Source: Halobaculum magnesiiphilum
Lineage (GTDB): Archaea; Halobacteriota; Halobacteria; Halobacteriales; Haloferacaceae
Direction of reading: 5' to 3'
Assembly (NCBI RefSeq): GCF_019823105.1
Contig: NZ_CP081959.1
Coordinates: 124,001-188,000 of the forward strand
Length of the DNA stretch: 64,000 nt
The translations under genes and the position numbers were made by a program. Below the pieces are notes generated by a model, which was not told the origin of the DNA, searched no databases, and saw only the letters and a list, made by a program, of their open reading frames with translations. Within the stretch, counting starts at the first letter, position 1. The number at the start of each line of letters is the position of its first letter. Positions 1 to 64,000 of this stretch are shown here, piece by piece.

Positions 1-421
1 CGAGCGTATACCGAAACTGCCGCGTCACATCGACGTTGTAGCAGGTGTAGGTGTCCGCCGCGCCGAACTGCTGGACTCGCCGGGCGACCGAACGGACGTC
101 ATCGATCTCGCGACACTCTATCTTGAGTACCGGCCGGGCATCAGAACGGAACGTCTGGCGCCACACGTCGACCGAGAGCGACTCGACGGCTGCCTGACCC
201 CTGAGGAACGTCCGGAGGTCCTCGAGGGGCTCAGTGAGCGCCCCACGCGCCGGCAGCTGCACTCGTGGCGTCTGGCCCCCGTGCTCACCGTACAACTCCG
301 AAACCGGCGCACCGACGTACATCGTCGGCCGGTAGTCGTCGACGCGTGTGCGTTCGACACCGTCGGCCGTGAGGCGCCACTCGACGACCGTGGTACCGTC
401 GTAGTCGATCGCGAGCACCAT
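1..421 (-). CDS. Family B DNA polymerase, PolB2-like (N-terminal part, runs off the left edge)
   Basis: The gene starts with ATG at 421 and stays open to the window edge, so only the first 140 residues are seen. They begin MVLAIDYDGTTVVEW, continue with RPTMYVGAP around residue 33 and end near VDVTRQFRYTL. This matches my memory of the N-terminal domain of the haloarchaeal plasmid- or chromosome-borne second family B polymerase. The exonuclease and polymerase motifs lie outside the window, so activity cannot be judged. Only two bases separate it from the upstream coiled-coil gene, and that gene overlaps the RadA-like gene before it, so the three are very probably one operon. The expected role is accessory or translesion DNA synthesis, by inference from the operon. 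Confidence 0.72.
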   Translation of the reverse strand, partial: MVLAIDYDGTTVVEWRLTADGVERTRVDDYRPTMYVGAPVSELYGEHGGQTPRVQLPARGALTEPLEDLRTFLRGQAAVESLSVDVWRQTFRSDARPVLKIECREIDDVRSVARRVQQFGAADTYTCYNVDVTRQFRYTL

Positions 422-423
422 CG

Positions 424-738
424 CTATCGCTCACGCTCGACCGGCGTCTCGGCGGCCTCGGGGCCGTCCTCGAGACGCGCCTCCAACTCCGCAACACGCT
501 CTTCGAGTTCGTCGATTCGATCCTCCTGTTCGAGGTCAATACTCACCAGGACGGGCGCGAGCTGGTCGGGGTGGTTCAGGTGGCTTGCAGCGTCGGCGTG
601 CTCGCGAGCGTAGGTGAACAGCCGGTCGAGCAGCGGCTGGTGGCGCCAGCGCAGCGCTCGCCGGAAGTCGCCCCACTCGTCTTCCATCCGCCCGAGTACA
701 TCGCGAAACGTCGGGTTCGTGCGCCCCACGCTCACCAC
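424..738 (-). CDS. Small coiled-coil protein of the PolB2 operon
   Basis: About 104 residues. The first half contains RDVLGRMEDEWGDFRRAL and a stretch rich in His and aromatic residues; residues about 70-95 form an acidic coiled coil (EDRIDELEERVAELEARLE). The start is one of several GTG codons (738, 735 or 729), which overlap or abut the stop of the RadA-like gene. The stop lies two bases before the polymerase ATG. I do not recognise a named family. Its fixed place between an inactivated RadA-like protein and PolB2 suggests a structural or DNA-docking subunit of the same complex, which is inference. Confidence 0.7.
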   Translation of the reverse strand: MVSVGRTNPTFRDVLGRMEDEWGDFRRALRWRHQPLLDRLFTYAREHADAASHLNHPDQLAPVLVSIDLEQEDRIDELEERVAELEARLEDGPEAAETPVERER

Positions 739-1484
739 CCCTCCGGGGTGACTGGGGATGTCGTCGACGTTGACGAGGCGCTCGGCGACTCACCAGCGGT
801 GTCGACCGGGGCGTCGACGGCGCGAGCGCGGTGCTGGATGATCTCCCGCCAGAAAGCGAGCGTCGTCTGGAGCCACCCGTCGCCGGTGTGGTAGACGAGC
901 GTCTCCGCGTCGGACTCGGTGTCGTCGCTGGTGAACCGTGGTCCAAAGGGCGTCGCCTGGCAGGTGAGTGTCTCCGCTGCAGCGGCCTCGATCGGCGCCG
1001 ACAACTCGTCGTCGCGAGCGCGAGTGAGCACGACCGGAAGATCCCGCTCTCGAGCAATCCCGGCGAGCGTCGCCAAGCGCTGTACCAGCAACTCCTGTGC
1101 CTGCTCCCGTGGGATGTCGTCCTCGCGATACAACAGATCCATCGCGGGAACGACCACGAGCGCCGGATCGGTGCGCTCGAGGGCTGCGTTCGACACGACC
1201 CGCGGCAGCCGATCGAGCAGCGAGGCGTGCTGGTAGGCCGTAAAGCCGCGAGCGGTGGTGATCCGCTCCAAGTACTGGGGGTGCGGGGCAAGCGTCGCGA
1301 GCGTCGATGTCTGGACGTGCCCGCCGGCGTCGACCCAGAAGGCGTGATCACCCGAAGAGAGGAGCTGGTCGAGAACGAGCGCGCACAACGGCTCGGCGCC
1401 GAGCTCGGCGTCGACCTCTAAGAGCGTCACGCCCGCTTCGAGCGTGGGCAGTTCGACACCATCGTGCGGCTGGTCGCGATGCAT
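732..1484 (-). CDS. Inactivated RadA/RecA-like protein
   Basis: About 250 residues from the ATG at 1484. The reading frame is open further upstream, but that part has no protein-like character. The middle follows RadA order: a core strand and VDAGGHVQTSTLATL resemble the RadA segment after the Walker A helix, LERITTARGFTAYQ resembles the RadA LDRI-ARAF region, and PALVVVPAMDLLYRE sits where the Walker B strand should be. The P-loop position reads EVDAELGAEPL, without the Gly-Lys-Thr, so ATP binding is probably lost. Archaeal PolB2 genes are known to neighbour inactivated RadA paralogs, and the arrangement has been compared with the bacterial ImuA-ImuB-DnaE2 mutasome. The C-terminal 35 residues are Ser/Thr/Pro rich and probably disordered. 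Confidence 0.65.
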   Translation of the reverse strand: MHRDQPHDGVELPTLEAGVTLLEVDAELGAEPLCALVLDQLLSSGDHAFWVDAGGHVQTSTLATLAPHPQYLERITTARGFTAYQHASLLDRLPRVVSNAALERTDPALVVVPAMDLLYREDDIPREQAQELLVQRLATLAGIARERDLPVVLTRARDDELSAPIEAAAAETLTCQATPFGPRFTSDDTESDAETLVYHTGDGWLQTTLAFWREIIQHRARAVDAPVDTAGESPSASSTSTTSPVTPEGW

Positions 1485-1822
1485 GCTAAAACGCACGGAG
1501 TGCGTGCATAAGGGGCTCAGCCATGCATGGAGAGTGGAAGTGAAAGTGAACGGCTCAGCGAGTCTGAAACGGTGGCTGGAGGTCTGATTGCGTCCGGTTT
1601 CTGCGGTTGCACTTGTTAGGGTGTTTATCCCTGATGGCGTCGGTGGCGACCGGAAGTGATCAGTATCGAGTCGGTTGCTCTGGGACCGTCGTGAGGATCG
1701 GTGCAACCGCGATGAGGTGAGTCCGCGGGTCCACGACTCACCTGAAGGCCGTGACCGCCGACTCAATCGCGGTGGGCCTAGTCTGCTTGCAACTGAACCC
1801 CGCGTAGGTTCAGCAACTCGAC
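1485..1822. other. Intergenic, no gene seen
   Basis: No open frame here has protein-like composition on either strand. It should hold the promoter of the PolB2 operon (leftward), and the leftward regulator gene at 1823 ends at its right edge. No tRNA fold or clear inverted repeat was seen. Confidence 0.4.
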
Positions 1823-2239
1823 CTATCGATCCCGCATCGTTCGCCGTAACTTGTGTACATCCCTTCGCAGGTCGCTGACTTCCCCCGCAAACTCTCGAAG
1901 GTGATGCACCCGAACGTTCCCTGGAACTTCGCCGAGAGCCTTTTCCAATTCCTCTTCTGCTCGTGCAAATTCTTCTCCCCTCTGTGTGAGACAGTAAAGT
2001 CGTTCAGGAAGCCTTGCGTTCGACTCATACCATGTAACATCTACAACATGACCTTCTACGAGCTCCTCCAGCCGATAGCGGGCCCAATCTTTCTTTTCAC
2101 CGACAAATTCAGCAATCTCACGTCTACTGACACGATCTTCCGTCTGAAGGTATACACCCTCTTCGGAATCTGGTGTCAATTCTTTGATTGCCATGATCAC
2201 CTTGTCGGTGCCGTCGGGATAGTCGTCAAGGTCAATCAT
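1823..2239 (-). CDS. Winged-helix regulator, paralog of the gene at 3894
   Basis: I use the ATG at 2239 (138 residues) because the paralog at 3894 begins with the same MIDL-DYPDGT block; an ATG at 2254 would add five residues. Residues about 35-75 form a winged helix (SRREIAEFVGEKKDWARYRL), followed by a conserved aromatic stretch (VTWYESNARLPERLYCLT) and a C-terminal coiled coil. Nested inverted repeats lie immediately upstream at 2264-2313, a good candidate for an autoregulatory operator. The target is unknown. Confidence 0.75.
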   Translation of the reverse strand: MIDLDDYPDGTDKVIMAIKELTPDSEEGVYLQTEDRVSRREIAEFVGEKKDWARYRLEELVEGHVVDVTWYESNARLPERLYCLTQRGEEFARAEEELEKALGEVPGNVRVHHLREFAGEVSDLRRDVHKLRRTMRDR

Positions 2240-2263
2240 GCATGCAGATTTCACTATGTTCTA

Positions 2264-2313
2264 CATGGTGTTTTTGGTATGGTTTGAACTATGAAGAACA
2301 CCATGAAAACACC
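2264..2313. promoter_or_regulatory. Two nested inverted repeats upstream of the regulator
   Basis: CATGGTGTT at 2264-2272 pairs with AACACCATG at 2297-2305, and GGTGTTTT at 2267-2274 pairs with AAAACACC at 2306-2313. The two palindromes share the GTGTT core and begin 25 bp upstream of the regulator ATG at 2239. That position suits a dimeric winged-helix repressor acting on its own promoter. The repeat is seen; the function is inferred. Confidence 0.5.
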
Positions 2314-2452
2314 CCGGTTCCGTATTGAAATAGTTCTATATGAGGTTACGGAGGGGGATAATCAGGCAATCGCCGAGTGGCTCTTTTCACATGGGTGGGA
2401 GCGGTATCCTCTCCACTCCCCTTCACATCATAGTCGCTACAGAGAACGGTGA
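2303..2452 (+). CDS. Possible 49-residue protein divergent from the regulator
   Basis: An ATG inside the right arms of the inverted repeats opens a 49-codon frame beginning MKTPRFRIEIVLYEV and containing IAEWLFSHGWERY. The composition is plausible for a small protein, and the position would put it under the same operator as the regulator. No family is recognised, and a random frame of this length is possible. Confidence 0.25.
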   Translation: MKTPRFRIEIVLYEVTEGDNQAIAEWLFSHGWERYPLHSPSHHSRYRER

Positions 2453-3324
2453 GGTTCAGACGCCACCGCAGAGGGGGCTTGATTGTGAGGAGTATATGAT
2501 CTCCTGAAACTGGCGAGACCCGACATCACCTTGAGACCCTTCGCATCAGCTGGGGTAAATAGCCTGTGGGTATTGGGAATCGAAGATACCTGGTCCAAAC
2601 GCGGCCCAATCGTCTCAGTGCCAGAAAAATAACTCATTCGGCGTCCGCCTCTGGACAGACAGCTTCTCAGGCGCCATCTGTGCCATCCGGTTTACAGGGC
2701 GTCGAATTCAGCCCAGTAGAGCCGTCCTGGGCCACGTGGCGACCTCTCTCTCACGTCACAGATCAGAGCTATGGGTGTGGTGTGCGGAACGCTCGGCTGT
2801 GAACGCTTCTGTGAAGCGTATCGACGAGGTCTCCGCTCCGATCATGCCCACCGAATTTGACGCGACTGCTGCTCGCGCCTTGGTTCTCTAGGCAGTCGGT
2901 GGTGAATCGAAAGACCAGGCGTAAGGACCATCGCAGAGAGGACAAATACACCTCTTGATCACGCCCGACCCGTCGGTGAATATTTCTGAAATGGTCGGCC
3001 GACTGTGTGACATCGTCCGTGATGCGAGGGGGAGTACGACCCAGTTCACCGAGGAAGCAAAATCACAGATCCAGTACAGCACGGAGTCGCTCGATCACAA
3101 CGGCGAGTATGACATGGCTGGGGTACCTGCTCCAAGTGAGGAGAATATCCCAACGGCGGTCGGGAATCCTCGCGCTTCAGCGCGGGGAGGATGTCAATCG
3201 GTTTGTTGAAACTCCGCTGTACTCTCAGAATTAAGTCGCAAGGAAACCTGTTCCTGAACTTATCGTGTGGTGTAGCTTCTAGGAAGACAGAAAAGCTATA
3301 ACAAGACCGCCAAGTCAGCAAGTT
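2453..3324. other. Non-coding or degenerate stretch
   Basis: Several short frames on both strands have no recognisable protein character. The only clear structure is the insertion-sequence end hairpin at 3166-3200. The stretch looks like the scar of one or more lost mobile elements. Confidence 0.4.
3166..3200 (+). repeat. Solo right-end hairpin of an IS200/IS605 (TnpB-type) element
   Basis: CCTCGCGC-TTCA-GCGCGGGG forms a tight stem-loop followed by AGGATGTCAAT. This is the typical right end of haloarchaeal TnpB-bearing elements and resembles the right end of the complete element near 31060. No tnpB reading frame was recognised to the left, so only the end, or the scaffold of a TnpB guide RNA, remains. 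Confidence 0.5.
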
Positions 3325-3480
3325 ATGCCGACCTGTGGAAACTGCGAGAGTTTTGTCACGCAGCGGTACGTCGATGTCTTCGCACCCAGTGGTTTGGAGT
3401 CGGTTCGTGTCTGTCCAAGTTGCGAAGATCTTGTTCGAGACGGCAACGGTGTCAGAGAAGCCCGAAGCTCGAGGCAGTGA
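3325..3480 (+). CDS. Small zinc-ribbon protein (DUF7563-like)
   Basis: 51 residues starting MPTCGNCESFVTQRY. It has a CxxC pair at residues 4-7 and a second in VCPSCEDLVRDGN, enough for one zinc ribbon, followed by a short basic tail (VREARSSRQ). The pattern matches very small haloarchaeal zinc-finger proteins of the DUF7563 kind. A possible TATA-like stretch (CTATAAC) lies about 25-30 bases upstream, giving a leaderless or near-leaderless message. The function of the family is unknown; it stands alone here. Confidence 0.75.
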   Translation: MPTCGNCESFVTQRYVDVFAPSGLESVRVCPSCEDLVRDGNGVREARSSRQ

Positions 3481-3893
3481 GGAGTCCTGCCTGAAATCAT
3501 AGTCTTAGGACGGTATCGGGTTCCCAATGTAGCCTCTTGGTAATGGAGGCCCAGTCTTTGCGGAGCAGTTGCCTGACGTAAGGACTGTCCACCTACTTCG
3601 GTAGAGCTGACCCGTACGCTAAACACATTCTCCCCTCGCTACCACTCCCGAAGCGCCGGAGGTCGCGTGTAGACCTCACTGCTCTGTCGCGAGACAGATA
3701 CTCAATCGAGTCGAGGGTGGAGAGGAACTGCTTCCCACAACTGTGGAACTCGTCGCTTCGGCGACCCCCCGATTTACCCCCTCCGTAACGCTATACGAAT
3801 CTTATTCAATACGCTACCGGGGTCTGTACAGTGTGTTCTCCTCACTGAAAATTTGAGGTATAGACCTATGTAAGGACCTGTGAAAATCAGGCC
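3481..3893. other. Intergenic, no clear gene
   Basis: A leftward frame without a start codon runs from about 3780 to 3600 (contains CGKQFLSTLDSIEYLSRD), but I recognise no family, and it may be a gene scrap. The right end should hold the promoter of the gene at 3894: GGTATAG lies near 3858, about 30 bases upstream. Confidence 0.35.
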
Positions 3894-4328
3894 GTGATCG
3901 ACCTCGAAGACTATCCCGACGGAACTGCTGAGGTGCTGGTCGGAATCGCGAATACAACCGAGGGCCGACAGGTCCGAAGGCATACCTCCGGAAGGGCTCC
4001 TCGCTCGTTCTTCGCGAGCAGGCGGCAGGTCGCCGACTGGCTCGGCGAAGACAAAGAGTGGGTGCGCTATCGCCTCGATATGTTAGTCGAGAAGGGTGAC
4101 TTGGACACACGCTACTGGGACAAAGAAAACGCCCGAGGACCGCCGACGAGGGTGTACGGCCCGAATCAGGAGACTTGGAAGTGGCTAGCAGCTGAGAAAG
4201 AGATTGATCATATCTTCGAGGAACGACCGACGAAAATCCGTGAATACCACGCCCGTGAAATCTTGTGGGAGGTGCAGCGGCTCCGGGCGGAAGTTGAGGA
4301 ACTACGCGAAGAAGTCGAAGGTCAATAG
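3894..4328 (+). CDS. Winged-helix regulator, paralog of the gene at 1823
   Basis: 144 residues, GTG start. It shares the MIDL-DYPDGT opening, the winged-helix core (SRRQVADWLGEDKEWVRYRL, residues about 42-61) and the acidic coiled-coil C-terminus (LRAEVEELREEVEG) with the leftward gene at 1823. Residues about 20-40 differ fully and are Arg/Ser rich, so the N-terminal arm may have diverged or been replaced. The two copies, on opposite strands, bracket a 1.6-kb scarred region. Confidence 0.75.
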   Translation: MIDLEDYPDGTAEVLVGIANTTEGRQVRRHTSGRAPRSFFASRRQVADWLGEDKEWVRYRLDMLVEKGDLDTRYWDKENARGPPTRVYGPNQETWKWLAAEKEIDHIFEERPTKIREYHAREILWEVQRLRAEVEELREEVEGQ

Positions 4329-4525
4329 AGACTAAGTCGTGTTCTGGAAGCGCTCTCACCGCAATCGCATTCATCAACGAATACTGGCTCACACTGACCG
4401 AAGCGGTTCAGGCAGGAAATCGCCCACACTCGCGTCGAACCGATCCTCTTGACCGATAGAGCCTACGACGCCGTCGGCGTTGAGCTGGTACCTCTCGATA
4501 CCGTCAACGACGTGGCAAATAGCGA
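4329..4525. other. Probable gene remnant
   Basis: A rightward frame without start (contains HTRVEPILLTDRAYDAVGVE) runs to a stop just before 4530. It reads like the tail of a real protein, but there is no start and no recognised family. The upstream part of the stretch shows nothing. Confidence 0.3.
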
Positions 4526-4756
4526 GTGAGCGGTGAAAATAATACAACATCGGACCTATCCACTAATGTGACGGCGCTCGTGCCATCAGCTGGACAGACC
4601 GGGACCGTAGCCGTAGTTGTGCTATTCGTGCTCGTAGGTGCCGGGTTGACTGGCAGGATCTCTCATGAGAATTTTACGCTTCTGTTCGTGAGCATTTCCT
4701 TCTTAGCAGGCGGGTATATGTTGGGCATGTCCCTTGATGGTCCAAAGAGATCTTGA
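4526..4756 (+). CDS. Small membrane protein
   Basis: 76 residues from a GTG start. After a polar Asn/Thr-rich N-terminus of about 25 residues come two hydrophobic segments (residues about 26-42 and 50-68) joined by a short polar loop. No family is recognised. No neighbour is close enough to suggest an operon. The hydrophobic pattern and clean end support a real protein, but its start is uncertain. Confidence 0.5.
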   Translation: MSGENNTTSDLSTNVTALVPSAGQTGTVAVVVLFVLVGAGLTGRISHENFTLLFVSISFLAGGYMLGMSLDGPKRS

Positions 4757-4901
4757 ACAGTTGCGGCTGCCCTGACGAATATGGCCGAAATGAGAGCTCC
4801 CTGAGTCGGTGCCTGAAAACCCCGGAGCACGCGACAGGATATTCGAGGTAGTCATCACCCCACCGGACACACTTAGTGCCGGCACACTCTACTGATAGCG
4901 A

Positions 4902-6344
4902 ATGCATCGGAGTTGGCACACAGCCCTGGTCGTCGCGGTCGTCGTCGTTCTCGCGGGCTGTACTGGGGGAACACCGGGCGTCACGGATGACGGTGGGTCA
5001 CCGGTACCGTCCACGTCTGACACACCCACAGCTGAGCAGACACAACAGCCGACGCCCGAAGGCTCGATGGAGATCCATTTCATCAACGTGGGTCAGTCCG
5101 CGAGCACGCTCATCATCGGGCCCACAGGTGAGACGATGCTTATCGACACGGGCGACTTCCGTACTGACGGAGATCACGTCCTTTCGTATCTCAAAGAGCA
5201 CGATATCGAGCGAATCGACCACCTCGTCGTCACCCACAATGACGCGGACCACATCGGGGGAAACGCCGCGGTGATCGAGTATCTCGAAACTGAGGGTGAG
5301 GGGGTCGGCGCCGTGTACGACCCCGGGATCGCCGCGAGTACGCAGACGTACGAGGCGTATCTCGATGCGGTCGAAGAGTACGACGTCACGTTGTACGAGG
5401 TCCGCGAAGGTGACGATCTTCCGTTCGAGGGCATTGAGACCCGCGTGCTCGGGCCACCCGATCCCTACCTGGATGTCGATAGCCGCAACGAGAACGGGAT
5501 CGTGCTCCACCTCGCGTTCGGTGAGACCAGCTTCCTCCACACAGGGGACGCCGAGGAGCGCCAGGAGGAGTACCTCGTCAACGAGTACGGCGAGTCGCTT
5601 AACGCGACCGTGTACAAGACCGGCCACCACGGGAGCGACAGCAGTTCCAGCAACGAACTCCTGGATCTCGTTTCGCCTGAAGTGGCCGTCATCTCCAGCG
5701 CCTACGATTCCCAATATGGCCACCCGCACGAGGTCGTCCTTGAACGATTTGCTGAGCGGTCGATCCCGACCTACTGGACTGCGACCCACGGTACTGTCGT
5801 GATGGAAACCAACGGCTCAGCGGTCACGGTCAAAACGCAAGCCCAAGCACCGACGGATCCGCTCGCGATTCGTGATGGTGATCCGGTCGAACCGGGCACG
5901 AGCACACCCCTCGAGCAGCGCGCTGTGATCACTGCTGTGGGCGGCAGCGTCCAGACGGTCACGCCGACCGCAACGTCGACACCGGCTATCACCGACGGGG
6001 GAGCCGATCCGGGCGCGCTCGAACTCGTTGAGGTGCACGCGGACGCCGAGGGTTCGGATCGCGAGAACCTGAACGACGAGTACCTCGTCTTCGAGAACAC
6101 CGGCGACACCGAACTCGATCTCTCCGGGTGGACAATCGAGGACGCTGCCGACCACGTCTACACGGTTCCAGAGGGAACGATGCTCAAGCCCGGCGCGCAG
6201 ATCACCGTGCACACAGGGAGTGGCTCGGATACAGCAACTGACCTGTACTGGGGTGCATCTGCACCAGTCTGGAACAATGGCGGGGATACAGTAACTGTCC
6301 GGACGGAGGATGAGACGATCGTGCTGCAGGAGGAGTACAACTGA
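4902..6344 (+). CDS. ComEC-like metallo-beta-lactamase-fold lipoprotein with lamin-tail domain
   Basis: 480 residues. A signal segment ending in LAGC (about residues 15-18) marks a lipoprotein facing outside. Residues about 55-290 form a metallo-beta-lactamase domain of the ComEC/Rec2 type, with HNDADHIGG as the metal motif, FLHTGDAEE and KTGHHGSDSSS downstream. A Thr/Pro/Ala linker leads to a C-terminal lamin-tail domain (about 370-480; FENTGDTELDLSGWTIED). Secreted proteins of this layout are thought to be nucleases or phosphoesterases acting on external DNA or nucleotides. The stop codon overlaps the start of the DUF3006 gene, so the two are translated together. Confidence 0.88.
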   Translation: MHRSWHTALVVAVVVVLAGCTGGTPGVTDDGGSPVPSTSDTPTAEQTQQPTPEGSMEIHFINVGQSASTLIIGPTGETMLIDTGDFRTDGDHVLSYLKEHDIERIDHLVVTHNDADHIGGNAAVIEYLETEGEGVGAVYDPGIAASTQTYEAYLDAVEEYDVTLYEVREGDDLPFEGIETRVLGPPDPYLDVDSRNENGIVLHLAFGETSFLHTGDAEERQEEYLVNEYGESLNATVYKTGHHGSDSSSSNELLDLVSPEVAVISSAYDSQYGHPHEVVLERFAERSIPTYWTATHGTVVMETNGSAVTVKTQAQAPTDPLAIRDGDPVEPGTSTPLEQRAVITAVGGSVQTVTPTATSTPAITDGGADPGALELVEVHADAEGSDRENLNDEYLVFENTGDTELDLSGWTIEDAADHVYTVPEGTMLKPGAQITVHTGSGSDTATDLYWGASAPVWNNGGDTVTVRTEDETIVLQEEYN

Positions 6345-6649
6345 TGACTGATGATACCGCCGACGTCCCCGACGGGGAACACACAGCAGTGGTTGATCGC
6401 TTCGAAGGCGAGCTCGCCGTCCTGGAGGTGACGACACCAGATGGGCTCCGTCAACTCGTCGTCGACGAGGGTGAGCTACCCGAGGATGGCCGTCACCAGG
6501 ATGCCGTCCTCGAGGTGACCGTTGAGTCGCAGGAGTTGGTGGACGCCACATACAACGAGCGTGAGACAGAATCGCGGGCAGAATCGGCTCAGGACCGATT
6601 CGACCAGCTCTCGAACCGTCTTGGATCTGATAATTCTGACGACCACTAG
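6344..6649 (+). CDS. DUF3006 family protein
   Basis: 101 residues. The core HTAVVDRFEGELAVLEV is typical of DUF3006 proteins, small beta-rich proteins that very often follow ComEC-like hydrolase genes. Its ATG overlaps the TGA of the lipoprotein gene (TGATG). The C-terminal third is acidic and probably helical. The function is unknown; coupling suggests that it assists or modulates the extracellular hydrolase. Confidence 0.85.
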   Translation: MTDDTADVPDGEHTAVVDRFEGELAVLEVTTPDGLRQLVVDEGELPEDGRHQDAVLEVTVESQELVDATYNERETESRAESAQDRFDQLSNRLGSDNSDDH

Positions 6650-6689
6650 GAGAGGCCAAGACACGACGATCCCACAACGGTAATATTAG

Positions 6690-7322
6690 GGCAGATCGGA
6701 TGCGGATCTAACTATCGCAGAGTACGACGCTGCAGACACGAAGGCGGCCTCGAACCGTGGGGAAAGCGCCGCCGCGATCGCGACCGCAGTCCGAGAGCTC
6801 CAACTCCCCGACCGGATCGGCGACGCAGCGAGTGACATGCTCGTCGTCGCCAACGAGCACGATCTGCTCCGTGGGCGTGGTGTTCGACCCTTCGCTGCCG
6901 CCGCGCTCCGGATCGAGAGCGTCGCGGCCGGGCTCCCGCGGCCGTTGTGTCGGATCTCGACTGTTCTCGATGTCGACGAACTCGCTGCTCGAGAAGCGGT
7001 CAAGCAACTGCAGGGCACGGGTGAGGTGCCGCTCGTACTCACAGATGTTGAGATCGTCCTCATTCAGCTTTGTTTCGAAGCAGATCCACCCGACTCAGTG
7101 GCAACGGAGGCGTTCGCCTGTCTTGAAGCACTCGAGGATTCGGGCAAAACGATCAATCGCTCGCGAGCAGGAATCGCTGCTGCGTGTCTCGTCTACGCGT
7201 ACGGGCTCGTCGATCTCGCGTCATCGCCAACGCAGGAGGAAATCGCTGCAATGGCGGGGACAACGCCCATGACAACGTACACACGTCGCAACGAGTTGGA
7301 AGCTGTCCTCGAGGCGGAGTGA
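6690..7322 (+). pseudogene. TFB-related two-cyclin-repeat protein without zinc ribbon or start codon
   Basis: The frame is open from just after a TAG at 6687 and reads as a TFB core: ESAAAIATAVRELQLPDRIG, then HDLLRGRGVRPFAAAALRIE (first cyclin repeat) and GIAAACLVYAYGLVDLASSP with EEIAAMAGTTPMTTYTRR (second repeat). The N-terminal zinc ribbon and linker are missing. No ATG, GTG or TTG occurs in frame before the ATG at 6837, which would delete part of the first repeat. A TATA-like TAATATTA lies at 6681-6688. It is either a 5'-truncated TFB gene or a divergent TFB-like protein started at 6837; truncation seems more likely. Confidence 0.6.
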
Positions 7323-7353
7323 CGTTGACCTGAGATGGCGCGTGCAGCACCCC

Positions 7354-7710
7354 TTACGACTCGTCGAGTGACCCGATCGCTTGGTTCCTATCGGGTGCAT
7401 CGACGTCGGGCTCGGAGCGCCACTGCCAGTAGGCATACTCGTACCCATCTTGTGGTTCCTTGATCGAGATGTACGCACGATCGGGAACGCCCTCGTAGTC
7501 GGAGGGGTCAGCTGAGTACCCCGCAGCTTCGACGCGACGACGAAATTCCTCCTGGTAATCACCGTCGAGTCCGGTGGTCGTTTTGTGGTCTGCGAGCTCG
7601 GCCGACCAGGCCGCGATATCGCGGAGAAGGTCTGCCGGCTGCCGTTTGAGTGGGTCGACGACGTACGCGGGCGCATCCTCGGGCGGTGCCGGTGGTGACT
7701 CCCCGGGCAT
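7354..7710 (-). CDS. Haloarchaeal small protein ending in a WQWR motif (paralog of 35159)
   Basis: 118 residues. The N-terminal half is Pro/Ala rich with a helical stretch (LKRQPADLLRDIAAWSAEL). The C-terminal part, YISIKEPQDGYEYAYWQWR, matches the TITIKEINDNRYYYWQWR segment of the protein encoded at 35159-35485, so they are one family. I know of no assigned function. It starts at 7710, directly behind an inverted repeat, which suggests regulated, leaderless expression. Confidence 0.65.
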   Translation of the reverse strand: MPGESPPAPPEDAPAYVVDPLKRQPADLLRDIAAWSAELADHKTTTGLDGDYQEEFRRRVEAAGYSADPSDYEGVPDRAYISIKEPQDGYEYAYWQWRSEPDVDAPDRNQAIGSLDES

Positions 7711-7712
7711 AA

Positions 7713-7740
7713 TTACCCCACGATTCTAATTATGGGGTAT
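7713..7740. promoter_or_regulatory. Inverted repeat TTACCCCA / TGGGGTAT before the 7354 gene
   Basis: TACCCCA at 7714-7720 and TGGGGTA at 7733-7739 are perfect 7-bp arms around a 12-bp AT-rich centre, ending three bases before the ATG at 7710. The site overlaps the expected promoter and start, so a bound protein would block transcription. The binder is unknown. Confidence 0.45.
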
Positions 7741-7837
7741 TATGAGTATCGGCCGGCCTGATGAGTTCGTGCCCCGAAAATCCGGAACCGGCTACTAGTG
7801 GTAAGGTTCGGATGATAGATACAGAGCGCGTATTCGG

Positions 7838-8416
7838 TAGTGTTCAGATAAGCTGGTTCCATGCGAAGGCGAACGCTTGAAGCCAATGTTCGACGGTATC
7901 TGCTTCGGCATGGCTGAAACAGTTTGAGAACTGGTTTGTTCGACGTTTTAGTTCTCGAAAGACACATTCGACGCTGTTCCGAGTACCGTGTTTCTCGTAT
8001 CTGTACTCGAGGCTGTGACAGTGGAGAGCTGCTTGCAGCCACGGTGCAGAATCGACGAGAAAGAGCGCATCATCGACGAGATGTTTCTCGCGAAGTTCGG
8101 CGAGAAACATCTCGATAATCGCTTGATTTCTCGTCGGAGAGAGCTTAACGTGCAGCAAGCGGTTCGTGTCGGGATCGACAGCTGCGTACAGCCAGAACCG
8201 TTCGTCGTTGAGTTGGATCACGGTCTCGTCAACCGCGACGTGATCCGGGTTCGCACCGTCGAGGGGCTGTAGATCTGCGTTCTGCACCCAGTTGTGAACA
8301 GTTGATCGACAGCGCTTGACACCCAATGTATCGAGAATCAAAACTGTATCCGAAAGTGATAGTACAGCCAGATGGAGTCGGATACCGGGCTTCATCGCGG
8401 GCTCGGGTGTCGCCAC
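7838..8416 (-). mobile_element. IS6-family element, right part lost
   Basis: The left terminal sequence (GTGTTCAGATAAGCTGG at about 7842) overlaps the end of the transposase gene, as is usual for haloarchaeal IS6 elements. No matching inverted end occurs to the right. The element stops inside the toxin gene at about 8407-8416, so it cannot move by itself. Confidence 0.7.
7844..8416 (-). CDS. IS6-family transposase, N-terminally truncated
   Basis: 190 residues. The DDE core is complete: VAVDETVIQL, LFLVDSAPW and ECVFRELKRR carry the three acidic residues, and the C-terminus WLQAFAFAWNQLI is that of intact haloarchaeal IS6 transposases. The sequence begins at ATPEPAMKPGIRLHLA, whereas full-length relatives have roughly 20-30 more residues before it. 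Those are gone because the frame joins the remnant of a toxin gene. Similar fragments occur at 36142 and 40803. Confidence 0.75.
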   Translation of the reverse strand: MATPEPAMKPGIRLHLAVLSLSDTVLILDTLGVKRCRSTVHNWVQNADLQPLDGANPDHVAVDETVIQLNDERFWLYAAVDPDTNRLLHVKLSPTRNQAIIEMFLAELREKHLVDDALFLVDSAPWLQAALHCHSLEYRYEKHGTRNSVECVFRELKRRTNQFSNCFSHAEADTVEHWLQAFAFAWNQLI

Positions 8417-8447
8417 GCTCGAAAATCAGGGTCTCTTCGTCGGTCAC
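8407..8447 (-). pseudogene. Start of a toxin gene cut by the IS6 relic
   Basis: A GTG at 8447 overlaps the stop of the antitoxin-like gene (GTGA) and opens VTDEETLIFERGD before the frame merges with the IS6 transposase region. In haloarchaea the gene after this kind of winged-helix protein usually encodes a PemK/MazF-like toxin starting with a similar acidic ERGD block. Only about 13 codons are left, so the toxin is dead. The identification rests on gene order and this short stub. Confidence 0.45.
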
Positions 8448-8767
8448 TGGTCGTCCTCGACGCTCGGGTGGGGTTCCTCGGGTGCGTGCTCGCGCCACGC
8501 TTCCTTGTCTTCTTCGCCGAATTGTTCATTGAACAGCGCTGTCACTCGCTCGTAGCCACTATATCCTTCGAGGCGTTCGGCGTCATCGGTCACCGCCCAG
8601 TACGTCGCCTTGTGCTCAACGAGGTCACGGCCCTTCAATCGCGACAGAGCGGTGCTAACCGCGCCCTCGTCGACGCCAATCTGGGAGGCGATTTCGTGGG
8701 CCTTGAACGCACGTTCCTCGTTGGCGACGAGGAACCCCAGTACCTGATCTGGGACAGAAAGATCCAC
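8444..8767 (-). CDS. MarR-like winged-helix antitoxin or regulator, start eroded
   Basis: From the GTG at 8767 the protein has 107 residues with a clear winged helix (KAHEIASQIGVDEGAVSTAL, residues about 22-41; LVEHKATYWAV). The frame stays open upstream and reads ISIDRDTFENTSEDEL before the GTG. The full-length relatives I recall start with MSIDRD, and here the start position reads ATA. The gene may therefore have lost its normal start and now use the internal GTG. The toxin partner downstream is destroyed. Confidence 0.7.
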   Translation of the reverse strand: MDLSVPDQVLGFLVANEERAFKAHEIASQIGVDEGAVSTALSRLKGRDLVEHKATYWAVTDDAERLEGYSGYERVTALFNEQFGEEDKEAWREHAPEEPHPSVEDDQ

Positions 8768-9150
8768 GAGCTCGTCCTCGCTTGTGTTCTCGAAGGTGTC
8801 TCGGTCGATGGATATCGTTGAATGTGGATACGGTATGTACTGTAAAGAGTGTTAGGAGTGAAAGCTACGAAAATAGTGGAGTTTAATTCTCTGTTGACCA
8901 TGGAGCGGTTCGAGGATCGCATGTATTGAGAAGACCAGCCTCAACTTCTGTAGAGCAGGTTGGACTCCATAGATTCTACATTTTGAGGCACTCGCAACGA
9001 TAATCGGGGGGAAGGTTTGTGGCAATTACACTCAGACGATCACTTCATCTCATTCTCATTTCAATATTGAATAACTTCTTCTACCCAGAGAAAGAAGACA
9101 CCAATCCAGTAGCCCAAAGGGGCCCTTTACACAATGTACAAACAATCAGT
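8768..9150. other. Divergent promoter region
   Basis: The stretch lies between the leftward antitoxin-like gene and the rightward MocA-like gene. A frame from 9019 joins the MocA-like gene but encodes a hydrophobic, non-conserved leader (contains ILISILNNFF), so I treat it as untranslated. No clear repeat was found. Confidence 0.35.
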
Positions 9151-9750
9151 ATGACACGCAAGAAGTTTCAGGCAGATCTCTCGATTGCGGGAGTTGTCCT
9201 CGCTGCTGGGTCAAGTCAACGGTTCGAAAAAGGAAATAAGCTACTATGGCATCTTCACGAAGAACCGATAGTGGCTCATGCGACCCGGACGCTGGTTAAC
9301 AGTGACATAGATACCATCGTCGTAGTTACTGGACACGACGCTGCGCGCGTAACGACCGCAGTTTGTGATTTACCCGTTAGCGTTGCATACAACCGGGAAC
9401 ACGATGCTGGGCAGTCGACATCTGTCGCCGCCGGAATTGATGCGATCCCAGAAGATATCGATGCTGTTGTCTTCGTGCTGGCAGACATGCCGTTCATCGA
9501 TACTGAAACTGTTGATACACTCGTTCAATTCTATCGAACTAAAGACGTAACAGCGGTCGCGGCTGGGTACGGAGGTCAACGGGGCCACCCCGTCTTATTC
9601 GACGTGAATCACTTCAGGAGGCTTGCTTCCGTCGAGGGTGATATCGGCGGCCGCCAGGTCTTCGAGGAGGCCGCACACTCAATTATCGTTGATGTGGATG
9701 ATCCTGGCGTAATACGCGATATTGACGAAATGGACGATATCAATAGATGA
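9151..9750 (+). CDS. MobA/MocA-like nucleotidyltransferase for molybdenum cofactor
   Basis: 199 residues from the ATG at 9151; the nucleotidyltransferase fold begins at once with GVVLAAGSSQRFEKGNKLLW, the nucleotide-binding motif with its Lys. VVTGHDAARV, AGQSTSVAAGID, VLADMPFI and GGQRGHPVLF complete the family pattern. Such proteins attach CMP (or GMP) to molybdopterin for enzymes of the xanthine dehydrogenase family. It opens the rightward catabolic cluster whose molybdenum enzyme is encoded at 17382-21326, so MCD cofactor supply for that enzyme is the likely job. Confidence 0.85.
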   Translation: MTRKKFQADLSIAGVVLAAGSSQRFEKGNKLLWHLHEEPIVAHATRTLVNSDIDTIVVVTGHDAARVTTAVCDLPVSVAYNREHDAGQSTSVAAGIDAIPEDIDAVVFVLADMPFIDTETVDTLVQFYRTKDVTAVAAGYGGQRGHPVLFDVNHFRRLASVEGDIGGRQVFEEAAHSIIVDVDDPGVIRDIDEMDDINR

Positions 9751-9771
9751 TTTGTCCAAGTTTGAGATCAA

Positions 9772-11709
9772 TCAGATCGTGGTGACTCGATTATACCCGT
9801 CGTTAACTGCAGCGGCGTCCCCCGGCAATAGGGCGACAACGAGGTAATCCGTATACTCCTTGAAGTACTCCACGACAGCCGCGATGCGGTCGGCATCAAT
9901 GGCCTCTAACGAATCAAGGAGCATGAACGGAACCAGTTCATGAACATCATGAACAAGGTAACCCGCGAGCGCAAAAACGAGGCCGGTCACTTCTCGTTCA
10001 CTCTCGGAGAGGTGAGACACGGTGTCTTCGTAAGCTGTTCCCTCAGCTGTTGTTCGGACAACGTGTAGATCAAATTGCGTTTCTGACGTCCCACGCCGGG
10101 TCTCGCCTTCACCCAGCGAGCGCCGTTCAATCCAGATGCGTTCGATGTTCTCGTATCCGAGTCGATCAATGAGCTGTTCCATATGGTCATTGAAGCCCGT
10201 TACAGCCTGGCGCTCTAAGTCCTCGATTCGGGTGCGGAGTTCTGCAAGCCGCTGGTTCACCGTCTCCCGCTCAGCTTCGAGTTCCGGAATCTCTGCGACA
10301 GCCTCCTCCACCTCCTCAATACGGTCATCTATCTCAGACAACTCTGATTTGAGTCGTTCGATGGTGACCTCGAGCTCGGTCTCGCGTCTATTGAGTTCGA
10401 GAACCCTCTCATTGTCATCAGGCTCCAGAGACTCAACGGCGCGCTCGGCCTCTTGGACGCGATCCCGAAGGGTAGCCCGCTCGTCTTGGAGTTCATCGAT
10501 CGTCGTCCGGTTTTGGCTGAGTCGCTCCTCGATCTGCTGGAGTTGCTGATCGATCTGTTCACGCCGCTGCTGATGTTTTTCCATCCGTCGCTTCCGGTCT
10601 TGTAGCTCATCTAACTCCGCGGAAATCTCACGACGCTCTTCCATCTTTTCCCGACGTAGGGCGCGCAGGTCAGACAACCGCTCCTCGATCTCCTCGCGAT
10701 CGACAACGGACCCGCAGGTCCAACACTGTAACCCTGGTTCCTCAAGAAGCTGATCTGTGGGATCCTCCGTTTCGGCGACGAGGGCATCCCGGAGGTCCGA
10801 ATCCGCGTCATCGAGTAGCTCATTGTTGAACTGTACGATGTTCTGAATACGATCTACGAGCGATCCAAGTGACCGTCGACGTTCTTGCAGCTCGCCCGTT
10901 TTACGACCGATTTCACTGATCTCTTCGAACGAGGTTGGAAATTCCTCTCGCTCCTCTCGAAGTTCGGATCGTTCGTTCTCTAGCGCTTCAAGCTGTTCCC
11001 GTTCGTCCTCGATACGGTCGGAAATATTCGACAACCGTTCGCGTGCTTCTTCAAGCTCAGTTAAAGCCTCTTGATGTTCCTCCTGGCGTTTTTGCATCTC
11101 GTCAACGGCAGTGTCAGCCTCGGTAATCTCTTCTCGGACGTCCTCCAATGCAGACCGCTTATCCGTCAAGGTGGACTGGATTTCCCGACGCTCTGACTGG
11201 AGTGACGTGAGCTCAGACTTGCGTCCTTTGAGTTCTTCGATCCGCTCGTCGATCTCCGCCCGCCGGGATTCTGTGTTCTCGATCTCCTGTTCGATACTTT
11301 TTGTATCAACTGGGTCCATGATAACCTCCCGGAGATCATCCCCCCGCGCGACACTCCGCCGGGCTTCATTCGACTCAAGCAAGAACGCAAAGCGGTCCGC
11401 AAGCGTCGGATCATCCAAGTACGGGTCGCCCCCGAAAGTTGTGGTGCCGTCTTTACGTTCAAGAGTTCGAGTATACGTCTCAGGGCCTATCTCGAGTTCG
11501 ACGATGCCCCTCTTGGCGTCTCCCTTGAGCGATACATCCGTACTTCCTAATGCAGCCATGATCGCTCGGAGGAACGAGGTTCGATTCGTCGCATTCCGGC
11601 CTTCAAGAACATTGACACCCGGGACGAGGGAGACTGTAGTCTCCTGTATCCCGCCAATCTGCTCAACGTGGAGGGTCGAGCCGACTTCGACCGGTGCGTC
11701 CGATTCCAT
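9772..11709 (-). CDS. Archaea-specific SMC-related protein
   Basis: 645 residues from the ATG at 11709; the longer frame upstream runs antisense to rdfA and is not used. N-terminal ATPase half with VNVLEGRNATNRTSFLRAI, a P-loop in which the usual Gly-Lys-Ser is replaced by Asn-Arg-Thr. Two long coiled-coil arms fill residues about 190-550, with CWTCG between them like a Rad50 zinc hook. The C-terminal half carries SHLSESEREVTGLVFALA (signature-like) and VPFMLLDSLEAID (Walker B-like). It follows rdfA by 52 bp on the same strand, a pairing I know from other haloarchaea. The role is probably in DNA or cell organisation. Confidence 0.8.
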   Translation of the reverse strand: MESDAPVEVGSTLHVEQIGGIQETTVSLVPGVNVLEGRNATNRTSFLRAIMAALGSTDVSLKGDAKRGIVELEIGPETYTRTLERKDGTTTFGGDPYLDDPTLADRFAFLLESNEARRSVARGDDLREVIMDPVDTKSIEQEIENTESRRAEIDERIEELKGRKSELTSLQSERREIQSTLTDKRSALEDVREEITEADTAVDEMQKRQEEHQEALTELEEARERLSNISDRIEDEREQLEALENERSELREEREEFPTSFEEISEIGRKTGELQERRRSLGSLVDRIQNIVQFNNELLDDADSDLRDALVAETEDPTDQLLEEPGLQCWTCGSVVDREEIEERLSDLRALRREKMEERREISAELDELQDRKRRMEKHQQRREQIDQQLQQIEERLSQNRTTIDELQDERATLRDRVQEAERAVESLEPDDNERVLELNRRETELEVTIERLKSELSEIDDRIEEVEEAVAEIPELEAERETVNQRLAELRTRIEDLERQAVTGFNDHMEQLIDRLGYENIERIWIERRSLGEGETRRGTSETQFDLHVVRTTAEGTAYEDTVSHLSESEREVTGLVFALAGYLVHDVHELVPFMLLDSLEAIDADRIAAVVEYFKEYTDYLVVALLPGDAAAVNDGYNRVTTI

Positions 11710-11761
11710 ATTACAGGTTAACAGTGACGCGTCTAAAACTCTAGCCTTTGTGAACCGTCGG

Positions 11762-12376
11762 TCAGCGTCGGCAGTCACAGCCACCTCGCTCAATGAGGTC
11801 GATTGAGTCATGTAGTGTGCCGCACGATTCACACGTAACTCGAACGTTGACCAGAACCTCGAATTCGCCGATGTCCAGCTTGTTACCGTCACGAAGTCTT
11901 TTGATCGAATCTTCGACCACTGCCTCCGTGCGATGTTGAATCGACCCAACCCGGTCGAGCTCATGCTCTTTTGAAAGGACATTCTTCTCTTTTTCCGCGT
12001 CGAGACAGTTTCGCAGATGCCGATATATCGTTTGATGGGAGCAGAACTTATCCATCGCTTTTTCAACGTTCACTCCCTCACGCTCAAGCGAAGACTTTGC
12101 TTCTAGCTGGACCGCTTCCAGCCGATTCTTGTCCGTGAGTAGACTGTGTAGATTCTCGACTCGCCCCTCAACAAGATCCACGTCAGCGGCCCTAAGTTCT
12201 GCGCGAAGAATTCGTTGATTGAACCGGTCCGCGAGGGAGCGTACGCTCGTTCCAGATTCTCCTCTATCTCCAACCCACCGTTCGACTAGTTCCGAATGGA
12301 TGCCGTCGAACCCGTATTCCGTCGCAACAGTTCCCACCTTGCAGCGACAAGGGGGTGCGTCCGCTGAATCTTCCAT
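11762..12376 (-). CDS. rdfA: Rod-determining factor RdfA-like protein
   Basis: 204 residues from the ATG at 12376 (MEDSADAPPCRCKVG). Family features are the CRCKVG start, SLADRFNQRILRAEL, HSLLTD, SHQTIYRHL, and the C-terminal VRVTCESCGTLHDSIDLIER followed by CDC, giving a Cys-rich, possibly zinc-binding end. RdfA was described in Haloferax as needed for rod-shaped cells. It is the first gene of a two-gene unit with the SMC-related protein. Paralogs are common on haloarchaeal plasmids, so this copy need not be the one controlling shape. Confidence 0.75.
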   Translation of the reverse strand: MEDSADAPPCRCKVGTVATEYGFDGIHSELVERWVGDRGESGTSVRSLADRFNQRILRAELRAADVDLVEGRVENLHSLLTDKNRLEAVQLEAKSSLEREGVNVEKAMDKFCSHQTIYRHLRNCLDAEKEKNVLSKEHELDRVGSIQHRTEAVVEDSIKRLRDGNKLDIGEFEVLVNVRVTCESCGTLHDSIDLIERGGCDCRR

Positions 12377-12465
12377 ACATTGTGTTACAAACGTACTTGT
12401 GTAACTCTTTCTGTTCACTCCCGAAGAGTTAAATAGAGAATCCAGGTATGTGCTACCGTAGCACC

Positions 12466-12924
12466 ATGAAGATCAACGGCGAACAGACGGTCGGTCAGCA
12501 ACGCGAACAGCTATGGGATACGATCCTTGAATCAGAGACACTTGAGGCGACGATCCCCGGCGCAAAAGAATTGAGCCGCGATGGCGACCACTACGACGGC
12601 ACTCTGGAACGGGGGTTGGCTGGTATTTCACTTACTCTCAGTGCGGATGTGGACGTTACAGAGAAGGAACAGCCTGCGTGGCTAGAGTGCGATATCGAAG
12701 GGGTGGATAACCGTATCAATAGTCGTGTCAACGGGACTGCAGAGGTTGAGTTTGAAGAGGGAGACGATGGGACGACAGTGATTGTCTACGACACGGAGTT
12801 TGAGTTTTCGGGCAAACTCGCCTCGCTTGGGTCTCGTATCATCAAACGAAAGGTGAACAGCGATCTAAACACGTTCTTTTCGAATCTTGAAGAGTACGTA
12901 GACGAAGAAGAACAACCTGTGTGA
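12466..12924 (+). CDS. CoxG-like SRPBCC protein
   Basis: 152 residues from the ATG at 12466. MKINGEQTVGQQREQLWDTI followed by TIPGAKEL is the opening of the carbon monoxide dehydrogenase subunit G (CoxG) family, with an SRPBCC fold that binds hydrophobic ligands; the amphipathic C-terminal helix may dock on the membrane. CoxG proteins accompany molybdenum hydroxylases and are thought to recruit or mature them. TTAAATAG near 12432 is the likely TATA box. It stands between the MocA-like gene and the transporter gene of the catabolic cluster. Confidence 0.85.
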   Translation: MKINGEQTVGQQREQLWDTILESETLEATIPGAKELSRDGDHYDGTLERGLAGISLTLSADVDVTEKEQPAWLECDIEGVDNRINSRVNGTAEVEFEEGDDGTTVIVYDTEFEFSGKLASLGSRIIKRKVNSDLNTFFSNLEEYVDEEEQPV

Positions 12925-13019
12925 CTCAACATGTCTGACTGTTGCTCAAAATTCATCCTGATCAATCCCGATCTAAGAGAAACATTTATTATAATCACTT
13001 CGGCACTGTATGACGCACC

Positions 13020-14306
13020 ATGTCACAATGGTCGTTAGCAAGTACCTTAGAGAGTGGTCCAGGATTCCGGGAAGGGATCGCTGAATTCGGTTCCCATCTC
13101 GATTTGAGCAAATTTGGGGCGGGGCTCACCGCGGCGGTGTTTGGCTGTACGGGGCCAGCACTCATCATCCTCAACGCCGCGAATGAGGGAGGGTTGACTA
13201 ACGCACAGGCAGTGTCATGGCTGTTTGGCATCTACGTCCTCGGCGGACTGCTGACGCTTGGGATGGCGTTGTACTACAAACAGCCAATCGTCGGTGCGTG
13301 GACAATCCCTGGTGCGGTGATGGTCGGCATCGTCCTCGCTGACTTTAATTTCGCACAGGCAGCGGGTGCGTATCTCGTATCCGGTATTCTGGTGTTCTTG
13401 ATAGGGATATCCGGTAAGTTCCGCGATCTCGTTGAATTCATCCCTCAACCGATCATCATGGGGATGATCGCCGGCGTGCTAATCGAGTTCACCATAGGGA
13501 TTATTACCGCCGTACAGAACGCACCATTGATCGCCGGTGTGGGGCTCATCGGCTTCCTCCTCTTTCATCGATTTGTTCCGAAGATACCCGGGATCGTCGG
13601 AGCAATCGGTCTTGGAATTGGAGCCGCAATCTGGCAGGGTTCAACTGCATTGACGAGCATCTCTATCTCGATCGCTCAGCCGATACTCGTTACTCCAGTG
13701 ATCTCACTGGAGTCGATCATAACGATCGCGATCCCGTTGACCGTGATGGTGATCGGTGCCGAGAACATGCAGGCTATCGGCGTCCTGCAGGTCGAGGATT
13801 ACGATCCACCGATCAACTCAATGCTTGTGTTTAGCGGGATCGGAGGGATGCTCGCGAGCTTTGTTGGTGGGCACAACGCGAACATCGCCGGGCCGATGAC
13901 AGCTATTACGAGCAGCGAAGAAGCGGGAGAAGACCGTGAGGGTCGATATGTCGCATCAGTTATTGCTGGCGTGCTGTTTGGCGCGTTCGGCTTCGTCGCT
14001 GCAGCGGCAACATCGATCGTCAACGCTGTTCCGGGTACACTCATCTCGCTTCTGGCGGGTGTAGCTATGATCGGGGTGCTGATTAGCGCGTTCGAGGGGT
14101 CATGGGTGAGCACCAGTCGGTACCAGTACGGGACGTTCTTCGCGCTCATCATCGGAATGTCCGGTCTCTCGCTGTTCGACATCGGGGCCCCCTTCTGGTC
14201 GCTGATTGGTGGAGTACTGGTGTCGCTCATATTAGAAACGGAGGATTGGCGTGAACTCTTCGGTGAGGACTCGGTTCCGGACTCCTCGCCGACTGTCGAT
14301 GACTGA
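13020..14306 (+). CDS. BenE-family benzoate/H+ symporter-like transporter
   Basis: 428 residues with about 12 hydrophobic segments. FGCTGPALIILNAANEGGL, KQPIVGAWTIPGAVMVG, PQPIIMGMIAGVL and FVGGHNANIAGPMTAITSSE are BenE-family signatures. BenE proteins import benzoate or related aromatic acids with protons. A TATA-like TTTATTA at 12985-12991, about 30 bases upstream of the ATG, supports a leaderless message. Its place next to acyl-CoA ligases and a molybdenum hydroxylase points to uptake of the substrate of this pathway. Confidence 0.85.
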   Translation: MSQWSLASTLESGPGFREGIAEFGSHLDLSKFGAGLTAAVFGCTGPALIILNAANEGGLTNAQAVSWLFGIYVLGGLLTLGMALYYKQPIVGAWTIPGAVMVGIVLADFNFAQAAGAYLVSGILVFLIGISGKFRDLVEFIPQPIIMGMIAGVLIEFTIGIITAVQNAPLIAGVGLIGFLLFHRFVPKIPGIVGAIGLGIGAAIWQGSTALTSISISIAQPILVTPVISLESIITIAIPLTVMVIGAENMQAIGVLQVEDYDPPINSMLVFSGIGGMLASFVGGHNANIAGPMTAITSSEEAGEDREGRYVASVIAGVLFGAFGFVAAAATSIVNAVPGTLISLLAGVAMIGVLISAFEGSWVSTSRYQYGTFFALIIGMSGLSLFDIGAPFWSLIGGVLVSLILETEDWRELFGEDSVPDSSPTVDD

Positions 14307-14368
14307 ACGATTTCGGCTGCGGCAACCTCACCAGTAGGTATAAGCCCAGTCGACGTTCAGTTTGGGGT

Positions 14369-15247
14369 ATGATATCGAGCAACTCCGAGGTCGTCGAACG
14401 ACTCGTCTCGGGAGCAGTCGACACCCACATGCACACCGCGCCGGGCGCGTTCCCCAGGCACGATACTGATTTTTCTGCTGCTCGATCGGCCGAGGACCAC
14501 GGAATGCGGGCGATCGTCACCAAGAACCATCACTTTGAGACTGCCTCACGTGCTCAGATAGTCCGCGAAGAGCTTGGATTCGAGATGTTAGGAGGGATCA
14601 CGCTCAACGAGTGGGTCGGCGGGCTAAACCACCACGCGGTTGACGGTGCTGCGAACTTCGACGCTGATATCGTGTGGATGCCTACGATCACAGCGGCCAA
14701 CCATCTCGAGAACGCTGCCGTCCAGATGTTCGAGACCGAAGAGGAGGAAAAGGGGGGCATTTCCGTTCTCAATGATAGCGGCGAGCTTACCGACGAGACG
14801 CTAACAGTGCTTGATCGCATCGCCGCCCATGAGATGGTCATCGGTCTCTCGCATCTCAGCCCCACAGAGTCGATCGCGCTCGTAGAGGAGGCCGTCGATC
14901 GAGGTGTCGAGGAGTTCCTCGTCCAGCACCCACACGCCAACTTCCTGAACTACACCCATGATCAAATGCGGACTATCACAGATCTCGGGGCTACCCTTGA
15001 GTTCCATTATATCTGCACAACGGAAATGATGGGGAACGCGGCCACAGTCCAAGACTACGTCGACGCGGTCGACATCGTTGGGCCTGAAAACGCTGTGATG
15101 GCGACAGATGGTGGGGCGACCGCCAATCCACCGGCAATTGAGCAGTTCAAGTCCTTTGTCGCAGCTATGTTGGATGCCGGCGTTTCTGAAGCTTCAATTG
15201 AGACGATGATAGTCGATAATCCGAGGCGAATATTCGATTTGGACTGA
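14369..15247 (+). CDS. DUF6282 family metal-dependent hydrolase-like protein
   Basis: 292 residues. The opening VDTHMHTAPG is a metal-binding His-x-His of the amidohydrolase or PHP type; VTKNHHFETASRA, GGITLNEWVGGLN, WMPTITAANH, GLSHLSPTE, VQHPHANFLN and MATDGGATANPP are further conserved blocks. This is the DUF6282 pattern. The protein probably hydrolyses a ring or amide bond, but no substrate is known to me. GTATAAG at 14338-14344 is a good TATA box for a leaderless start. It is co-oriented with the catabolic cluster. Confidence 0.78.
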   Translation: MISSNSEVVERLVSGAVDTHMHTAPGAFPRHDTDFSAARSAEDHGMRAIVTKNHHFETASRAQIVREELGFEMLGGITLNEWVGGLNHHAVDGAANFDADIVWMPTITAANHLENAAVQMFETEEEEKGGISVLNDSGELTDETLTVLDRIAAHEMVIGLSHLSPTESIALVEEAVDRGVEEFLVQHPHANFLNYTHDQMRTITDLGATLEFHYICTTEMMGNAATVQDYVDAVDIVGPENAVMATDGGATANPPAIEQFKSFVAAMLDAGVSEASIETMIVDNPRRIFDLD

Positions 15248-15304
15248 TCAGAGTGAACTATGCCATGACCGACACCCATTTGTAAGACGCCGGGAACCGG
15301 TTTT

Positions 15305-15724
15305 ATGCGTATGTCGGAGAATGTAGACCAGCAGATGGAGGAGTACTTTGAGACGATGCCGTTCCTCAATCGGATTGGCATCGAAGAAGCGACGGTGAAA
15401 GATGGGGTGGCCGAATTCCGAGTCCCCTATGAGGAAGGGATCACGAATCATACTGTTGTTCACGGCGGCGTCATGGCTACACTTGTCGACGCCACCGTGG
15501 CAGGCGCGATCCATAGCGACGCAGAAGCCACCCTCGACGAGATGGAGCCACTAACGATCAATATGGACGTCAACTATCACGCCCCTGTAACAGAGGGCGA
15601 GATCGTCGCTCGTGCGGAACTCGTCCAGCGAGGAGGGACAATCGCAGTCGGTGAGGCTGAGATCCACAATGAAGGTGAACTTGCCGTGTCGGGTCGCGCG
15701 ACCTACTTCCAGAAGTGGGAATAG
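15305..15724 (+). CDS. PaaI-type hotdog thioesterase
   Basis: 139 residues (an ATG at 15311 would give 137). TNHTVVHGGVMATLVDATVA is the hotdog-fold active-site helix of the PaaI family, followed by INMDVNYHAPVTEGEIVARA. PaaI enzymes hydrolyse CoA esters of phenylacetate-type or other aromatic acids, often to free CoA from dead-end products. The next gene encodes an acyl-CoA ligase, so the pair would form and release an aromatic CoA ester. Confidence 0.85.
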   Translation: MRMSENVDQQMEEYFETMPFLNRIGIEEATVKDGVAEFRVPYEEGITNHTVVHGGVMATLVDATVAGAIHSDAEATLDEMEPLTINMDVNYHAPVTEGEIVARAELVQRGGTIAVGEAEIHNEGELAVSGRATYFQKWE

Positions 15725-15785
15725 GGTTCACTCTGAGCAACCAGCAGAACACTTTTACCGAAAGTTGCCAAGATATTCATTAATC

Positions 15786-17366
15786 ATGAACATGGGAGAG
15801 GCTTTCGAACGGACGGCAGAGCGAACGCCGGACGCAGTCGGACTTGTTGATCCGGAATCGGACGTCCGATACACCTATCGAGAATGGTTTGAAGAGAGCG
15901 TCGAACTAGCAGCAGCGCTGCAAAAACACAGTATCGGAACTGGTGATCGTGTCGCCGCAGCGATGCGGAACCGAGCCGAACTGGCCACGTTATACACAGC
16001 GACTCAACTGATCGGTGCAGTGTTTGTTCCGTACAACTTCCGCGTCTCGCCGGAGGAACTATCGTACCTACTCGAGAGTGCGGCGCCGGATGTACTTGTT
16101 GTCGCTGATGAGGTTACGGAGACCGTCAAATCGATGACTCACGAGTTTGACGCAGACCTCATCACAGTCGACTCGGATGTGCCCGGTGCGATGACTTACA
16201 GGTCACTTCGTGACACGGGCCGTAACTCTAAGTTCGAACCGACGTATGTGGACGCGACCAAACCGAGCCTAATTCTTCACACTGGTGGCACGACTGGAGA
16301 CCCAAAAGGCGTCCCAAGAAGCCATGAGAACACACATGCGGCCGCGACAGCTCATGCGATTCAGAATTCCTGGTCGCTCGGTGAGTCGACGCTCGGCCTA
16401 ATGTCGTTGTCGCACACTATGGGTATCCACACCCTTGCAACGACGATCCTCCTCGGTGGTAAGTGGATCTGTCAATGCCGGTTCTCAGCTGGTGAGACTG
16501 CCGATCTGATCGAAACAGAAGAGATCACGAGTCTCTATCTGGTTCCAACAGTGTTCCACGACCTCCTGCAGTCGGACATCGCGTCGGAGTCAGATCTTTC
16601 CTCGGTCGCGCACGTGACATACGCTGGATCCAACATGGGTCCAGCAACCGTTCGCGAAATTCAGGCCCAGTTCGATCCTGAGACCTTTGTTAACCACTAC
16701 GGCAGCACGGAGGTGTACACGCACGCTATCTGTGACTTGGTGTCCAAGAAGCCGAATTGCGTGGGATATGCCGGGATCAACACTACGGTTCGTGTCGTCG
16801 AACCAAGTGACTACGGTGGTCCGAATCCGACCGCGACCGTCGGCCGCGAGTCGCTCGGCGAGATTATTGTTGACGCGACCTCTCCGGAGGCGTTCGACGG
16901 ATACCTCACAGAAAATAGAGATGACGATGTTCTCGTCGACGGCTGGTTCTTCACGGGGGATTTGGGATACCGGGATGAAGACGGTGACTTGTTCTTCGTT
17001 GGCCGTGTCGACGACATGATCATCAGCGGCGGCGAAAACATCTACCCAATCGAAGTCGAAACGGTCTTGGAAGGACATGAGGCTGTCGCGGAGGCCGCAG
17101 TCGTCGGACGACCCAGTGAACGGTGGAACCAGGCGGTCACCGCATTTGTTACCCTCGCTAACGATCCCGAGGTGGTCAATTACGAGGAGATTGTCAATGC
17201 CCTTGACGAACACTGTCGGAACAGCGCCGACCTGGCCAACTTCAAACGGCCGCGAAAGTACTTCTTCATCGATTCGTTCACCAAGAGTAACGTCGGGAAA
17301 ATACTGCGGAAAGAGTTACAACAACGGGAGCTAGATGTTGACGTGCATCACGTAGTCGATGTTTGA
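15786..17366 (+). CDS. Acyl-CoA synthetase (ANL superfamily), copy 1
   Basis: 526 residues from the ATG at 15786. ILHTGGTTGDPKGVPRSH (P-loop, residues about 163-180), NHYGSTEVYTH (A5), FFTGDLGYRDEDGDLFFVGR (A7-A8), IISGGENIYPIEVE and the C-terminal KSNVGKILRKEL with the catalytic Lys are all present. It makes a CoA ester from a carboxylic acid and ATP. A TATA-like CTTTTACC sits about 30 bases upstream. A close paralog lies at 21456 on the other side of the molybdenum hydroxylase genes. The substrate is probably the aromatic acid brought in by the BenE-like carrier. Confidence 0.88.
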   Translation: MNMGEAFERTAERTPDAVGLVDPESDVRYTYREWFEESVELAAALQKHSIGTGDRVAAAMRNRAELATLYTATQLIGAVFVPYNFRVSPEELSYLLESAAPDVLVVADEVTETVKSMTHEFDADLITVDSDVPGAMTYRSLRDTGRNSKFEPTYVDATKPSLILHTGGTTGDPKGVPRSHENTHAAATAHAIQNSWSLGESTLGLMSLSHTMGIHTLATTILLGGKWICQCRFSAGETADLIETEEITSLYLVPTVFHDLLQSDIASESDLSSVAHVTYAGSNMGPATVREIQAQFDPETFVNHYGSTEVYTHAICDLVSKKPNCVGYAGINTTVRVVEPSDYGGPNPTATVGRESLGEIIVDATSPEAFDGYLTENRDDDVLVDGWFFTGDLGYRDEDGDLFFVGRVDDMIISGGENIYPIEVETVLEGHEAVAEAAVVGRPSERWNQAVTAFVTLANDPEVVNYEEIVNALDEHCRNSADLANFKRPRKYFFIDSFTKSNVGKILRKELQQRELDVDVHHVVDV

Positions 17367-17381
17367 CGTGACGGACGCCAC

Positions 17382-18266
17382 ATGTATCCACGCAAGTTCG
17401 AACACGTTTCGGTGCGGACCGTCGAAGAAGCTCTCGACGCGCTCGAAACGTACGACGATGCGGAACTGCTCGCGGGGGGGCAAAGTCTCGTGCCACTCCA
17501 GAAAACGAGGTTTGCCTCGCCGGACTACCTCATCGACATCACGGACATCGAAGAACTTCGGTATGTCGAGGAGGATGAAAACGAAGTACGAATCGGTGCG
17601 CTAGCGAAACACACCGATATCCAGCAAGCCAATCCGATTCAGGACCACGTTCGGCTGTTCAGCGAGTGTATCGGAGAGATCGCCGACTGGCCCGTTAGGA
17701 ACCAGGGCACGTTCGGCGGAACGCTCGCCGAAGCAGATCCCTCCGGAGATTACCTTCCAGTTATGAAGGTGTTGAACCCTACGATTGAGTTGACCGGACC
17801 GGAGGGTAACCGGGAGGTCCCCTTCGAGGAATTCTACTTCGGGATGTTCACCGTCGACATGGATGACGAGGAGATCCTGACCGGCGCACGGTTACCGAAA
17901 CTCCAATCGCTCGTTCCAGATGCTGTAGCTGTTGGGAGTGCGTACGAAAAACACGCCGAGCGATCGGGAGATTACGCCCTTGTGGGTGTCGCGATAGTTG
18001 TGGGAGTTGACACAGACGGACTCGTGACAGAGGCAAGGGTAAGCGTTGGCGCTGTCGGACCCCTTGTCCGCGTGACCGACGCAGAGTCGGTCGTCAAAGG
18101 AACGACGCTTGACGAGGACGCGCTCAACGCAGCAGCGACGGCTGTAGAGAAGACAGTTCAACCGGATGAGGAGGGCTCCGAAGGGGAGTACAAGGAAGCA
18201 ATGGCAGGAGAGTTCGCGAAGCGTGCGCTGAGCAGTGCTTACGATCGAGCAACGGAGGAGCTATGA
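17382..18266 (+). CDS. Molybdenum hydroxylase FAD-binding subunit (CoxM/CutM type)
   Basis: 294 residues. FAD motifs LLAGGQSLVPLQKTR (residues about 30-44) and RNQGTFGGTLAEADPSGDY (about 107-125) are intact, followed by the C-terminal CO dehydrogenase flavoprotein domain. It takes electrons from the iron-sulfur subunit. It starts 15 bp after the ligase and its last codons overlap the start of the iron-sulfur gene by 4 bp, so the three subunits are co-translated. Confidence 0.9.
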   Translation: MYPRKFEHVSVRTVEEALDALETYDDAELLAGGQSLVPLQKTRFASPDYLIDITDIEELRYVEEDENEVRIGALAKHTDIQQANPIQDHVRLFSECIGEIADWPVRNQGTFGGTLAEADPSGDYLPVMKVLNPTIELTGPEGNREVPFEEFYFGMFTVDMDDEEILTGARLPKLQSLVPDAVAVGSAYEKHAERSGDYALVGVAIVVGVDTDGLVTEARVSVGAVGPLVRVTDAESVVKGTTLDEDALNAAATAVEKTVQPDEEGSEGEYKEAMAGEFAKRALSSAYDRATEEL

Positions 18267-18880
18267 CCGACGACACACCAACAACGACTGTATCGGTGAC
18301 AATCAACGGGGAAGAGTACGTCCGGGAGACGGAAGATCGGCGACTTCTCGTTCATTTCCTACGTGAAGAGGTGGGACTGACAGGAACGCATCAGGGCTGC
18401 GTTGTCGGCAAGTGCGGTGCGTGTACCGTTTTACATAACGGTGTTCCCAAGAAGTCCTGTATGCTGTACGCCGCCGCGGTCGATGAAGACGAAATCACGA
18501 CCGTCGAGGGACTTGCAAAACGCGCAGAAATGAACGGGGTCGCCATGAAAACCCGTGAAGGAACGACGTTCCACCCGCTCCAAATGGGATTTAAGCAGAA
18601 CCATGGCCTCCAGTGCGGATTCTGCACACCCGGGTTCCTTATGACAGCCACAGCTCTGCTTCGAGAGAATCCAGATCCAACCCGAGAGGAAATAAAGTCC
18701 GCTATCTCAGGGAATATCTGTCGGTGCACGGGCTACACCTCGATCGTCGACAGTATCGAGTGGGCTGCGGCCCGACTTCGCGAGGATGAACCAGCGGTAG
18801 CCGACGGAGGGATCGACTCAACCCCCTGTGAAGGGTGTAACTGTGAAATCGCAGACGATGTCGAGGGAAACGATGAGTAA
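18263..18880 (+). CDS. Molybdenum hydroxylase [2Fe-2S] subunit (CoxS type) with Cys-rich tail
   Basis: 205 residues. The N-terminal ferredoxin-like domain carries GCVVGKCGACTV and a fourth Cys in KKSCMLY; the C-terminal helical domain carries CGFCTPGF and ICRCTG, so both [2Fe-2S] sites are complete. About 160 residues is the usual length; here a tail adds STPCEGCNCEIADD, with three closely spaced Cys, not part of the family core. It overlaps the flavin subunit gene by 4 bp and the large subunit gene by 8 bp. Confidence 0.9.
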   Translation: MTDDTPTTTVSVTINGEEYVRETEDRRLLVHFLREEVGLTGTHQGCVVGKCGACTVLHNGVPKKSCMLYAAAVDEDEITTVEGLAKRAEMNGVAMKTREGTTFHPLQMGFKQNHGLQCGFCTPGFLMTATALLRENPDPTREEIKSAISGNICRCTGYTSIVDSIEWAAARLREDEPAVADGGIDSTPCEGCNCEIADDVEGNDE

Positions 18881-21326
18881 CGCCCTCGACCGCCAAGAGG
18901 AATCGGAGGCGGATGCTGACTCGACCGCGGTCGGAGAACCCATGGGTCGTCGTGAAGATGACCGCCTCCTACGCGGCGAAGGAAAGTATATGGACGACTT
19001 TGAGCCGACTTCGAATCTCCATCACGTGGCCTTCCTCCGGTCTCCGGTTGCTCACGGCGAGATCGACGATATCGATACCACGGCCGCAGAACGCCGTGAA
19101 GATGTGACGTGTGTCCTTACGGGCGCAGACATCGCAGAGCAGATGGATCCCTTCGCAGTCGGTGTCCAGAATCCGCCCGAGTACTACCCGCTAGCTGTTG
19201 ATAAGGTCAGATACGACGGCGAGCCTGTGGCAATGGTTGTAGCGACGACCAAGTACGGTGCGACCGACGCGCTGGAAGATATTGTCGTCGACTATACGCG
19301 ACTGGATCCGGTTACCGACGAACTCGAAGCACTGGACGACGATTCTCCTCAGATCCATCCCAGTGGAAATTGCGCCAACTACCGCGAATTGGAGTACGGT
19401 CCTGTTGACGAAGCCTTCGAACGTGCGGACCACGTTGTCGAACGAGAGTTCGAATTCCCCCGATATACGAGTGCGCCAATGGAGACGTACGGAGTCATTG
19501 CCGAGTACGACACAGCTCGTGACGGCGCGACTGTGTGGTCAAACTTCCAAGGCCCATTCACAATGCATCCTGTTGTTGCGGGCGCATTGGGGATGTCAGA
19601 GGCGGATCTACAGTTCAAGGTACCATCCGACAGTGGAGGAAGTTTCGGTGTCAAGGCGCATATTTACCCCTACATCGCGGCAGCAGTGATAGCCTCACGC
19701 GAGGCCGGTGCACCAGTCAAGTGGATCGAAAGTCGAAGAGAGCACCTTCAGGCAAGCGCGTGTCACACGGATCGGACTCAACGTATGCGTGGCGCGGTAT
19801 CCGAGGAGGGCGATATCCTAGGCGTCTGGGTCGACCTCTACGACAACTTTGGAGCATACGTTCGTGCTCCAGAGCCAGGTAACACGTTCCGTCCGCTCGG
19901 GAATTACGTGAATGCGTACGACTTCGACGCTTTCGGTGGGGAATTCCGCGCGGTTCAGACGAACAAATGCCCAGCTGGGCTAAATCGGGGTTACGGCTGT
20001 CACCAGTACTACTTCGGTCTTGAAAGACTCATAGACTGCATGGCTGATGTCGTCGGCATGGACCCGACTGCGTTCCGCGAACGGAACTTTATCGACGAAG
20101 ATGAGTTCCCATATCGGACACCGACAGGCGGAGAGTATGACAGCGGACGCTACAGCAAAGCACTCCAACGGGCGAAAGAACTCTTCGAGTACGAGGACTA
20201 TCTCGGCCGGCGTGACCGGGCACGAGCGAACAACCGGTACATAGGAATCGGTTGTGCGGCGATCATCGACCCGTCGGCCTCTAATATGGGATACGTTTCG
20301 GTGGCCCTCCCGCCGGAAGAGCGTGAGAAGGGGCACCCCAAGTCGGGTGCCGTCAGTGCTGTCACGATGATGGTGCAACCCGACGCGAGTATAGTGGTCG
20401 AACTCGATTCCGCTCCGAGCGGACAGGGACACGAGACGACCGCCTCCCAAATCGCGGCTGATGAACTAGGAGTCGACCCGGAAGCAATCACCGTCGTTTC
20501 GGGCATGGACACAAGCGAGAAAGCGTGGAGCGTCTCATCGGGAAGTTACTCCTCACGATTCGCCACGGTCGGTCACAGCGCTGTCAAGAACGCGAGCGAG
20601 CAAATCGCCGAACAGATGCGACGTATCGCGGCCGTAATATTGGATGTCGATCCCGTGATGATATCATTAGAAGACGGTCGTGCACACGGGCCCGACGGTG
20701 GCGCGATATCTATCAGAGAGATCGCGGGGACGGCTCACTGGAATCCATCGAAACTCCCGGACAATATCGAACCCGGCCTCCGAACCCAGCACACGTTCAG
20801 CATGGACGACTCAAGGCCGATTGACGAAGATGATCGGATCAACTCTTCAGGTTCATACGGATATGGGGTGCAACTCGTTGCAGTCGAGGTGAACAAGACA
20901 ACCGGCGAAATAGACATCCTCGATTACGTCGCAGTTCACGACTGCGGAACGATCGTTAATCCCAAGATCGTAGATGGCCAAGTGGAAGGAGGGATCTTCC
21001 ACGGGTTAGCAGGGAGTCTCTATGAGGAGCTTAGATATGACGACAGTGGGACACTCCAAACGGACACATTCATGGATTACGCCGTCCCGACCGCAAAGGA
21101 GGCGCCGGACGTAACGACTGACCACATCGAAACCCCGTCCCCGAAGACACCGATGGGATCGAAGGGAACCGGGGAGGCGGGAACTGAGGGTGCGCCCGCA
21201 GCCATCGCGAACGCCGTCAACGACGCGCTCGATCCGCTTGGCGTGGAAATCACATCGCTCCCGCTCAAACCACCTCGCGTGTGGTCGCTCATCGAAGAAG
21301 CAGAGGGCGAGAAGAGCAGCGACTGA
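18873..21326 (+). CDS. Molybdenum hydroxylase large subunit (xanthine dehydrogenase family)
   Basis: 817 residues from the ATG at 18873. MGRREDDRLLRGEGKYMDD opens the family domain; SDSGGSFGVKAHIYPYIAA and the C-terminal KGTGEAGTEGAPAAIANA, which holds the catalytic Glu, are conserved. At the place where CO dehydrogenases have the Cys loop and most others have an AYRG loop, this protein reads AGLNRGYGCHQYYFGLER, so it is not a CO dehydrogenase and its substrate pocket is unusual. It should hydroxylate an aromatic or heteroaromatic carbon using molybdopterin cytosine dinucleotide. Confidence 0.88.
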   Translation: MSNALDRQEESEADADSTAVGEPMGRREDDRLLRGEGKYMDDFEPTSNLHHVAFLRSPVAHGEIDDIDTTAAERREDVTCVLTGADIAEQMDPFAVGVQNPPEYYPLAVDKVRYDGEPVAMVVATTKYGATDALEDIVVDYTRLDPVTDELEALDDDSPQIHPSGNCANYRELEYGPVDEAFERADHVVEREFEFPRYTSAPMETYGVIAEYDTARDGATVWSNFQGPFTMHPVVAGALGMSEADLQFKVPSDSGGSFGVKAHIYPYIAAAVIASREAGAPVKWIESRREHLQASACHTDRTQRMRGAVSEEGDILGVWVDLYDNFGAYVRAPEPGNTFRPLGNYVNAYDFDAFGGEFRAVQTNKCPAGLNRGYGCHQYYFGLERLIDCMADVVGMDPTAFRERNFIDEDEFPYRTPTGGEYDSGRYSKALQRAKELFEYEDYLGRRDRARANNRYIGIGCAAIIDPSASNMGYVSVALPPEEREKGHPKSGAVSAVTMMVQPDASIVVELDSAPSGQGHETTASQIAADELGVDPEAITVVSGMDTSEKAWSVSSGSYSSRFATVGHSAVKNASEQIAEQMRRIAAVILDVDPVMISLEDGRAHGPDGGAISIREIAGTAHWNPSKLPDNIEPGLRTQHTFSMDDSRPIDEDDRINSSGSYGYGVQLVAVEVNKTTGEIDILDYVAVHDCGTIVNPKIVDGQVEGGIFHGLAGSLYEELRYDDSGTLQTDTFMDYAVPTAKEAPDVTTDHIETPSPKTPMGSKGTGEAGTEGAPAAIANAVNDALDPLGVEITSLPLKPPRVWSLIEEAEGEKSSD

Positions 21327-21455
21327 CCGAGGAAGACGATTCAGTGGGTTATCTAATTTGGAACAAGCGTATGTCTGTAACACAAGTTGTATTTCAGCGG
21401 AATGTTTTTAATGGACTCCCTCGTGTGAATCATCAACGTCGTGCGAGAGTCAAGC

Positions 21456-23042
21456 ATGCACATGGGAAGAGTCTTTCAGCGATCAGTCGAACGGAATCCA
21501 AATCGAACCGCTGTCGTCGATCCCGATGAGGGTGTCGAGTACGACTACAACGATTGGAACGAGCGTGTCGATCAACTAGTAGAGGGATTGGAAGACCTCG
21601 GCGTCGGTCCTGGCGATCGCGTGGCCGTGGTTATGCAACCACGTGTTCAAGCGGGAACGATCTACTGGGCGGTGCAGAAGATCGGTGCAGTGTTCGTACC
21701 TTTCAATATTCGGGCGGCTGCCGACGAGTTGACGTTCCTAGTGGATAATACAGATCCGGATGTGATCATCTACTCCGAGATCGGCCGTGAGGCGATCGAC
21801 GGAGCACACGAATCGTTTGATTCGGATATCAACCTCGTCTACATTGACGAGGATATTCCAACGTACGCTTCGCCCTACGAGTCCGTGCTGGCTGAAGATG
21901 CGGAGCCGCATGAACCGGCTTCGGTCGAACCGGATACGACGAGCATCATTCTACACACGAGCGGTACAACAGGCCAGCCAAAGGGTGTTCCGCGAACGCA
22001 CACGAACACGTACACTGCGGCGAAGGCACATGCGATTCAGTCACAGTGGGTCGACGGGGAGCGGACGCTTGGGCTTATGCCGATATACCATACCATGGGG
22101 ATTCGGTCACTCGTCACAACCATGATCCTCAGCGGCACGTGGGTAGCTCAACGTTCGTTCTCACCTGAACAAACCGCTGATCTGATCGAGTCAGAGGAGT
22201 TGACGAGTCTTTATCTGGTCCCAACAGTGTTCCACGACCTGGTAAAATCCGAGGCCATCGAGGGTACGGACACATCCAGCGTCGAGCGGTTGGGATACGC
22301 CGGCACTCCGATGACCAAATCCGTTGAGGCCCAAGTGAGGAACACGTTTGAACCAAGCGTCTTCGTCAATCACTATGGTAGTACAGAGGTGTACACCTAT
22401 AGTGTCTGTTCGTGGATCGACGAAAAATCAGGATCAGCTGGCCGCGCAGGGATCAACACGCGAGTACGCGTTGTAGACGCAAAGCGCGACGAGGCAGTCG
22501 ATCCGGAACGTACCGTTGACCCGGGAACGCTCGGCGAGATTATCGTCGATGCAACCTCTCCGGAGGCGTTCGACGGATACCTTGATCGCCCAGATGCAAC
22601 CGAGCAGGCGTTTGTGGATGACTGGTACTTCACCGGGGACCTTGGTTATCGAGATGAGGATGGCGATCTGTTCGTCGTCGGTCGAGTTGATGATATGATC
22701 ATCAGCGGTGGCGAGAACATCTATCCAGTGGAAGTTGAGAACGTGCTCGATGGACACGAGGAGATCGACGAGGTAGCAGTGGTCGGCCTCGAGGACGAAC
22801 GTTGGAACCAGGTAGTCACTGCCTTTGTGACCGTTCCCGGATCCCAGCCAACAGGTCTTTCGGAACTGGCCGAACGGCTCGATGACTACTGTCGCGAAAG
22901 TTCTGACCTAGCCGACTTCAAGCGACCGCGTAAATATGTCTTCGTCGATGAGATCGTTAAGAGTAATGTAGGAAAGGTGCTACGACGAAAACTTGGAATC
23001 GATGACCTCGATGTAACCGTCTACGCGAACGTCAACGTATAA
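21456..23042 (+). CDS. Acyl-CoA synthetase (ANL superfamily), copy 2
   Basis: 528 residues from the ATG at 21456, chosen because copy 1 starts with the same short block (M-MG--F-R--ER-P); a GTG at 21441 is possible. ILHTSGTTGQPKGVPRTH, NHYGSTEVYTY, YFTGDLGYRDEDGDLFVVGR and KSNVGKVLRRKL show a complete enzyme. Large blocks are identical to copy 1, so the two are a recent or strongly constrained duplication flanking the hydroxylase genes. Different acids, such as substrate and hydroxylated product, may be activated. A TATA-like stretch lies at 21403-21410. Confidence 0.88.
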   Translation: MHMGRVFQRSVERNPNRTAVVDPDEGVEYDYNDWNERVDQLVEGLEDLGVGPGDRVAVVMQPRVQAGTIYWAVQKIGAVFVPFNIRAAADELTFLVDNTDPDVIIYSEIGREAIDGAHESFDSDINLVYIDEDIPTYASPYESVLAEDAEPHEPASVEPDTTSIILHTSGTTGQPKGVPRTHTNTYTAAKAHAIQSQWVDGERTLGLMPIYHTMGIRSLVTTMILSGTWVAQRSFSPEQTADLIESEELTSLYLVPTVFHDLVKSEAIEGTDTSSVERLGYAGTPMTKSVEAQVRNTFEPSVFVNHYGSTEVYTYSVCSWIDEKSGSAGRAGINTRVRVVDAKRDEAVDPERTVDPGTLGEIIVDATSPEAFDGYLDRPDATEQAFVDDWYFTGDLGYRDEDGDLFVVGRVDDMIISGGENIYPVEVENVLDGHEEIDEVAVVGLEDERWNQVVTAFVTVPGSQPTGLSELAERLDDYCRESSDLADFKRPRKYVFVDEIVKSNVGKVLRRKLGIDDLDVTVYANVNV

Positions 23043-23089
23043 TCGCGCATCTCGTGTATGATCGGTCGTAGTGGCGGGATTTAGCTGTG

Positions 23090-24211
23090 TTACCGTGGAT
23101 GGATGGGACCGTCCTGCTTCGAGAGGGGTCTCCCACTGCCACCATTGTGGGCTGCAAGTAGCTCTCCAACGATGCTGAATGCGATCGCCATTGGCTCGTC
23201 CCCACCAAGGTCCAATCCCACAGGGGCAGCGATCCGATTACTGTCCACGTCGATAGGTAGCTCGTCGGTTAGTTGACGAAACCTCTTTTCTGGACCCATT
23301 ACACCGATATAGTCGACTTCAGTCTCTAATAGTGACTCTAGTGCGAGTCGATCGTCTACGAAATTATGCGACATGACGATCGCATAGGTGTGGTCCGGCC
23401 GAGTGACATGATCGCCTACATCCGACGGTCGCGTCGCCGTAACCTCACTTGCGGAGGGAAACCGCCCTGGGTCCGCGTTACCGCCGCGAGCAGTGTGTAA
23501 GTGGACATCAAACCCCGCGCTGTTTGCCAAGTTGACGACCGGTCCCGCGTCTGGCTGGCCACCGAAGAGAAGTAGTCTGGGTGCCGGTTCGAAGCGGTCG
23601 ATAAGTATGCGAACTGGATCACCATCTATTGAGATTTGAACAGTTCGAGTTTCCGGTGCAGAGAAGTCTTCTCCAGACGATCTGACGGCATCAACAATGT
23701 GTGAAGGGAGTCCGCGAACACTGGGAATGACTGATTCATTCTCCCCCATGACTGCTCGGTCACCAGCGACCGTACTGGACACCGAGGACTCGAGAGTCGT
23801 GATAACGGTCATGGAACGCCCCGATTGAAGTTCGTCTACGACTGGTTGATAACTCTCGTCTATCGGTTCAACCAACAGTTCAACAACGCCGTTGCAGCCA
23901 AGACCGAGCCCCCAAGCGTCGGGATCATCGCTGCTCGTAAGGTCGTACGTTTGGATGTGTGGCTCACCCTGATCAAGTACCGTGGCCGATAGTTCCACGA
24001 CAGAATCCTCAAGACATCCAGCCGTCACTGCTCCCGCTACTGAACCCTTTGGTTCGACGACCATTTTGGCACCCGGACGACGATACCCGGATCCTTCAAC
24101 CGATATGACGGTCGCAAGTGCAGCCTCCCGATTCGTCGAAACGATCTCCGCGATTGCGTCATGTATGTCTGAACTAGTCGCACTCCACGGACTATCTGGT
24201 GATGTGGGCAT
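23090..24211 (-). CDS. XdhC/CoxF-family molybdenum enzyme maturation factor
   Basis: 373 residues. The N-terminal XdhC domain has ATVISVEGSGYRRPGAKMVV, GAVTAGCLEDSVVE with the conserved Cys, and GLGCNGVVELLVEP. The C-terminal Rossmann domain has LLLFGGQPDAGPVVNLA, HTYAIVMSHNFVDD, YIGVMGPEKR and PVGLDLGGDEPMAIAFSI. XdhC proteins sulfurate and insert the molybdenum cofactor. The gene converges on the second ligase gene with 47 bp between stops, so it closes the cluster on the other strand and has its own promoter near 24250. Confidence 0.87.
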   Translation of the reverse strand: MPTSPDSPWSATSSDIHDAIAEIVSTNREAALATVISVEGSGYRRPGAKMVVEPKGSVAGAVTAGCLEDSVVELSATVLDQGEPHIQTYDLTSSDDPDAWGLGLGCNGVVELLVEPIDESYQPVVDELQSGRSMTVITTLESSVSSTVAGDRAVMGENESVIPSVRGLPSHIVDAVRSSGEDFSAPETRTVQISIDGDPVRILIDRFEPAPRLLLFGGQPDAGPVVNLANSAGFDVHLHTARGGNADPGRFPSASEVTATRPSDVGDHVTRPDHTYAIVMSHNFVDDRLALESLLETEVDYIGVMGPEKRFRQLTDELPIDVDSNRIAAPVGLDLGGDEPMAIAFSIVGELLAAHNGGSGRPLSKQDGPIHPR

Positions 24212-24449
24212 ACACTGTCATCAGTGTCTTGCTCCAGCGACAATTCTCTGTCGGTGTTTTTCCATTTCTCATATGAATTAACTGACTAGTAACACTGACC
24301 AGTATAACTCTCAGAGCTGACTGATTCTACATGGCGCGTGCAGGGCCGGAATCAGCGTGCCTGACCGAGAGTCTAAAATATTGTAATCTGAATGTTCTTA
24401 GGTTCTGATAGAGTGGATATTTACAATCCTCACGTCCTCATACCGAACT

Positions 24450-24985
24450 ATGCCTGAAGAGCGGTCCCGTCGGTTTATATTATCGATATCGGCTACGCTC
24501 GGTGGGAGTATCCTCGCAGGCTGTAGGCAGCCGTCTACCGACAACAGCGATGAGACACGTATACAGTCGACTCAGGACACAACGACAACAGGCGCAGAAT
24601 CAGATACTGCAGCCGATCAAGCTGCGATCATCGAAGCGACGCTCGACCAAACGGATCTCGTTCAGGGAGAGTCGATTTCAGTAACTATTGACATCGAGGG
24701 TACGGGAGATGAGGAGCTCACTCGTACCCTTCCGTTGTCTGTCAATGGCCAGCAATTGGAATCGCAGAAGGTAACGCTCACCCCCGGTGAGACAACTCAA
24801 ATCAAATTAACAACTACACCACCTGACACGGGGACTCAAACTGTCACGGTCGGTGACCAAGAAGTTGGGACAGTCGTCGTTCGAGCAGTAAAACCTGACA
24901 CTGTCCGAGATGTCGGAGCGCATTACTATCCGTGGTACGGAGCGCGATTACACAGTTGGAACGATGGAGAGTGGAGTCTCGAGTC
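24450..24985 (+). pseudogene. Truncated Tat-type lipoprotein with start of a GH99-like domain
   Basis: The N-terminus RSRRFILSISATLGGSILAG followed by Cys is a Tat signal with a lipobox. A Thr-rich linker and an immunoglobulin-like domain (residues about 55-150; LDQTDLVQGESISVTIDI) follow. DVGAHYYPWYGARLHSWND then opens what looks like a glycoside hydrolase family 99-like domain. At about 24985 the sequence changes into the reverse complement of an integrase gene. The frame goes on by chance to 25394 with Arg/Pro-rich nonsense. The catalytic domain is thus lost. Confidence 0.6.
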
Positions 24986-25976
24986 GCCGAGCCCATGCTG
25001 GGAGCCGTGGCTCGCCGCCCTCTGTAATCCCGCTCTCAGACGGCAGCCGCTTCAACAGCGTCCGCGCGCCGGTGGTCGACAGCGCCGGCGGCGTCAACTC
25101 GTGCTCCCGGAGGAGCGACCACACGGTGTCCTTTGCGGTCTCCGCCACGACGCCGTCGGCCTCGCGGACCGCGTTGTACAGGCTCGGCAAGTGGGCGGTC
25201 GGGAAGACAGGCCAGTCGTCGGTCGGCGGATCCTGCCGGCGGCGGTGCGCTCGCAGGCGCTCTACTCCAGGGTTCAACAGCGGCGACCGCTGCCATTCCT
25301 GGCTCTTGCCGTAGACCCGGAGGACGCCCTCATCGAGATCGATGTCGCGCCACCGCAACCCGCTCCGGCGCGTGTTCTGGGGGTCGCGGAATAACTCCGA
25401 ACCTCGCGCCCCGGAGTAGGCGAGCGTCGCAACGATCGCGCGGTCGCGGGTCGCCCGATCTGCGTCGAGCCAACCATGGTCGATCGCGTCCTCTGTCCGC
25501 AAGTCCATCCACCGGACGTCGACTCGCGCGTCGTTACACTCTAGAACTGCTGGTCGTCGTCCCCACTTACACCGACCGACGGGTCGGAGAGGCGTCTTCG
25601 GCCACCTCCGACGCGGCGGGGTTTGACTCGAAGGCGTCGCGATCGACGAGGAACGTTCAGAACGAGCGGACGAGCGCGTAGTACTGGTGGGCCGTTCGCC
25701 CGGTGATCCCCGCGTCCGGGTCCTCCTCGCGAGCCCACGACCGCCTGGCGAGGTGGTCGGCGTACTTTCGAGCCGCCGCTGGCCGATATCTCGGACGTCC
25801 TCGGCGCCGCGGCGTTGCGCTCGCTCGACGAAGTCGCCGACGACAAGATGGACCTCCCCCCGGTCTCGTCCGGAATCGCCTTCGCCACGTGGCCGACTAA
25901 TGCGTCGAGATCACCCTCCAGACTCGTGGATGCCCGGACTCGACCCGTGAACCCCTGATTCCGTCTTCGGTAGCCA
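24986..25976 (-). pseudogene. Tyrosine recombinase (integrase), frameshifted and missing its C-terminus
   Basis: Read leftward in changing frames, the region gives an N-terminal SAM-like domain (VVGDFVERAQRRGAEDVRDI, ITGRTAHQYYALVRSF) and part of the catalytic domain (DRAIVATLAYSGARGSELFR, LRWRDIDLDEGVLRVYGKSQ, LTPPALSTTGARTLLKRL). At least four frame changes or stops are needed between 25976 and 25500; the part 25508-24986 is in one frame. The sequence ends before the His-Arg box and the Tyr nucleophile, at the junction with the lipoprotein fragment. It is a dead relic. Confidence 0.75.
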
Positions 25977-26014
25977 TTCGGCTCACGCAAGGGCTCGGGG
26001 GTACTAGAAACCAC

Positions 26015-26571
26015 TTGCGCTTAGAAGGTTAAGCAAAAGTGGACTGGGCAATAATGAGATCCATCTCCTCAACACATTTTGAGCCTGATTTGGGGAGATA
26101 CGGCGTTGATCTGAACAGTATAAACTATATACCGCTATACTAAATTCTCGGGGCGGTACACCCCACAACCTCGGAGGATGGATTCGATGCGTGCCTTCTG
26201 TTCTTGCGAAGAGCCTATGAAACAGGAGCAATCTTGCGGTTCTATAATTGTATCACTCAGAAAACTTTTCTGAGCAACATACTTCATGGCCGTCTCCTAA
26301 TCGGCAGACGAAAGCCTATCCGTACTCACATGTCGTGAAAATAAGGCACGCATCAGATCCCAAACTCCGAAACTCTGTGTCTTCAGCACCAGACATTGAT
26401 ATAGCGCTTATTAGTTTATGGCTCGCTCAGGTTGAGTCTCTGATTTCCGCCGTGGAGCACTCATGTATACGACCTATCGACAAGATTCAGGGGTTTAGAA
26501 TCTCCTAGCGCCAAATTCCAACACTATATGAACCCATATTTCAGAAATCACGTGACTCAATTTGAGCTGAG
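26015..26571. other. Gene-free AT-richer stretch
   Basis: I find no convincing reading frame on either strand. The base composition is lower in GC than the neighbours. It separates the integrase relic from the partition locus. No clear inverted or direct repeat was noticed. Confidence 0.35.
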
Positions 26572-26979
26572 TTATTTGTCGCCAAGTTGCGATAGCCGAG
26601 CCTGAATTTCCTCAGCATCCGCATCAGAGAGCGCCTCAACACCGAACTGGACGAGTAACGGGTAGAAGTGGCGGTTCTTCTTGAATTCGTCCTGGCCCGC
26701 TTTTCGGAGCTTTAGCTGGGACTCGAGGTAAGTATCCTCCATCTCGACGAGGACCTCGTCCGGGATGTAGATCGTCCGCCCATTCCACTCGTCCTTGATG
26801 TTTGTCTTCGTTTCGTTCGTTTCGTTCGTTTCGTTCGTTTTATTCGTTGTTGTCGATTCTGTCGTTTCGGTTGTTTCGGTCGATGAACTGGTTTCCACTG
26901 TTTCACTGGAATCAGCCTCATCGTCCTCCGCTTCGTAGTTGCCCTCGATACCGGAAGCATCGCCCCAGCCGTCAGTCAT
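26572..26979 (-). CDS. ParA partner, ribbon-helix-helix-like centromere-binding protein
   Basis: 135 residues. The N-terminal half is acidic and low-complexity, ending in tandem Asn-Glu-Thr units (three perfect NET copies) and Thr/Glu variants. The C-terminal part, GRTIYIPDEVLVEMEDTYLE then KNRHFYPLLVQFGVEAL, has a strand-helix-helix pattern like a ribbon-helix-helix DNA-binding domain. The start overlaps the parA stop (ATGA), so it is the second gene of a parA operon, as in type Ib partition systems. It is the candidate binder of the 9-bp repeats upstream of parA, and the DNA coding its NET repeats carries the same repeat motif. Confidence 0.65.
   Translation of the reverse strand: MTDGWGDASGIEGNYEAEDDEADSSETVETSSSTETTETTESTTTNKTNETNETNETKTNIKDEWNGRTIYIPDEVLVEMEDTYLESQLKLRKAGQDEFKKNRHFYPLLVQFGVEALSDADAEEIQARLSQLGDK
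26808..26880. repeat. 9-bp tandem repeat inside the ParA partner gene
   Basis: GTTTCGTTC is repeated in tandem three times at about 26818-26844, followed by degenerate 9-bp units. On the coding strand the unit reads AACGAAACG, that is Asn-Glu-Thr. The unit has the same TCGTT core and 9-bp phase as the array at 27796-28215, so it may be both protein repeat and DNA-binding site. Confidence 0.6.
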
Positions 26980-27794
26980 GCTTCCACCTTCTCAGGCGCT
27001 GTCTTCTCGAATGTCTCATCGAACAGGTCCGCAATCTCATTGAACAGTTCGCGGGCATCCTCAACGCGCTGATTCTCTTTGCCGAAGCCGAAGACAGACA
27101 CACCTTCGCCGATCGACTGGGAGAGATCGGTACGCTTCGGAATCTCGAAAATCGGGAGCGAATACGCCGATTTAATCTCCTCGATGGTGTCGCGATGTTC
27201 AGCGTTCTGCTCGACGCGGTTGCAGACGATTGCGAGCCGATTGATGTCTCCGTATGCCTGTTCGAGAGAGCTCAGCTGCTTTGCGAAAATCTGGAGACTG
27301 TTGGCATTGAGTTTCTCGGGAATGACGGGGATGACGACATTGCCTGTCGCGACGAGAGCGTTGTCGGTGAGAACGTTCAGGGAGGGCGGCGTGTCGACGA
27401 TGATGTAGTCGTAGTCATCATTGAGTTCGTCGAGGGTCATCTCCAGTCGCTCTCGACTCTTCGGCGCCTCGAGCAACGTCTGGATGTTCTTGTTGTTCGC
27501 GAGCTTCTCGCTCGCGGGGAGAATATCAAACTCCTCGTGTTCGACGATGATATCGTTCACCGACTCCATCTGATCGAAATCCAGCACGTCGAATAGCGTT
27601 GTGCGGTCGGTGTCGTAATACAGGTCGTTGTAGCCGAGTGAGCAGGTGAGACCTCCATGATAGTCGATATCGACCAGGAGGACTTCGTGTCCCCGGTCGG
27701 AAAGTGCACCGCCAGTATGAATGACATCAGTCGTCTTCCCCGCGCCTCCTTTCTGATTCGCTACAGTGATTCGTGCGGTATTGGTGTCGGTCAT
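26976..27794 (-). CDS. parA: ParA-family partition ATPase
   Basis: 272 residues. The deviant Walker A motif NQKGGAGKTTDVIHTGGAL lies near residues 13-31, DIDYHGGLT follows as Walker A', and DYIIVDTPPSLN is Walker B. It lacks a long N-terminal DNA-binding domain, as in type Ib ParA proteins. It moves replicon copies by cycling on the nucleoid with a centromere-binding partner, here probably the downstream gene. The promoter region is replaced by a repeat array that begins two bases before the ATG. Confidence 0.9.
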   Translation of the reverse strand: MTDTNTARITVANQKGGAGKTTDVIHTGGALSDRGHEVLLVDIDYHGGLTCSLGYNDLYYDTDRTTLFDVLDFDQMESVNDIIVEHEEFDILPASEKLANNKNIQTLLEAPKSRERLEMTLDELNDDYDYIIVDTPPSLNVLTDNALVATGNVVIPVIPEKLNANSLQIFAKQLSSLEQAYGDINRLAIVCNRVEQNAEHRDTIEEIKSAYSLPIFEIPKRTDLSQSIGEGVSVFGFGKENQRVEDARELFNEIADLFDETFEKTAPEKVEA

Positions 27795-27795
27795 T

Positions 27796-28215
27796 TCTTT
27801 CGTTTAGCTCGTTGAGTTCGTTTCGTTCGTTATTGTCGTTCTGTTCGTTTGGCTCGGTGAGGGTATTTCGCTCGGTGAATGGATTACTACGATGTTAAAA
27901 CCAATTGTTCGTTACGCTCGTTGAAGCAAATACACTCGTTTTAATCAACACATTCGTTCTGTTCGTTACCTTCGTTTCTCTCACCCTGGTCATCGAATAC
28001 AGCGCAACCAGGTCAGCCTAAACCCGTTCGTGCCTCGGAATGCGTTCGTTTTGTTCATTTTAATCATATCTCTCGTTTCATTCATCGAGTAAGGGCAACC
28101 AACCCATCCTCAACGAGTTCGTTCCACAGAATTCGTTCAACATTTTCGTTATTGCTCATTCTGATCGTTCAGTTCGTTTTGTTCGTCTAGTTCGTTTAGT
28201 TCGTTACACTCGTTA
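27796..28215. repeat. Array of 9-bp-phased TCGTT repeats, likely partition centromere
   Basis: TCGTT and close variants recur at a 9-bp spacing in four blocks: about 27796-27879, 27905-27980, 28024-28090 and 28112-28215, more than 20 copies in all. The array lies between the leftward parA operon and the rightward gene at 28325. Short-phased direct repeats upstream of parA are the usual centromere of ribbon-helix-helix partition systems. A few more copies lie at 29872-29892. The pattern is seen; the function is inferred. Confidence 0.65.
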
Positions 28216-28324
28216 CAAGTGTTCCGACAGGGCCACAGCCACCATCGAGACGTATAGATAGTTCGTGCTTCATAGTCAGTCAAGTGAGATTTTTAAGAGT
28301 TACCGGATTATTGGTAACCACCAG

Positions 28325-28972
28325 ATGTATGAGGTGCTCGACGATACGGCGGCACAAACTATCCTCGCCATCGAGAGTGGAGACTCCATCCGTCGTGTTG
28401 CCCAAAACCTCCACACGCCCTACGAGACGGTGAGACAGGCCGTCAATCGGCTCGAAGACGCAGGCTACGTTACCTATGACAACGGTCTCAGTGTCGTCAA
28501 CGAACACGTACGCGACGCAGCCCACGAGCTCGTTGCTGCCAGCGCCGGCGTCAGTCCACCCTCCATCGAGGAGGCATACGTCATCCCACAATTCGGCTAC
28601 TGGCCATTCGCATTCACCCGGATCGACGCCGTCTACGTGTGGACCCAGGGCGGCTACCAAGTTGGGCGGAATCCGGATGACTATCCGCTGTTCCTCGCTG
28701 TTCGTGAGCAGGACATCGACGCTTGGGAGGCGTTCATTGAGTCCTTCGACCTCCCAACCGCAGTCGAGCGACAGCCCGGAGACGAACTGGACGGTCCGCT
28801 GCAGATCGTCCTCGAGCCACGCACATCACTCGATATCGAGCACGTCGAAGGGTACCCGGTGATCCCGAGAGCAGAGACAATCGAGTATATGCGTGAGAAC
28901 TCTGCCCAGTTCCAGTCGGGGCTCGAGATGCTCGACCGAATGTACGAGGACCTCAAGCTCGACGTCACGTAA
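28325..28972 (+). CDS. Winged-helix transcriptional regulator next to the partition locus
   Basis: 215 residues from the ATG at 28325; an upstream frame to 28265 adds an unlikely leader. The N-terminus is a helix-turn-helix (GDSIRRVAQNLHTPYETVRQ, residues about 19-38; AVNRLEDAGYVTYDN). The remaining 140 residues form a mixed alpha/beta domain (YVIPQFGYWPFAFTRIDAVY, IQYM-like end) that I do not recognise as ligand-binding. The layout resembles haloarchaeal plasmid regulators. It reads away from the repeat array and may control it or the parA operon. Confidence 0.7.
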   Translation: MYEVLDDTAAQTILAIESGDSIRRVAQNLHTPYETVRQAVNRLEDAGYVTYDNGLSVVNEHVRDAAHELVAASAGVSPPSIEEAYVIPQFGYWPFAFTRIDAVYVWTQGGYQVGRNPDDYPLFLAVREQDIDAWEAFIESFDLPTAVERQPGDELDGPLQIVLEPRTSLDIEHVEGYPVIPRAETIEYMRENSAQFQSGLEMLDRMYEDLKLDVT

Positions 28973-29035
28973 TGAGAGTACTCGCTCATCGATTCGGCAG
29001 CTAAGTCGCCGATACAGTGACCGTGACGCCGTCAC

Positions 29036-29725
29036 CTATCCAGAGTTGAACTCACCGAGGCCTGATTGCTCGTGGTCCAGCGGCTTGATGACCTGAGGAT
29101 CGTCGTTGCCGGGGTTGTTGACCCGCGTCGAGATCTCGTAGGCGTCTAGATCCTCTTTCGGATATGGCTGGCACAGCTCCTTGCGTGTGTCCGGATCTGC
29201 GGTGAGCCAGTCGGACTCGACGTCTTGTGGGAGGACGACCGGCATCCGGTCATGGATTGAGTTCATCAGGTCGTTCGGTTCCGTTGTGAGAATCGTGACG
29301 CACGAAATCGTCTCGTTGTCGCCCTCCCAGACCTCCCAGAGCCCGGCCATCGCGAACGCGGGGTCGTCCTCCCGGTAAATCCGGTAGGGCTGTTTCGACC
29401 CGCCGTTCGGCGCTTTCCACTCGTAAAACCCCGACGAGAGAACCAGACAGGGGCGGGATTCCCACGCCTGTTCGAAGACGCGTTTCTCATCGGCAGTATC
29501 GGAGCGGGCGTTGATGATACCCTCCTCGGGCTGGTCCGCCCAGAACGGAATCAGCCCCCAGTGGTAGGCGTCTATCTCGTCGGAAGCCTCAGCCGTGATG
29601 ATGTGTAGGTTGTCGCCAGGCGTGATATTGTATCGAGGTGAATACCCGCCGTCCGCGACAACCTGGGCATCGAAGCGAGCCTCGAGGTCGGCCTGGTCGA
29701 TGAAGAGGGAGTTTCGACCACACAT
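29036..29725 (-). CDS. SRAP/YedK (HMCES-like) abasic-site DNA-protein crosslink protein
   Basis: 229 residues. I set the start at the ATG at 29725 so that Cys2 of MCGRN is exposed, since it must be the catalytic residue after Met removal. PRYNITPG, AYHWGLIPFWA, IINARSDTADEK, PCLVLSSGFYEWK with the active Glu, and IHDRMPVVL complete the family signature. These proteins crosslink to abasic sites in single-stranded DNA and shield them. The operator-like repeat at 29792-29834 lies just upstream. Confidence 0.9.
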   Translation of the reverse strand: MCGRNSLFIDQADLEARFDAQVVADGGYSPRYNITPGDNLHIITAEASDEIDAYHWGLIPFWADQPEEGIINARSDTADEKRVFEQAWESRPCLVLSSGFYEWKAPNGGSKQPYRIYREDDPAFAMAGLWEVWEGDNETISCVTILTTEPNDLMNSIHDRMPVVLPQDVESDWLTADPDTRKELCQPYPKEDLDAYEISTRVNNPGNDDPQVIKPLDHEQSGLGEFNSG

Positions 29726-29791
29726 ATCGAGGAGTTCGGAGGGAAGCATCATCAACGTAGTCGCGCAGGAATCTCGTCAGCGTCCACGTTC

Positions 29792-29834
29792 TTAACCAAC
29801 AATCAGCCATCAATAATCGCGGAATGTTGGTTAA
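29792..29834. promoter_or_regulatory. Operator-like inverted repeat TTAACCAACA-N23-TGTTGGTTAA
   Basis: Perfect 10-bp arms at 29792-29801 and 29825-29834 with 23 bp between, 67 bp upstream of the SRAP start codon. Exactly the same arms occur at 35499-35539 beside a regulator gene, so this is likely a site of a shared DNA-binding protein. Confidence 0.6.
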
Positions 29835-29928
29835 CTAAGCAGCACCCCAATTCTGAAAACGAGATCGTTGTATTCGTTACGCGAAACGAACAAAACGAAT
29901 TCACTGAACCGGTTGCGACGGTCGCCGA

Positions 29929-30369
29929 TCACCACAGCGACTCAATGCGCTGCTCAATCGCCTCGAACGTTGTAGAATAGACATCGAGTGGGTGGAGCGA
30001 GAGAAGGTCAAGATTTGAGATTTCAGCCCCCGTTGGTGGTTCGTGAAAGTGGAGACGGGCGTTATGCGCGTTCGGGTGTCGATCCCAGCGACACTCCCAG
30101 AGGCTGTCGTCGTCTCGGTCTTCGAAATAATGGATCGAGAAATCACCAGTCGTGAACCACCGGACATCAACTCGAGCAGCGGCCACCACATCAGGATACC
30201 GTCCAGCGTCGAGCAGTGCTCGCAGCAACCGTGGTTCGTGCGAGTCTGGTTCGAACTTGGTCTCAGCAACGACTGGGTCCGACATCAACTGTCGCTCCAG
30301 AAGGCGCAGGATCTGTCGATCGGGCGGGCCAGTCGAGCCAGCCACCGAATCCTCGGGAGGTGGATTCAT
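29929..30369 (-). CDS. TumE-like (DUF6516-like) putative toxin
   Basis: 146 residues. The pattern FSIHYFEDRDDDSLWECRWD, then HPNAHNARLHFHEPP, resembles the core of TumE-type toxins (a Tyr-His-Tyr strand, an RWD turn and His-rich FHxH end). The stop of the upstream DUF7342-type gene lies one base before its ATG. Two-gene units of this kind occur twice in the window (see 47234-48196). A toxin with DUF7342 as antitoxin is inference from motif and gene order. Confidence 0.5.
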   Translation of the reverse strand: MNPPPEDSVAGSTGPPDRQILRLLERQLMSDPVVAETKFEPDSHEPRLLRALLDAGRYPDVVAAARVDVRWFTTGDFSIHYFEDRDDDSLWECRWDRHPNAHNARLHFHEPPTGAEISNLDLLSLHPLDVYSTTFEAIEQRIESLW

Positions 30370-30370
30370 C

Positions 30371-30898
30371 TTACGCGGGGATCAGGTGGCCATCGTTCTG
30401 TGAGAGTTGCCGGGCGAGCTCGTACAGCCGGATATCTCGAACTACACCCTGCCACTCACTCACAGCGTTCATTCGGTCGTGGATCGTCTCGTGATCCCCA
30501 CCATCGAACACGGAGACGGTAGCCGGATCAGTTGTCCCGAACTGTGACTCGTAGTCCGCCCGTCGCTCTTCGAGTGCTTCGACGCGGTCGATGATCTCGT
30601 CGATAGAAAGGTCAGCGGCGATCTGACTCGCCTCTTGCCATTCGAGATAGCCGTCGTTTCGGTCGTACTTAGCTGGACGACTCTCGCGATCGGCGCGAGC
30701 AATGCCCATCTCCGTGAGGCGATCAAGGTGCTTTTTCGCCGCGTTCGGAGAGCAATCGGCGAGCTCTGCGACCTCGGTGTATGCTGTCGGTGAGGTGAGC
30801 CCAAGCACCACGTCGTAGACGCGACCAAATGTGTCCGTCCCCTCCTGCCACCGAGGCTGCTCACGCGCTGAGTCAGGAGCTGGATCGAACTCGCTCAT
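30371..30898 (-). CDS. DUF7342-type winged-helix protein, putative antitoxin
   Basis: 175 residues from the ATG at 30898. A helix-turn-helix (YTEVAELADCSPNAAKKHLD, residues about 43-62) is followed by LTEMGIARADRESRPAKYDR and a long C-terminal helical part (DRVEALEERRADYESQFGTT). This fits the haloarchaeal DUF7342 family. It ends one base before the TumE-like gene. It probably represses the pair's promoter near 30910. Confidence 0.7.
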   Translation of the reverse strand: MSEFDPAPDSAREQPRWQEGTDTFGRVYDVVLGLTSPTAYTEVAELADCSPNAAKKHLDRLTEMGIARADRESRPAKYDRNDGYLEWQEASQIAADLSIDEIIDRVEALEERRADYESQFGTTDPATVSVFDGGDHETIHDRMNAVSEWQGVVRDIRLYELARQLSQNDGHLIPA

Positions 30899-31056
30899 AC
30901 TGGTACGCACGGACTCGCTATCAATATATCTTTGTGTGACTCATATATCTGTGAGCGCGATAGATGGGCGCTTCCCTGAAATTCGGAAGCGACACGCCAC
31001 TGGTTATCGCTACTTCTGGGAATGGCGTCTATCAGACACCGGTGAACGCGATCTAA

Positions 31057-31200
31057 ATTGACCTCCTCCCGCGCCTTCAGGCGCGGGAATCCCGCCACGG
31101 GATTTCAGGCCGAGTGCGGCCCTGTAGTTTCAAGACGCATACGTTCCAAGCGTCTCCTGCTGGGGTTCAGCATCAGCTTGGCTGTCTTGTGGGGCGGTCA
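31057..31200 (-). ncRNA. Predicted omega/re RNA of TnpB
   Basis: TnpB systems make their guide RNA from the 3' end of tnpB and the right end of the element. The 8-bp-stem hairpin at 31068-31087 would be the scaffold next to the guide, and the guide itself would start in the flank to the left of 31057 (TTAGATCGCGTTC on the minus strand). The 5' limit is a guess. Confidence 0.4.
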
Positions 31201-32368
31201 AACGCCCCCCATCCTCAGCCGAGTCATCGTCGTTCTCGTGTTCTCTGGAACGACTCTCTCCGCTGAGGTAGCGATCCGCGATGTTCACCGCTCCGTTCAC
31301 GTCCGCTTGGTACTCGCCTACCCAACACGCGTCGTTCGTACATTTGAACGTCGCCTGCTTCGGACGATACCCCACCTCACCGCACGCGTGGCACTCCTTC
31401 GACGTGTTGCGAGGGTTCACCGTCTCCACAAGGATGCCCTTCTCGGCGGCCTTGTACCGGATCTGTGCGTGGAGTTTCGCGAATCCCCAACCGTGGAGAC
31501 GGCGATTCATGTACTCGCCGTAGTCCATCGACTCTCTGATGTACGTCAGGTCTTCCAGAACCAATACGGGGTTCTCGACGGACTCCGCGTACTCCACGAC
31601 TTCGCGGGTGACGCGGTGGAATACGTCGTCGATCTGGTTCCACAGATCGTCACCGAACGAGTCAGCGAGCCGCTCGCTTCCGCGAGTTTGAAGTCGCCTC
31701 GTAGCGGTGAAGTAGGTCTTGCGAAGCCGACGAACGGTCTTCCCCTCCTCGGCCCACAGTTCGGGAGCGGTCGGAGAATCACAGTCGTCGCGGTGACACA
31801 CCGTGACGAGCGACGCTTCTCCAATATCGACACCGATGGGCGTCCGGTCTTCGGCGGACGCCTCGGAACCAACTTCCACGTCACGGGTGGCGGTGACGTG
31901 GAGATACCACGCCCCGTCCCGCTCGAATAGCCGACTCTCGCCCATCTCCGCGTTGCCAGCGTTCAGCGCCTCCAACCAGTCCCGCTGCTCAGGATTTGGT
32001 TGTGCTGGCATCCAGAGGTGGTAGTCTTCGTGGTGCGGGATTTTGACGTACCACTCGATTGCGTTCCCGGGCTTGTGGTCGAGGCGTAGCCCTTCGTTGG
32101 TGAAGCGAACGGGGTGGTCGTCGTGAAGTTCGCCCGCGTTGTACGTCGTCGTGAGTTGCGGGACGTACTTCTTGAGCGCGTTCTTCGCGTACCCGCTCAG
32201 GTCGTAGTCAACCACTACGTCGTTCGCTTCGGTCTGCGTGGTACAGCGGGCGTCGAAGGCGTCGTGAAGCGCCTGCTGGTACGCCTTTCGCGTCTCTCGG
32301 AGTTTCCTCCGCTTGTGAGCGTTCGGCTCTACCAGTTTCAGCTCCAGCGTCTTCGTGAGTTCGGTCAC
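31130..32368 (-). CDS. tnpB: TnpB RNA-guided nuclease (IS200/IS605)
   Basis: 412 residues from the GTG at 32368, which overlaps the tnpA stop. RuvC catalytic residues are present: Asp in PIGVDIGEASLV, Glu in VLVLEDLTYIRE and Asp in YQADVNGAVNIAD. A zinc ribbon (ECHACG, then CTNDAC) lies between the last two. The N-terminal helical part is complete. The C-terminal 45 residues are acidic and vary in the family. It should cut DNA guided by the right-end RNA and help to keep the element. Confidence 0.9.
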   Translation of the reverse strand: MTELTKTLELKLVEPNAHKRRKLRETRKAYQQALHDAFDARCTTQTEANDVVVDYDLSGYAKNALKKYVPQLTTTYNAGELHDDHPVRFTNEGLRLDHKPGNAIEWYVKIPHHEDYHLWMPAQPNPEQRDWLEALNAGNAEMGESRLFERDGAWYLHVTATRDVEVGSEASAEDRTPIGVDIGEASLVTVCHRDDCDSPTAPELWAEEGKTVRRLRKTYFTATRRLQTRGSERLADSFGDDLWNQIDDVFHRVTREVVEYAESVENPVLVLEDLTYIRESMDYGEYMNRRLHGWGFAKLHAQIRYKAAEKGILVETVNPRNTSKECHACGEVGYRPKQATFKCTNDACWVGEYQADVNGAVNIADRYLSGESRSREHENDDDSAEDGGRLTAPQDSQADAEPQQETLGTYAS

Positions 32369-32754
32369 GAATCTCCCTCCTCGTGTTGCTGGATGTAGTT
32401 CGTGATCGTCTCGCTGGAGACGTGGCCAGCTGTTCCTGCGTAGTAGCCTCTCGCCCACTTGATCTTCTCGCCGTCGTGGTCGGCGTGGCGATGGTTGTAC
32501 TTCCGCGAACTGATGCCTTTGAACCAGTTGGCGAGAAGCGAGGGGGCGTGTTTCGGCGGGCTACTGACGACCAGGTGGATGTGGTCGGGTTGTACGGTCA
32601 GGTCGAGAACTTCGAGACCCTTGTCGTCGGCTATCTCGTGAAGGATGGTTCGCACACGGTCTGCGACCTCGTTGACGAGTACCGAGTTCCGGTACTTCGG
32701 CAACCACACTATGTGGTAGTTGAGGTTGTAGGTCGCGTGCCGTGTGGTCTTCAT
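32365..32754 (-). CDS. tnpA: TnpA Y1 transposase (IS200/IS605)
   Basis: 129 residues from the ATG at 32754. HUH motif QPDHIHLVVSSP at about residues 55-66, and the Tyr nucleophile in ITNYIQQHE near the C-terminus. It catalyses single-stranded peel-and-paste transposition. Length and motifs are normal. It overlaps tnpB by 4 bp. Confidence 0.9.
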   Translation of the reverse strand: MKTTRHATYNLNYHIVWLPKYRNSVLVNEVADRVRTILHEIADDKGLEVLDLTVQPDHIHLVVSSPPKHAPSLLANWFKGISSRKYNHRHADHDGEKIKWARGYYAGTAGHVSSETITNYIQQHEEGDS

Positions 32755-33027
32755 CCGTATCACACACTATGCTTCTGTTGTGTGTTAAAACTACTGTAGC
32801 AGGTGGGAAATCCGGCTGTAGTGTCGCCGGTGGATGTGTACGCTATTGTCCGCTTGATCCCCGCCTGAAGACGGGGGTATGCGCTCGTAACTCTATCAGG
32901 GAAAGGAAGCCAGGCAGCGATCGACCCAGTTGTATATCGAGGACATCACCTCCTCTGTTGGACCCATCCCCCTACTGTTCAGGTGTCTCAATAGTGTGGC
33001 AAAACCAAAACAACTCTAGTTTTGGAT

Positions 33028-33123
33028 TTCATTTGAACATCGGTGTCCTCAGTGGTCCCAGCGGAGGGATCCAATCTTCTTGTGAGACCCCACATCGACG
33101 AGATTTCATTTGAACAGTGGTGT
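33028..33123 (+). repeat. Two origin-box repeats behind the orc1/cdc6 gene
   Basis: TTCATTTGAACATCGGTGT at 33028-33046 and TTTCATTTGAACAGTGGTGT at 33104-33123, both in plus orientation. The second is identical over 28 bp to the box at 35046-35073 beyond the origin. They lie between the IS605 element and the end of orc1, so the Orc1 gene is enclosed by boxes on both sides. Confidence 0.6.
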
Positions 33124-33136
33124 GTCTGACGCGTGG

Positions 33137-34531
33137 CTACCGCGACAACCGCTGTAGAACAGCCTGGCGCATCTCAGCATCAAATCGAAGCTCGCGGAGC
33201 CGGGATTCAGCCCCGACCGACCGGAGGATGAGGGAGGGATCGTCAAGGAGTTCGAGCCAGAGTGCATTCCCACTCGCGTAGCCGTCACCAGTTCGTTCCA
33301 TCGAGAGGAGTTTCATGGTGTCGTACTCACGCAACAGGTCAGTGACGTATCGTTGTGTGTGTGCCTCTGCATCGATATCGTTCGCGAAGAGTTTGTAGAC
33401 AGAGTGGACCTCGCCGGCTTTGAACTCGGTCACGTTGTCGTTCGTCACCTCGCTAAGCGCAGCAAGTGCCGTGAGCGCGATCTGGACCTGCGTCGGTGTG
33501 CCATCGATAAGATCCTGGATCCGAGAGACATCCGTATCATCGTTGGCGGCCCGGACGTGGTTCTCGGTTACTTGATCAGCACCGGTATCTCGAGCTATCT
33601 CGCCGGCTAGCCGCAGGAAGTCGATCGCTCGGCGGGCGTCGCCGTGGTCCTGAGCCGAGAACGCAGACGCGAGCGGGATCACGTCATCAGTGAGCACATC
33701 GTCGTGGAATGCATCACGTCGTTTCTCGAGGATATCACGAAGTTGGTTCGCGTCGTAGGACGGGAAGACCTCTTCCTCGGGGGCGAACGACGACTCGACG
33801 CGCGTATCAAGCCGATCGCCGTATTTGAGGTCATTCGAGATTCCGAAGATCGTCAATCCGGCATCGATGTTTTCCATTTCGCCTGCTCGCGAAAGTTCAT
33901 ACAACAGTTGGGAGTCATCGGCGTCCTGGTGGCGTGTGGCCGACCCCATCTCCTCTTGTGGTGAAAGTCGGTCGAGCTCGTCGAGGATAATGATAATGGC
34001 GTCGTACAGTTCGTCGACGATTCGCCACAGCCGATCATAGTAATCGCCGGTTGCGATCCCCTTCAGCGGGATCGAGATGTCGGTTGCCTGCGGATCGTTG
34101 AGCTGGTTCGCGATATCGATCACGGCTTGCGTCTCCGAGCGGCGCTGGCGGCAGTCAACAACCGCGCGGCCGACACGGACGTCGTTGTCAGCTGCCCGTC
34201 CCTGGACCTCGCGACTCACGTAGCGCGTGACGAGTGTTTTCCCGGAGCCGCTTTTCCCGAGGACAATGGTACCTTTCCCGGAGTTCCCCTGCTGGGCCGG
34301 CTTCATCCGTTGAGCGATCGCCTCGATTTGTCGGTTGCGGCCGACGATCTTCCCGGCATCGGGGATATGCTCGATCCGAAGGATCGACTCATCACGGAAT
34401 ATCGGGTCCTCCTCGTCGAGCACCGATAGCGGATCATCCCGTTCGGGCCGCTGTTGTGGCGTAGCAACGCCGTGCTCGTCGGCGTAGTCACCGAGGGTGT
34501 TGAACTCGCCCTCGGAGACGCTGTCCGTCAT
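33137..34531 (-). CDS. Orc1/Cdc6 replication initiator
   Basis: 464 residues from the ATG at 34531; a TTG at 34546 would run into an origin box. AAA+ motifs: GTIVLGKSGSGKTLVTRYVS (Walker A), AIIIILDELDRLSP (Walker B), FGISNDLKYGDRLDTRVES (sensor 1 region), HGDARRAIDFLRLAG (sensor 2). A C-terminal winged helix follows (about 370-464). It should bind the boxes in the adjacent origin and load the MCM helicase. It reads away from the origin, as is usual for haloarchaeal plasmid initiators. Confidence 0.92.
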   Translation of the reverse strand: MTDSVSEGEFNTLGDYADEHGVATPQQRPERDDPLSVLDEEDPIFRDESILRIEHIPDAGKIVGRNRQIEAIAQRMKPAQQGNSGKGTIVLGKSGSGKTLVTRYVSREVQGRAADNDVRVGRAVVDCRQRRSETQAVIDIANQLNDPQATDISIPLKGIATGDYYDRLWRIVDELYDAIIIILDELDRLSPQEEMGSATRHQDADDSQLLYELSRAGEMENIDAGLTIFGISNDLKYGDRLDTRVESSFAPEEEVFPSYDANQLRDILEKRRDAFHDDVLTDDVIPLASAFSAQDHGDARRAIDFLRLAGEIARDTGADQVTENHVRAANDDTDVSRIQDLIDGTPTQVQIALTALAALSEVTNDNVTEFKAGEVHSVYKLFANDIDAEAHTQRYVTDLLREYDTMKLLSMERTGDGYASGNALWLELLDDPSLILRSVGAESRLRELRFDAEMRQAVLQRLSR

Positions 34532-34534
34532 GAG

Positions 34535-35069
34535 ACCGGTGTTCAAATGAAATCGACTTAGCTCTTGCCCTTACCACGAAGAGTCCCGTTAAACCAGTGG
34601 ATGCTGTCGCTCAGTGGTTCGGGGATGTGACCACACCGACGTTCAAATGATACGGCCATTATACACCACTGTTCAAATGTAATCAGTCGACAAGCGTCCC
34701 GAGATGGCTCGTTGGGGTGAATTGCACGGTCCGCTGTGGCTGGTGTCTTGGGAGGACACACACACACCACTGTTCAAATGATATGGGTCGAATGGGTGGC
34801 GGGTAGTGTTTCGGTCGGGTCAGGGACGGTACTCGATGGTTTACGGAGTATCCGATAGAGCAGGACGGGTACTCACTCAGCGGTGACGACTCGCGTATAT
34901 TATATAACTAGGTGAACCAGTAAAGTAGTAGTAAGTGAATAGTCGTTTCAGATGCTCTAGCGTCTTTCCTATAGAGTGTTGTTGTTATATTAACACTACT
35001 TTATATTCTAGGCGTGATTCACCGGCTATTCGGGGTCCTCCAGATGAGATTTCATTTGAACAGTGGTGT
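34535..35069. other. Replication origin with Orc boxes and AT-rich unwinding region
   Basis: Four boxes in minus orientation lie next to orc1 (34535-34552, 34633-34652, 34663-34682, 34764-34783; core GTTCAAATGA with a GGTGT-type element) and one in plus orientation at 35050-35069. Between 34890 and 35020 the DNA is very AT-rich (TATATTATATAACTAG, TTGTTATATTAAC). Inverted boxes around an AT-rich core next to orc1/cdc6 is the standard haloarchaeal origin layout. No gene lies in this stretch. Confidence 0.8.
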
Positions 35070-35158
35070 GTCTCCCCAGTATCGACCTCACCTTGGGAGG
35101 ATCTTTCGGACAAGAATACTGGAAACGGTGGGGTGGGTGCCTCCCCACTCGGGTCGAG

Positions 35159-35485
35159 CTACTCGTCCGGGTGTACCGGTCCTTTGTACTTCGACGTCAC
35201 TGAATCCCCATCCCGCCACTGCCAGTAGTAGTAGCGGTTGTCGTTGATTTCCTTGATCGTGATCGTTGCCTTCGCCGGCACGTCGTCAGGGAGGTCATCG
35301 CGGCGCTCCTCCACGTCCGCCACGTCCACCTCCTCCTCCTCGGGACGAGCTTCCCGCTCCATGTGTTCGGCCAACGCCTCGGCGTAGCTGGCAGCGTCCC
35401 GAAGATGCTCCGGTGTGGCTTTGTTGAGGGCGTCAACGATCTCCGTCGGAAGATTCGCCGGTGGGGTCGGGAGTTTGTCGGACAT
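35159..35485 (-). CDS. Haloarchaeal small protein ending in WQWR (paralog of 7354)
   Basis: 108 residues from the ATG at 35485; an ATG at 35509 would overlap the operator. The helical N-terminal half (PTEIVDALNKATPEHLRDAA, YAEALAEHMEREARP) is followed by an acidic linker and the conserved ATITIKEINDNRYYYWQWRD and KYKGPVHP. I know such proteins as common hypothetical proteins of haloarchaeal plasmids, without function. It is divergent from the 35544 regulator, with the operator between them. Confidence 0.7.
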   Translation of the reverse strand: MSDKLPTPPANLPTEIVDALNKATPEHLRDAASYAEALAEHMEREARPEEEEVDVADVEERRDDLPDDVPAKATITIKEINDNRYYYWQWRDGDSVTSKYKGPVHPDE

Positions 35486-35498
35486 CGACTCCTCCGTG

Positions 35499-35539
35499 TT
35501 AACCAACATGGCCCGCGAATCCATAGTATTGTTGGTTAA
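35499..35539. promoter_or_regulatory. Operator-like inverted repeat TTAACCAACA-N21-TGTTGGTTAA
   Basis: Perfect 10-bp arms at 35499-35508 and 35530-35539, with 21 bp between. It lies between the divergent genes at 35485 and 35544, and its right arm ends 4 bp before the regulator ATG. The same arms occur upstream of the SRAP gene (29792-29834). The protein encoded at 35544 is the nearest candidate binder. Confidence 0.65.
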
Positions 35540-35543
35540 GACG

Positions 35544-36057
35544 ATGGAGGCAGCTCCCGCGCCGCGGACTGTAACACTACTCGAAACTTCTTCATATACA
35601 AATTTCGTACTTTGTTACACCCTGCTCCGGCCCATCGAACTCGAGGTCCTCGCCACGGTCGTCCGCGGCAACACGATCTCTGTACTCGCGACGAAGCTCG
35701 ACCACAGCGAGAGTTGCCTCTCTCGTGCCGTCGCCGACCTCGTTGAGAAGGGGCTCGTCTACACGGAACGCGACGGCCGGCGAAAACGAGTCGTTACGTC
35801 GGATGCTCGCGCCGTCGAACGCTACCAGGACCTCGTTCGCCAGCACTCCGACATCCACTTCCCCAAGCTGCTGACCGGCAAGGCACTCGAGGTGCTGTAC
35901 TACCTCGACCAGCCGCGACCTGTTTTCCGAGATCGCCGACCGGAGCGACAACTACCGTAACACGGTCAACCGCGTCCTCAAGCGGTTTCGCGACCGTGAG
36001 CTCGTGGGGACCGTCGACGGCCGCTATGAGTTCAACACCGACATCGATCACGTATGA
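35544..36057 (+). pseudogene. Winged-helix regulator with a frameshift near its 3' end
   Basis: From the ATG at 35544 the frame encodes a winged helix (TISVLATKLDHSESCLSRAV, VADLVEKGLVYTERDGRRKR) and ends early at 35960. A change of frame at about 35920-35930 restores SEIADRSDNYRNTVNRVLKR and GTVDGRYEFNTDIDHV, ending with TGA at 36055-36057. That TGA overlaps the ATG of the next gene fragment (ATGA), as expected for the intact operon. Either a one-base indel has disabled it or the assembly has an error. It sits beside the TTAACCAACA operator. Confidence 0.65.
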
Positions 36058-36141
36058 GCGAAACCGACACTGGTGCGGCCGATGCAAGGCCGTTCGCGGA
36101 ACAGCAGCGGCTGTTCAAGCTGCTGTCCCAGGATACGCGCC
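36047..36141 (+). repeat. 95-bp duplication, left copy (5' end of the 41925 gene)
   Basis: This copy matches 41918-42012 at 92 of 95 positions; the three differences are transitions. It contains the ATG at 36054 and the first 29 codons of the winged-helix gene that is complete at 41925, then breaks off at an IS6 fragment. It is a dead 5' fragment coupled to the upstream regulator. The two copies are 5,871 bp apart and bracket the glutamate dehydrogenase module. Confidence 0.8.
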
Positions 36142-36178
36142 GGACCACGGTCTCGCAACCGCGACGTGATCCGGTTCG
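36142..36178 (-). mobile_element. IS6-family transposase scrap
   Basis: The sequence here matches 8217-8253 inside the IS6 relic (CACGGTCTCG and CAACCGCGACGTGATCCGG blocks) apart from two single-base gaps and one substitution, in the same orientation. It corresponds to the VAVDET region of the transposase. It directly abuts the broken end of the 95-bp duplication, so an IS6 insertion probably caused the break. Confidence 0.6.
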
Positions 36179-36193
36179 GGGTGGGACATCTGA

Positions 36194-37501
36194 CTACGGC
36201 CACAACCCACGTGCTTCATGCGCCTCAGCGATGCGGGACAGCGCCACGATGTAGGCTGCATCACGCCACGTAACGTCGCGTTGCTCGAACTCCGATCGAA
36301 CCGCATCCCAAGCGGCCTGCATCTCCGCCTCGAGTTCATCGTTCACCCGTTCGAGTGACCACGCTCGCCGATTGATGTCCTGCAGCCACTCGAAGTAGCT
36401 CACGGTGACACCGCCTGCGTTGGCGAGAATATCGGGAATCACGGCGACATCCCGGTCGGCGAGCATCGAATCAGCCGTGGACGTTGTCGGGCCGTTAGCA
36501 CCCTCGACGACGAGATCGGCGGCGATCGCTTCCGCGTTCTCTTTGGTAATCACGTTCCCCAGGGCGGCCGGAATAAGGACGTCGACGTCGAGGGTGAGAA
36601 GCTCCTCGTTCGAAATCACGGTGTCGGCGTATGTGGTGACGGCTTCCGGCTCTTCGTCGTGGGACGGAACTGATGCCGTATCGATTCCATCTGGTTCGTA
36701 CATCGCTCCATTCACGTCGCTGATCGCGACGATGGTCGCGCCCCACTCATCGAGGAGTCGGGCCGCATTCGCCCCGACGCTCCCGTACCCCTGAATTGCC
36801 ACGGTGGTATCCTCGAGCTGGCAGTCGTAGTACTCGCAGACCAACTGCGAGATGATCGCAACGCTCCGTCCAGGAGCTTCTTCACGGCCTTCACTGCCGC
36901 CGACCACTGGCGGTTTTCCGGTGACGACGCCCGGTGTCGTTTCGCCTTCCTGCATCGAGTACGCGTCCATCAACCACGCCATCGTCTTCGGATCCGTCCC
37001 CATATCCGGGGCGGGGATATCTTGGTTGGGCCCGATAACGCCGCGAATCTCTTGTGTAAACCGACGGGTGAGCCGCTCCTTCTCTTCCGGACTCAGCTCC
37101 TTCGGGTTGACGGCGACACCACCCTTGGCTCCGCCGAACGGGAGGTCCATGACGGCACACTTCCAGGTCATCCACATGCCGAGGCCGACACACTCGTCTC
37201 TGGTCACGTCCGGGTGGTATCGCAACCCGCCCTTGTATGGCCCTCTGACGCTGTCGTGCTGCGCGCGGTAGCCTGTGAACACTTCGACCGTGCCGTCATC
37301 CCGTTCGATGGGGATCGTCACCTCGTGGACCTTTTTGGGATATTTGAGCCGTTCGACGATGTTCTGGTCGATATCGAGATAGCTGGCAGCATGGTAGAGC
37401 TGGCGGCGTGCGGTTTCGAGCGCCGATTCGGGTTCGGTCGAATCAGCTGCCTTGTCGTCTGAATCGTCGTGGGTGCTATCAGGTTTCGATGCCATGGTCA
37501 T
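36194..37501 (-). CDS. gdh: Glutamate dehydrogenase (Glu/Leu/Phe/Val dehydrogenase family)
   Basis: 435 residues. The 37501 ATG overlaps the stop of the zinc-ribbon gene; 37495 is an alternative. [27 protein letters not shown] with the catalytic Lys, [20 protein letters not shown] and the Rossmann motif [16 protein letters not shown] are intact, as is GANGPTT near the C-terminus. It interconverts glutamate and 2-oxoglutarate plus ammonia. The N-terminal 25 residues are acidic and disordered. It is the last gene of a leftward set with a Bat-type regulator and zinc ribbon, bracketed by the 95-bp duplication. Confidence 0.93.
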
Positions 37502-37641
37502 TCGAGTGGCATACGACGGTTTCGCATCGGGCCGCTACAGTCGGGGCACTGGCCAGGGCTATCCTCCGCGATGATGATATTGCCACACTCGAAGCACTCG
37601 TAGGGGGTTTCTTCGTCTGATCCAGAGTCGACATCTTTCAT
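37498..37641 (-). CDS. Rubrerythrin-like zinc-ribbon protein coupled to gdh
   Basis: 47 residues from the ATG at 37641. [10 protein letters not shown] then [18 protein letters not shown] form one rubrerythrin-type zinc ribbon. The TGA overlaps the gdh ATG (ATGA), so the two are co-translated. A longer frame from 37746 adds another CxxC-like segment (YYTCLECATPPG) and may be real. Its role could be metal or redox sensing for the dehydrogenase; this is inference. Confidence 0.75.
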
Positions 37642-37754
37642 TGTGAGTTCACGAGTGTCGCCAGGTGGAGTGGCGCACTCTAGACAGGTGTAATAAGTGT
37701 ATAAGGGAGTAATCGGCTGTTGATTACCAAACAACGCTTCAATCAAGGTGTTTG

Positions 37755-40637
37755 TTATTGAACTTTCACCGTGGAGGCCGCCACCGGGTGATTGTTTTCT
37801 TCGAAAAGTGCAGCAAACAGTTTCCGTTGGACCGTCCGGGCGTGTTGATAGAACGCGGGTGGGGAGATGCCGAGTGTCTCCGCTACGTCTTCGCCCGTGC
37901 TCTCACGGGGCGACTCGAAGAACCCACTGTAGTACGCCGTCTGGATCACCTCCAGTTGCCGCTCGGTTACTGAATCGAGGAACTTCGAGTAGAGATTGTG
38001 TTCAGCGGTCTGATCGAGCGTCTGCTTGGCGCGCAGCTCGACGCCAGCGAACGTCTCACGGACGAGCTGTGTGATTGTTCGGACGTCGATGCTGTCCGGG
38101 ATATCGATGACGAGCGTCGTCGTGGTCGGATCAGCGGTCGCTTCGCGGAAGACGGCACCGTGATCAGCCATCTCCAAGGCCAGGAACGGTTGTGTGAGCC
38201 GGAGCCGGAGAACGCCCCCTTCCCCATCCGCACTGATCTGCTGCACGTCGTCGACACCGACCAGCTGCGAGGCGGCGTCTACCACATCAGTTACCGCCCG
38301 GTCTTCGACGGTCACGAACACGTAGCTGCCTTCCGTGGACTGCTGGACGCCCCCCTGATACGAGAGGGTGCACTCCGCGTCCTGTGCCAGTCGTGAGAGG
38401 ACAAACTTCGGGTCGTCGATGGTAAATTCGACACGTGTCATCGACGTCGTGAGCAACGCATTCTTCCGTTCAATCGCACTGAGGGCGGACGCGATGGTTT
38501 CGCCGAGTTCCCCCAGGACAGCCATCGCTGTCTCGTCGAACGCATCCTGGGTCGGTGCGTACACTGTCAACACACCATGGGTAAGGTCGTTGTATACGAG
38601 CGGGATGCTCAACACGGACAGGTAGTCACGAGAGATGGCGTCTTTCCGCCACGCCTCATCACGGAGACCAGCAGCGACGTTCGTCACCATCGTCACATCG
38701 CCAGTGGCTGCGGTTTGTCCGGCTGGTTCTGCACCCGACTTCTGGACGGTGAACAATTGACTATCCAAGTACCCCTGTTCGGTCCCGGCCCAGGCACGAG
38801 GCTCCAGGGTGTCAGTCGTCGGGTCAATCGTCCCGATCCAAGCGAATCGGAACCGGTCGTCGGCAGTCAACAGCTCACAGACCGTGTGATCGATTTCCTC
38901 GCGCGTCTCCGCCTGGACGAGGGCTTGATCGATTTCTCGAATCGTCTCATTGATGCGATTCAGGGCGGTTAGTTGCTCGTTTTGTGCCTGGAGTGTTCGG
39001 TCTTGCTCGCGGAGTCGTGATTCCCGTGTGACGCGGTCGAGGGCTGCCTCGGCGGTTGCTGCGAGCAGGTCGGCCAATTCTCGCGTCACCTCGTCGAACG
39101 CTTCGACCTGGTTCGAGCCCGCGATAAACACACCGTGATTGCCGAGTGGGATGTAGGCCGCACTTCGGAGATCAGTTGCTGGATTTTCGAGCCGGTCTGC
39201 GTCGTGAACGTCGTCGAAGAACAGAGCCTCGTCTTCGACGAAACTGTAGCTCGGGAGCGTTTCCCCGTCGGCGTGCACGGTCGGGAGTGGCCCGTTCAGC
39301 TCGGTCATCGTCGCTGAGTGGGCTGCGGGCCGAAGGTTGTTCGCCTCACCGTCGAAGAGATAGACGGCACTCGCATCGATATCGAGCACACCAGGGGTGT
39401 CGTCGACGACGTGCTGGGCGATTTCCTGGTGGGTCTCGGCGTAGAGGAAATCGCGGGCCGTCTCGTGGAGCGTGGCGAGGGCTTCCTCGCGTTGTTTGCG
39501 TTTCGTGATATCACGACAGCTGAAGAGAAGGGTCCCGTCTTGAATTGAGACTTCGCGGACGTTGACGAGGAGCGTGTGCTTGCGCCCGGCTTTATCGGTC
39601 GCCGTCGTCTCGATGTTCTTGAGCACGCCGTCTTCTGCGAGCTCCTCCCGGTCGAAGAGGTCGTCGCCGAGAAGGTCGTCGATCGTCCCGAGGTCACGGA
39701 TCTCATCGACTGTGTAGCCGAAGATGAAGTGGACGTTGGGACAGACGTAGGTGTACTCGCCGGCTTCGTCTGTGATGAGCACGGTATCGGTCATGTTGTT
39801 GAGCGTGACCCGGTGCAGTTCTTCGGACTCTCTGAGATTCCGCTCGAGTTCGACGCGCTCGGTGATATCGACGCCTTCGACAACGATCGAGACGAGATCG
39901 CCGCGCTCGTTTTCGACGGGGCGCACGGAGAGGTCGATAACGCGCGGGTCATCGACGTCTGGCGGCTGTGGGACGACCGCGTTGCCGAACGTCCCGTCTT
40001 GTGCTTTCTCCACGAGTTGGTGGACATCCGTGTTCGTTGTATCGGCCTGTGACCACCACGGAAGCGTCCAGAACGGTTCGCCGACGAGCGTATCGATGGC
40101 TTCATCCACCATCTTTCGTGCTGTCTCATTCACACGGGCAAGCGCACCATCCGGGTCGAGCACCCACGTCGCGGTTCGCGAATCGTTGAAGATCGCGTCG
40201 AACTGTCTGGCCCGGTCCCGTTGCGTGGCCGACCGCTGTGCGGCCCGGATTGCACGCTCGGTTCGTTCGATGAGTTCGTCGGTCATCTGTGCTGGCGGCT
40301 CTGTGAGCGCGATGTAATCTGTGACGCCGGCTTTGATAGCCTCGCTAGCGATGGCCTCGCTCCCGGCAGTAGTCCCGAGGAGGACTGGGAGCACAGACGT
40401 TTCCTCACGTATCTCTCGGAGGAGTTGGAGGCCGGCCGTCTCATCGAGGGTGTATCCGCAAATGAGGCAGTCCGTGGGACGCGTTCGGATGGTGTCGATG
40501 GCCTCTGGCTTGGTTCGAACGTGTTGTACGCTGGCATCAGTCCGCCTCTCGAGCGTCGTAGCGAATTGCGAGAGCCAGTCGTCTGTCCCGACGAGCAACA
40601 CCGTCGACGAGTCCAGAACGGATGGTGAAGAGGCCAT
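37755..40637 (-). CDS. Bat-type sensor-regulator (pseudo-receiver, PAS, GAF, HTH_10)
   Basis: 960 residues from the ATG at 40637. Order: receiver-like domain (residues about 10-120) whose phosphorylated Asp is absent (CLICGYTL); two PAS domains (about 140-270 and 275-390; GEYTYVCPNVHFIFGYTVDE); two GAF-like domains (about 395-530 and 570-730); a bacterio-opsin activator type N-terminal domain (about 735-890); and a C-terminal HTH_10 (ERQLEVIQTAYYSGFFESPR, TLGISPPAFYQHARTVQRKL). Such proteins sense oxygen, light or redox state and bind DNA. It precedes the zinc ribbon and gdh on the same strand and may control them. Confidence 0.9.
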   Translation of the reverse strand: MASSPSVLDSSTVLLVGTDDWLSQFATTLERRTDASVQHVRTKPEAIDTIRTRPTDCLICGYTLDETAGLQLLREIREETSVLPVLLGTTAGSEAIASEAIKAGVTDYIALTEPPAQMTDELIERTERAIRAAQRSATQRDRARQFDAIFNDSRTATWVLDPDGALARVNETARKMVDEAIDTLVGEPFWTLPWWSQADTTNTDVHQLVEKAQDGTFGNAVVPQPPDVDDPRVIDLSVRPVENERGDLVSIVVEGVDITERVELERNLRESEELHRVTLNNMTDTVLITDEAGEYTYVCPNVHFIFGYTVDEIRDLGTIDDLLGDDLFDREELAEDGVLKNIETTATDKAGRKHTLLVNVREVSIQDGTLLFSCRDITKRKQREEALATLHETARDFLYAETHQEIAQHVVDDTPGVLDIDASAVYLFDGEANNLRPAAHSATMTELNGPLPTVHADGETLPSYSFVEDEALFFDDVHDADRLENPATDLRSAAYIPLGNHGVFIAGSNQVEAFDEVTRELADLLAATAEAALDRVTRESRLREQDRTLQAQNEQLTALNRINETIREIDQALVQAETREEIDHTVCELLTADDRFRFAWIGTIDPTTDTLEPRAWAGTEQGYLDSQLFTVQKSGAEPAGQTAATGDVTMVTNVAAGLRDEAWRKDAISRDYLSVLSIPLVYNDLTHGVLTVYAPTQDAFDETAMAVLGELGETIASALSAIERKNALLTTSMTRVEFTIDDPKFVLSRLAQDAECTLSYQGGVQQSTEGSYVFVTVEDRAVTDVVDAASQLVGVDDVQQISADGEGGVLRLRLTQPFLALEMADHGAVFREATADPTTTTLVIDIPDSIDVRTITQLVRETFAGVELRAKQTLDQTAEHNLYSKFLDSVTERQLEVIQTAYYSGFFESPRESTGEDVAETLGISPPAFYQHARTVQRKLFAALFEENNHPVAASTVKVQ

Positions 40638-40742
40638 TATTCGAACACCGAGCGACAGCAATACTTCCTCTCGGTGCTGATTCGAGTCCGCCCACAGCCC
40701 CGGTGCCGGCTCGGATCGGAATGTAAGGCCATTGCTAGTTAA

Positions 40743-40798
40743 CTATCTAACCGCCCAGAATAATAGACATTTGTTGTTTAACTCCTAGGATTAGATAG
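40743..40798. promoter_or_regulatory. Inverted repeat CTATCTAA / TTAGATAG upstream of the Bat-type gene
   Basis: Perfect 8-bp arms at 40743-40750 and 40791-40798 with TTGTTGTTTAACT between, about 105 bp before the regulator ATG and just before the IS6 scrap. TTAACTATC and TGTTGTTTAA partly resemble the TTAACCAACA operator arms. It may be a promoter element or chance. Confidence 0.3.
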
Positions 40799-40802
40799 AG
40801 TC

Positions 40803-40955
40803 GCAGTGTTGAGATAAGCTGGTTTCATCCAAAGGCGAACGATTGAGCCTATTTATACGCTGTTTGCGTCGGTGTGACTGAAACAGTTTGAGAAATGGTT
40901 GGTTCGGCGTTTTAGTTCTCGAAAGACACATTTCGATGCTGTTCCGATTACCCGA
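40803..40955 (-). mobile_element. IS6-family element scrap (terminal 150 bp)
   Basis: The sequence follows 7840-7990 of the IS6 relic closely (GATAAGCTGGTTTCATC, ACTGAAACAGTTTGAGAA, CGTTTTAGTTCTCGAAAGA blocks) in the same orientation, covering the terminal end and the last 45 or so codons of the transposase. It has indels, and no open frame survives. It lies near the right end of the module that begins with the IS6 scrap at 36142. Confidence 0.7.
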
Positions 40956-41008
40956 GAGTAAATTACCGAGCCGACTCATTCTGATGACTGTGTAGCCGAA
41001 CGAATAGT

Positions 41009-41809
41009 TCACCGTTCCCCGCTCTCTTCCCACTCTGGACGTGGTGTCGGGGACGGGAGTTCGTCAACGACAGTTCGGAGTTCGTCCTCTGTCGTCCACT
41101 TGAAGCACCGATCGTGGAGTTCGAATTTACGGAACTTGTTGAGATGGACCCAACTGTACGTTGCCGGATCTTCGCCCTCATCTGCCCGGTCGTCGATCAC
41201 ATCCCAAACCTCCTGTTCGCCGATGTCGAGTCCGCTCTCTTTGGCGCGATCAACGAGCGACTCGACTTTTGATTGGACTTCATCCGCCGGCAACTCGTCT
41301 GCGAACGCCATCTCGAGAGCGGCCTGAATGACGTGCTGTTTCGAATCAAGGTTCTCGTCAGTCACCCACGCGTAATCACGCGGGAACACGTACGACTTGT
41401 CGAAATACGGCGGGTCATCGATCTCGCCCAATTCAGGAGCTTCCCCACCACTCTCCTTCTCGAAGACGCCGACAATGTAGTCGCTGTATGTCGCGAGCAA
41501 CGAAAACATGATATCAAACGTATTGAGCCGGTCAGTCGGGAGTTCGAGGAGATCTCCCATGATGAACGGATAGGCACCGAGCTGCTTCGTGAGTTCGTTT
41601 TGGACGGCGCGAAGCCGGCGGATATAGGGGTCGCGATAGCTCCCCAGGATGAAATACGACGTCCGCTGACTCCAGAGATACGGCAATTCGCGCTGTGTAA
41701 ATCGCCAGATCTCCCGTTTCTCAGCTGGTTCAAGTTCGATGCCCCCGACGGCCTCGTGAATAACGGTCATAATCTCCCCAGCGTCCGGCGGAGGGCTTGG
41801 GTCGGTCAT
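41009..41809 (-). CDS. Haloarchaeal hypothetical protein, possible nucleotide-binding alpha/beta fold
   Basis: 266 residues from the ATG at 41809. After a helical N-terminus comes a strand SYFILGSYRDPYIRRLRAVQ, then ELTKQLGAYPFIMGDLLELP, and TYSDYIVGVFEKESGGEAPE. This strand order recalls deoxyribosyltransferase- or TIR-like proteins that report on nucleotides, but no catalytic set is certain. The C-terminus (VWDVIDDRADEGEDPATYSW) is helical and acidic. I do not assign a function. It converges on nothing close and is divergent from the gene at 41925. Confidence 0.6.
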   Translation of the reverse strand: MTDPSPPPDAGEIMTVIHEAVGGIELEPAEKREIWRFTQRELPYLWSQRTSYFILGSYRDPYIRRLRAVQNELTKQLGAYPFIMGDLLELPTDRLNTFDIMFSLLATYSDYIVGVFEKESGGEAPELGEIDDPPYFDKSYVFPRDYAWVTDENLDSKQHVIQAALEMAFADELPADEVQSKVESLVDRAKESGLDIGEQEVWDVIDDRADEGEDPATYSWVHLNKFRKFELHDRCFKWTTEDELRTVVDELPSPTPRPEWEESGER

Positions 41810-41917
41810 TTGCTGCTGATTCAAACTACACCACCTTATCGCTTCTGTACCACTTTGGTTTTTTCTAATTTCACCAACTTGGATGAACCTAACTGTTATA
41901 GCGCCATACCTCGTACC

Positions 41918-42012
41918 ATCACGTATGAGCGAAACCGACACTGGCGCGGCCGATGCAGGGCCGTTCGCGGAACAGCAGCGGCTGTTCAAGCTGCTGTCCC
42001 AGGACACGCGCC
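41918..42012 (+). repeat. 95-bp duplication, right copy
   Basis: Right copy of the 36047-36141 repeat, 92 of 95 positions identical. Here the sequence continues into the full gene at 41925. Upstream of the repeat the two sites share no similarity. Confidence 0.8.
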
Positions 42013-42413
42013 ATCTCATCATCCAGGAGCTGCTGGGCCACCCCACCCATCTGATGTCGCTCGCCGAACTCGAGTATATGACTGGGAAGAGCCAGGCGGC
42101 CATCAAAGACCAGCTGGAGACGCTGATCGATGCAGGGCTCCTTGCACGCTACACGTACGAACCAAGCGAGGGAACACGTGATCTCCCCTCCCAGTTCTAC
42201 GGATTCACAGAGCGAGGCGTCGAGGTCCTCCACGACTACAAGTATCTCCGTGGCCTCCCGGTTGCACGGGCCTTCTACGAAAACACGCGGAAGACCGAGA
42301 AAATCGAGCGCCACGAATCGGCGCCCCGTCCGGAGCTTCCCGAAGCTGTCGCGGAAGCCCTCGAGTTCGACGAGCCCGATCTCGACGCCGTCGATAGTGG
42401 CACAACCCGATAG
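41925..42413 (+). CDS. ArsR-like winged-helix protein
   Basis: 162 residues. AEQQRLFKLLSQDTRHLIIQ and LMSLAELEYMTGKSQAAIKD (residues about 45-64) form a winged helix of the ArsR type, followed by LIDAGLLARYTYE and FYGFTERGVEVLHDYKYL. The C-terminal 50 residues are acidic. In the ancestral arrangement, kept in part at 35544-36141, this gene was probably coupled to a second winged-helix gene by an ATGA overlap. Here it stands alone with a new upstream region. Confidence 0.72.
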   Translation: MSETDTGAADAGPFAEQQRLFKLLSQDTRHLIIQELLGHPTHLMSLAELEYMTGKSQAAIKDQLETLIDAGLLARYTYEPSEGTRDLPSQFYGFTERGVEVLHDYKYLRGLPVARAFYENTRKTEKIERHESAPRPELPEAVAEALEFDEPDLDAVDSGTTR

Positions 42414-42457
42414 ACCTCATCTCTCTGAGCCTAAGGTCGTCTCCGATAACAGGGCAA

Positions 42458-45400
42458 TCATTCGGCAGTGAACTCAACGCCCGTAATCTCAAAGCGCGTA
42501 CCCCCGTCCGAGCTTCTAGTAACGCCAATGCTCCAATTATGAGCCTTAACGACCTGTTGCACAATACTCAGTCCGAACCCGGAACCCTCAACATTTGTTG
42601 AATACCCCACCTCAAACACGGTCTCAACGTCATCTTCTGAAATTCCTGGTCCAGTATCCTCGATGTAGAAGCCGTCCGTCAGTTCGCCGACTGTTACGGC
42701 CACAGCACTGCCACCGTGTTCGACCGCGTTTCGAATGAGATTCTCAAATAGTTGTTTGAGTCGAGGCTCATCAGCCACTATCGTCCGTTCACTTTCGAGG
42801 GTAAGCGAGGCCTCGGCCGTTTCAACATTTTCCCAACACTCTGCAACTACGGCTGCGATATTCACTGGTTCCCTTTCAGTAACGTCCTCTCCTTCACGGG
42901 CCAGCGTGAGGAGATCCACGATGAGAGTTTCCATCCGGCCGTGCGCTCGCTCAATAGTCTCTAGATGTGGGCTCTCACAGTCCTCACGCGCTAGTTCCAG
43001 ATGCCCCGAAGCGACGTTCAACGGATTCCGGAGATCGTGGGATACGATACTAGTGAACTCCTCCAGACGCTCGTTAGCCCGCTTTACCTCTTCCCGCTCC
43101 GTGATGTCCATGTACATCGCCATCGTACCAACGACATCACCGGATTCGTCTTTTCGCGGGACTGACCGCAACACTGTCTCCACGACTTCCCCCTCAGCAG
43201 TCACCAACTCACAGGGCTCTCTGGTGAATTCACCCTTCAAGGACCGTTCGTATCCCTCACCGTCAATCAGCGCTTCCCGAGAGTCTGGCGTGTAGAACTC
43301 CGGGAGTTCCGTTCCAATGACTGCCGCCGGTTCGTATCCGAGCGTGTCTGCAAACTGGTTGTTGCAGTCCGCGATAACTGGTCGACCGTTCTCCGTTCGG
43401 GTGACGACCGCCATCACGGGAGCTTCCTCAAATAGCGTCTGATACTGCTCTTCAAGCCGGGTTGTCAGCTCTTTTAGCTCCTCAGTTTTCTGCTCAAGTT
43501 CCCGTTGGTACTGCTTGGCCTCATTAACATCGAGGTGGATCCCGACAGCACGGATCGGGTCCCCGCCATCATCTCGCTCGACAATCTTGCCGAGATCCCG
43601 TATCCACTTCCACTCACCTTCAGCAGTTTGCATTCGGTGTTCGGTGTCGTAGAAATCCGTTTGCTGGTCGATATGCGCGTCAAGTGCAGCTTCGACATCG
43701 TCGATATCATCTGGATGAACGCGTGTCTCCCACGTTCGGAGGTGTTGGTCGAGTTCGTCGAGGGAGTAGCCGAGCATCTCGGCCCACTGTTCGTTGAACT
43801 CTACTTCGTCGGTCGTCATGTCCCAATCCCACACGCCGAGGTTCGCTCCTTCGACTGCAAATTCGAGACGTTCTTTGAGCGCCTCGATTTCTTGCATTTG
43901 CTGCTTTCGCTCGGTGATGTCGCGGCTGTTGACGACGAATCCCTCGATGGCAGGGTTGGCCAACTGATTGTTGCCGGCGGATTCGAACCAGCGCCACGAC
44001 CCATCCTTGTGCTTGAATCGGTATTCGACAGTCCGTGAAATCTCAGGATCGGCGATCGATTCACTGAACGATTTCATCACATCGTTGCGGTCATCTGGAT
44101 GGACGTATTCGAACGCGATCTCACCAAGCAACTCCTCGGCCTCGTATCCGGTGATGCGCTCGCCCGATGGACTTTGGTACTGGTAGGTTCCGTCCGGATC
44201 GAGAACGGAGATGATGTCCGTCGAGTGTTCGATAAACGCCTGAAACCGCTCCTCCTGCCGTTTGCGATCGGTAATATCCCGCATCATAATGACCGCGGCG
44301 CCCGTTTCTCCATCTGCAACGAGTGGCGAGAATTGATATTCGAACGTCACCTGTTCGCCATCAAAATTGAGCGTCAATTCCAACCGTTCGGGGGAGCCAG
44401 CGGGCCCCTCGCGTTCGAACGTGCGTTCGAGTGCCTGTTCGAATCGGCAAGGATCATCCGCTTCGACAATGTACTCCTCAGCGAGGCGCATCACCGCCTG
44501 CCCTTCGAGGGTATCGAGCGGGGCATCGATGTACTCTATAACCGACTCGTTTACGAACTCGACAATCCACTCATCATTGACGACGAACGCGACATCGTCA
44601 ATGGTTTCAACAATTTTCTCGTACTGCTCTAGCCGTTTCTCGCGCTCCTTGTACTCAGTAACCTGGCGGAAGTAAATCGAGACTCCGCCATCACGATTGG
44701 GGTATACGTTGACATCGAACCACTCCTCGAGACCGGTGTAGTACTTCGTGAACGAGACCGGCTCGTGTGTCTCCTTCGCCCGCCGGTATTCGTCCTCGAA
44801 CTGTGTGCCTCGTGCATCTGCGAACACGTCCCAGAAGTGCCGGTCGAGAAGGTTTGATTCGTCCAGCCCTGCAAGGTCCTCTGTTCGTCCGTTCACCAGG
44901 GTGATCCGCCACTCTGCATCGACTTCGATGACGGCATCGTTCGTGCGGTCGATGATCTGTTGGCGTTTCTGCTCGTGATCTTTCTGCTCGGTGATGTCAC
45001 GGTCGGAGATAAGCAGAGAGACGACCTCGCCGTCGTCGTTTCTCACAGGCCGGAACACACCGCTGACGACGAGTGGCTCGTCAACCGATGTGGAGAGATC
45101 AATTTCAAACTCGACGTACTCGCCAGCAGCCGCCTTGTCGATCCATTCTCGGATTTCCTGTTGGACCGATTCGTCACCGGAAAACCACGGTGTTTTCCAG
45201 AACGGCTTGCCCGTGATCTCTTCTACGTCTGCTTCGATGTACCTCATAGCGGTCTCGTTGATGTCGAGGACAGTTCCATCGGTATCGAGCATCCCTACGA
45301 GAATATTCGGATCATTGAAAACCGCCTGATACCGGCGCTCTTTCTCGCGAAGTTCCTGTTGGCGAGCTTTTCGCTGAGTGATGTCACGAACGCTTACGAT

Positions 45401-46138
45401 GATCCCCCCGATGACCGTGTCTTCGAGGCGATTCCGGCCTCGTACCTCGACCCACCGCCACGATCCGTCAGCGTGGCGCACGCGATACTCGACTGTATGG
45501 TCCTGATCTGGGTGTTCTAGCAAGTCGGCAAACGCATCCGAGGCTGTCGACAGATCCGCTGGATGGACGTGTTCGAACGCATCGGTGCCCTCTAACTCCT
45601 TGGGCTGGTAGCCCAATACTCGCTCGACAGCTGGCGAGATATAGTCCACCTGCGCGTGTTCGTCAACTACTATTACGTAATCGGATGCGCGTTCGAGGAT
45701 TGTCCCGAAGTACGCTCGCGTTCGCGAGACTTCCTCTACGGCACGGATTTGGGCAACGGCATTTGTGATGCGGTTCGCCAATATCGTGTACTGATCCGTG
45801 CCGCTCTCCTTCTGGAGATAATCAGTTACCCCCGCAGAAATGGCATCACTGGCGACTTCCTCTGATCCCTTGCCCGTATAGAGAATAAATGGGAGGTCTG
45901 GATACTCCTCTCGGACGGTCTCGAGGAACTCGATGCCGTTCTGACCGGGCATATCGTAGTCAGAGACGATACAGTCGATACTATCGGTGGAAAGGATTTG
46001 TTGACCCTCGTCGGCGGAGGTCGCTGTTCGAACCGTGATTCGGTCATTCTCCCGTTCTAGGAAGGTCGCAACCATGTCGCTGAGGCTAGGCTCATCATCG
46101 ACATGGAGGACATGGACCCTATCACCTGTTCCACTCAT
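42458..46138 (-). CDS. Hybrid sensor histidine kinase with receiver and about seven PAS domains
   Basis: 1226 residues from the ATG at 46138. An N-terminal receiver with its phosphoacceptor Asp (CIVSDYDMPGQNGIEFLE, residues about 55-72) is followed by about seven PAS/PAC repeats (about 145-1000), then HisKA (FTSIVSHDLRNPLNVASGHL) with the phospho-His, and HATPase (LIRNAVEHGGSAVA, DTGPGISEDDVE, GSGFGLSIVQQVVKAH). It lacks clear membrane segments, so it should sense a cytoplasmic signal such as redox or light. No response regulator with an output domain is adjacent; the Bat-type protein at 37755 is the closest candidate partner. Confidence 0.93.
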   Translation of the reverse strand: MSGTGDRVHVLHVDDEPSLSDMVATFLERENDRITVRTATSADEGQQILSTDSIDCIVSDYDMPGQNGIEFLETVREEYPDLPFILYTGKGSEEVASDAISAGVTDYLQKESGTDQYTILANRITNAVAQIRAVEEVSRTRAYFGTILERASDYVIVVDEHAQVDYISPAVERVLGYQPKELEGTDAFEHVHPADLSTASDAFADLLEHPDQDHTVEYRVRHADGSWRWVEVRGRNRLEDTVIGGIIVSVRDITQRKARQQELREKERRYQAVFNDPNILVGMLDTDGTVLDINETAMRYIEADVEEITGKPFWKTPWFSGDESVQQEIREWIDKAAAGEYVEFEIDLSTSVDEPLVVSGVFRPVRNDDGEVVSLLISDRDITEQKDHEQKRQQIIDRTNDAVIEVDAEWRITLVNGRTEDLAGLDESNLLDRHFWDVFADARGTQFEDEYRRAKETHEPVSFTKYYTGLEEWFDVNVYPNRDGGVSIYFRQVTEYKEREKRLEQYEKIVETIDDVAFVVNDEWIVEFVNESVIEYIDAPLDTLEGQAVMRLAEEYIVEADDPCRFEQALERTFEREGPAGSPERLELTLNFDGEQVTFEYQFSPLVADGETGAAVIMMRDITDRKRQEERFQAFIEHSTDIISVLDPDGTYQYQSPSGERITGYEAEELLGEIAFEYVHPDDRNDVMKSFSESIADPEISRTVEYRFKHKDGSWRWFESAGNNQLANPAIEGFVVNSRDITERKQQMQEIEALKERLEFAVEGANLGVWDWDMTTDEVEFNEQWAEMLGYSLDELDQHLRTWETRVHPDDIDDVEAALDAHIDQQTDFYDTEHRMQTAEGEWKWIRDLGKIVERDDGGDPIRAVGIHLDVNEAKQYQRELEQKTEELKELTTRLEEQYQTLFEEAPVMAVVTRTENGRPVIADCNNQFADTLGYEPAAVIGTELPEFYTPDSREALIDGEGYERSLKGEFTREPCELVTAEGEVVETVLRSVPRKDESGDVVGTMAMYMDITEREEVKRANERLEEFTSIVSHDLRNPLNVASGHLELAREDCESPHLETIERAHGRMETLIVDLLTLAREGEDVTEREPVNIAAVVAECWENVETAEASLTLESERTIVADEPRLKQLFENLIRNAVEHGGSAVAVTVGELTDGFYIEDTGPGISEDDVETVFEVGYSTNVEGSGFGLSIVQQVVKAHNWSIGVTRSSDGGTRFEITGVEFTAE

Positions 46139-46160
46139 ACATATGCAAACCCGAATGCAC

Positions 46161-46541
46161 CTAACGTAAAGTAGATGTGTGGGTGCGGTGCCCCTGAGCG
46201 ACAATTCTGCGTCGGATCCGTGCCCCGTATTCAGCAGGATCGATAAGAAATATGATACCTCCTCTGCTCCTCGATGCTGACTCGTTCATGCTAATGGCGT
46301 CACTACCGAGACGATTGGTGAAACAGAACTGGCATTTCGTCGGGCCGTCTGTGACTGACGCCCCACAGGACCGGCACTCGCCGTCGGTGGCTGTTGGCGC
46401 ATCGAGGTAGCCACCAGCGCTCGTCGCGACGCGTTGCCGACGAGGGTCACCCTCACAGTCGTCGTCCAGCATCGTGTCCGGAATGTGGGACGCCTCGCCG
46501 GTCGGCCGCAGTTCTGCAAAGTCAGCATATCGGTTGTGCAT
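46161..46541 (-). CDS. Truncated haloarchaeal plasmid protein (annotated elsewhere as biosurfactant protein 1)
   Basis: 126 residues. The first 90 or so match a haloarchaeal family by opening (MHNRYADFAELRPTGEASHI), PRRQRVATSAGGYLDAPT and a zinc-ribbon-like CRSCGASV with CQFC. As I recall, relatives are much longer. After MNESASRS the sequence turns into a short unrelated tail (GARIRRRIVAQGHRTHT) and stops, so the gene is cut at about 46270. The functional name used in databases is doubtful. Confidence 0.5.
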   Translation of the reverse strand: MHNRYADFAELRPTGEASHIPDTMLDDDCEGDPRRQRVATSAGGYLDAPTATDGECRSCGASVTDGPTKCQFCFTNRLGSDAISMNESASRSRGGIIFLIDPAEYGARIRRRIVAQGHRTHTSTLR

Positions 46542-46674
46542 CGGTCAGTTCGTAGGTTCTGTCGGTATTGCATTTCAAGTCCGGACGCCTTCGCTCGCAA
46601 CTCACTCTAGATTATGCGAGAGAGTACAAACATATGCGAGTTCAGCGCCAACACTGTCGTAAGAGGTGCCACAC

Positions 46675-47226
46675 ATGTCCGAATCCTCGCGAGATGGGAT
46701 CCAGTCGTGGACTGAGTCGATGAGCGCCCGCGACCGTATTCGGGCGATCGTCGAGATGCTTCGCGAACCGCGGTCGGTCAACTGGATCAGCGAGCAGGCC
46801 GACGCCGCCTGGAGCACGACCAACGAGGAGCTCCAGGATCTCGTCGACCATTGGCAGCTGCGCCGCGTCGAGGCTGGCGAGACAACGCGCTATCTGCCGG
46901 ACTACACGCGCCTGCTCTTCGAGGAGATCCGCATGCTCATCGAGGAAAACACCCGCGAGGAGCTACGGAGCGAATTGGCCGCGATCACTGAGAAGATCGA
47001 GGAGTAGCAGGCGACCTACGACGTCGAGATGTGGGAAGAACTCGAACAGTCGCTCGCTGACGGTGACCTCGCGAGTGACGAACTAAACGAACGCCGTGAC
47101 GTGATTACGCGCTGGGAGGAGAATCTGGAAGACCGTCGCCTCATCAAGCACGCGTTGGCGCTCTACCCAGATGTCGAAGCCGCTCGCGATCAGTTGATCG
47201 ACGTGGCTGACAGCGCGAACCGCTAA
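46675..47226 (+). pseudogene. DUF7342-type winged-helix gene interrupted by an in-frame TAG
   Basis: The ATG at 46675 opens a helix-turn-helix protein (SVNWISEQADAAWSTTNEEL) that meets TAG at 47005-47007. The same frame then continues at once with QATYDVEMWEELEQSLADG to a stop at 47224-47226, giving a protein of normal family length. From memory, relatives have Trp at the stop position, so a single TGG-to-TAG change is likely. Haloarchaea have no known amber suppression, so the gene is probably dead or encodes a short form. Confidence 0.7.
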
Positions 47227-47233
47227 TCCCGTC

Positions 47234-47687
47234 TCACGGCGTGTTTGAGGTGCTATTTAGCTGCTCAATATCGTCGTTATCGTACACAGCCCGCCCCATC
47301 GCATGAACTGCACGCGTCACGAGTGAGACCTCGGTCACACCGATACAGGACGGTTCGGCGTCCGTCGTCACGGCCTCAGGCGGGGGATGGAAATGAACCT
47401 CGGGTGTATGGGTGTTCGGGTGGCGGTCGAAGCGCCAATTGACGTCGTCGCTATCGACGTAGTGGAACGAATACATCCCGAGTTCGATCCACTGGATATC
47501 GAGCCAGGCGCTGTCGGCGTCGTCGACTCCATCGCTGAGACTGATCTGTAATTCCGTGGGAGCGACGACGTCGTCGTATGCCGTGGCGTCGACGAGCGGC
47601 TCGAGTTCGAGCCACAGCTCACGAATCCGCTGGAGCGCTGGAAGATAGATCCGCCCCTAACTCGCCGGCACGGTCGTCACCGTTCAT
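47234..47687 (-). pseudogene. TumE-like putative toxin gene with a frameshift
   Basis: The ATG at 47687 overlaps the stop of the DUF7342-type gene (ATGA), but after about 13 codons the frame is lost. A one-base shift gives IYLPALQRIRELWLELEPLV and then YSFHYVDSDDVNWRFDRHPN and HFHPPP, the same core as the protein at 29929. The last part alone could start at an ATG near 47476. The intact form would be about 150 residues. Confidence 0.6.
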
Positions 47688-48196
47688 ACGGTGAGCTGGT
47701 GGCTGGCCTCGTCGTAGGCGAGTGCCGCTTGCGCGACGGCGAGATTCTGCCGCGTCGTGCGCCATGCGCTGAGGTCGTCCCAGCCCTCCGTCTCGTCGGC
47801 GTCGAGTTGATGGGCGAGTTCTTCGGGAGATACGACGTCGTAACGGTCCTCATAGCGCCGAATCTCGGCCTTCATGTCTTGAATACTGTCGAGCAACTCC
47901 GGCCGATCGACTTCCTCACGCAGCTCGCGGATCCGGGACATCAACACCCGGTCGCTGTTGCGCTTGTACAGCGTCGTTTGGCCGTCCTGTTCCGTCTCAG
48001 CGAACCCGGTGTTCACGACCGCCTTGCAGTGGCGACGCGCCGTCGGCTCGCTCACGAGGGCGCGGTCGGCGATCTCGGCGGCCGACAGCCCCTCATGGGT
48101 CTGTTCGACGATTTCGTATACCCGCTCGAACGGTGTAGTGTCGTCTTTCCAGTCTGTTTTGACTTGCTCGTTGACGTCGTCCCACGTCTCGGTCAT
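47684..48196 (-). CDS. DUF7342-type winged-helix protein, putative antitoxin
   Basis: 170 residues from the ATG at 48196; the longer upstream frame is not used. FERVYEIVEQTHEGLSAAEI and DRALVSEPTARRHCKAVVNT form the helix-turn-helix, followed by a coiled-coil (IRELREEVDRPELL, MKAEIRRYEDRYDVVSPEEL) and a helical end. It overlaps the TumE-like gene by 4 bp. It converges with the third DUF7342-type gene at 46675 across the toxin remnant, so two modules lie tail to tail. Confidence 0.72.
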   Translation of the reverse strand: MTETWDDVNEQVKTDWKDDTTPFERVYEIVEQTHEGLSAAEIADRALVSEPTARRHCKAVVNTGFAETEQDGQTTLYKRNSDRVLMSRIRELREEVDRPELLDSIQDMKAEIRRYEDRYDVVSPEELAHQLDADETEGWDDLSAWRTTRQNLAVAQAALAYDEASHQLTV

Positions 48197-48240
48197 ACTG
48201 GATGCTACGCAGCCGAGGAACAGATAGTTTCCTGAGAAAA

Positions 48241-48398
48241 CTATCTGACGGCAGCGCTTGTAGATGAGCGTCGGCCGGCGACCTGTTCCTCCAACGTATC
48301 TCGGTGTGCCCGAACGGTCGCCTTCGAGGTGTTGGCCACGTCCGCGGGTTCGGATTGCGTCAACCATCCCCCCTCCTCGCGACCGGCCTGTAAACCGC
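48241..48398 (-). pseudogene. 3' scrap of a TFB gene
   Basis: The frame reads GREEGGWLTQSEPADVANTS then KATVRAHRDTLEEQVAGRRS and stops, parallel to the end of the TFB pseudogene at 49257 (GREEGRWFTQSEVAGAANIS). It is the end of the second cyclin repeat. Nothing of the gene survives upstream. Two decayed TFB copies thus lie within 2 kb. Confidence 0.55.
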
Positions 48399-48555
48399 CT
48401 CGAGGTCAATACCCGAAGTTTCTCTCGCGTTTGGACTTGGGCCTCCGGGGGCTGTACCCACTGTACTCTGAGATATTTGTTGAGGTGGGTTCTGGGAGGG
48501 ACCAAACGGTAGTACGGAAGAACGAGCGAACGTTGGGAGACTGCCGTCTTCCGTC

Positions 48556-48693
48556 TTATTCGGTGGCGAGTTCGTCGTAGATCTCCTGGTGCTCGTCGAG
48601 ATCCTGGCGGCCAAGGAACCGGATGAGGTACTGCCGTGCCTCCTTGGGGGACATCTCGTCGGGGATCTCGGGCTGCTCACTTTCAGCGGCCAT
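48556..48693 (-). CDS. 45-residue protein behind the Doc toxin gene, possible antitoxin
   Basis: It begins MAAESEQPEIPDEMSPKEAR and ends with IYDELATE; acidic, probably helical. The ATG at 48693 follows the Doc stop by two bases, so it is co-transcribed. Doc/Fic toxins are normally neutralised by a small partner, mostly encoded upstream; no upstream partner exists here. An antitoxin role is inference. Confidence 0.5.
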   Translation of the reverse strand: MAAESEQPEIPDEMSPKEARQYLIRFLGRQDLDEHQEIYDELATE

Positions 48694-48695
48694 TC

Positions 48696-49241
48696 TCATT
48701 CCTCACTATGGGGGTCGTGGCCATAATCGTTCGGTTCGTGTGACTCATCATCAACTGTGTCGTGCTCCGTTGGCAGTTGGTCTGTGCCGTCAATACGTGA
48801 CAGCCAGAGGTTGATGGTCGCCTCGTACTCCGGAGCGAGCGGCTCTGTATGCTCTCGTAGATATTCGATCACGTCGTCGTCATCGACACCAGCCTCATCC
48901 GTGGCGAGTGACTTCAGAATCTCTTTGATAGTCCGGTCATAGTTGAAGCGTAGACCATTCAAGGCGTAGAAAATTCGAGTCGACATGAGCGCCGTTCGCT
49001 TGTTCCCATCGACGAACGGATGATTCGCCGCAATGAGCCGCAGCAGTTGGAAGGCTTTCTCGTGAAGCGACTCGGGCACCTGACCGAAATGACCTTCCTG
49101 AATATGTTCTACGGTATATTCAATATCACCTGGTGAAGAGATGCCCGCCGCTGTGTCCGCATTTGATTCCACGATCAATTCGTGGATGTCACAGATATCA
49201 GTAGCCGACAAATAGCTGATTGACTCCGATTCCTCGCCCAT
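48696..49241 (-). CDS. doc: Doc-type (Fic fold) toxin
   Basis: 181 residues from the ATG at 49241. The Fic/Doc active motif HPFVDGNKRTAL (residues about 76-87) is complete, preceded by YLSATDICDIHELIV and FGQVPESLHEKAFQLLRLIA. The C-terminal 35 residues are acidic and His-rich. Doc proteins phosphorylate elongation factor Tu or modify other targets and arrest growth. The only candidate antitoxin is the small gene directly downstream. Confidence 0.85.
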   Translation of the reverse strand: MGEESESISYLSATDICDIHELIVESNADTAAGISSPGDIEYTVEHIQEGHFGQVPESLHEKAFQLLRLIAANHPFVDGNKRTALMSTRIFYALNGLRFNYDRTIKEILKSLATDEAGVDDDDVIEYLREHTEPLAPEYEATINLWLSRIDGTDQLPTEHDTVDDESHEPNDYGHDPHSEE

Positions 49242-49256
49242 CGTCAATATACTCTG

Positions 49257-50253
49257 TTACGACGCATATCTAACCTCTGCTTTGTGCAGTTGTCTCTCGT
49301 TTCTGTGTCGTGGTAGTGCTCTTGGTGTCCATCTATGCTCATCGCCCAGCTGTTGTAGTGTATCTCGATGGGTCCGAATTGTTGTTGAGATGTTCGCGGC
49401 TCCTGCAACCTCGGATTGCGTAAACCATCGCCCCTCTTCGCGGCCGGCCTTGTAGAGGAAGGCCGCGGCGATCCGGCCGGATGGACGCCCGTCGTCATGC
49501 CGCGGTCTTCGGCATGCTCTGCGAGGGTTCGAGCACGCTGTCGGATCTCGTCCGGACACTCGAGGTCAGAAGTGAGGCGCGGCACGAACATGCTGGGGGT
49601 AACGGGCTCGGCAGGAAGCCCCAGCTCTTCGATCAGCGGTTCATACGCGTTCGTGACTCCGAGACGCGGGCTATCTCGCTCACGTTGTCCACTAACCGCG
49701 AGAGGCCGTTGCACCGGCAGGCCCCGTAGACGCTGGCCGCGGCGATGGCCTCGATGGACCTGCCACGAAGCAGATCCTCGTTCTGGGCGCTCCGGAAGAG
49801 CTGACACGCCTGGTCGCGGACCGAATCTGAGAGTTCGAGCGCACTCGCCAACCGCCGCACTTCACCCAATCCGTAGGCGAGATTCCGTTCCGCTTTCGAC
49901 CGCCAGCGCCCACGGGTCTGCTCACGGCGCATCCGCGCGAGTCGCCGTCGCTTCTGCCCCGAGAGTTCGTTCCCCTTCGCGTCGGTACCGCGACCGATCT
50001 CCGTCGACAGGCCGCGATCGTGGCGGGCCGCAGTGAGTGGAGCACCCGTTCGCTCGCGCTTCTCGTCGTCGTACGCCCGCCACTCCGGCCCGTGATCGAT
50101 ACGCTGTTCGTCGATGACCAGGCCACAGTCCTCGCAGACCGTTTCGACCGCGTTCGTGGTGACTCGACCGTCGCACTCGGGACACTGGTTCGCACTCGAT
50201 TCCGTTCGGACGTCTTCGTCGAAGCCAGTTTCGTAGATGTCTCTAGTTGCCAT
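49257..50253 (-). pseudogene. tfb: TFB (transcription factor B) gene with two frameshifts
   Basis: The ATG at 50253 starts a protein with a zinc ribbon (NQCPECDGRV, TVCEDCGLVIDE), B-finger (GPEWRAYDDEKRERTG), and first cyclin repeat (DLLRGRSIEAIAAASVYGAC). The frame changes at about 49660 into NAYEPLIEELGLPAEPVTPS and RLTSDLECPDEIRQRART, and again at about 49490 into SGRIAAAFLYKAGREEGRWF and the terminal helix-turn-helix. Without the shifts it would be a TFB of about 320 residues. Either the gene is dead or there are assembly indels. Confidence 0.75.
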
Positions 50254-50348
50254 CGTTCTCACCGTGTTTCGGGAACCCGCCAGTTCGGCGCGCCCCTCAC
50301 CCATTCAGGGGTAAATAGACTCTCCGGAGTAGCGCGTTCCTGTTCCAA

Positions 50349-51077
50349 TTAATTCTCGATGTCGGCCGTAGAGGATAGCCAGAACGTATCATAGTCGACA
50401 TTCATATGCGCCGCATTCGAGGCGACGCCCTGAACATGGTTCTCGCCGGTAATCAGAACAACCTCTGAACAATCGTGCTTCTCGCAGGCTGAGACAATAT
50501 TCTCAAACATTCGTTGGTCCCTGATTGGTCGACGAACATCGCCGAGTCTCGTTCCTATCGTCGTCGCGAAGGCAACCGATCCTAAGGCCGCAATCATCCA
50601 GGGAATCGAACCGCTCAATGCCAGTGTCACCGAGATTAGGAGAAAAATGACTGCAAGCCAGCTTATCAACGTCAAGTGCCGAGGGACCAACTTGGCCCGT
50701 TCTATTAGAGAGACGTCTACCGCCTCCCATTCAACTCCGTGTTTATCAGAAAGCTGTTTGGCAGCCTGAAGACATTGGGTACGTCCACCACTCTTCAACG
50801 TGAGCTGATTGGCTTTCCCTGAAGCCACCATCTTCGTAGCGAAAGCTAAATTGCCGACGATAAATGCGGCCAACCGAAGCATCCCGAAAATCACTGCTAA
50901 CGGGTTCTTCACTACGGTCCACGCAGAATACTTCATCTTCAATGGGTCTCCTTCTGGTGATTCATGGAAAATTCGGTCGACATCTCCACCGACTTTCTCA
51001 TCAACTAATGACGGAACACGACGATCGGGATGGCGTACTCCTAAAATCAATAGGTGGTTCGGTTTTTCAGCACTCAT
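50349..51077 (-). CDS. Membrane protein with TraB/PrgY-like GxxH motifs
   Basis: 242 residues. Three hydrophobic segments (residues about 56-78, 128-150 and 153-175) sit in the middle. The N-terminus has LILGVRHPDR and the C-terminus VVLITGENHVQGVASNAAHM, reminiscent of the two GxxH motifs of the TraB/PrgY/GumN family. In known members the membrane segments are at the end, so the layout differs. The function is unknown. The gene at 51134 is 56 bp upstream on the same strand and also encodes a membrane-like protein. Confidence 0.5.
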   Translation of the reverse strand: MSAEKPNHLLILGVRHPDRRVPSLVDEKVGGDVDRIFHESPEGDPLKMKYSAWTVVKNPLAVIFGMLRLAAFIVGNLAFATKMVASGKANQLTLKSGGRTQCLQAAKQLSDKHGVEWEAVDVSLIERAKLVPRHLTLISWLAVIFLLISVTLALSGSIPWMIAALGSVAFATTIGTRLGDVRRPIRDQRMFENIVSACEKHDCSEVVLITGENHVQGVASNAAHMNVDYDTFWLSSTADIEN

Positions 51078-51133
51078 TTCACGTTCATATTGTGATGTCT
51101 GGTTGACGGGTTTTACAAGTGATAGGAGTCAAT

Positions 51134-51817
51134 CTATGGGCTACACTCTGGACTAAGACTGAAGATATCGAAATCGAAGCTGGAAGACTCGAGTTCCTCT
51201 TCATCCAGTGCTTCAACTCGCTCCACTTCTTCTTCGCTCAGGAATTCATACTCCTCACCGATTTCACGGGTAATCCGCTTAATCACAGCTAAAACCTCTG
51301 AGATACCCGATCGAGTCAGTGTGAGAAGCTCCTTGAGCAACACTACGTAAGCCTTCAAACCTAGCGTCCGAGCAACGAACCCGAGCAAGTATTTTCGCGC
51401 CATACCCACAAGGAAAGACGCTACACGACCTGTGACGCCAAACGCTGTTGCAAGAAGGTCAGCGATTAAGATTCCGAGACTCAACAACATATTCTCAATC
51501 TCATTTACTGCTTCTTCTGGATCTGCCTCGGTTACCGCACATGCATCATCAACTAATTGACTGAGACTACTGACTACAGGAAGAAGTGACATACTCCATC
51601 GTGTCCAGCTCGTTGTTCGGGTTGTCAATTGATACGCCAACGAAGCATCGTACCCTAACTGATCCTCGACGAGGCCTAAGACGATTTTGAGACCAGAGAG
51701 AACTTGAGCTGCTTCGGCTCTGTTGAAACCCTCTTGCAGTCTTGCGGTTTGCTGAAAAGCCAGTTTCGTAGCGGATCCGTCTGATCCGGTCGGAAGAGCC
51801 GGTCTTCCCAATGTCAA
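51134..51817 (-). CDS. Hydrophobic protein of unknown function, N-terminus altered by a small repeat element
   Basis: 227 residues in the longest frame. Residues about 105-170 are strongly hydrophobic (MLLSLGILIADLLATAFGVT, VASFLVGMARKYLLGFVART), and the C-terminus is an acidic tail (FLSEEEVERVEALDEEELES). The first 35 codons lie inside the 129-bp inverted-repeat element, so the native start is either lost or further in, for example the Met at about 51591. No family is recognised. Confidence 0.5.
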   Translation of the reverse strand: MTLGRPALPTGSDGSATKLAFQQTARLQEGFNRAEAAQVLSGLKIVLGLVEDQLGYDASLAYQLTTRTTSWTRWSMSLLPVVSSLSQLVDDACAVTEADPEEAVNEIENMLLSLGILIADLLATAFGVTGRVASFLVGMARKYLLGFVARTLGLKAYVVLLKELLTLTRSGISEVLAVIKRITREIGEEYEFLSEEEVERVEALDEEELESSSFDFDIFSLSPECSP

Positions 51818-51842
51818 TTCTGAAGGATTTCAACAGAGCCGA
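51714..51842. repeat. 129-bp miniature inverted-repeat element
   Basis: TCGGCTCTGTTGAAA at 51714-51728 is repeated inverted at 51828-51842, with a few more matching bases inside each arm. A third related end, GGCTCTGTCGAAATCATT, lies at 51863 in direct orientation. The TCTGTTGAAATCC ends look like those of haloarchaeal insertion sequences, so this is probably a non-autonomous element or a collapsed IS. Confidence 0.5.
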
Positions 51843-51884
51843 CTTCGACAAATCAATCAATTGGCTCTGTCGAAATCATTCACC

Positions 51885-52269
51885 ATTGCATTACGTAGAG
51901 CCGTTCTTCTCATCGGATTCTACGAGTCCACTGCAACACCAGGGCCTCAGTAAATAGCAAGATGGCGAGAGGATATCAACATCGGTTGCAAACCAGACTG
52001 CGCGTCGAGGTCCGGCAGTGACGTGCACCGCTCGCGAGCGTGTTCGAGCGCACGAACTCAGTAGTGCTCTGACACAGCGTGCTCTCGTGCTCGGTGTCGA
52101 CGTCCTCGCGCCCGGTGTCGTGCAGGATGGACGCTCGAGGCGACGCTGCGGGGAGCGCGCGCACCACCCGCCGTGCTTCGGACGCTGGAGCGCTACGGCG
52201 GGTCGATCGTTGATGCGACGCCGCGGGGTGAGCCGCCCCAACTGGTCGTCACCACTCAGGTCGAATAGC
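51885..52269 (+). pseudogene. Remnant of a protein gene
   Basis: Only the last frame is readable: LERYGGSIVDATPRGEPPQL and VVTTQVE before a stop at 52269. The upstream part has coding-like composition but several stops in every frame. No family is assigned. It lies 30 bp before the gene at 52300. Confidence 0.35.
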
Positions 52270-52299
52270 TAGCCAAACGCCCGATTCAAGTCACACCCA

Positions 52300-52602
52300 A
52301 TGCCACACCAATCCATGTCTGTCACCGCCGCTGACCTCCGCGATCAACTGCCCGCGTTCGACGATATCAAGCCCGGGTTGGCGCTGGAGATCAACGGGGA
52401 GCCCTACGAGGTCACGAGCGTCGAAACCGAGCGTCCCGGCCCAGGCGAGGAGATCCGCGTACTCGTACTCGCTGGAGTGGACGGGGAGATGAAATTCTCA
52501 TGGGGCGCTGGACACGATGTTGAAGAGGTCGTGTTCGTGCCTGTGGATGGAAACCCGATGATGGATGCGATTGAGGTCCGAGAAGTAAAAACAAACACCT
52601 AA
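52300..52602 (+). CDS. Small haloarchaeal protein, unknown function
   Basis: 100 residues (95 from the alternative ATG at 52315). LEINGEPYEVTSVETERPGP and VLVLAGVDGEMKFSW indicate a compact beta-rich protein, with an acidic end. No family name is known to me. It is the only rightward gene between the remnant at 51885 and the leftward GmrSD-like gene. Confidence 0.6.
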   Translation: MPHQSMSVTAADLRDQLPAFDDIKPGLALEINGEPYEVTSVETERPGPGEEIRVLVLAGVDGEMKFSWGAGHDVEEVVFVPVDGNPMMDAIEVREVKTNT

Positions 52603-52639
52603 ACCCAATTACTAACTGCCGTAGCCTCTACCGGAAGAA

Positions 52640-54337
52640 TCACAACGACCAGATATTCACGCACGCCTGCGCCAATTCTCGCGTCCTGTTGTCGATATTC
52701 TCTCCGGACCACTCATCGTAGTCAGTCGCGATCGCTTTCGTCATCTCGTACTCGGACGTCGAGTACACTTCTTTCTTGTTCTCGAAGGGGTCCGCCCCGA
52801 CCGACGCATTTCGGTCGGACTCAAACAGCGTCAGATTGCCCAACCGGTCGCGAACCTGCATGAATTCACCCTCGGTCATGTCCAACTGAACTGGCCACGC
52901 GCTGTACTTCTTTGCACTGAACGCCGCGCGCGGGGCGATATGTTCTCGCTCGGGCTCCGAGAACTCTACCTGAGATCCATTGTAGTAGTCCTCTTCGATA
53001 CGGATCAGCATGTACTTTGTCTGGTCGTTCAGCCGCATCCGTTTGTTCTCCAGACTCGTTCGGAACTCGCCGTCGCTCGGCCACCGATCGGTGAATAGAT
53101 CGCGGAGTTCGTCGGCGACCTCGCTCTCATCATCGAAGTACTCGGAGCAGGCCCGCGAGTAGATCCGGTCGATTTCACCACCGGTCGGGTAGTTCGCCGT
53201 CTTCCAGCGGATGACGAACGCTTCGAGAACGCGGAGGGCCTCCATCACTCGATTGGCGGACTCGAGTTCATCGATGATCCGCAGGAGGATGGTGCGGGCC
53301 TGAGTGATGCTGAGCATCTCGAGGTCGTCCAGTTTGTCATTCACCGCCGCGTTCCCGTTGGAATCGTACTTGCTGACGGAGTGATCGATCAAGTCTGCGT
53401 AGATCGACGCGCTCCGCAACATATCGGCGACGTACTCTTCCAGCGAAATCCCCGCTTGGTCCAGTTTGTTGTCGACGATATCTTGGAAGGTGTCGTAGAG
53501 CTTGTAGTCAGAGACGTCACCGTCGTGGTCAGGCTCCGAAGCCGACATGATATAGTGCCGGAAGAATCGACTCGGCTTGGAGAGCTTTGGCACGATCAGT
53601 TCGACGATCGCTTCCCAATCGTCTCGAATCTGGTCGTAATCGATGGAAGGGTCCGTTGCCGCCGTGCTGAACACGTAGTTCTTCATCAAGTCGACTGCGG
53701 AGAGTTCGAGACCGCGATCGTTGAGGGTCTCGAAGAGCCTGAAGGCCGACTGCTCACCGTCGGTCGTAATCGAGACCGCGGTGACGCTCCGGAGCAGCTT
53801 GTTACGTATCTCGTTGATCTCCTTCGGGTCCAGTTCGTCCATCTTCTCCGCGTAGAACTGGAACCCTTCTCTCAGGTTCGAGTCACTCACCTCGTCGAAC
53901 CGTTGATCGAGGATCGCCCTGTAATCGTCGTCGTCGAACTTACTCAGACTCAGATTAGGATATCGAGCGGTGTCGATGTCCTCCTGCCAGAGGTACTTGT
54001 TGTTGATTGAGTCTGCTTGTTTCTCTAAATCCTCGTTGAGGTACTTCTGACGCATCACCGCCAGAATTAGAGAGATCGTCGTCAACCGCTGCTGGCCGTC
54101 AACCACCTCAAGTTGGTCGAGATCGTTGAGACCTTGGCTGCGTTCGATGAGTACGATCGAACCCACGAAGTGGGTATCACCTTCTTCGATAGCTTGGATG
54201 TCGGACCACAGCGCAGCCCACTGCTCTTCACCCCATGCGTACCTTCGCTGGTAGTCAGGAACGGTGTACCGATATTGCCGCGTGAGAATACTCTCGATTC
54301 GGTCTTCAGTGGCAGTCAAGCCGATACCGCTACTCAT
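52640..54337 (-). CDS. GmrSD-like DUF262/DUF1524 protein (type IV restriction)
   Basis: 565 residues from the ATG at 54337. The DUF262 half has YTVPDYQRRYAWGEEQWAAL, HFVGSIVLIE and the DGQQR motif in LEVVDGQQRLTTISLILAV. The DUF1524 half has an HNH-like set: EREHIAPRAAF and RLGNLTLFESDRNASVGADP. The same two domains fused in one protein restrict DNA with modified cytosines in bacterial GmrSD. It lies 82 bp behind the type IIG enzyme on the same strand, in a defence island. Confidence 0.85.
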   Translation of the reverse strand: MSSGIGLTATEDRIESILTRQYRYTVPDYQRRYAWGEEQWAALWSDIQAIEEGDTHFVGSIVLIERSQGLNDLDQLEVVDGQQRLTTISLILAVMRQKYLNEDLEKQADSINNKYLWQEDIDTARYPNLSLSKFDDDDYRAILDQRFDEVSDSNLREGFQFYAEKMDELDPKEINEIRNKLLRSVTAVSITTDGEQSAFRLFETLNDRGLELSAVDLMKNYVFSTAATDPSIDYDQIRDDWEAIVELIVPKLSKPSRFFRHYIMSASEPDHDGDVSDYKLYDTFQDIVDNKLDQAGISLEEYVADMLRSASIYADLIDHSVSKYDSNGNAAVNDKLDDLEMLSITQARTILLRIIDELESANRVMEALRVLEAFVIRWKTANYPTGGEIDRIYSRACSEYFDDESEVADELRDLFTDRWPSDGEFRTSLENKRMRLNDQTKYMLIRIEEDYYNGSQVEFSEPEREHIAPRAAFSAKKYSAWPVQLDMTEGEFMQVRDRLGNLTLFESDRNASVGADPFENKKEVYSTSEYEMTKAIATDYDEWSGENIDNRTRELAQACVNIWSL

Positions 54338-54419
54338 TGATGGATTCAAACGGTTACTTCACTAATAACATACGGAAGCAGATAGCAGTATTACTCCCTA
54401 ACCTGTTTTTATTCAGGTG

Positions 54420-57400
54420 CTACTCCCCGACAGCCTCCTCCACGATCTCGATTTCCTCATCACTCAACCCGTACAGCTCGTAGACGATTTCGTCGATCAA
54501 CTCGTCGGTCCGCTCGATCTGCTCCTCCAACTCCTCAGCCCGTTCTTTCGTCTCTAGATAGCTCTCCAGCCCGTCGCGAACGTCGTCGACTGCAGGCAGC
54601 GTCAACCCATGGAGCCGGTCGACCAGCGAGTTCGTCTTCGTCGCGGTCTCGCGGAAGCCGGCGAAGCCGCCCGCTTCGTCGACGGCGACCGGCACGAACG
54701 CTTCGATGAGATCGGCCTCCGATTCGGTGAGATCCGTGATGCGCAGTGCCGGGAGGGGGTCAGTCTTCGTGTAGCCCCACTGATCCGTGTCGTGTTCGTC
54801 CTCGTCGTCAGGTTTGTAGCGAGCGGTGAGGCGGATCTCGACGGTCGTTGGCGACAACCGGTCAACGATAGCCCCCTCGGTTCGTAGGTTGATCTTCTCT
54901 TCCGATGTTTCTTGAAGAATCGAATCTGCTGCATTCTTTGGTGGCTGAATTAAGCCAACATCACCGATTGCATCTCCATCGTCGTAGTTCCCAAGATAAT
55001 CTTTGAATGAGAGATTCAAATCACCAATTTTTCTAGTATTTTCGATCATTTCATCTGATAGCCGCATGAGTGCTTCACGGGGACAATCGGCAGGAGGAGT
55101 CATTTTGTGGAGCATCTCCTCGCTGACCCCATTGTCCATATCTGGAAGGGGAATTGGACCGAGGTATGACGTTTTGAATCGTCTGAAATCGCCTCGGAGG
55201 ACTGGACTAGTATGATAGATGTAGAACCATGTTGGGGAACTGTTTAGGATAGCTGTCAAAACCAACCTGTTCGACCGGTCATTTTCTTCTGGAACTACAG
55301 CATATGCTGTGTCTCTAATATAGATACCCTGGTCGTCAAGGGTGAATTCCGAACGTTGGCAAACATCGGGGACCAATATCTTATTAGAATCAAAAACCTC
55401 CTTTTCACGCGGACACCAAAGAGAGTACCATGTAGGATAGTTCATCGAATCGCTCCCCCTTTCGCTTAGTCGCTTTCTGAACTCGTTCAGATATTGGTAT
55501 GTTCTGGGGTAATCTGATTCGAGAGTTGACTCTGGAATCTCGGAAGTATTCCCAGCATGATTGGAATATGGATAAATGACCGCTGTTTGGGGATCGATTG
55601 ATAAGTATCGAGAGATCTGATTGCCATCCGTGAGCGGTTGAACCAGTTCTCGCTCTAGAGTATAGCGGTCATTATTGGCAGGTGATTCAATGACCACCTC
55701 GTCCTCTCTCCATTCGACGACATCGACGAATAGGACTTCATTGTCCCCGGACACGATCCCTTCAGCAAGGTAATCGGTTACATCGCCTAATGTAGGCCCC
55801 CGCTCCTCCATTTTATTTAGAGTCTGTCTTTCAATGGCCCCCGTCAAGATCCAGGGGGTTGAGTCAAGTTCGCTTGTGCTGACCTTACTTGATGATATAT
55901 CGGATAAGTCGGCTGATTCGACTGCTTCTGACGGTACCTCACAGTAGTCGAACTCATCGGTTGCGTAGCTATCACCCGATAACAGTAACAGACAAGTGTA
56001 CGTTGTAGCCCCAGAGAACACTTGATTCTCGCCAAAATCGACAATCGAATTGAGATCGGTTTCCCGCGTGAGGTACTTACGCAGCCCCTCGCCTGCGTTC
56101 GACTCGAAGAATTTGTTTGGAAGAATGTAACCTAAGCCTCCGTGAGCACTCAACTGTGACCCTTTCTCTGCGAATAACGCGTACAGGTCAAATCTTCCCG
56201 TAGCCGACATATAATTTGACGAGGCGAAGTCAGCAAATTGGGCGTTTGTTTTTCTAATATTCTGAATCTTCACATACGGCGGATTCCCAACAACTGCATC
56301 AAACCCACCATCTGCACGCTTCTCCCCATCAGTCCCGAAGAACACCTCGGGGTACTCCAACTCCCAGTGGAAGAAGTCCTCCTCGTCGGCCATCGTCTGA
56401 GCTGACGCAAACCAATCCTCTCCCTGCACGTCGGCCCACTCGCTCTCGTCCTCGATCGCGCCGGCCATCTCCTCGTACACACCCTCAGGCACGTCCAACC
56501 CGAACTGCTCGGCGGTGTGGACATTCGCCAACTCGAATAGGCGCCCGTATAACGGATCCGAGCGGATCTCGTCATACGTTTCTTCCATCGACTTGATATC
56601 CGCGAGTGTCTCGTTGTCGATGGCCAACAGCTCCGACATGAGTTCCATCACGTGCTCGAGCGTGTCCCGACGAGCCTTCGCGAACACCTGGGTGAGCGTC
56701 AACTGCCCACCTTCCTTGGCGCTATCATCGGACAAGACCTCGGTGATGTCCGACCCCACCAGCGAGTTCCCGTCCTTCAGGTGGTGGTCGAGGAACGCGA
56801 GCGGCTGGTCGGTCGCGAGCGTCTCCAGCCACATCGAGAGCTTCGCCAACTCGACGGCCATCCCGTTGATATCCACCCCATAAATGCACTCGCGGGCGAT
56901 GATCCGCCGGATGTCCTGTTCATCGTAGCTCTGAATCTCCTGGTGGCGGATGACTTCCATCACCTGTTCGGTCAGATACCCGGTCGCCTTTGTGAGGAAG
57001 TGCCCCGACCCCATCGCCGGGTCGAGCACGGTCAATTCGCGGATTTGCTCCAAGAACGGCGCGATGTACCCCTTGTCGCCGGGTTCTAACCCCTCCTCCT
57101 CGCGAATATCGTCCTTGATCTCTGCGACCAGCGGGTCGATCGTCTCCTCGACGATGTACGCGACGACGTAGTCGGGCGTGTAGTAGGCCCCAGTGGCCTT
57201 GCGCTCGCCGTCGTCGTTCACCACGTACAACTCGCCCTCCTCGACCGTCTCGACGGCGTCAGCGACGCTCACCTCCGTCGCGGGCTTCCACACTTGCCCG
57301 CCGTCCTCCGAGACGGCGGCGTACTGCTCGGGAGCGATCCGGAACTCGTGTTCGAGCAGGCCCTCGTAGATCGTCCCCAAGTGCCGGGTATCGAGGTCGG

Positions 57401-58643
57401 CGTAGTCGGCGAGCACGTACCCATCGCCGTCGTCGGCCGTCGTCGTCCCAAGGCGGTAGACGACCTCGGCGATGTACCGATCGGCGACCTCGTTGTTCGC
57501 GAGGAACGCGTGCTCATCATCGTCGAAGAGGCCGCCGTTGTACGGCGGGATTCCCAGCGACTCCTCGCCGGAGTCGATGAGCCGGAATAGGTCCTGGAGG
57601 CGCCCCCACATCGACGTGGAGTACTCGCTGTACTCGTCGAAGGAATCGCCCGCGTCGATGTCCTCGTGGATCTCTTGGCGCAACTCGTCGAGGCTGAAGT
57701 TCTCATTGAACTCGGCTTCGCGAGAGGGCTCGTCCGGGCTGATGAGGTGTCGCGACTCGGCATATAGCACGAACATCAGCCGATATAACAGCACGAGCGA
57801 CTGCTCTTTCAGCTCCTCGCGAGCGTCCTCGTCGTCGGGGTCGATATCGAGATCGTTCGTCTCGACGAAACCCTCGCCGAGGATGCGCAGAGCGGTGAAG
57901 ACGTTGTCCTGGAGGTCCTCGCCGAGCTCCTGGGCGGCCGTCTCCGATTCGTTCCAGACCGTTTCGAGGAACGTCGTGCCCGCCGTCTCGCGGAACGCAG
58001 CCGGCCGGAAGAACGCGTAGAAGTACTTGAATTGCTCAAGGTCGCCCGACTCGAGGAGTTCGGGCAGGTTGACCTCGTAGTAGGTCTCGGTCGCGTAGTC
58101 TTTCGTCCCGTAGAGGCGCCAGGTCTTGCCGTCGGTGAGGATACCCCACTCCAGTCGCTCAGGCGTGTGTTCGAGGTAGTACTTGATCTGGTGAGAGGCG
58201 TCGCGATAAGAGCGCATCTCCGCGAACCGTTTGGTGAAGTCGGCGTCCCACTGCTTGGCCTCGAGGACCGCGGAGGCCAGTGAGTACATCGCGTCGCGGT
58301 CGCCGTCGCGCTTGCGGATACTTGCGTCGCGGCGTTTCTCGTCGGATTCGAACAAGAGGCGGTCGTTGTACCCTTCACTGTCCGGAAGGGTGGTCTCCGA
58401 GAGAGTTCCGAAGCCGAGGACGTCCAGTACTTCGTCGATCCACGAGTCGAGCAGTTCGTCCTCTTTGTAAGAGGCGACGAGCTCGCCTTCCAGTTCCCAC
58501 AGGCGTTGGAGTTCCTCGAGGGCGGCTTGGGCTTCTTCATCGCAGTTCCAGGCGTCGAGATCGTCGACGCGCTCGTCGAGATAGTACCCAGAGAAGAGGT
58601 CCGAATTGCGGTAGGCCGTCGTCCCAAGCGTGGCCTGACTCAT
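54420..58643 (-). CDS. Type IIG restriction-methylase, first of a divergent pair
   Basis: 1407 residues. The N-terminus has a PD-(D/E)xK-like nuclease pattern (VLEAKQWD, EAK at 128-130). Methylase motif I DPAMGSGHFL lies at 541-550 and motif IV NPPY at 787-790. The region about 800-1250 is the specificity part, encoded by clearly AT-richer DNA (about 54900-56280), then a coiled-coil C-terminus. The combination is Eco57I/PglX-like: one polypeptide methylates adenine and cuts unmodified DNA. It is divergent from a second enzyme of the same type at 59014. Confidence 0.88.
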   Translation of the reverse strand: MSQATLGTTAYRNSDLFSGYYLDERVDDLDAWNCDEEAQAALEELQRLWELEGELVASYKEDELLDSWIDEVLDVLGFGTLSETTLPDSEGYNDRLLFESDEKRRDASIRKRDGDRDAMYSLASAVLEAKQWDADFTKRFAEMRSYRDASHQIKYYLEHTPERLEWGILTDGKTWRLYGTKDYATETYYEVNLPELLESGDLEQFKYFYAFFRPAAFRETAGTTFLETVWNESETAAQELGEDLQDNVFTALRILGEGFVETNDLDIDPDDEDAREELKEQSLVLLYRLMFVLYAESRHLISPDEPSREAEFNENFSLDELRQEIHEDIDAGDSFDEYSEYSTSMWGRLQDLFRLIDSGEESLGIPPYNGGLFDDDEHAFLANNEVADRYIAEVVYRLGTTTADDGDGYVLADYADLDTRHLGTIYEGLLEHEFRIAPEQYAAVSEDGGQVWKPATEVSVADAVETVEEGELYVVNDDGERKATGAYYTPDYVVAYIVEETIDPLVAEIKDDIREEEGLEPGDKGYIAPFLEQIRELTVLDPAMGSGHFLTKATGYLTEQVMEVIRHQEIQSYDEQDIRRIIARECIYGVDINGMAVELAKLSMWLETLATDQPLAFLDHHLKDGNSLVGSDITEVLSDDSAKEGGQLTLTQVFAKARRDTLEHVMELMSELLAIDNETLADIKSMEETYDEIRSDPLYGRLFELANVHTAEQFGLDVPEGVYEEMAGAIEDESEWADVQGEDWFASAQTMADEEDFFHWELEYPEVFFGTDGEKRADGGFDAVVGNPPYVKIQNIRKTNAQFADFASSNYMSATGRFDLYALFAEKGSQLSAHGGLGYILPNKFFESNAGEGLRKYLTRETDLNSIVDFGENQVFSGATTYTCLLLLSGDSYATDEFDYCEVPSEAVESADLSDISSSKVSTSELDSTPWILTGAIERQTLNKMEERGPTLGDVTDYLAEGIVSGDNEVLFVDVVEWREDEVVIESPANNDRYTLERELVQPLTDGNQISRYLSIDPQTAVIYPYSNHAGNTSEIPESTLESDYPRTYQYLNEFRKRLSERGSDSMNYPTWYSLWCPREKEVFDSNKILVPDVCQRSEFTLDDQGIYIRDTAYAVVPEENDRSNRLVLTAILNSSPTWFYIYHTSPVLRGDFRRFKTSYLGPIPLPDMDNGVSEEMLHKMTPPADCPREALMRLSDEMIENTRKIGDLNLSFKDYLGNYDDGDAIGDVGLIQPPKNAADSILQETSEEKINLRTEGAIVDRLSPTTVEIRLTARYKPDDEDEHDTDQWGYTKTDPLPALRITDLTESEADLIEAFVPVAVDEAGGFAGFRETATKTNSLVDRLHGLTLPAVDDVRDGLESYLETKERAEELEEQIERTDELIDEIVYELYGLSDEEIEIVEEAVGE

Positions 58644-58843
58644 CTGACCGATCCGGTGAGAAACCCTGCAAGCAGTTGTCTACACTCGGGTGCATCCGGT
58701 GCCGATGCAGAGTACGCATTGTTCAGATCTTTGGATCCAATTTTCTTCATCAGGACCCACCTGTAGGGGTAGAGATCGATATTGAGTCGGACACTATCGT
58801 CCGCTCGTCTGCGATGTTCATAATCATATCCAGTTGCATACAT
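58640..58843 (-). CDS. Possible 67-residue protein coupled to the type IIG gene
   Basis: The frame starts at 58843 (MYATGYDYEHRRRADDSVRL) and its TGA overlaps the ATG of the 1407-residue enzyme (ATGA), the usual sign of coupling. The composition is not typical of the window, and I recognise no family, so it may be chance in an AT-richer intergenic region. If real, it could be a control protein. Confidence 0.3.
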   Translation of the reverse strand: MYATGYDYEHRRRADDSVRLNIDLYPYRWVLMKKIGSKDLNNAYSASAPDAPECRQLLAGFLTGSVR

Positions 58844-59000
58844 CGAAACCAGATAGCAGATACAAAAGGTTGACTGGATTGAACGGCCCTCCCACCGACC
58901 TTCTGGACAGACTCCAGTCTGGTCAATGCGTACTCTAAGGAGGGTTTCCCCATTCTCGGCGTCGGCTTTCTGATTGGCGCGTCTCGAAATGGGTTTCTCA

Positions 59001-59005
59001 GGAGG
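59001..59005 (+). promoter_or_regulatory. Strong Shine-Dalgarno site of the second type IIG gene
   Basis: GGAGG ends 8 bases before the ATG at 59014. Most genes of this window look leaderless, so a strong ribosome site fixes this start and suggests a leadered transcript, or gene transfer from a background that uses such sites. Confidence 0.6.
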
Positions 59006-59013
59006 AACTGACG

Positions 59014-62000
59014 ATGTCTACTAATCAATCGTCAGTAGCGACGGAGTTTGTCGCTGAGGCGTTCGAGACGGAAGTTCTCGACGAAACGACAGACCGCCTC
59101 ATCAGCAGGATCGATGACACTGTTTCGAGGTTACGAGAACAGATCGACGACGACAGGCTAGAAAAGATTCTCCGTGCCGATGCTGGCTCGTACCAATTGA
59201 AAGCGAGCATGACTCGTGACGGGCTTCAGCCCGAGTCCTTCACACAAGAAGCTGTGATCAACCCCCTCTTGAATGCTCTCGGATACGAGTACTCAACGGA
59301 GGCTGGTGGGTTATCTGGCGGGCAAACACAAGTCGCAGACTACACGATTTCGCTCCGCGACTATCCGGCAATCGATTCGACCCGTCTTCTCATTGAGGCA
59401 GAACCCATCAATAAGGATCTGAATAGCCGGAAGCATGGGATTGGGCAGGTTCGAGATTGGCTTAGCCAGCGCGAATTTGAATCGGACTTTGGGTTCGCAA
59501 CTGATGGGCTTCGGTGGATTTTCGTTCGCTACGATCCCGACTCGTACACCCTCAACACTATCGAAGAAATCGACCTTCAGCCAGTCTTCCTTGCACTCTT
59601 CCAGAACCAAGTCGGAAAACGGAACGACCTTGATGAGGCACTCTTCGATGCAGATGGTGAGCGTGTCACCCGATTTGTCCGGACGTTCGAGTATGAGAAT
59701 TTCGTCTCTATTGCAAGCGAAGCCCGGCAAGTCATCAAGCAGAAGCGCGAGGAGATCACCGCTGAATTCTACGACGACTACATTCGCTATGTCTTCGGGA
59801 TCGTTGACGAGGATGAGGAGACTCCCCGGTCACTTGTCGGGGATGGCGTAGTCGTTCCAGACGCCGCGACCGAGGACAAAGCCCGTCTCTTCGCAGTCGA
59901 ACTGATGAATCGGTTGGTGTTCATCAAATTTCTTGAAGACAAGGCGCTCGTTCAGCCTGACCTACTTCAGACGCTCAAGGACACCTACAAGGACGGCTTC
60001 TATACCGGCTCGTTCTACGAAGAATTCTGTCAGCCGCTCTTTTATGATGTGATGAACGAGAAGCCGGACAGCCGGCCGGCACAGGTCCAACAGATAGATC
60101 TGTTTCAAAATATCCCATACCTCAACGGTGGCTTGTTCCGACCGTCCATCGGAGGCGACGACTTCGATGAAGCAGCCTTCGACGTTCGGAACTCGGTACT
60201 GTTCTCCATTATTGACCTGCTGGAGCGGTATAGCTTTTCAGCGGAGGGAACACCAACCGATTTGGATCCGAGCGTTCTCGGAAATGTATTCGAGAAGACG
60301 ATCAACTACGTCACAAGCGATAACGCGGACACGAACAAAGAGTTGGGGGCGTACTACACACCAAGCGAGATAACGCGGTTTTGCGCGGAAGAAACGGTAC
60401 GACCAGCTCTTTTGGATCGGTTCGAGCAGGTGCTGATCGAGGAGTGCGACTGGCCCGAGCATGCCGCGACTGATTATGAATCGGTGTACAAACTCATTGA
60501 GGATCTGCCGGGGAAATTCAGCACGATCAGCGCCCTGCTTTCGGAAGTGGACGAATTCCGGGTGGTTGATCCCGCGTGTGGAAGTGGCCACTTCCTCACG
60601 TCTGTTTTGGAAGAAGTCGTCACCATCAGAAAGGCGCTGTATGCGCGAAACGAATCGTATCCCGACGAGTACCGGCTGAAGAAGACGACGGTTCTGAACA
60701 ACATCTATGGTGTGGACCTCATGGGACCGGCTGTCGAGATCGCCAAACTCAGGTGTTGGCTGTCGGTTATCTCCGAGCTTGAGACGGAGAATGTGGACGA
60801 ACTTGCTGAAGACAACGCGCTCGCGCTCCCGAACATCGCATTCAATCTCCGCGAAGGGAACAGTCTGATCGGGTACACCGGATTCCCCGAGACGACGGAC
60901 AACGGCGAGTATACGCTCGGGAGCTTTAGCGAGGACACCGTTCGGGATCGCTATCAGAACATCATTGACGAGATCGAAAAACACGAGAATGCATTCGACA
61001 GCGAGACCGCCGAGAAACACCGCCGGCGTGCCTTCTCGCTATTAAGGGATGCCCGAGAAGAACTGATTGAAGACATTCATGGCGAATTTATTGAGGCCGG
61101 AATTGATAGAATTTCTTCAGATCAGGTAGAGCAGATGAAACCATTCAATTGGGTACTTGAGTTTGCTGAGGTCTATGCTGATGGAGGTTTTGACGTGGTT
61201 GTAGGTAATCCTCCTTGGGACCGTATCAAAGCAAACCGCGATGACTTCTTCTCGCGGTATGACTCTGATTTCCGGACACTATCAACAAACCAGAAAGATA
61301 TCGTAGTGGCTGACTTGTTGGAGGAGGAGTCGATCCGAGAAAAGTGGGAGGAGTACAAGCGGACCATCGAAATACAGGCTCAATATTTCAACGAAGGGGA
61401 GGCATTTACCAAACAACGTTCTACAGTCGGCGGTCGGACTCAAGCCTCAGAGAATGATCTGTCCTCGCTATTCTTTGAACGAGTATTTGAAATTGCTCGA
61501 GACGACGGATATGTTTCACAGGTTCTACCAGGTAGAATATTCCATGGAGCCCCGACCAAAACCCTGAGACAGCACCTTTTGACCAAGACAAGAGTTAGCT
61601 CGCTGATTAGCTTCGAAAATCACGGTATATTCGACAATATAGATAATAGGTACAATTTCGGTGTATTAACGTTCGAGAATCAGGGAGAGACGGACACGCT
61701 ACGAGGAATCTTTGAACAAAAAGACTTGGATATCCTACAAAGCTCGAAAGAATCTCTCGTTGACATTCCAATAGAGATACTGACAGGCTTTGCGCCGTCA
61801 TCACTCTTATTCCCTCGAATTCAAGGGCCGGAGGATTTGGGTGTGCTTCAGAACGCTGTATCATTCCCTGCTGTTGCGGACGAGCAAAGAAATTGGCACG
61901 CCAAACCGACACGGCCCCTCGGAAAAACTTCAGACAGTGAGAGGTTCTTTGACACAGCAGAGGGTTGCGATTACCCGATCTTGACCGGACGGAACTTCTT

Positions 62001-62850
62001 TAATTTCAATCATGATCCAACGTTCTACGAGGAATTGAAACCACCCTTCCAATGGAGTGTGGACGAGAATAGGGACCCAGAGCACAGCGCGAAGCAAAGA
62101 ATCCGGGAGAAAAAGATGGGTTCGTTGAAGAAGTCAATATACCAATCATTTGGCGGAACAGGTTCAATGAAAGGATTTGTTAATCAATTACTTAAAAATG
62201 AGCGAGATAGTCCGCTATCTCCGAAGGATGTGCTATTACCATCAACGGTCTACCGCTTGGGATTCCGGCGGGTAGCACGGGGGACGGACGAACGGACAAT
62301 GATCTCTGCGGCAGTTCCTCCAGGTCCTGTTTGTGACTACAGTTTTTATGTGATTGATCCATTTTCAATCAAACCCGAGCGAGGTAACTTGTCAGAAGCT
62401 CCCCTCCATGGGATGTACGAGCAGATATTCACAGACGGAGAACTATTCGTAGCATTGGGCCTGTTCAATAGTATTCCGTTCGACTTTCTGATTCGACGAA
62501 AGGTCGACAACAGTATCCCAATTTATAGTTTCAAAGAAACCCAAGTTCCAGACTTAAGCCAAGGGGACGAGTGGTTCGATTACATCTCAACCCGAGCTGC
62601 CCGGCTAAACTGCTACGGAGAAGACTTTGAGGAAATGCGCAACCGACTCGGCGGAATCGAACCCGCGACCGGCATGGACGAACGGCGCGAGGTCCAGGCA
62701 GAAATCGACGCGGCAGCCTTCCACGCGTACGGCCTTGACCACGATCAGACGGCCTTTGTGCTAGACGACTTCCATCGAGTACAGAACCCCCGAATCATGG
62801 ACGAGGACTACTTCGAAATGGTGCTAGAGAAGTACGAGGATCTCGCTTAG
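59014..62850 (+). CDS. Type IIG restriction-methylase, second of a divergent pair
   Basis: 1278 residues. An N-terminal nuclease-like domain has VADYTISL (Asp109) and LLIEAEPINKDL (Glu128, Lys134). Methylase motif I DPACGSGHFLTS lies at about 519-530 and NPPW at about 732-735. The segment about 740-1190 is the target-recognition part, coded by AT-rich DNA (about 61060-62600). The C-terminal 90 residues return to the usual GC (FHAYGLDHDQTAFVLDDFHR). It differs from the first enzyme in domain spacing, so the two should recognise different sites. Confidence 0.88.
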   Translation: MSTNQSSVATEFVAEAFETEVLDETTDRLISRIDDTVSRLREQIDDDRLEKILRADAGSYQLKASMTRDGLQPESFTQEAVINPLLNALGYEYSTEAGGLSGGQTQVADYTISLRDYPAIDSTRLLIEAEPINKDLNSRKHGIGQVRDWLSQREFESDFGFATDGLRWIFVRYDPDSYTLNTIEEIDLQPVFLALFQNQVGKRNDLDEALFDADGERVTRFVRTFEYENFVSIASEARQVIKQKREEITAEFYDDYIRYVFGIVDEDEETPRSLVGDGVVVPDAATEDKARLFAVELMNRLVFIKFLEDKALVQPDLLQTLKDTYKDGFYTGSFYEEFCQPLFYDVMNEKPDSRPAQVQQIDLFQNIPYLNGGLFRPSIGGDDFDEAAFDVRNSVLFSIIDLLERYSFSAEGTPTDLDPSVLGNVFEKTINYVTSDNADTNKELGAYYTPSEITRFCAEETVRPALLDRFEQVLIEECDWPEHAATDYESVYKLIEDLPGKFSTISALLSEVDEFRVVDPACGSGHFLTSVLEEVVTIRKALYARNESYPDEYRLKKTTVLNNIYGVDLMGPAVEIAKLRCWLSVISELETENVDELAEDNALALPNIAFNLREGNSLIGYTGFPETTDNGEYTLGSFSEDTVRDRYQNIIDEIEKHENAFDSETAEKHRRRAFSLLRDAREELIEDIHGEFIEAGIDRISSDQVEQMKPFNWVLEFAEVYADGGFDVVVGNPPWDRIKANRDDFFSRYDSDFRTLSTNQKDIVVADLLEEESIREKWEEYKRTIEIQAQYFNEGEAFTKQRSTVGGRTQASENDLSSLFFERVFEIARDDGYVSQVLPGRIFHGAPTKTLRQHLLTKTRVSSLISFENHGIFDNIDNRYNFGVLTFENQGETDTLRGIFEQKDLDILQSSKESLVDIPIEILTGFAPSSLLFPRIQGPEDLGVLQNAVSFPAVADEQRNWHAKPTRPLGKTSDSERFFDTAEGCDYPILTGRNFFNFNHDPTFYEELKPPFQWSVDENRDPEHSAKQRIREKKMGSLKKSIYQSFGGTGSMKGFVNQLLKNERDSPLSPKDVLLPSTVYRLGFRRVARGTDERTMISAAVPPGPVCDYSFYVIDPFSIKPERGNLSEAPLHGMYEQIFTDGELFVALGLFNSIPFDFLIRRKVDNSIPIYSFKETQVPDLSQGDEWFDYISTRAARLNCYGEDFEEMRNRLGGIEPATGMDERREVQAEIDAAAFHAYGLDHDQTAFVLDDFHRVQNPRIMDEDYFEMVLEKYEDLA

Positions 62851-62910
62851 GAAACTCAATCTCTGGAGGACAAGAGAATCGCACACAATCTCATCGACAA
62901 TTTGTATCCG

Positions 62911-63579
62911 CTAATGGATTTCGCTTAACGCTCGCCGAGTCATCGAGCCATCGATGTTGAGATACTGCCGTGCAGTGTCGATATCTTCCCACCCAAACAT
63001 CGCTCGTAGCGCTGGTAGATCAAGTCCACGTCCAGCGTGATACGAAGCGGCGGTTGCTCGGAGTCCGTGAGGGGTCGTCTGATTTGGAGACAGTCTTGGT
63101 GCCTTTTCGAGTGCGGTCTGCAGCCTCCGCTGTAATGTAGAGAACGAGTACGCCCACCCACCATGGTGCTCGATGAGTTGTTTCAACGTTGTATGGACAC
63201 GCCACGAGAAGTGAAATGGGACAGCCCGTGCTGCAGCCTTCGTTTTCGGCACCCAATATCGCTTGCCGAGTGCAGCAAACGACTCCTCTGCACCGTGCTT
63301 GAGCCGTTGTTCTACGGCTTGTCGGCAGTACCCGCAGAGTCCGCCATTCTGACCCTTGTCACATGGCTGGTGCTCTGGGATCGAAATAATTTGTCTATCC
63401 CAGTCAACCCAAGATCCACGTAGGTGGGTTATCTCACCTGGCCGGAGGCCAAGACGTCCACCCAATAGTAGCACTGCACGGCTCTCAATCCGACGCCGCT
63501 CATTTTCGATTGCATTAGCTCCACAGAGGAGATACTCGAATTCTCGCTCGGTGACAGTTCGATCTTTTGAGGGTGCCAT
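62911..63579 (-). CDS. Tyrosine recombinase/integrase
   Basis: 222 residues, all catalytic domain. The first Arg lies in GGRLGLRPGEITHL, the His-x-x-Arg box in TPHGLRATAASYHAGRG, and the Tyr nucleophile in WEDIDTARQYLNIDGS. A CDKGQ...CGYC zinc-like insert is present at about residues 73-85. It has no N-terminal arm domain, which fits small haloarchaeal plasmid or provirus recombinases used in inversion, resolution or integration. It converges on the type IIG gene. Confidence 0.85.
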   Translation of the reverse strand: MAPSKDRTVTEREFEYLLCGANAIENERRRIESRAVLLLGGRLGLRPGEITHLRGSWVDWDRQIISIPEHQPCDKGQNGGLCGYCRQAVEQRLKHGAEESFAALGKRYWVPKTKAAARAVPFHFSWRVHTTLKQLIEHHGGWAYSFSTLQRRLQTALEKAPRLSPNQTTPHGLRATAASYHAGRGLDLPALRAMFGWEDIDTARQYLNIDGSMTRRALSEIH

Positions 63580-63742
63580 ATAATGAATGAATCACGAGGC
63601 CAGATGAGCGGAATCATTCTCCAACGCCTCTGGTAGGATTCGCTGTACGCCCTGGGTAGAGACAACATTGATGCAGTGCTCAGTGAATAGCAGTCGCGAA
63701 AATCAGTCTTAGACCACGTCGTGGAACGCAGATCTGAGCCAG

Positions 63743-64000
63743 ATGAATCCTTCTCCAGCAGGTACTGATCCTCGCCGTCCTCGGACTGAGCGCGTTCGCT
63801 TCTTGATAACCTGCGACGAGCGCTCGAGGCCTATGAGCGCGGAAACATATACTCCCGTCTGCCACGCCTTCAGCGAGACGGGCGAACGGAGCGACTCGAC
63901 ACTGGTCTTTGAGACCGACAGCTGTCCCGTCGATGACGTCGGTCGCGGCGAATTGGCGACGGCGACGATTACGCAGCGAACACCTACAATGACTGACCGC
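63743..64000 (+). CDS. Start of a gene running off the right edge, unknown function
   Basis: The ATG at 63743 opens 86 codons without a stop to the window end. The protein begins MNPSPAGTDPRRPRTERVRF and includes CHAFSETGERSDSTLVFETD. Later Met codons (63833) are possible starts. The composition is haloarchaeal. I recognise no family. Confidence 0.5.
   Translation, partial: MNPSPAGTDPRRPRTERVRFLITCDERSRPMSAETYTPVCHAFSETGERSDSTLVFETDSCPVDDVGRGELATATITQRTPTMTDR

Follow-up and report, generated by a model that had tools for sequence, protein, structure and literature searches.

A two-gene locus on contig C2 (271,515 bp) of the Halobaculum magnesiiphilum genome (3.73 Mb, four contigs) is probably a ParA-type partition locus of haloarchaeal plasmids and haloviruses, in which a small partner protein would bind 9-bp direct repeats that act as centromere and operator, and in which the DNA encoding the linker of this partner would form a second tract of binding sites. 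The locus lies within a window of 64,000 bp, by which we mean the whole stretch of DNA that was analysed (bases 124001-188000 of the contig), and its features, in window coordinates, are as follows.

26572..26979, minus strand: partner gene of parA, encoding a putative centromere-binding protein (135 aa) without a Pfam, NCBIfam or PDB match, described from PHROG matches, AlphaFold models and its conserved adjacency to parA.
26799..26884, minus strand: in-gene array of 9-bp units (AACGAAACG...) from which the NET/TET linker of the partner is translated; unit and orientation agree with those of the upstream array.
26976..27794, minus strand: parA, encoding a Walker-type ATPase of the ParA/Soj family (272 aa, KGGAGKTT; Pfam AAA_31, 6.8e-36, and CbiA; Soj/ParA relatives in the PDB).
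27795..27876, minus strand: proximal array block, located after the TATA-like element and before the parA start, with AACGA units and degenerate CACCGA units.
27894..27902, minus strand: probable TATA box of the parA operon, GGTTTTAAC (a GGTTTTAA element), near-invariant in 40 aligned upstream regions and about 100 bp before the start codon.
27903..27980, minus strand: middle array block, upstream of the probable promoter.
28040..28220, minus strand: distal array blocks, with clusters at 28046-28077, 28119-28150 and 28165-28214.

Judged by its sequence, which includes a Walker A motif and the signature lysine, the product of 26976-27794 is a bona fide ParA-family ATPase. Its gene overlaps that of the partner by 4 bp, and the pairing is retained across lineages when homologous loci are compared. 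Several hallmarks of type I partition are seen together here, namely a Walker-type ParA, a gene for a small putative adaptor in the same operon, iterated repeats beside the operon and an extrachromosomal location. Rfam and tRNA scans gave no matches. As a separate observation, ParA proteins of the window family carry DIDYHG where relatives show DLDPQG, next to the second conserved Asp (window 27669-27700).

According to the original prediction, more than 20 copies of TCGTT (AACGA on the parA coding strand) fill about 420 bp upstream of parA at a strict 9-bp step. The abundance is confirmed: 27800-28214 contains 23 copies, where about 1.0 would be expected for 420 bp. Elsewhere in the window no 420-bp stretch has more than nine, and the one with nine is the linker of the partner. 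The strict step, on the other hand, does not hold: 14 of the 22 successive steps measure 9, 18 or 27 bp and the remainder are either inter-block gaps of 46-74 bp with shifted phase or half-steps of 4+5 bp, and the array therefore consists of several 9-bp-phased blocks without a single register. When distances between AACGA pairs are pooled over 37 homologues, 9 bp (296 pairs), 18 bp (235) and 27 bp (184) stand far above distances that are not multiples of nine. The triple unit AACGA-N4-AACGA-N4-AACGA, with up to two mismatches, occurs 26 times in the window, compared with 0.19 times in shuffled sequence, and all but three of these matches fall in the array or in 26799-26884; with up to one mismatch, it occurs 24 times in the 3.7-Mb genome, 18 of them in the parA locus. 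The proposed spreading along the operon found no counterpart, as ordered sites were seen neither between the array and the linker nor elsewhere on the replicon. Following the earlier suggestion to look for the repeat upstream of related parA genes, an array was found at each of the close relatives studied (some 40 loci in many genera, with a ParA of 88% identity or higher), with 11-22 copies of AACGA in the 600 bp upstream, where 1-2 are expected, always on the parA coding strand; upstream of ParAs of about 40% identity the AACGA array is absent. In an alignment of 40 upstream regions AACGA is held, with the spacer bases drifting.

Within the partner gene the same unit, on the same strand, is read as Asn-Glu-Thr (AAC GAA ACG), and the suggestion that these protein repeats are built from the 9-bp unit of the array is thus borne out. 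The consensus around ACGA is AACGARYRR in upstream arrays and linkers alike, and the linker in the window matches the proximal array block in a gap-free alignment of about 75 bp that takes in degenerate units. Codon choice in the linker is strongly skewed: in 56 distinct linkers of the window family, Glu directly before Thr is encoded by GAA 295 times and by GAG nine times, as opposed to 114 GAA and 193 GAG for the other Glu residues of the same linkers, and Thr is encoded by ACG in 65% of cases in linkers versus 32% in ParA and the C-terminal domain, although these counts pool kindred sequences and their p-values thereby overstate independence. The direction of this bias is the one that a constraint acting on the DNA predicts.

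The relationship between linker and upstream DNA extends to diverged lineages, which were sampled in a first set of 30 with C-terminal domains no more than 75% identical to one another, including partners of 22-40% identity. Nearly all diverged partners have a low-complexity linker with a three-residue period, and when linker DNA is compared with itself, identity reaches 0.46 at lag 9, as opposed to 0.31 for lags 6 and 12 (p=1.9e-9; 27 of 30 lineages); a peak at lag 9 is also seen in the 300 bp preceding parA (p=1.3e-7; 30 lineages). The best ungapped match of each linker in its own 450 bp upstream was compared with those of 1000 synonymous recodings of the linker that follow the codon usage of the locus. 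The natural linker beats its recodings at p<0.01 in 11 and at p<0.05 in 16 of the 30 lineages (Fisher 2.4e-17), whereas control matches of linkers to parA coding DNA reach significance in none (Fisher 0.985) and those of C-terminal-domain DNA to the upstream region show a weak excess (1/30 at p<0.01, Fisher 0.005). Linkers also favour their own upstream region over those of other lineages (permutation p=1e-5). Because the pattern was first spotted by eye in this set and tested afterwards, a held-out test was run on eight new lineages by an identical procedure save for a relaxed Walker-motif filter; four of the eight, which as a group include some loci fetched earlier that had remained unparsed in the first set, reach p<=0.002 (Fisher 4.4e-7; parA control 0.31). 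Examples are L144, with GTTCCAAACGTTCCAAACC in both linker and upstream region, L164, with GATAACACAGATAATCTG in both, and the halovirus ChaoS9 (L177), in which 48 bp align without gaps and the upstream copy lies inside the first codons of parA. With no significant match in 14 of the 30 first-set lineages and four of the eight held-out ones, the feature is frequent, not universal. In ChaoS9, the 9-bp units in the first parA codons read MSETSETSEATEATETTGAP (L177 2453-2510), and both proteins therefore seem to carry site-shaped sequence.

Taken together, the synonymous-codon bias and the linker-upstream match in many diverged lineages lend strong support to the earlier idea that one sequence may act as both protein linker and predicted binding site. 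The gap-free alignments in the window (about 75 bp) and in ChaoS9 (48 bp), which include degenerate units, are nevertheless what would be expected of copies, and the roughly half of lineages without a significant match would also suit an account in which the upstream array is the centromere and operator, and the in-gene tract a non-functional, slippage-prone linker derived from, or gene-converted with, the array. We consider this account rather unlikely, as the codon bias affects only those positions from which the unit is made, matches persist after the units have changed completely between lineages, and the in-gene tract still has to code for a linker. If, as we prefer, the linker DNA is a second tract of sites, gene conversion, rather than separate selection on each, could be what keeps the two tracts alike.

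The partner has a disordered N-terminal half with a Thr/Glu/Asn/Ser-rich linker, followed by a folded C-terminal domain for which AlphaFold predicts one or more short strands and then helices 14-33 and 41-58, a monomer model that may miss a dimeric sheet. Searches of Pfam, NCBIfam and the PDB gave no family match for it, its PHROG matches are to families of unknown function only, and two AlphaFold models used in Foldseek/VIA structure searches yielded no convincing fold match, so that a ribbon-helix-helix fold is neither shown nor excluded. In the TP228 ParF-ParG system (type Ib), a small adaptor with a flexible N-terminal tail is encoded beside a short ParA, and we know of no in-gene array there. 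The partner domain shows no sequence match to ParG (hhalign probability 0.1). Type Ib adaptors such as ParG and omega have a flexible N-terminal tail in which an arginine activates ParA; the disordered N-terminus of the partner contains RADRLRRRR or SRLSRRF in many lineages, and lacks Arg before the linker in the window family. Across lineages, the unit core changes together with a conserved strand that precedes helix 1 of the partner: NGRTIY goes with an AAACGA core (window, L116, ChaoS9), NVNMYLP with CAAAGA (L075, L081, L084, phiCh1), TGRYMY with TTCCAAAC (L144, L157), TGRMVY with AGATAA (L164) and GTYMYLP mostly with CCAAAC, CCGAAC or CAAAAC. Such covariation is as a DNA-contacting strand would give.

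From these features we infer DNA binding, partition, self-repression and contact with ParA. In the proposed model, the partner is an adaptor whose C-terminal domain, probably via a DNA-contacting beta strand, would bind 9-bp direct repeats side by side, and which would contact ParA through its N-terminal part. Ahead of parA, the repeats would form the centromere and, since they flank the promoter, may also be the operator for self-repression. By analogy with the streptococcal plasmid pSM19035, the partner would coat the 9-bp units, making its N-terminal region available to ParA and repressing its own promoter. The linker within the partner gene would be a second tract of 9-bp sites in addition to the upstream array, read in frame; as three codons make one 9-bp unit, the spacing of the sites would dictate a three-residue protein repeat. 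At a distance of slightly less than 1 kb from that array, this tract would add sites that could aid building of the complex or tune read-through.

A close parallel in working is pSM19035 delta-omega-parS, a type Ib ParABS system of Streptococcus, which likewise pairs a ParA with a small adaptor and has a centromere whose short, non-palindromic repeats are contiguous and overlap the partition-gene promoters; a dimer of the adaptor binds each 7-bp repeat, and one protein, omega, is both adaptor and repressor, as the partner here may be (PMC9499535). By this analogy, the haloarchaeal locus would work like a type Ib partition system. The repeats of pSM19035 are, however, 7-bp WATCACW units in mixed orientation and not 9-bp units on one strand, omega is a proven ribbon-helix-helix protein whereas our partner has no fold match, and adaptor sites inside the adaptor gene are not described for pSM19035 in the part of PMC9499535 consulted. 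The array units flank the probable parA promoter in the window and sit between the TATA box and the start codon in other lineages, and this placement would also suit an array that is an operator for parA self-repression only, with segregation relying on another site or proceeding independently of the array. Such a restricted role appears improbable, given that about 420 bp and 23 copies are far beyond the needs of repression and that the promoter-overlapping arrays of pSM19035 do both jobs, with at least four contiguous repeats required for ParA activation (PMC9499535).

Archaeal systems offer further points of comparison with the proposed combination of centromere and operator. SegAB of Sulfolobales also consists of a ParA-like ATPase and a small site-specific DNA-binding partner (a property predicted for ours), with sites upstream of the operon and the other SegB sites mostly intragenic; these are, in contrast, 13-bp palindromes scattered over the chromosome rather than 9-bp one-strand direct repeats at one locus, and the part of the report available describes no repeat unit that shapes the linker of SegB itself (PMC12284271). 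The AspA-ParB-ParA system of the Sulfolobus plasmid pNOB8 is likewise an archaeal plasmid partition system with a small centromere-binding protein (putative in our case), but comprises three proteins (PMC5120986), whereas no third gene or ParB-like protein was found beside the present locus. Also similar are the halovirus loci phiCh1 ORF46, phiH1_265 and ChaoS9_260, with ParAs 34-42% identical, a related adjoining partner and 9-bp phasing of the linker; their repeat units differ from those in the window, and they are annotated only as partition-like, with the partner listed as uncharacterized.

Neighbouring genes were considered as members of the module and rejected: a divergent helix-turn-helix (HTH) gene (28265-28972) is kept in only 19 of 39 homologous loci, no more than five of these loci have an Orc1/Cdc6 relative at a distance of up to about 4 kb, and the other neighbours tested do not recur, and all are therefore placed outside the module. 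In the window, an Orc1/Cdc6 gene (33137-34546) is found 5.3 kb away, which would be in keeping with an array that is a set of replication-origin iterons; we regard this as very improbable because of the rarity of such neighbours, the constant company of the array with ParA and its partner, and the occurrence of the unit in the partner gene. Although the linkers are of low complexity, the idea that chance and codon or composition bias led Thr/Glu-rich linkers and an AT-rich promoter to share AACGA is scarcely credible, as synonymous recoding with the codon usage of the locus abolishes the match, control regions match little or not at all, and the match is lineage-specific (p=1e-5).

Of 392 Halobacteriales genomes sampled, 186 encode a relative of the partner (E<=0.01), in some cases only a distant one, and in a phylum-wide sample partner matches are confined to this order. 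The relatives are mostly on plasmids, with few chromosomal copies (L048, L068); 44 plasmid records carry a ParA at least 80% identical, and the distribution includes the haloviruses phiCh1, phiH1 and ChaoS9. Contig C2 itself has a second ParA locus (L002, C2:1-2724), at 439-1224, whose upstream region has a 9-bp phase of its own (lag-9 identity 0.40); compared by eye, its partner gene has units resembling those of the upstream region, with GAATCTACG CAAATTACG CAATCTACA in the gene and ATTTACGAA ATCTACGAA upstream. Two ParA loci with different 9-bp arrays on a 271.5-kb replicon suggest a cointegrate or dual partition.

Extended to the whole superfamily of haloarchaeal ParA partners, our reading would be that linker coding DNA is part of the centromere or operator, that the 9-bp spacing dictates the three-residue repeat and that linker residues shift with site specificity, a generalisation on which we are evenly divided. 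If true, a protein sequence would be set largely by DNA-binding sites in its own gene. Should the in-gene sites work, they would provide a clear case of a low-complexity protein tract that owes its existence to the protein-binding array formed by its DNA. The analysis also names candidates for a haloarchaeal plasmid-segregation adaptor and its centromere, from a family present in about half of the sampled Halobacteriales genomes and in model haloviruses, and allows incompatibility groups to be predicted from sequence. As the original prediction had supposed, the open-access literature searched describes no haloarchaeal plasmid-segregation adaptor or centromere, nor these arrays or adaptor sites inside an adaptor gene.

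Some further observations concern the surroundings of these loci. In 20 of 30 lineages (L075, L116, L118, L140, L175-L177 and others), GTCTGACR, followed a few bases on by a TTTA(T) box, precedes parA; the element is present in phiCh1, phiH1 and ChaoS9, is absent from the family of the window and resembles a promoter or regulator site common to these lineages. The window has an apparent tyrosine-recombinase fragment (24948-25508) downstream of the partner gene, and in pJ7-1 and pNG600 intact integrase-like genes directly follow the partner gene. Outside the array, AACGAACNAAACGAATTCACNGA is near-identical at window 29885-29907 and contig C3:380050-380072 and may be the end of a mobile element. 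Between parA and orc1 (31130-32763), adjoining open reading frames resemble, by eye, a TnpB-type protein and an IS200-type TnpA transposase. Finally, window 9019-24211 holds what is, also by eye, a probable purine/xanthine-type catabolic cluster, with a permease, molybdenum hydroxylase subunits, XdhC-like and MocA-like proteins and two AMP-forming ligases.
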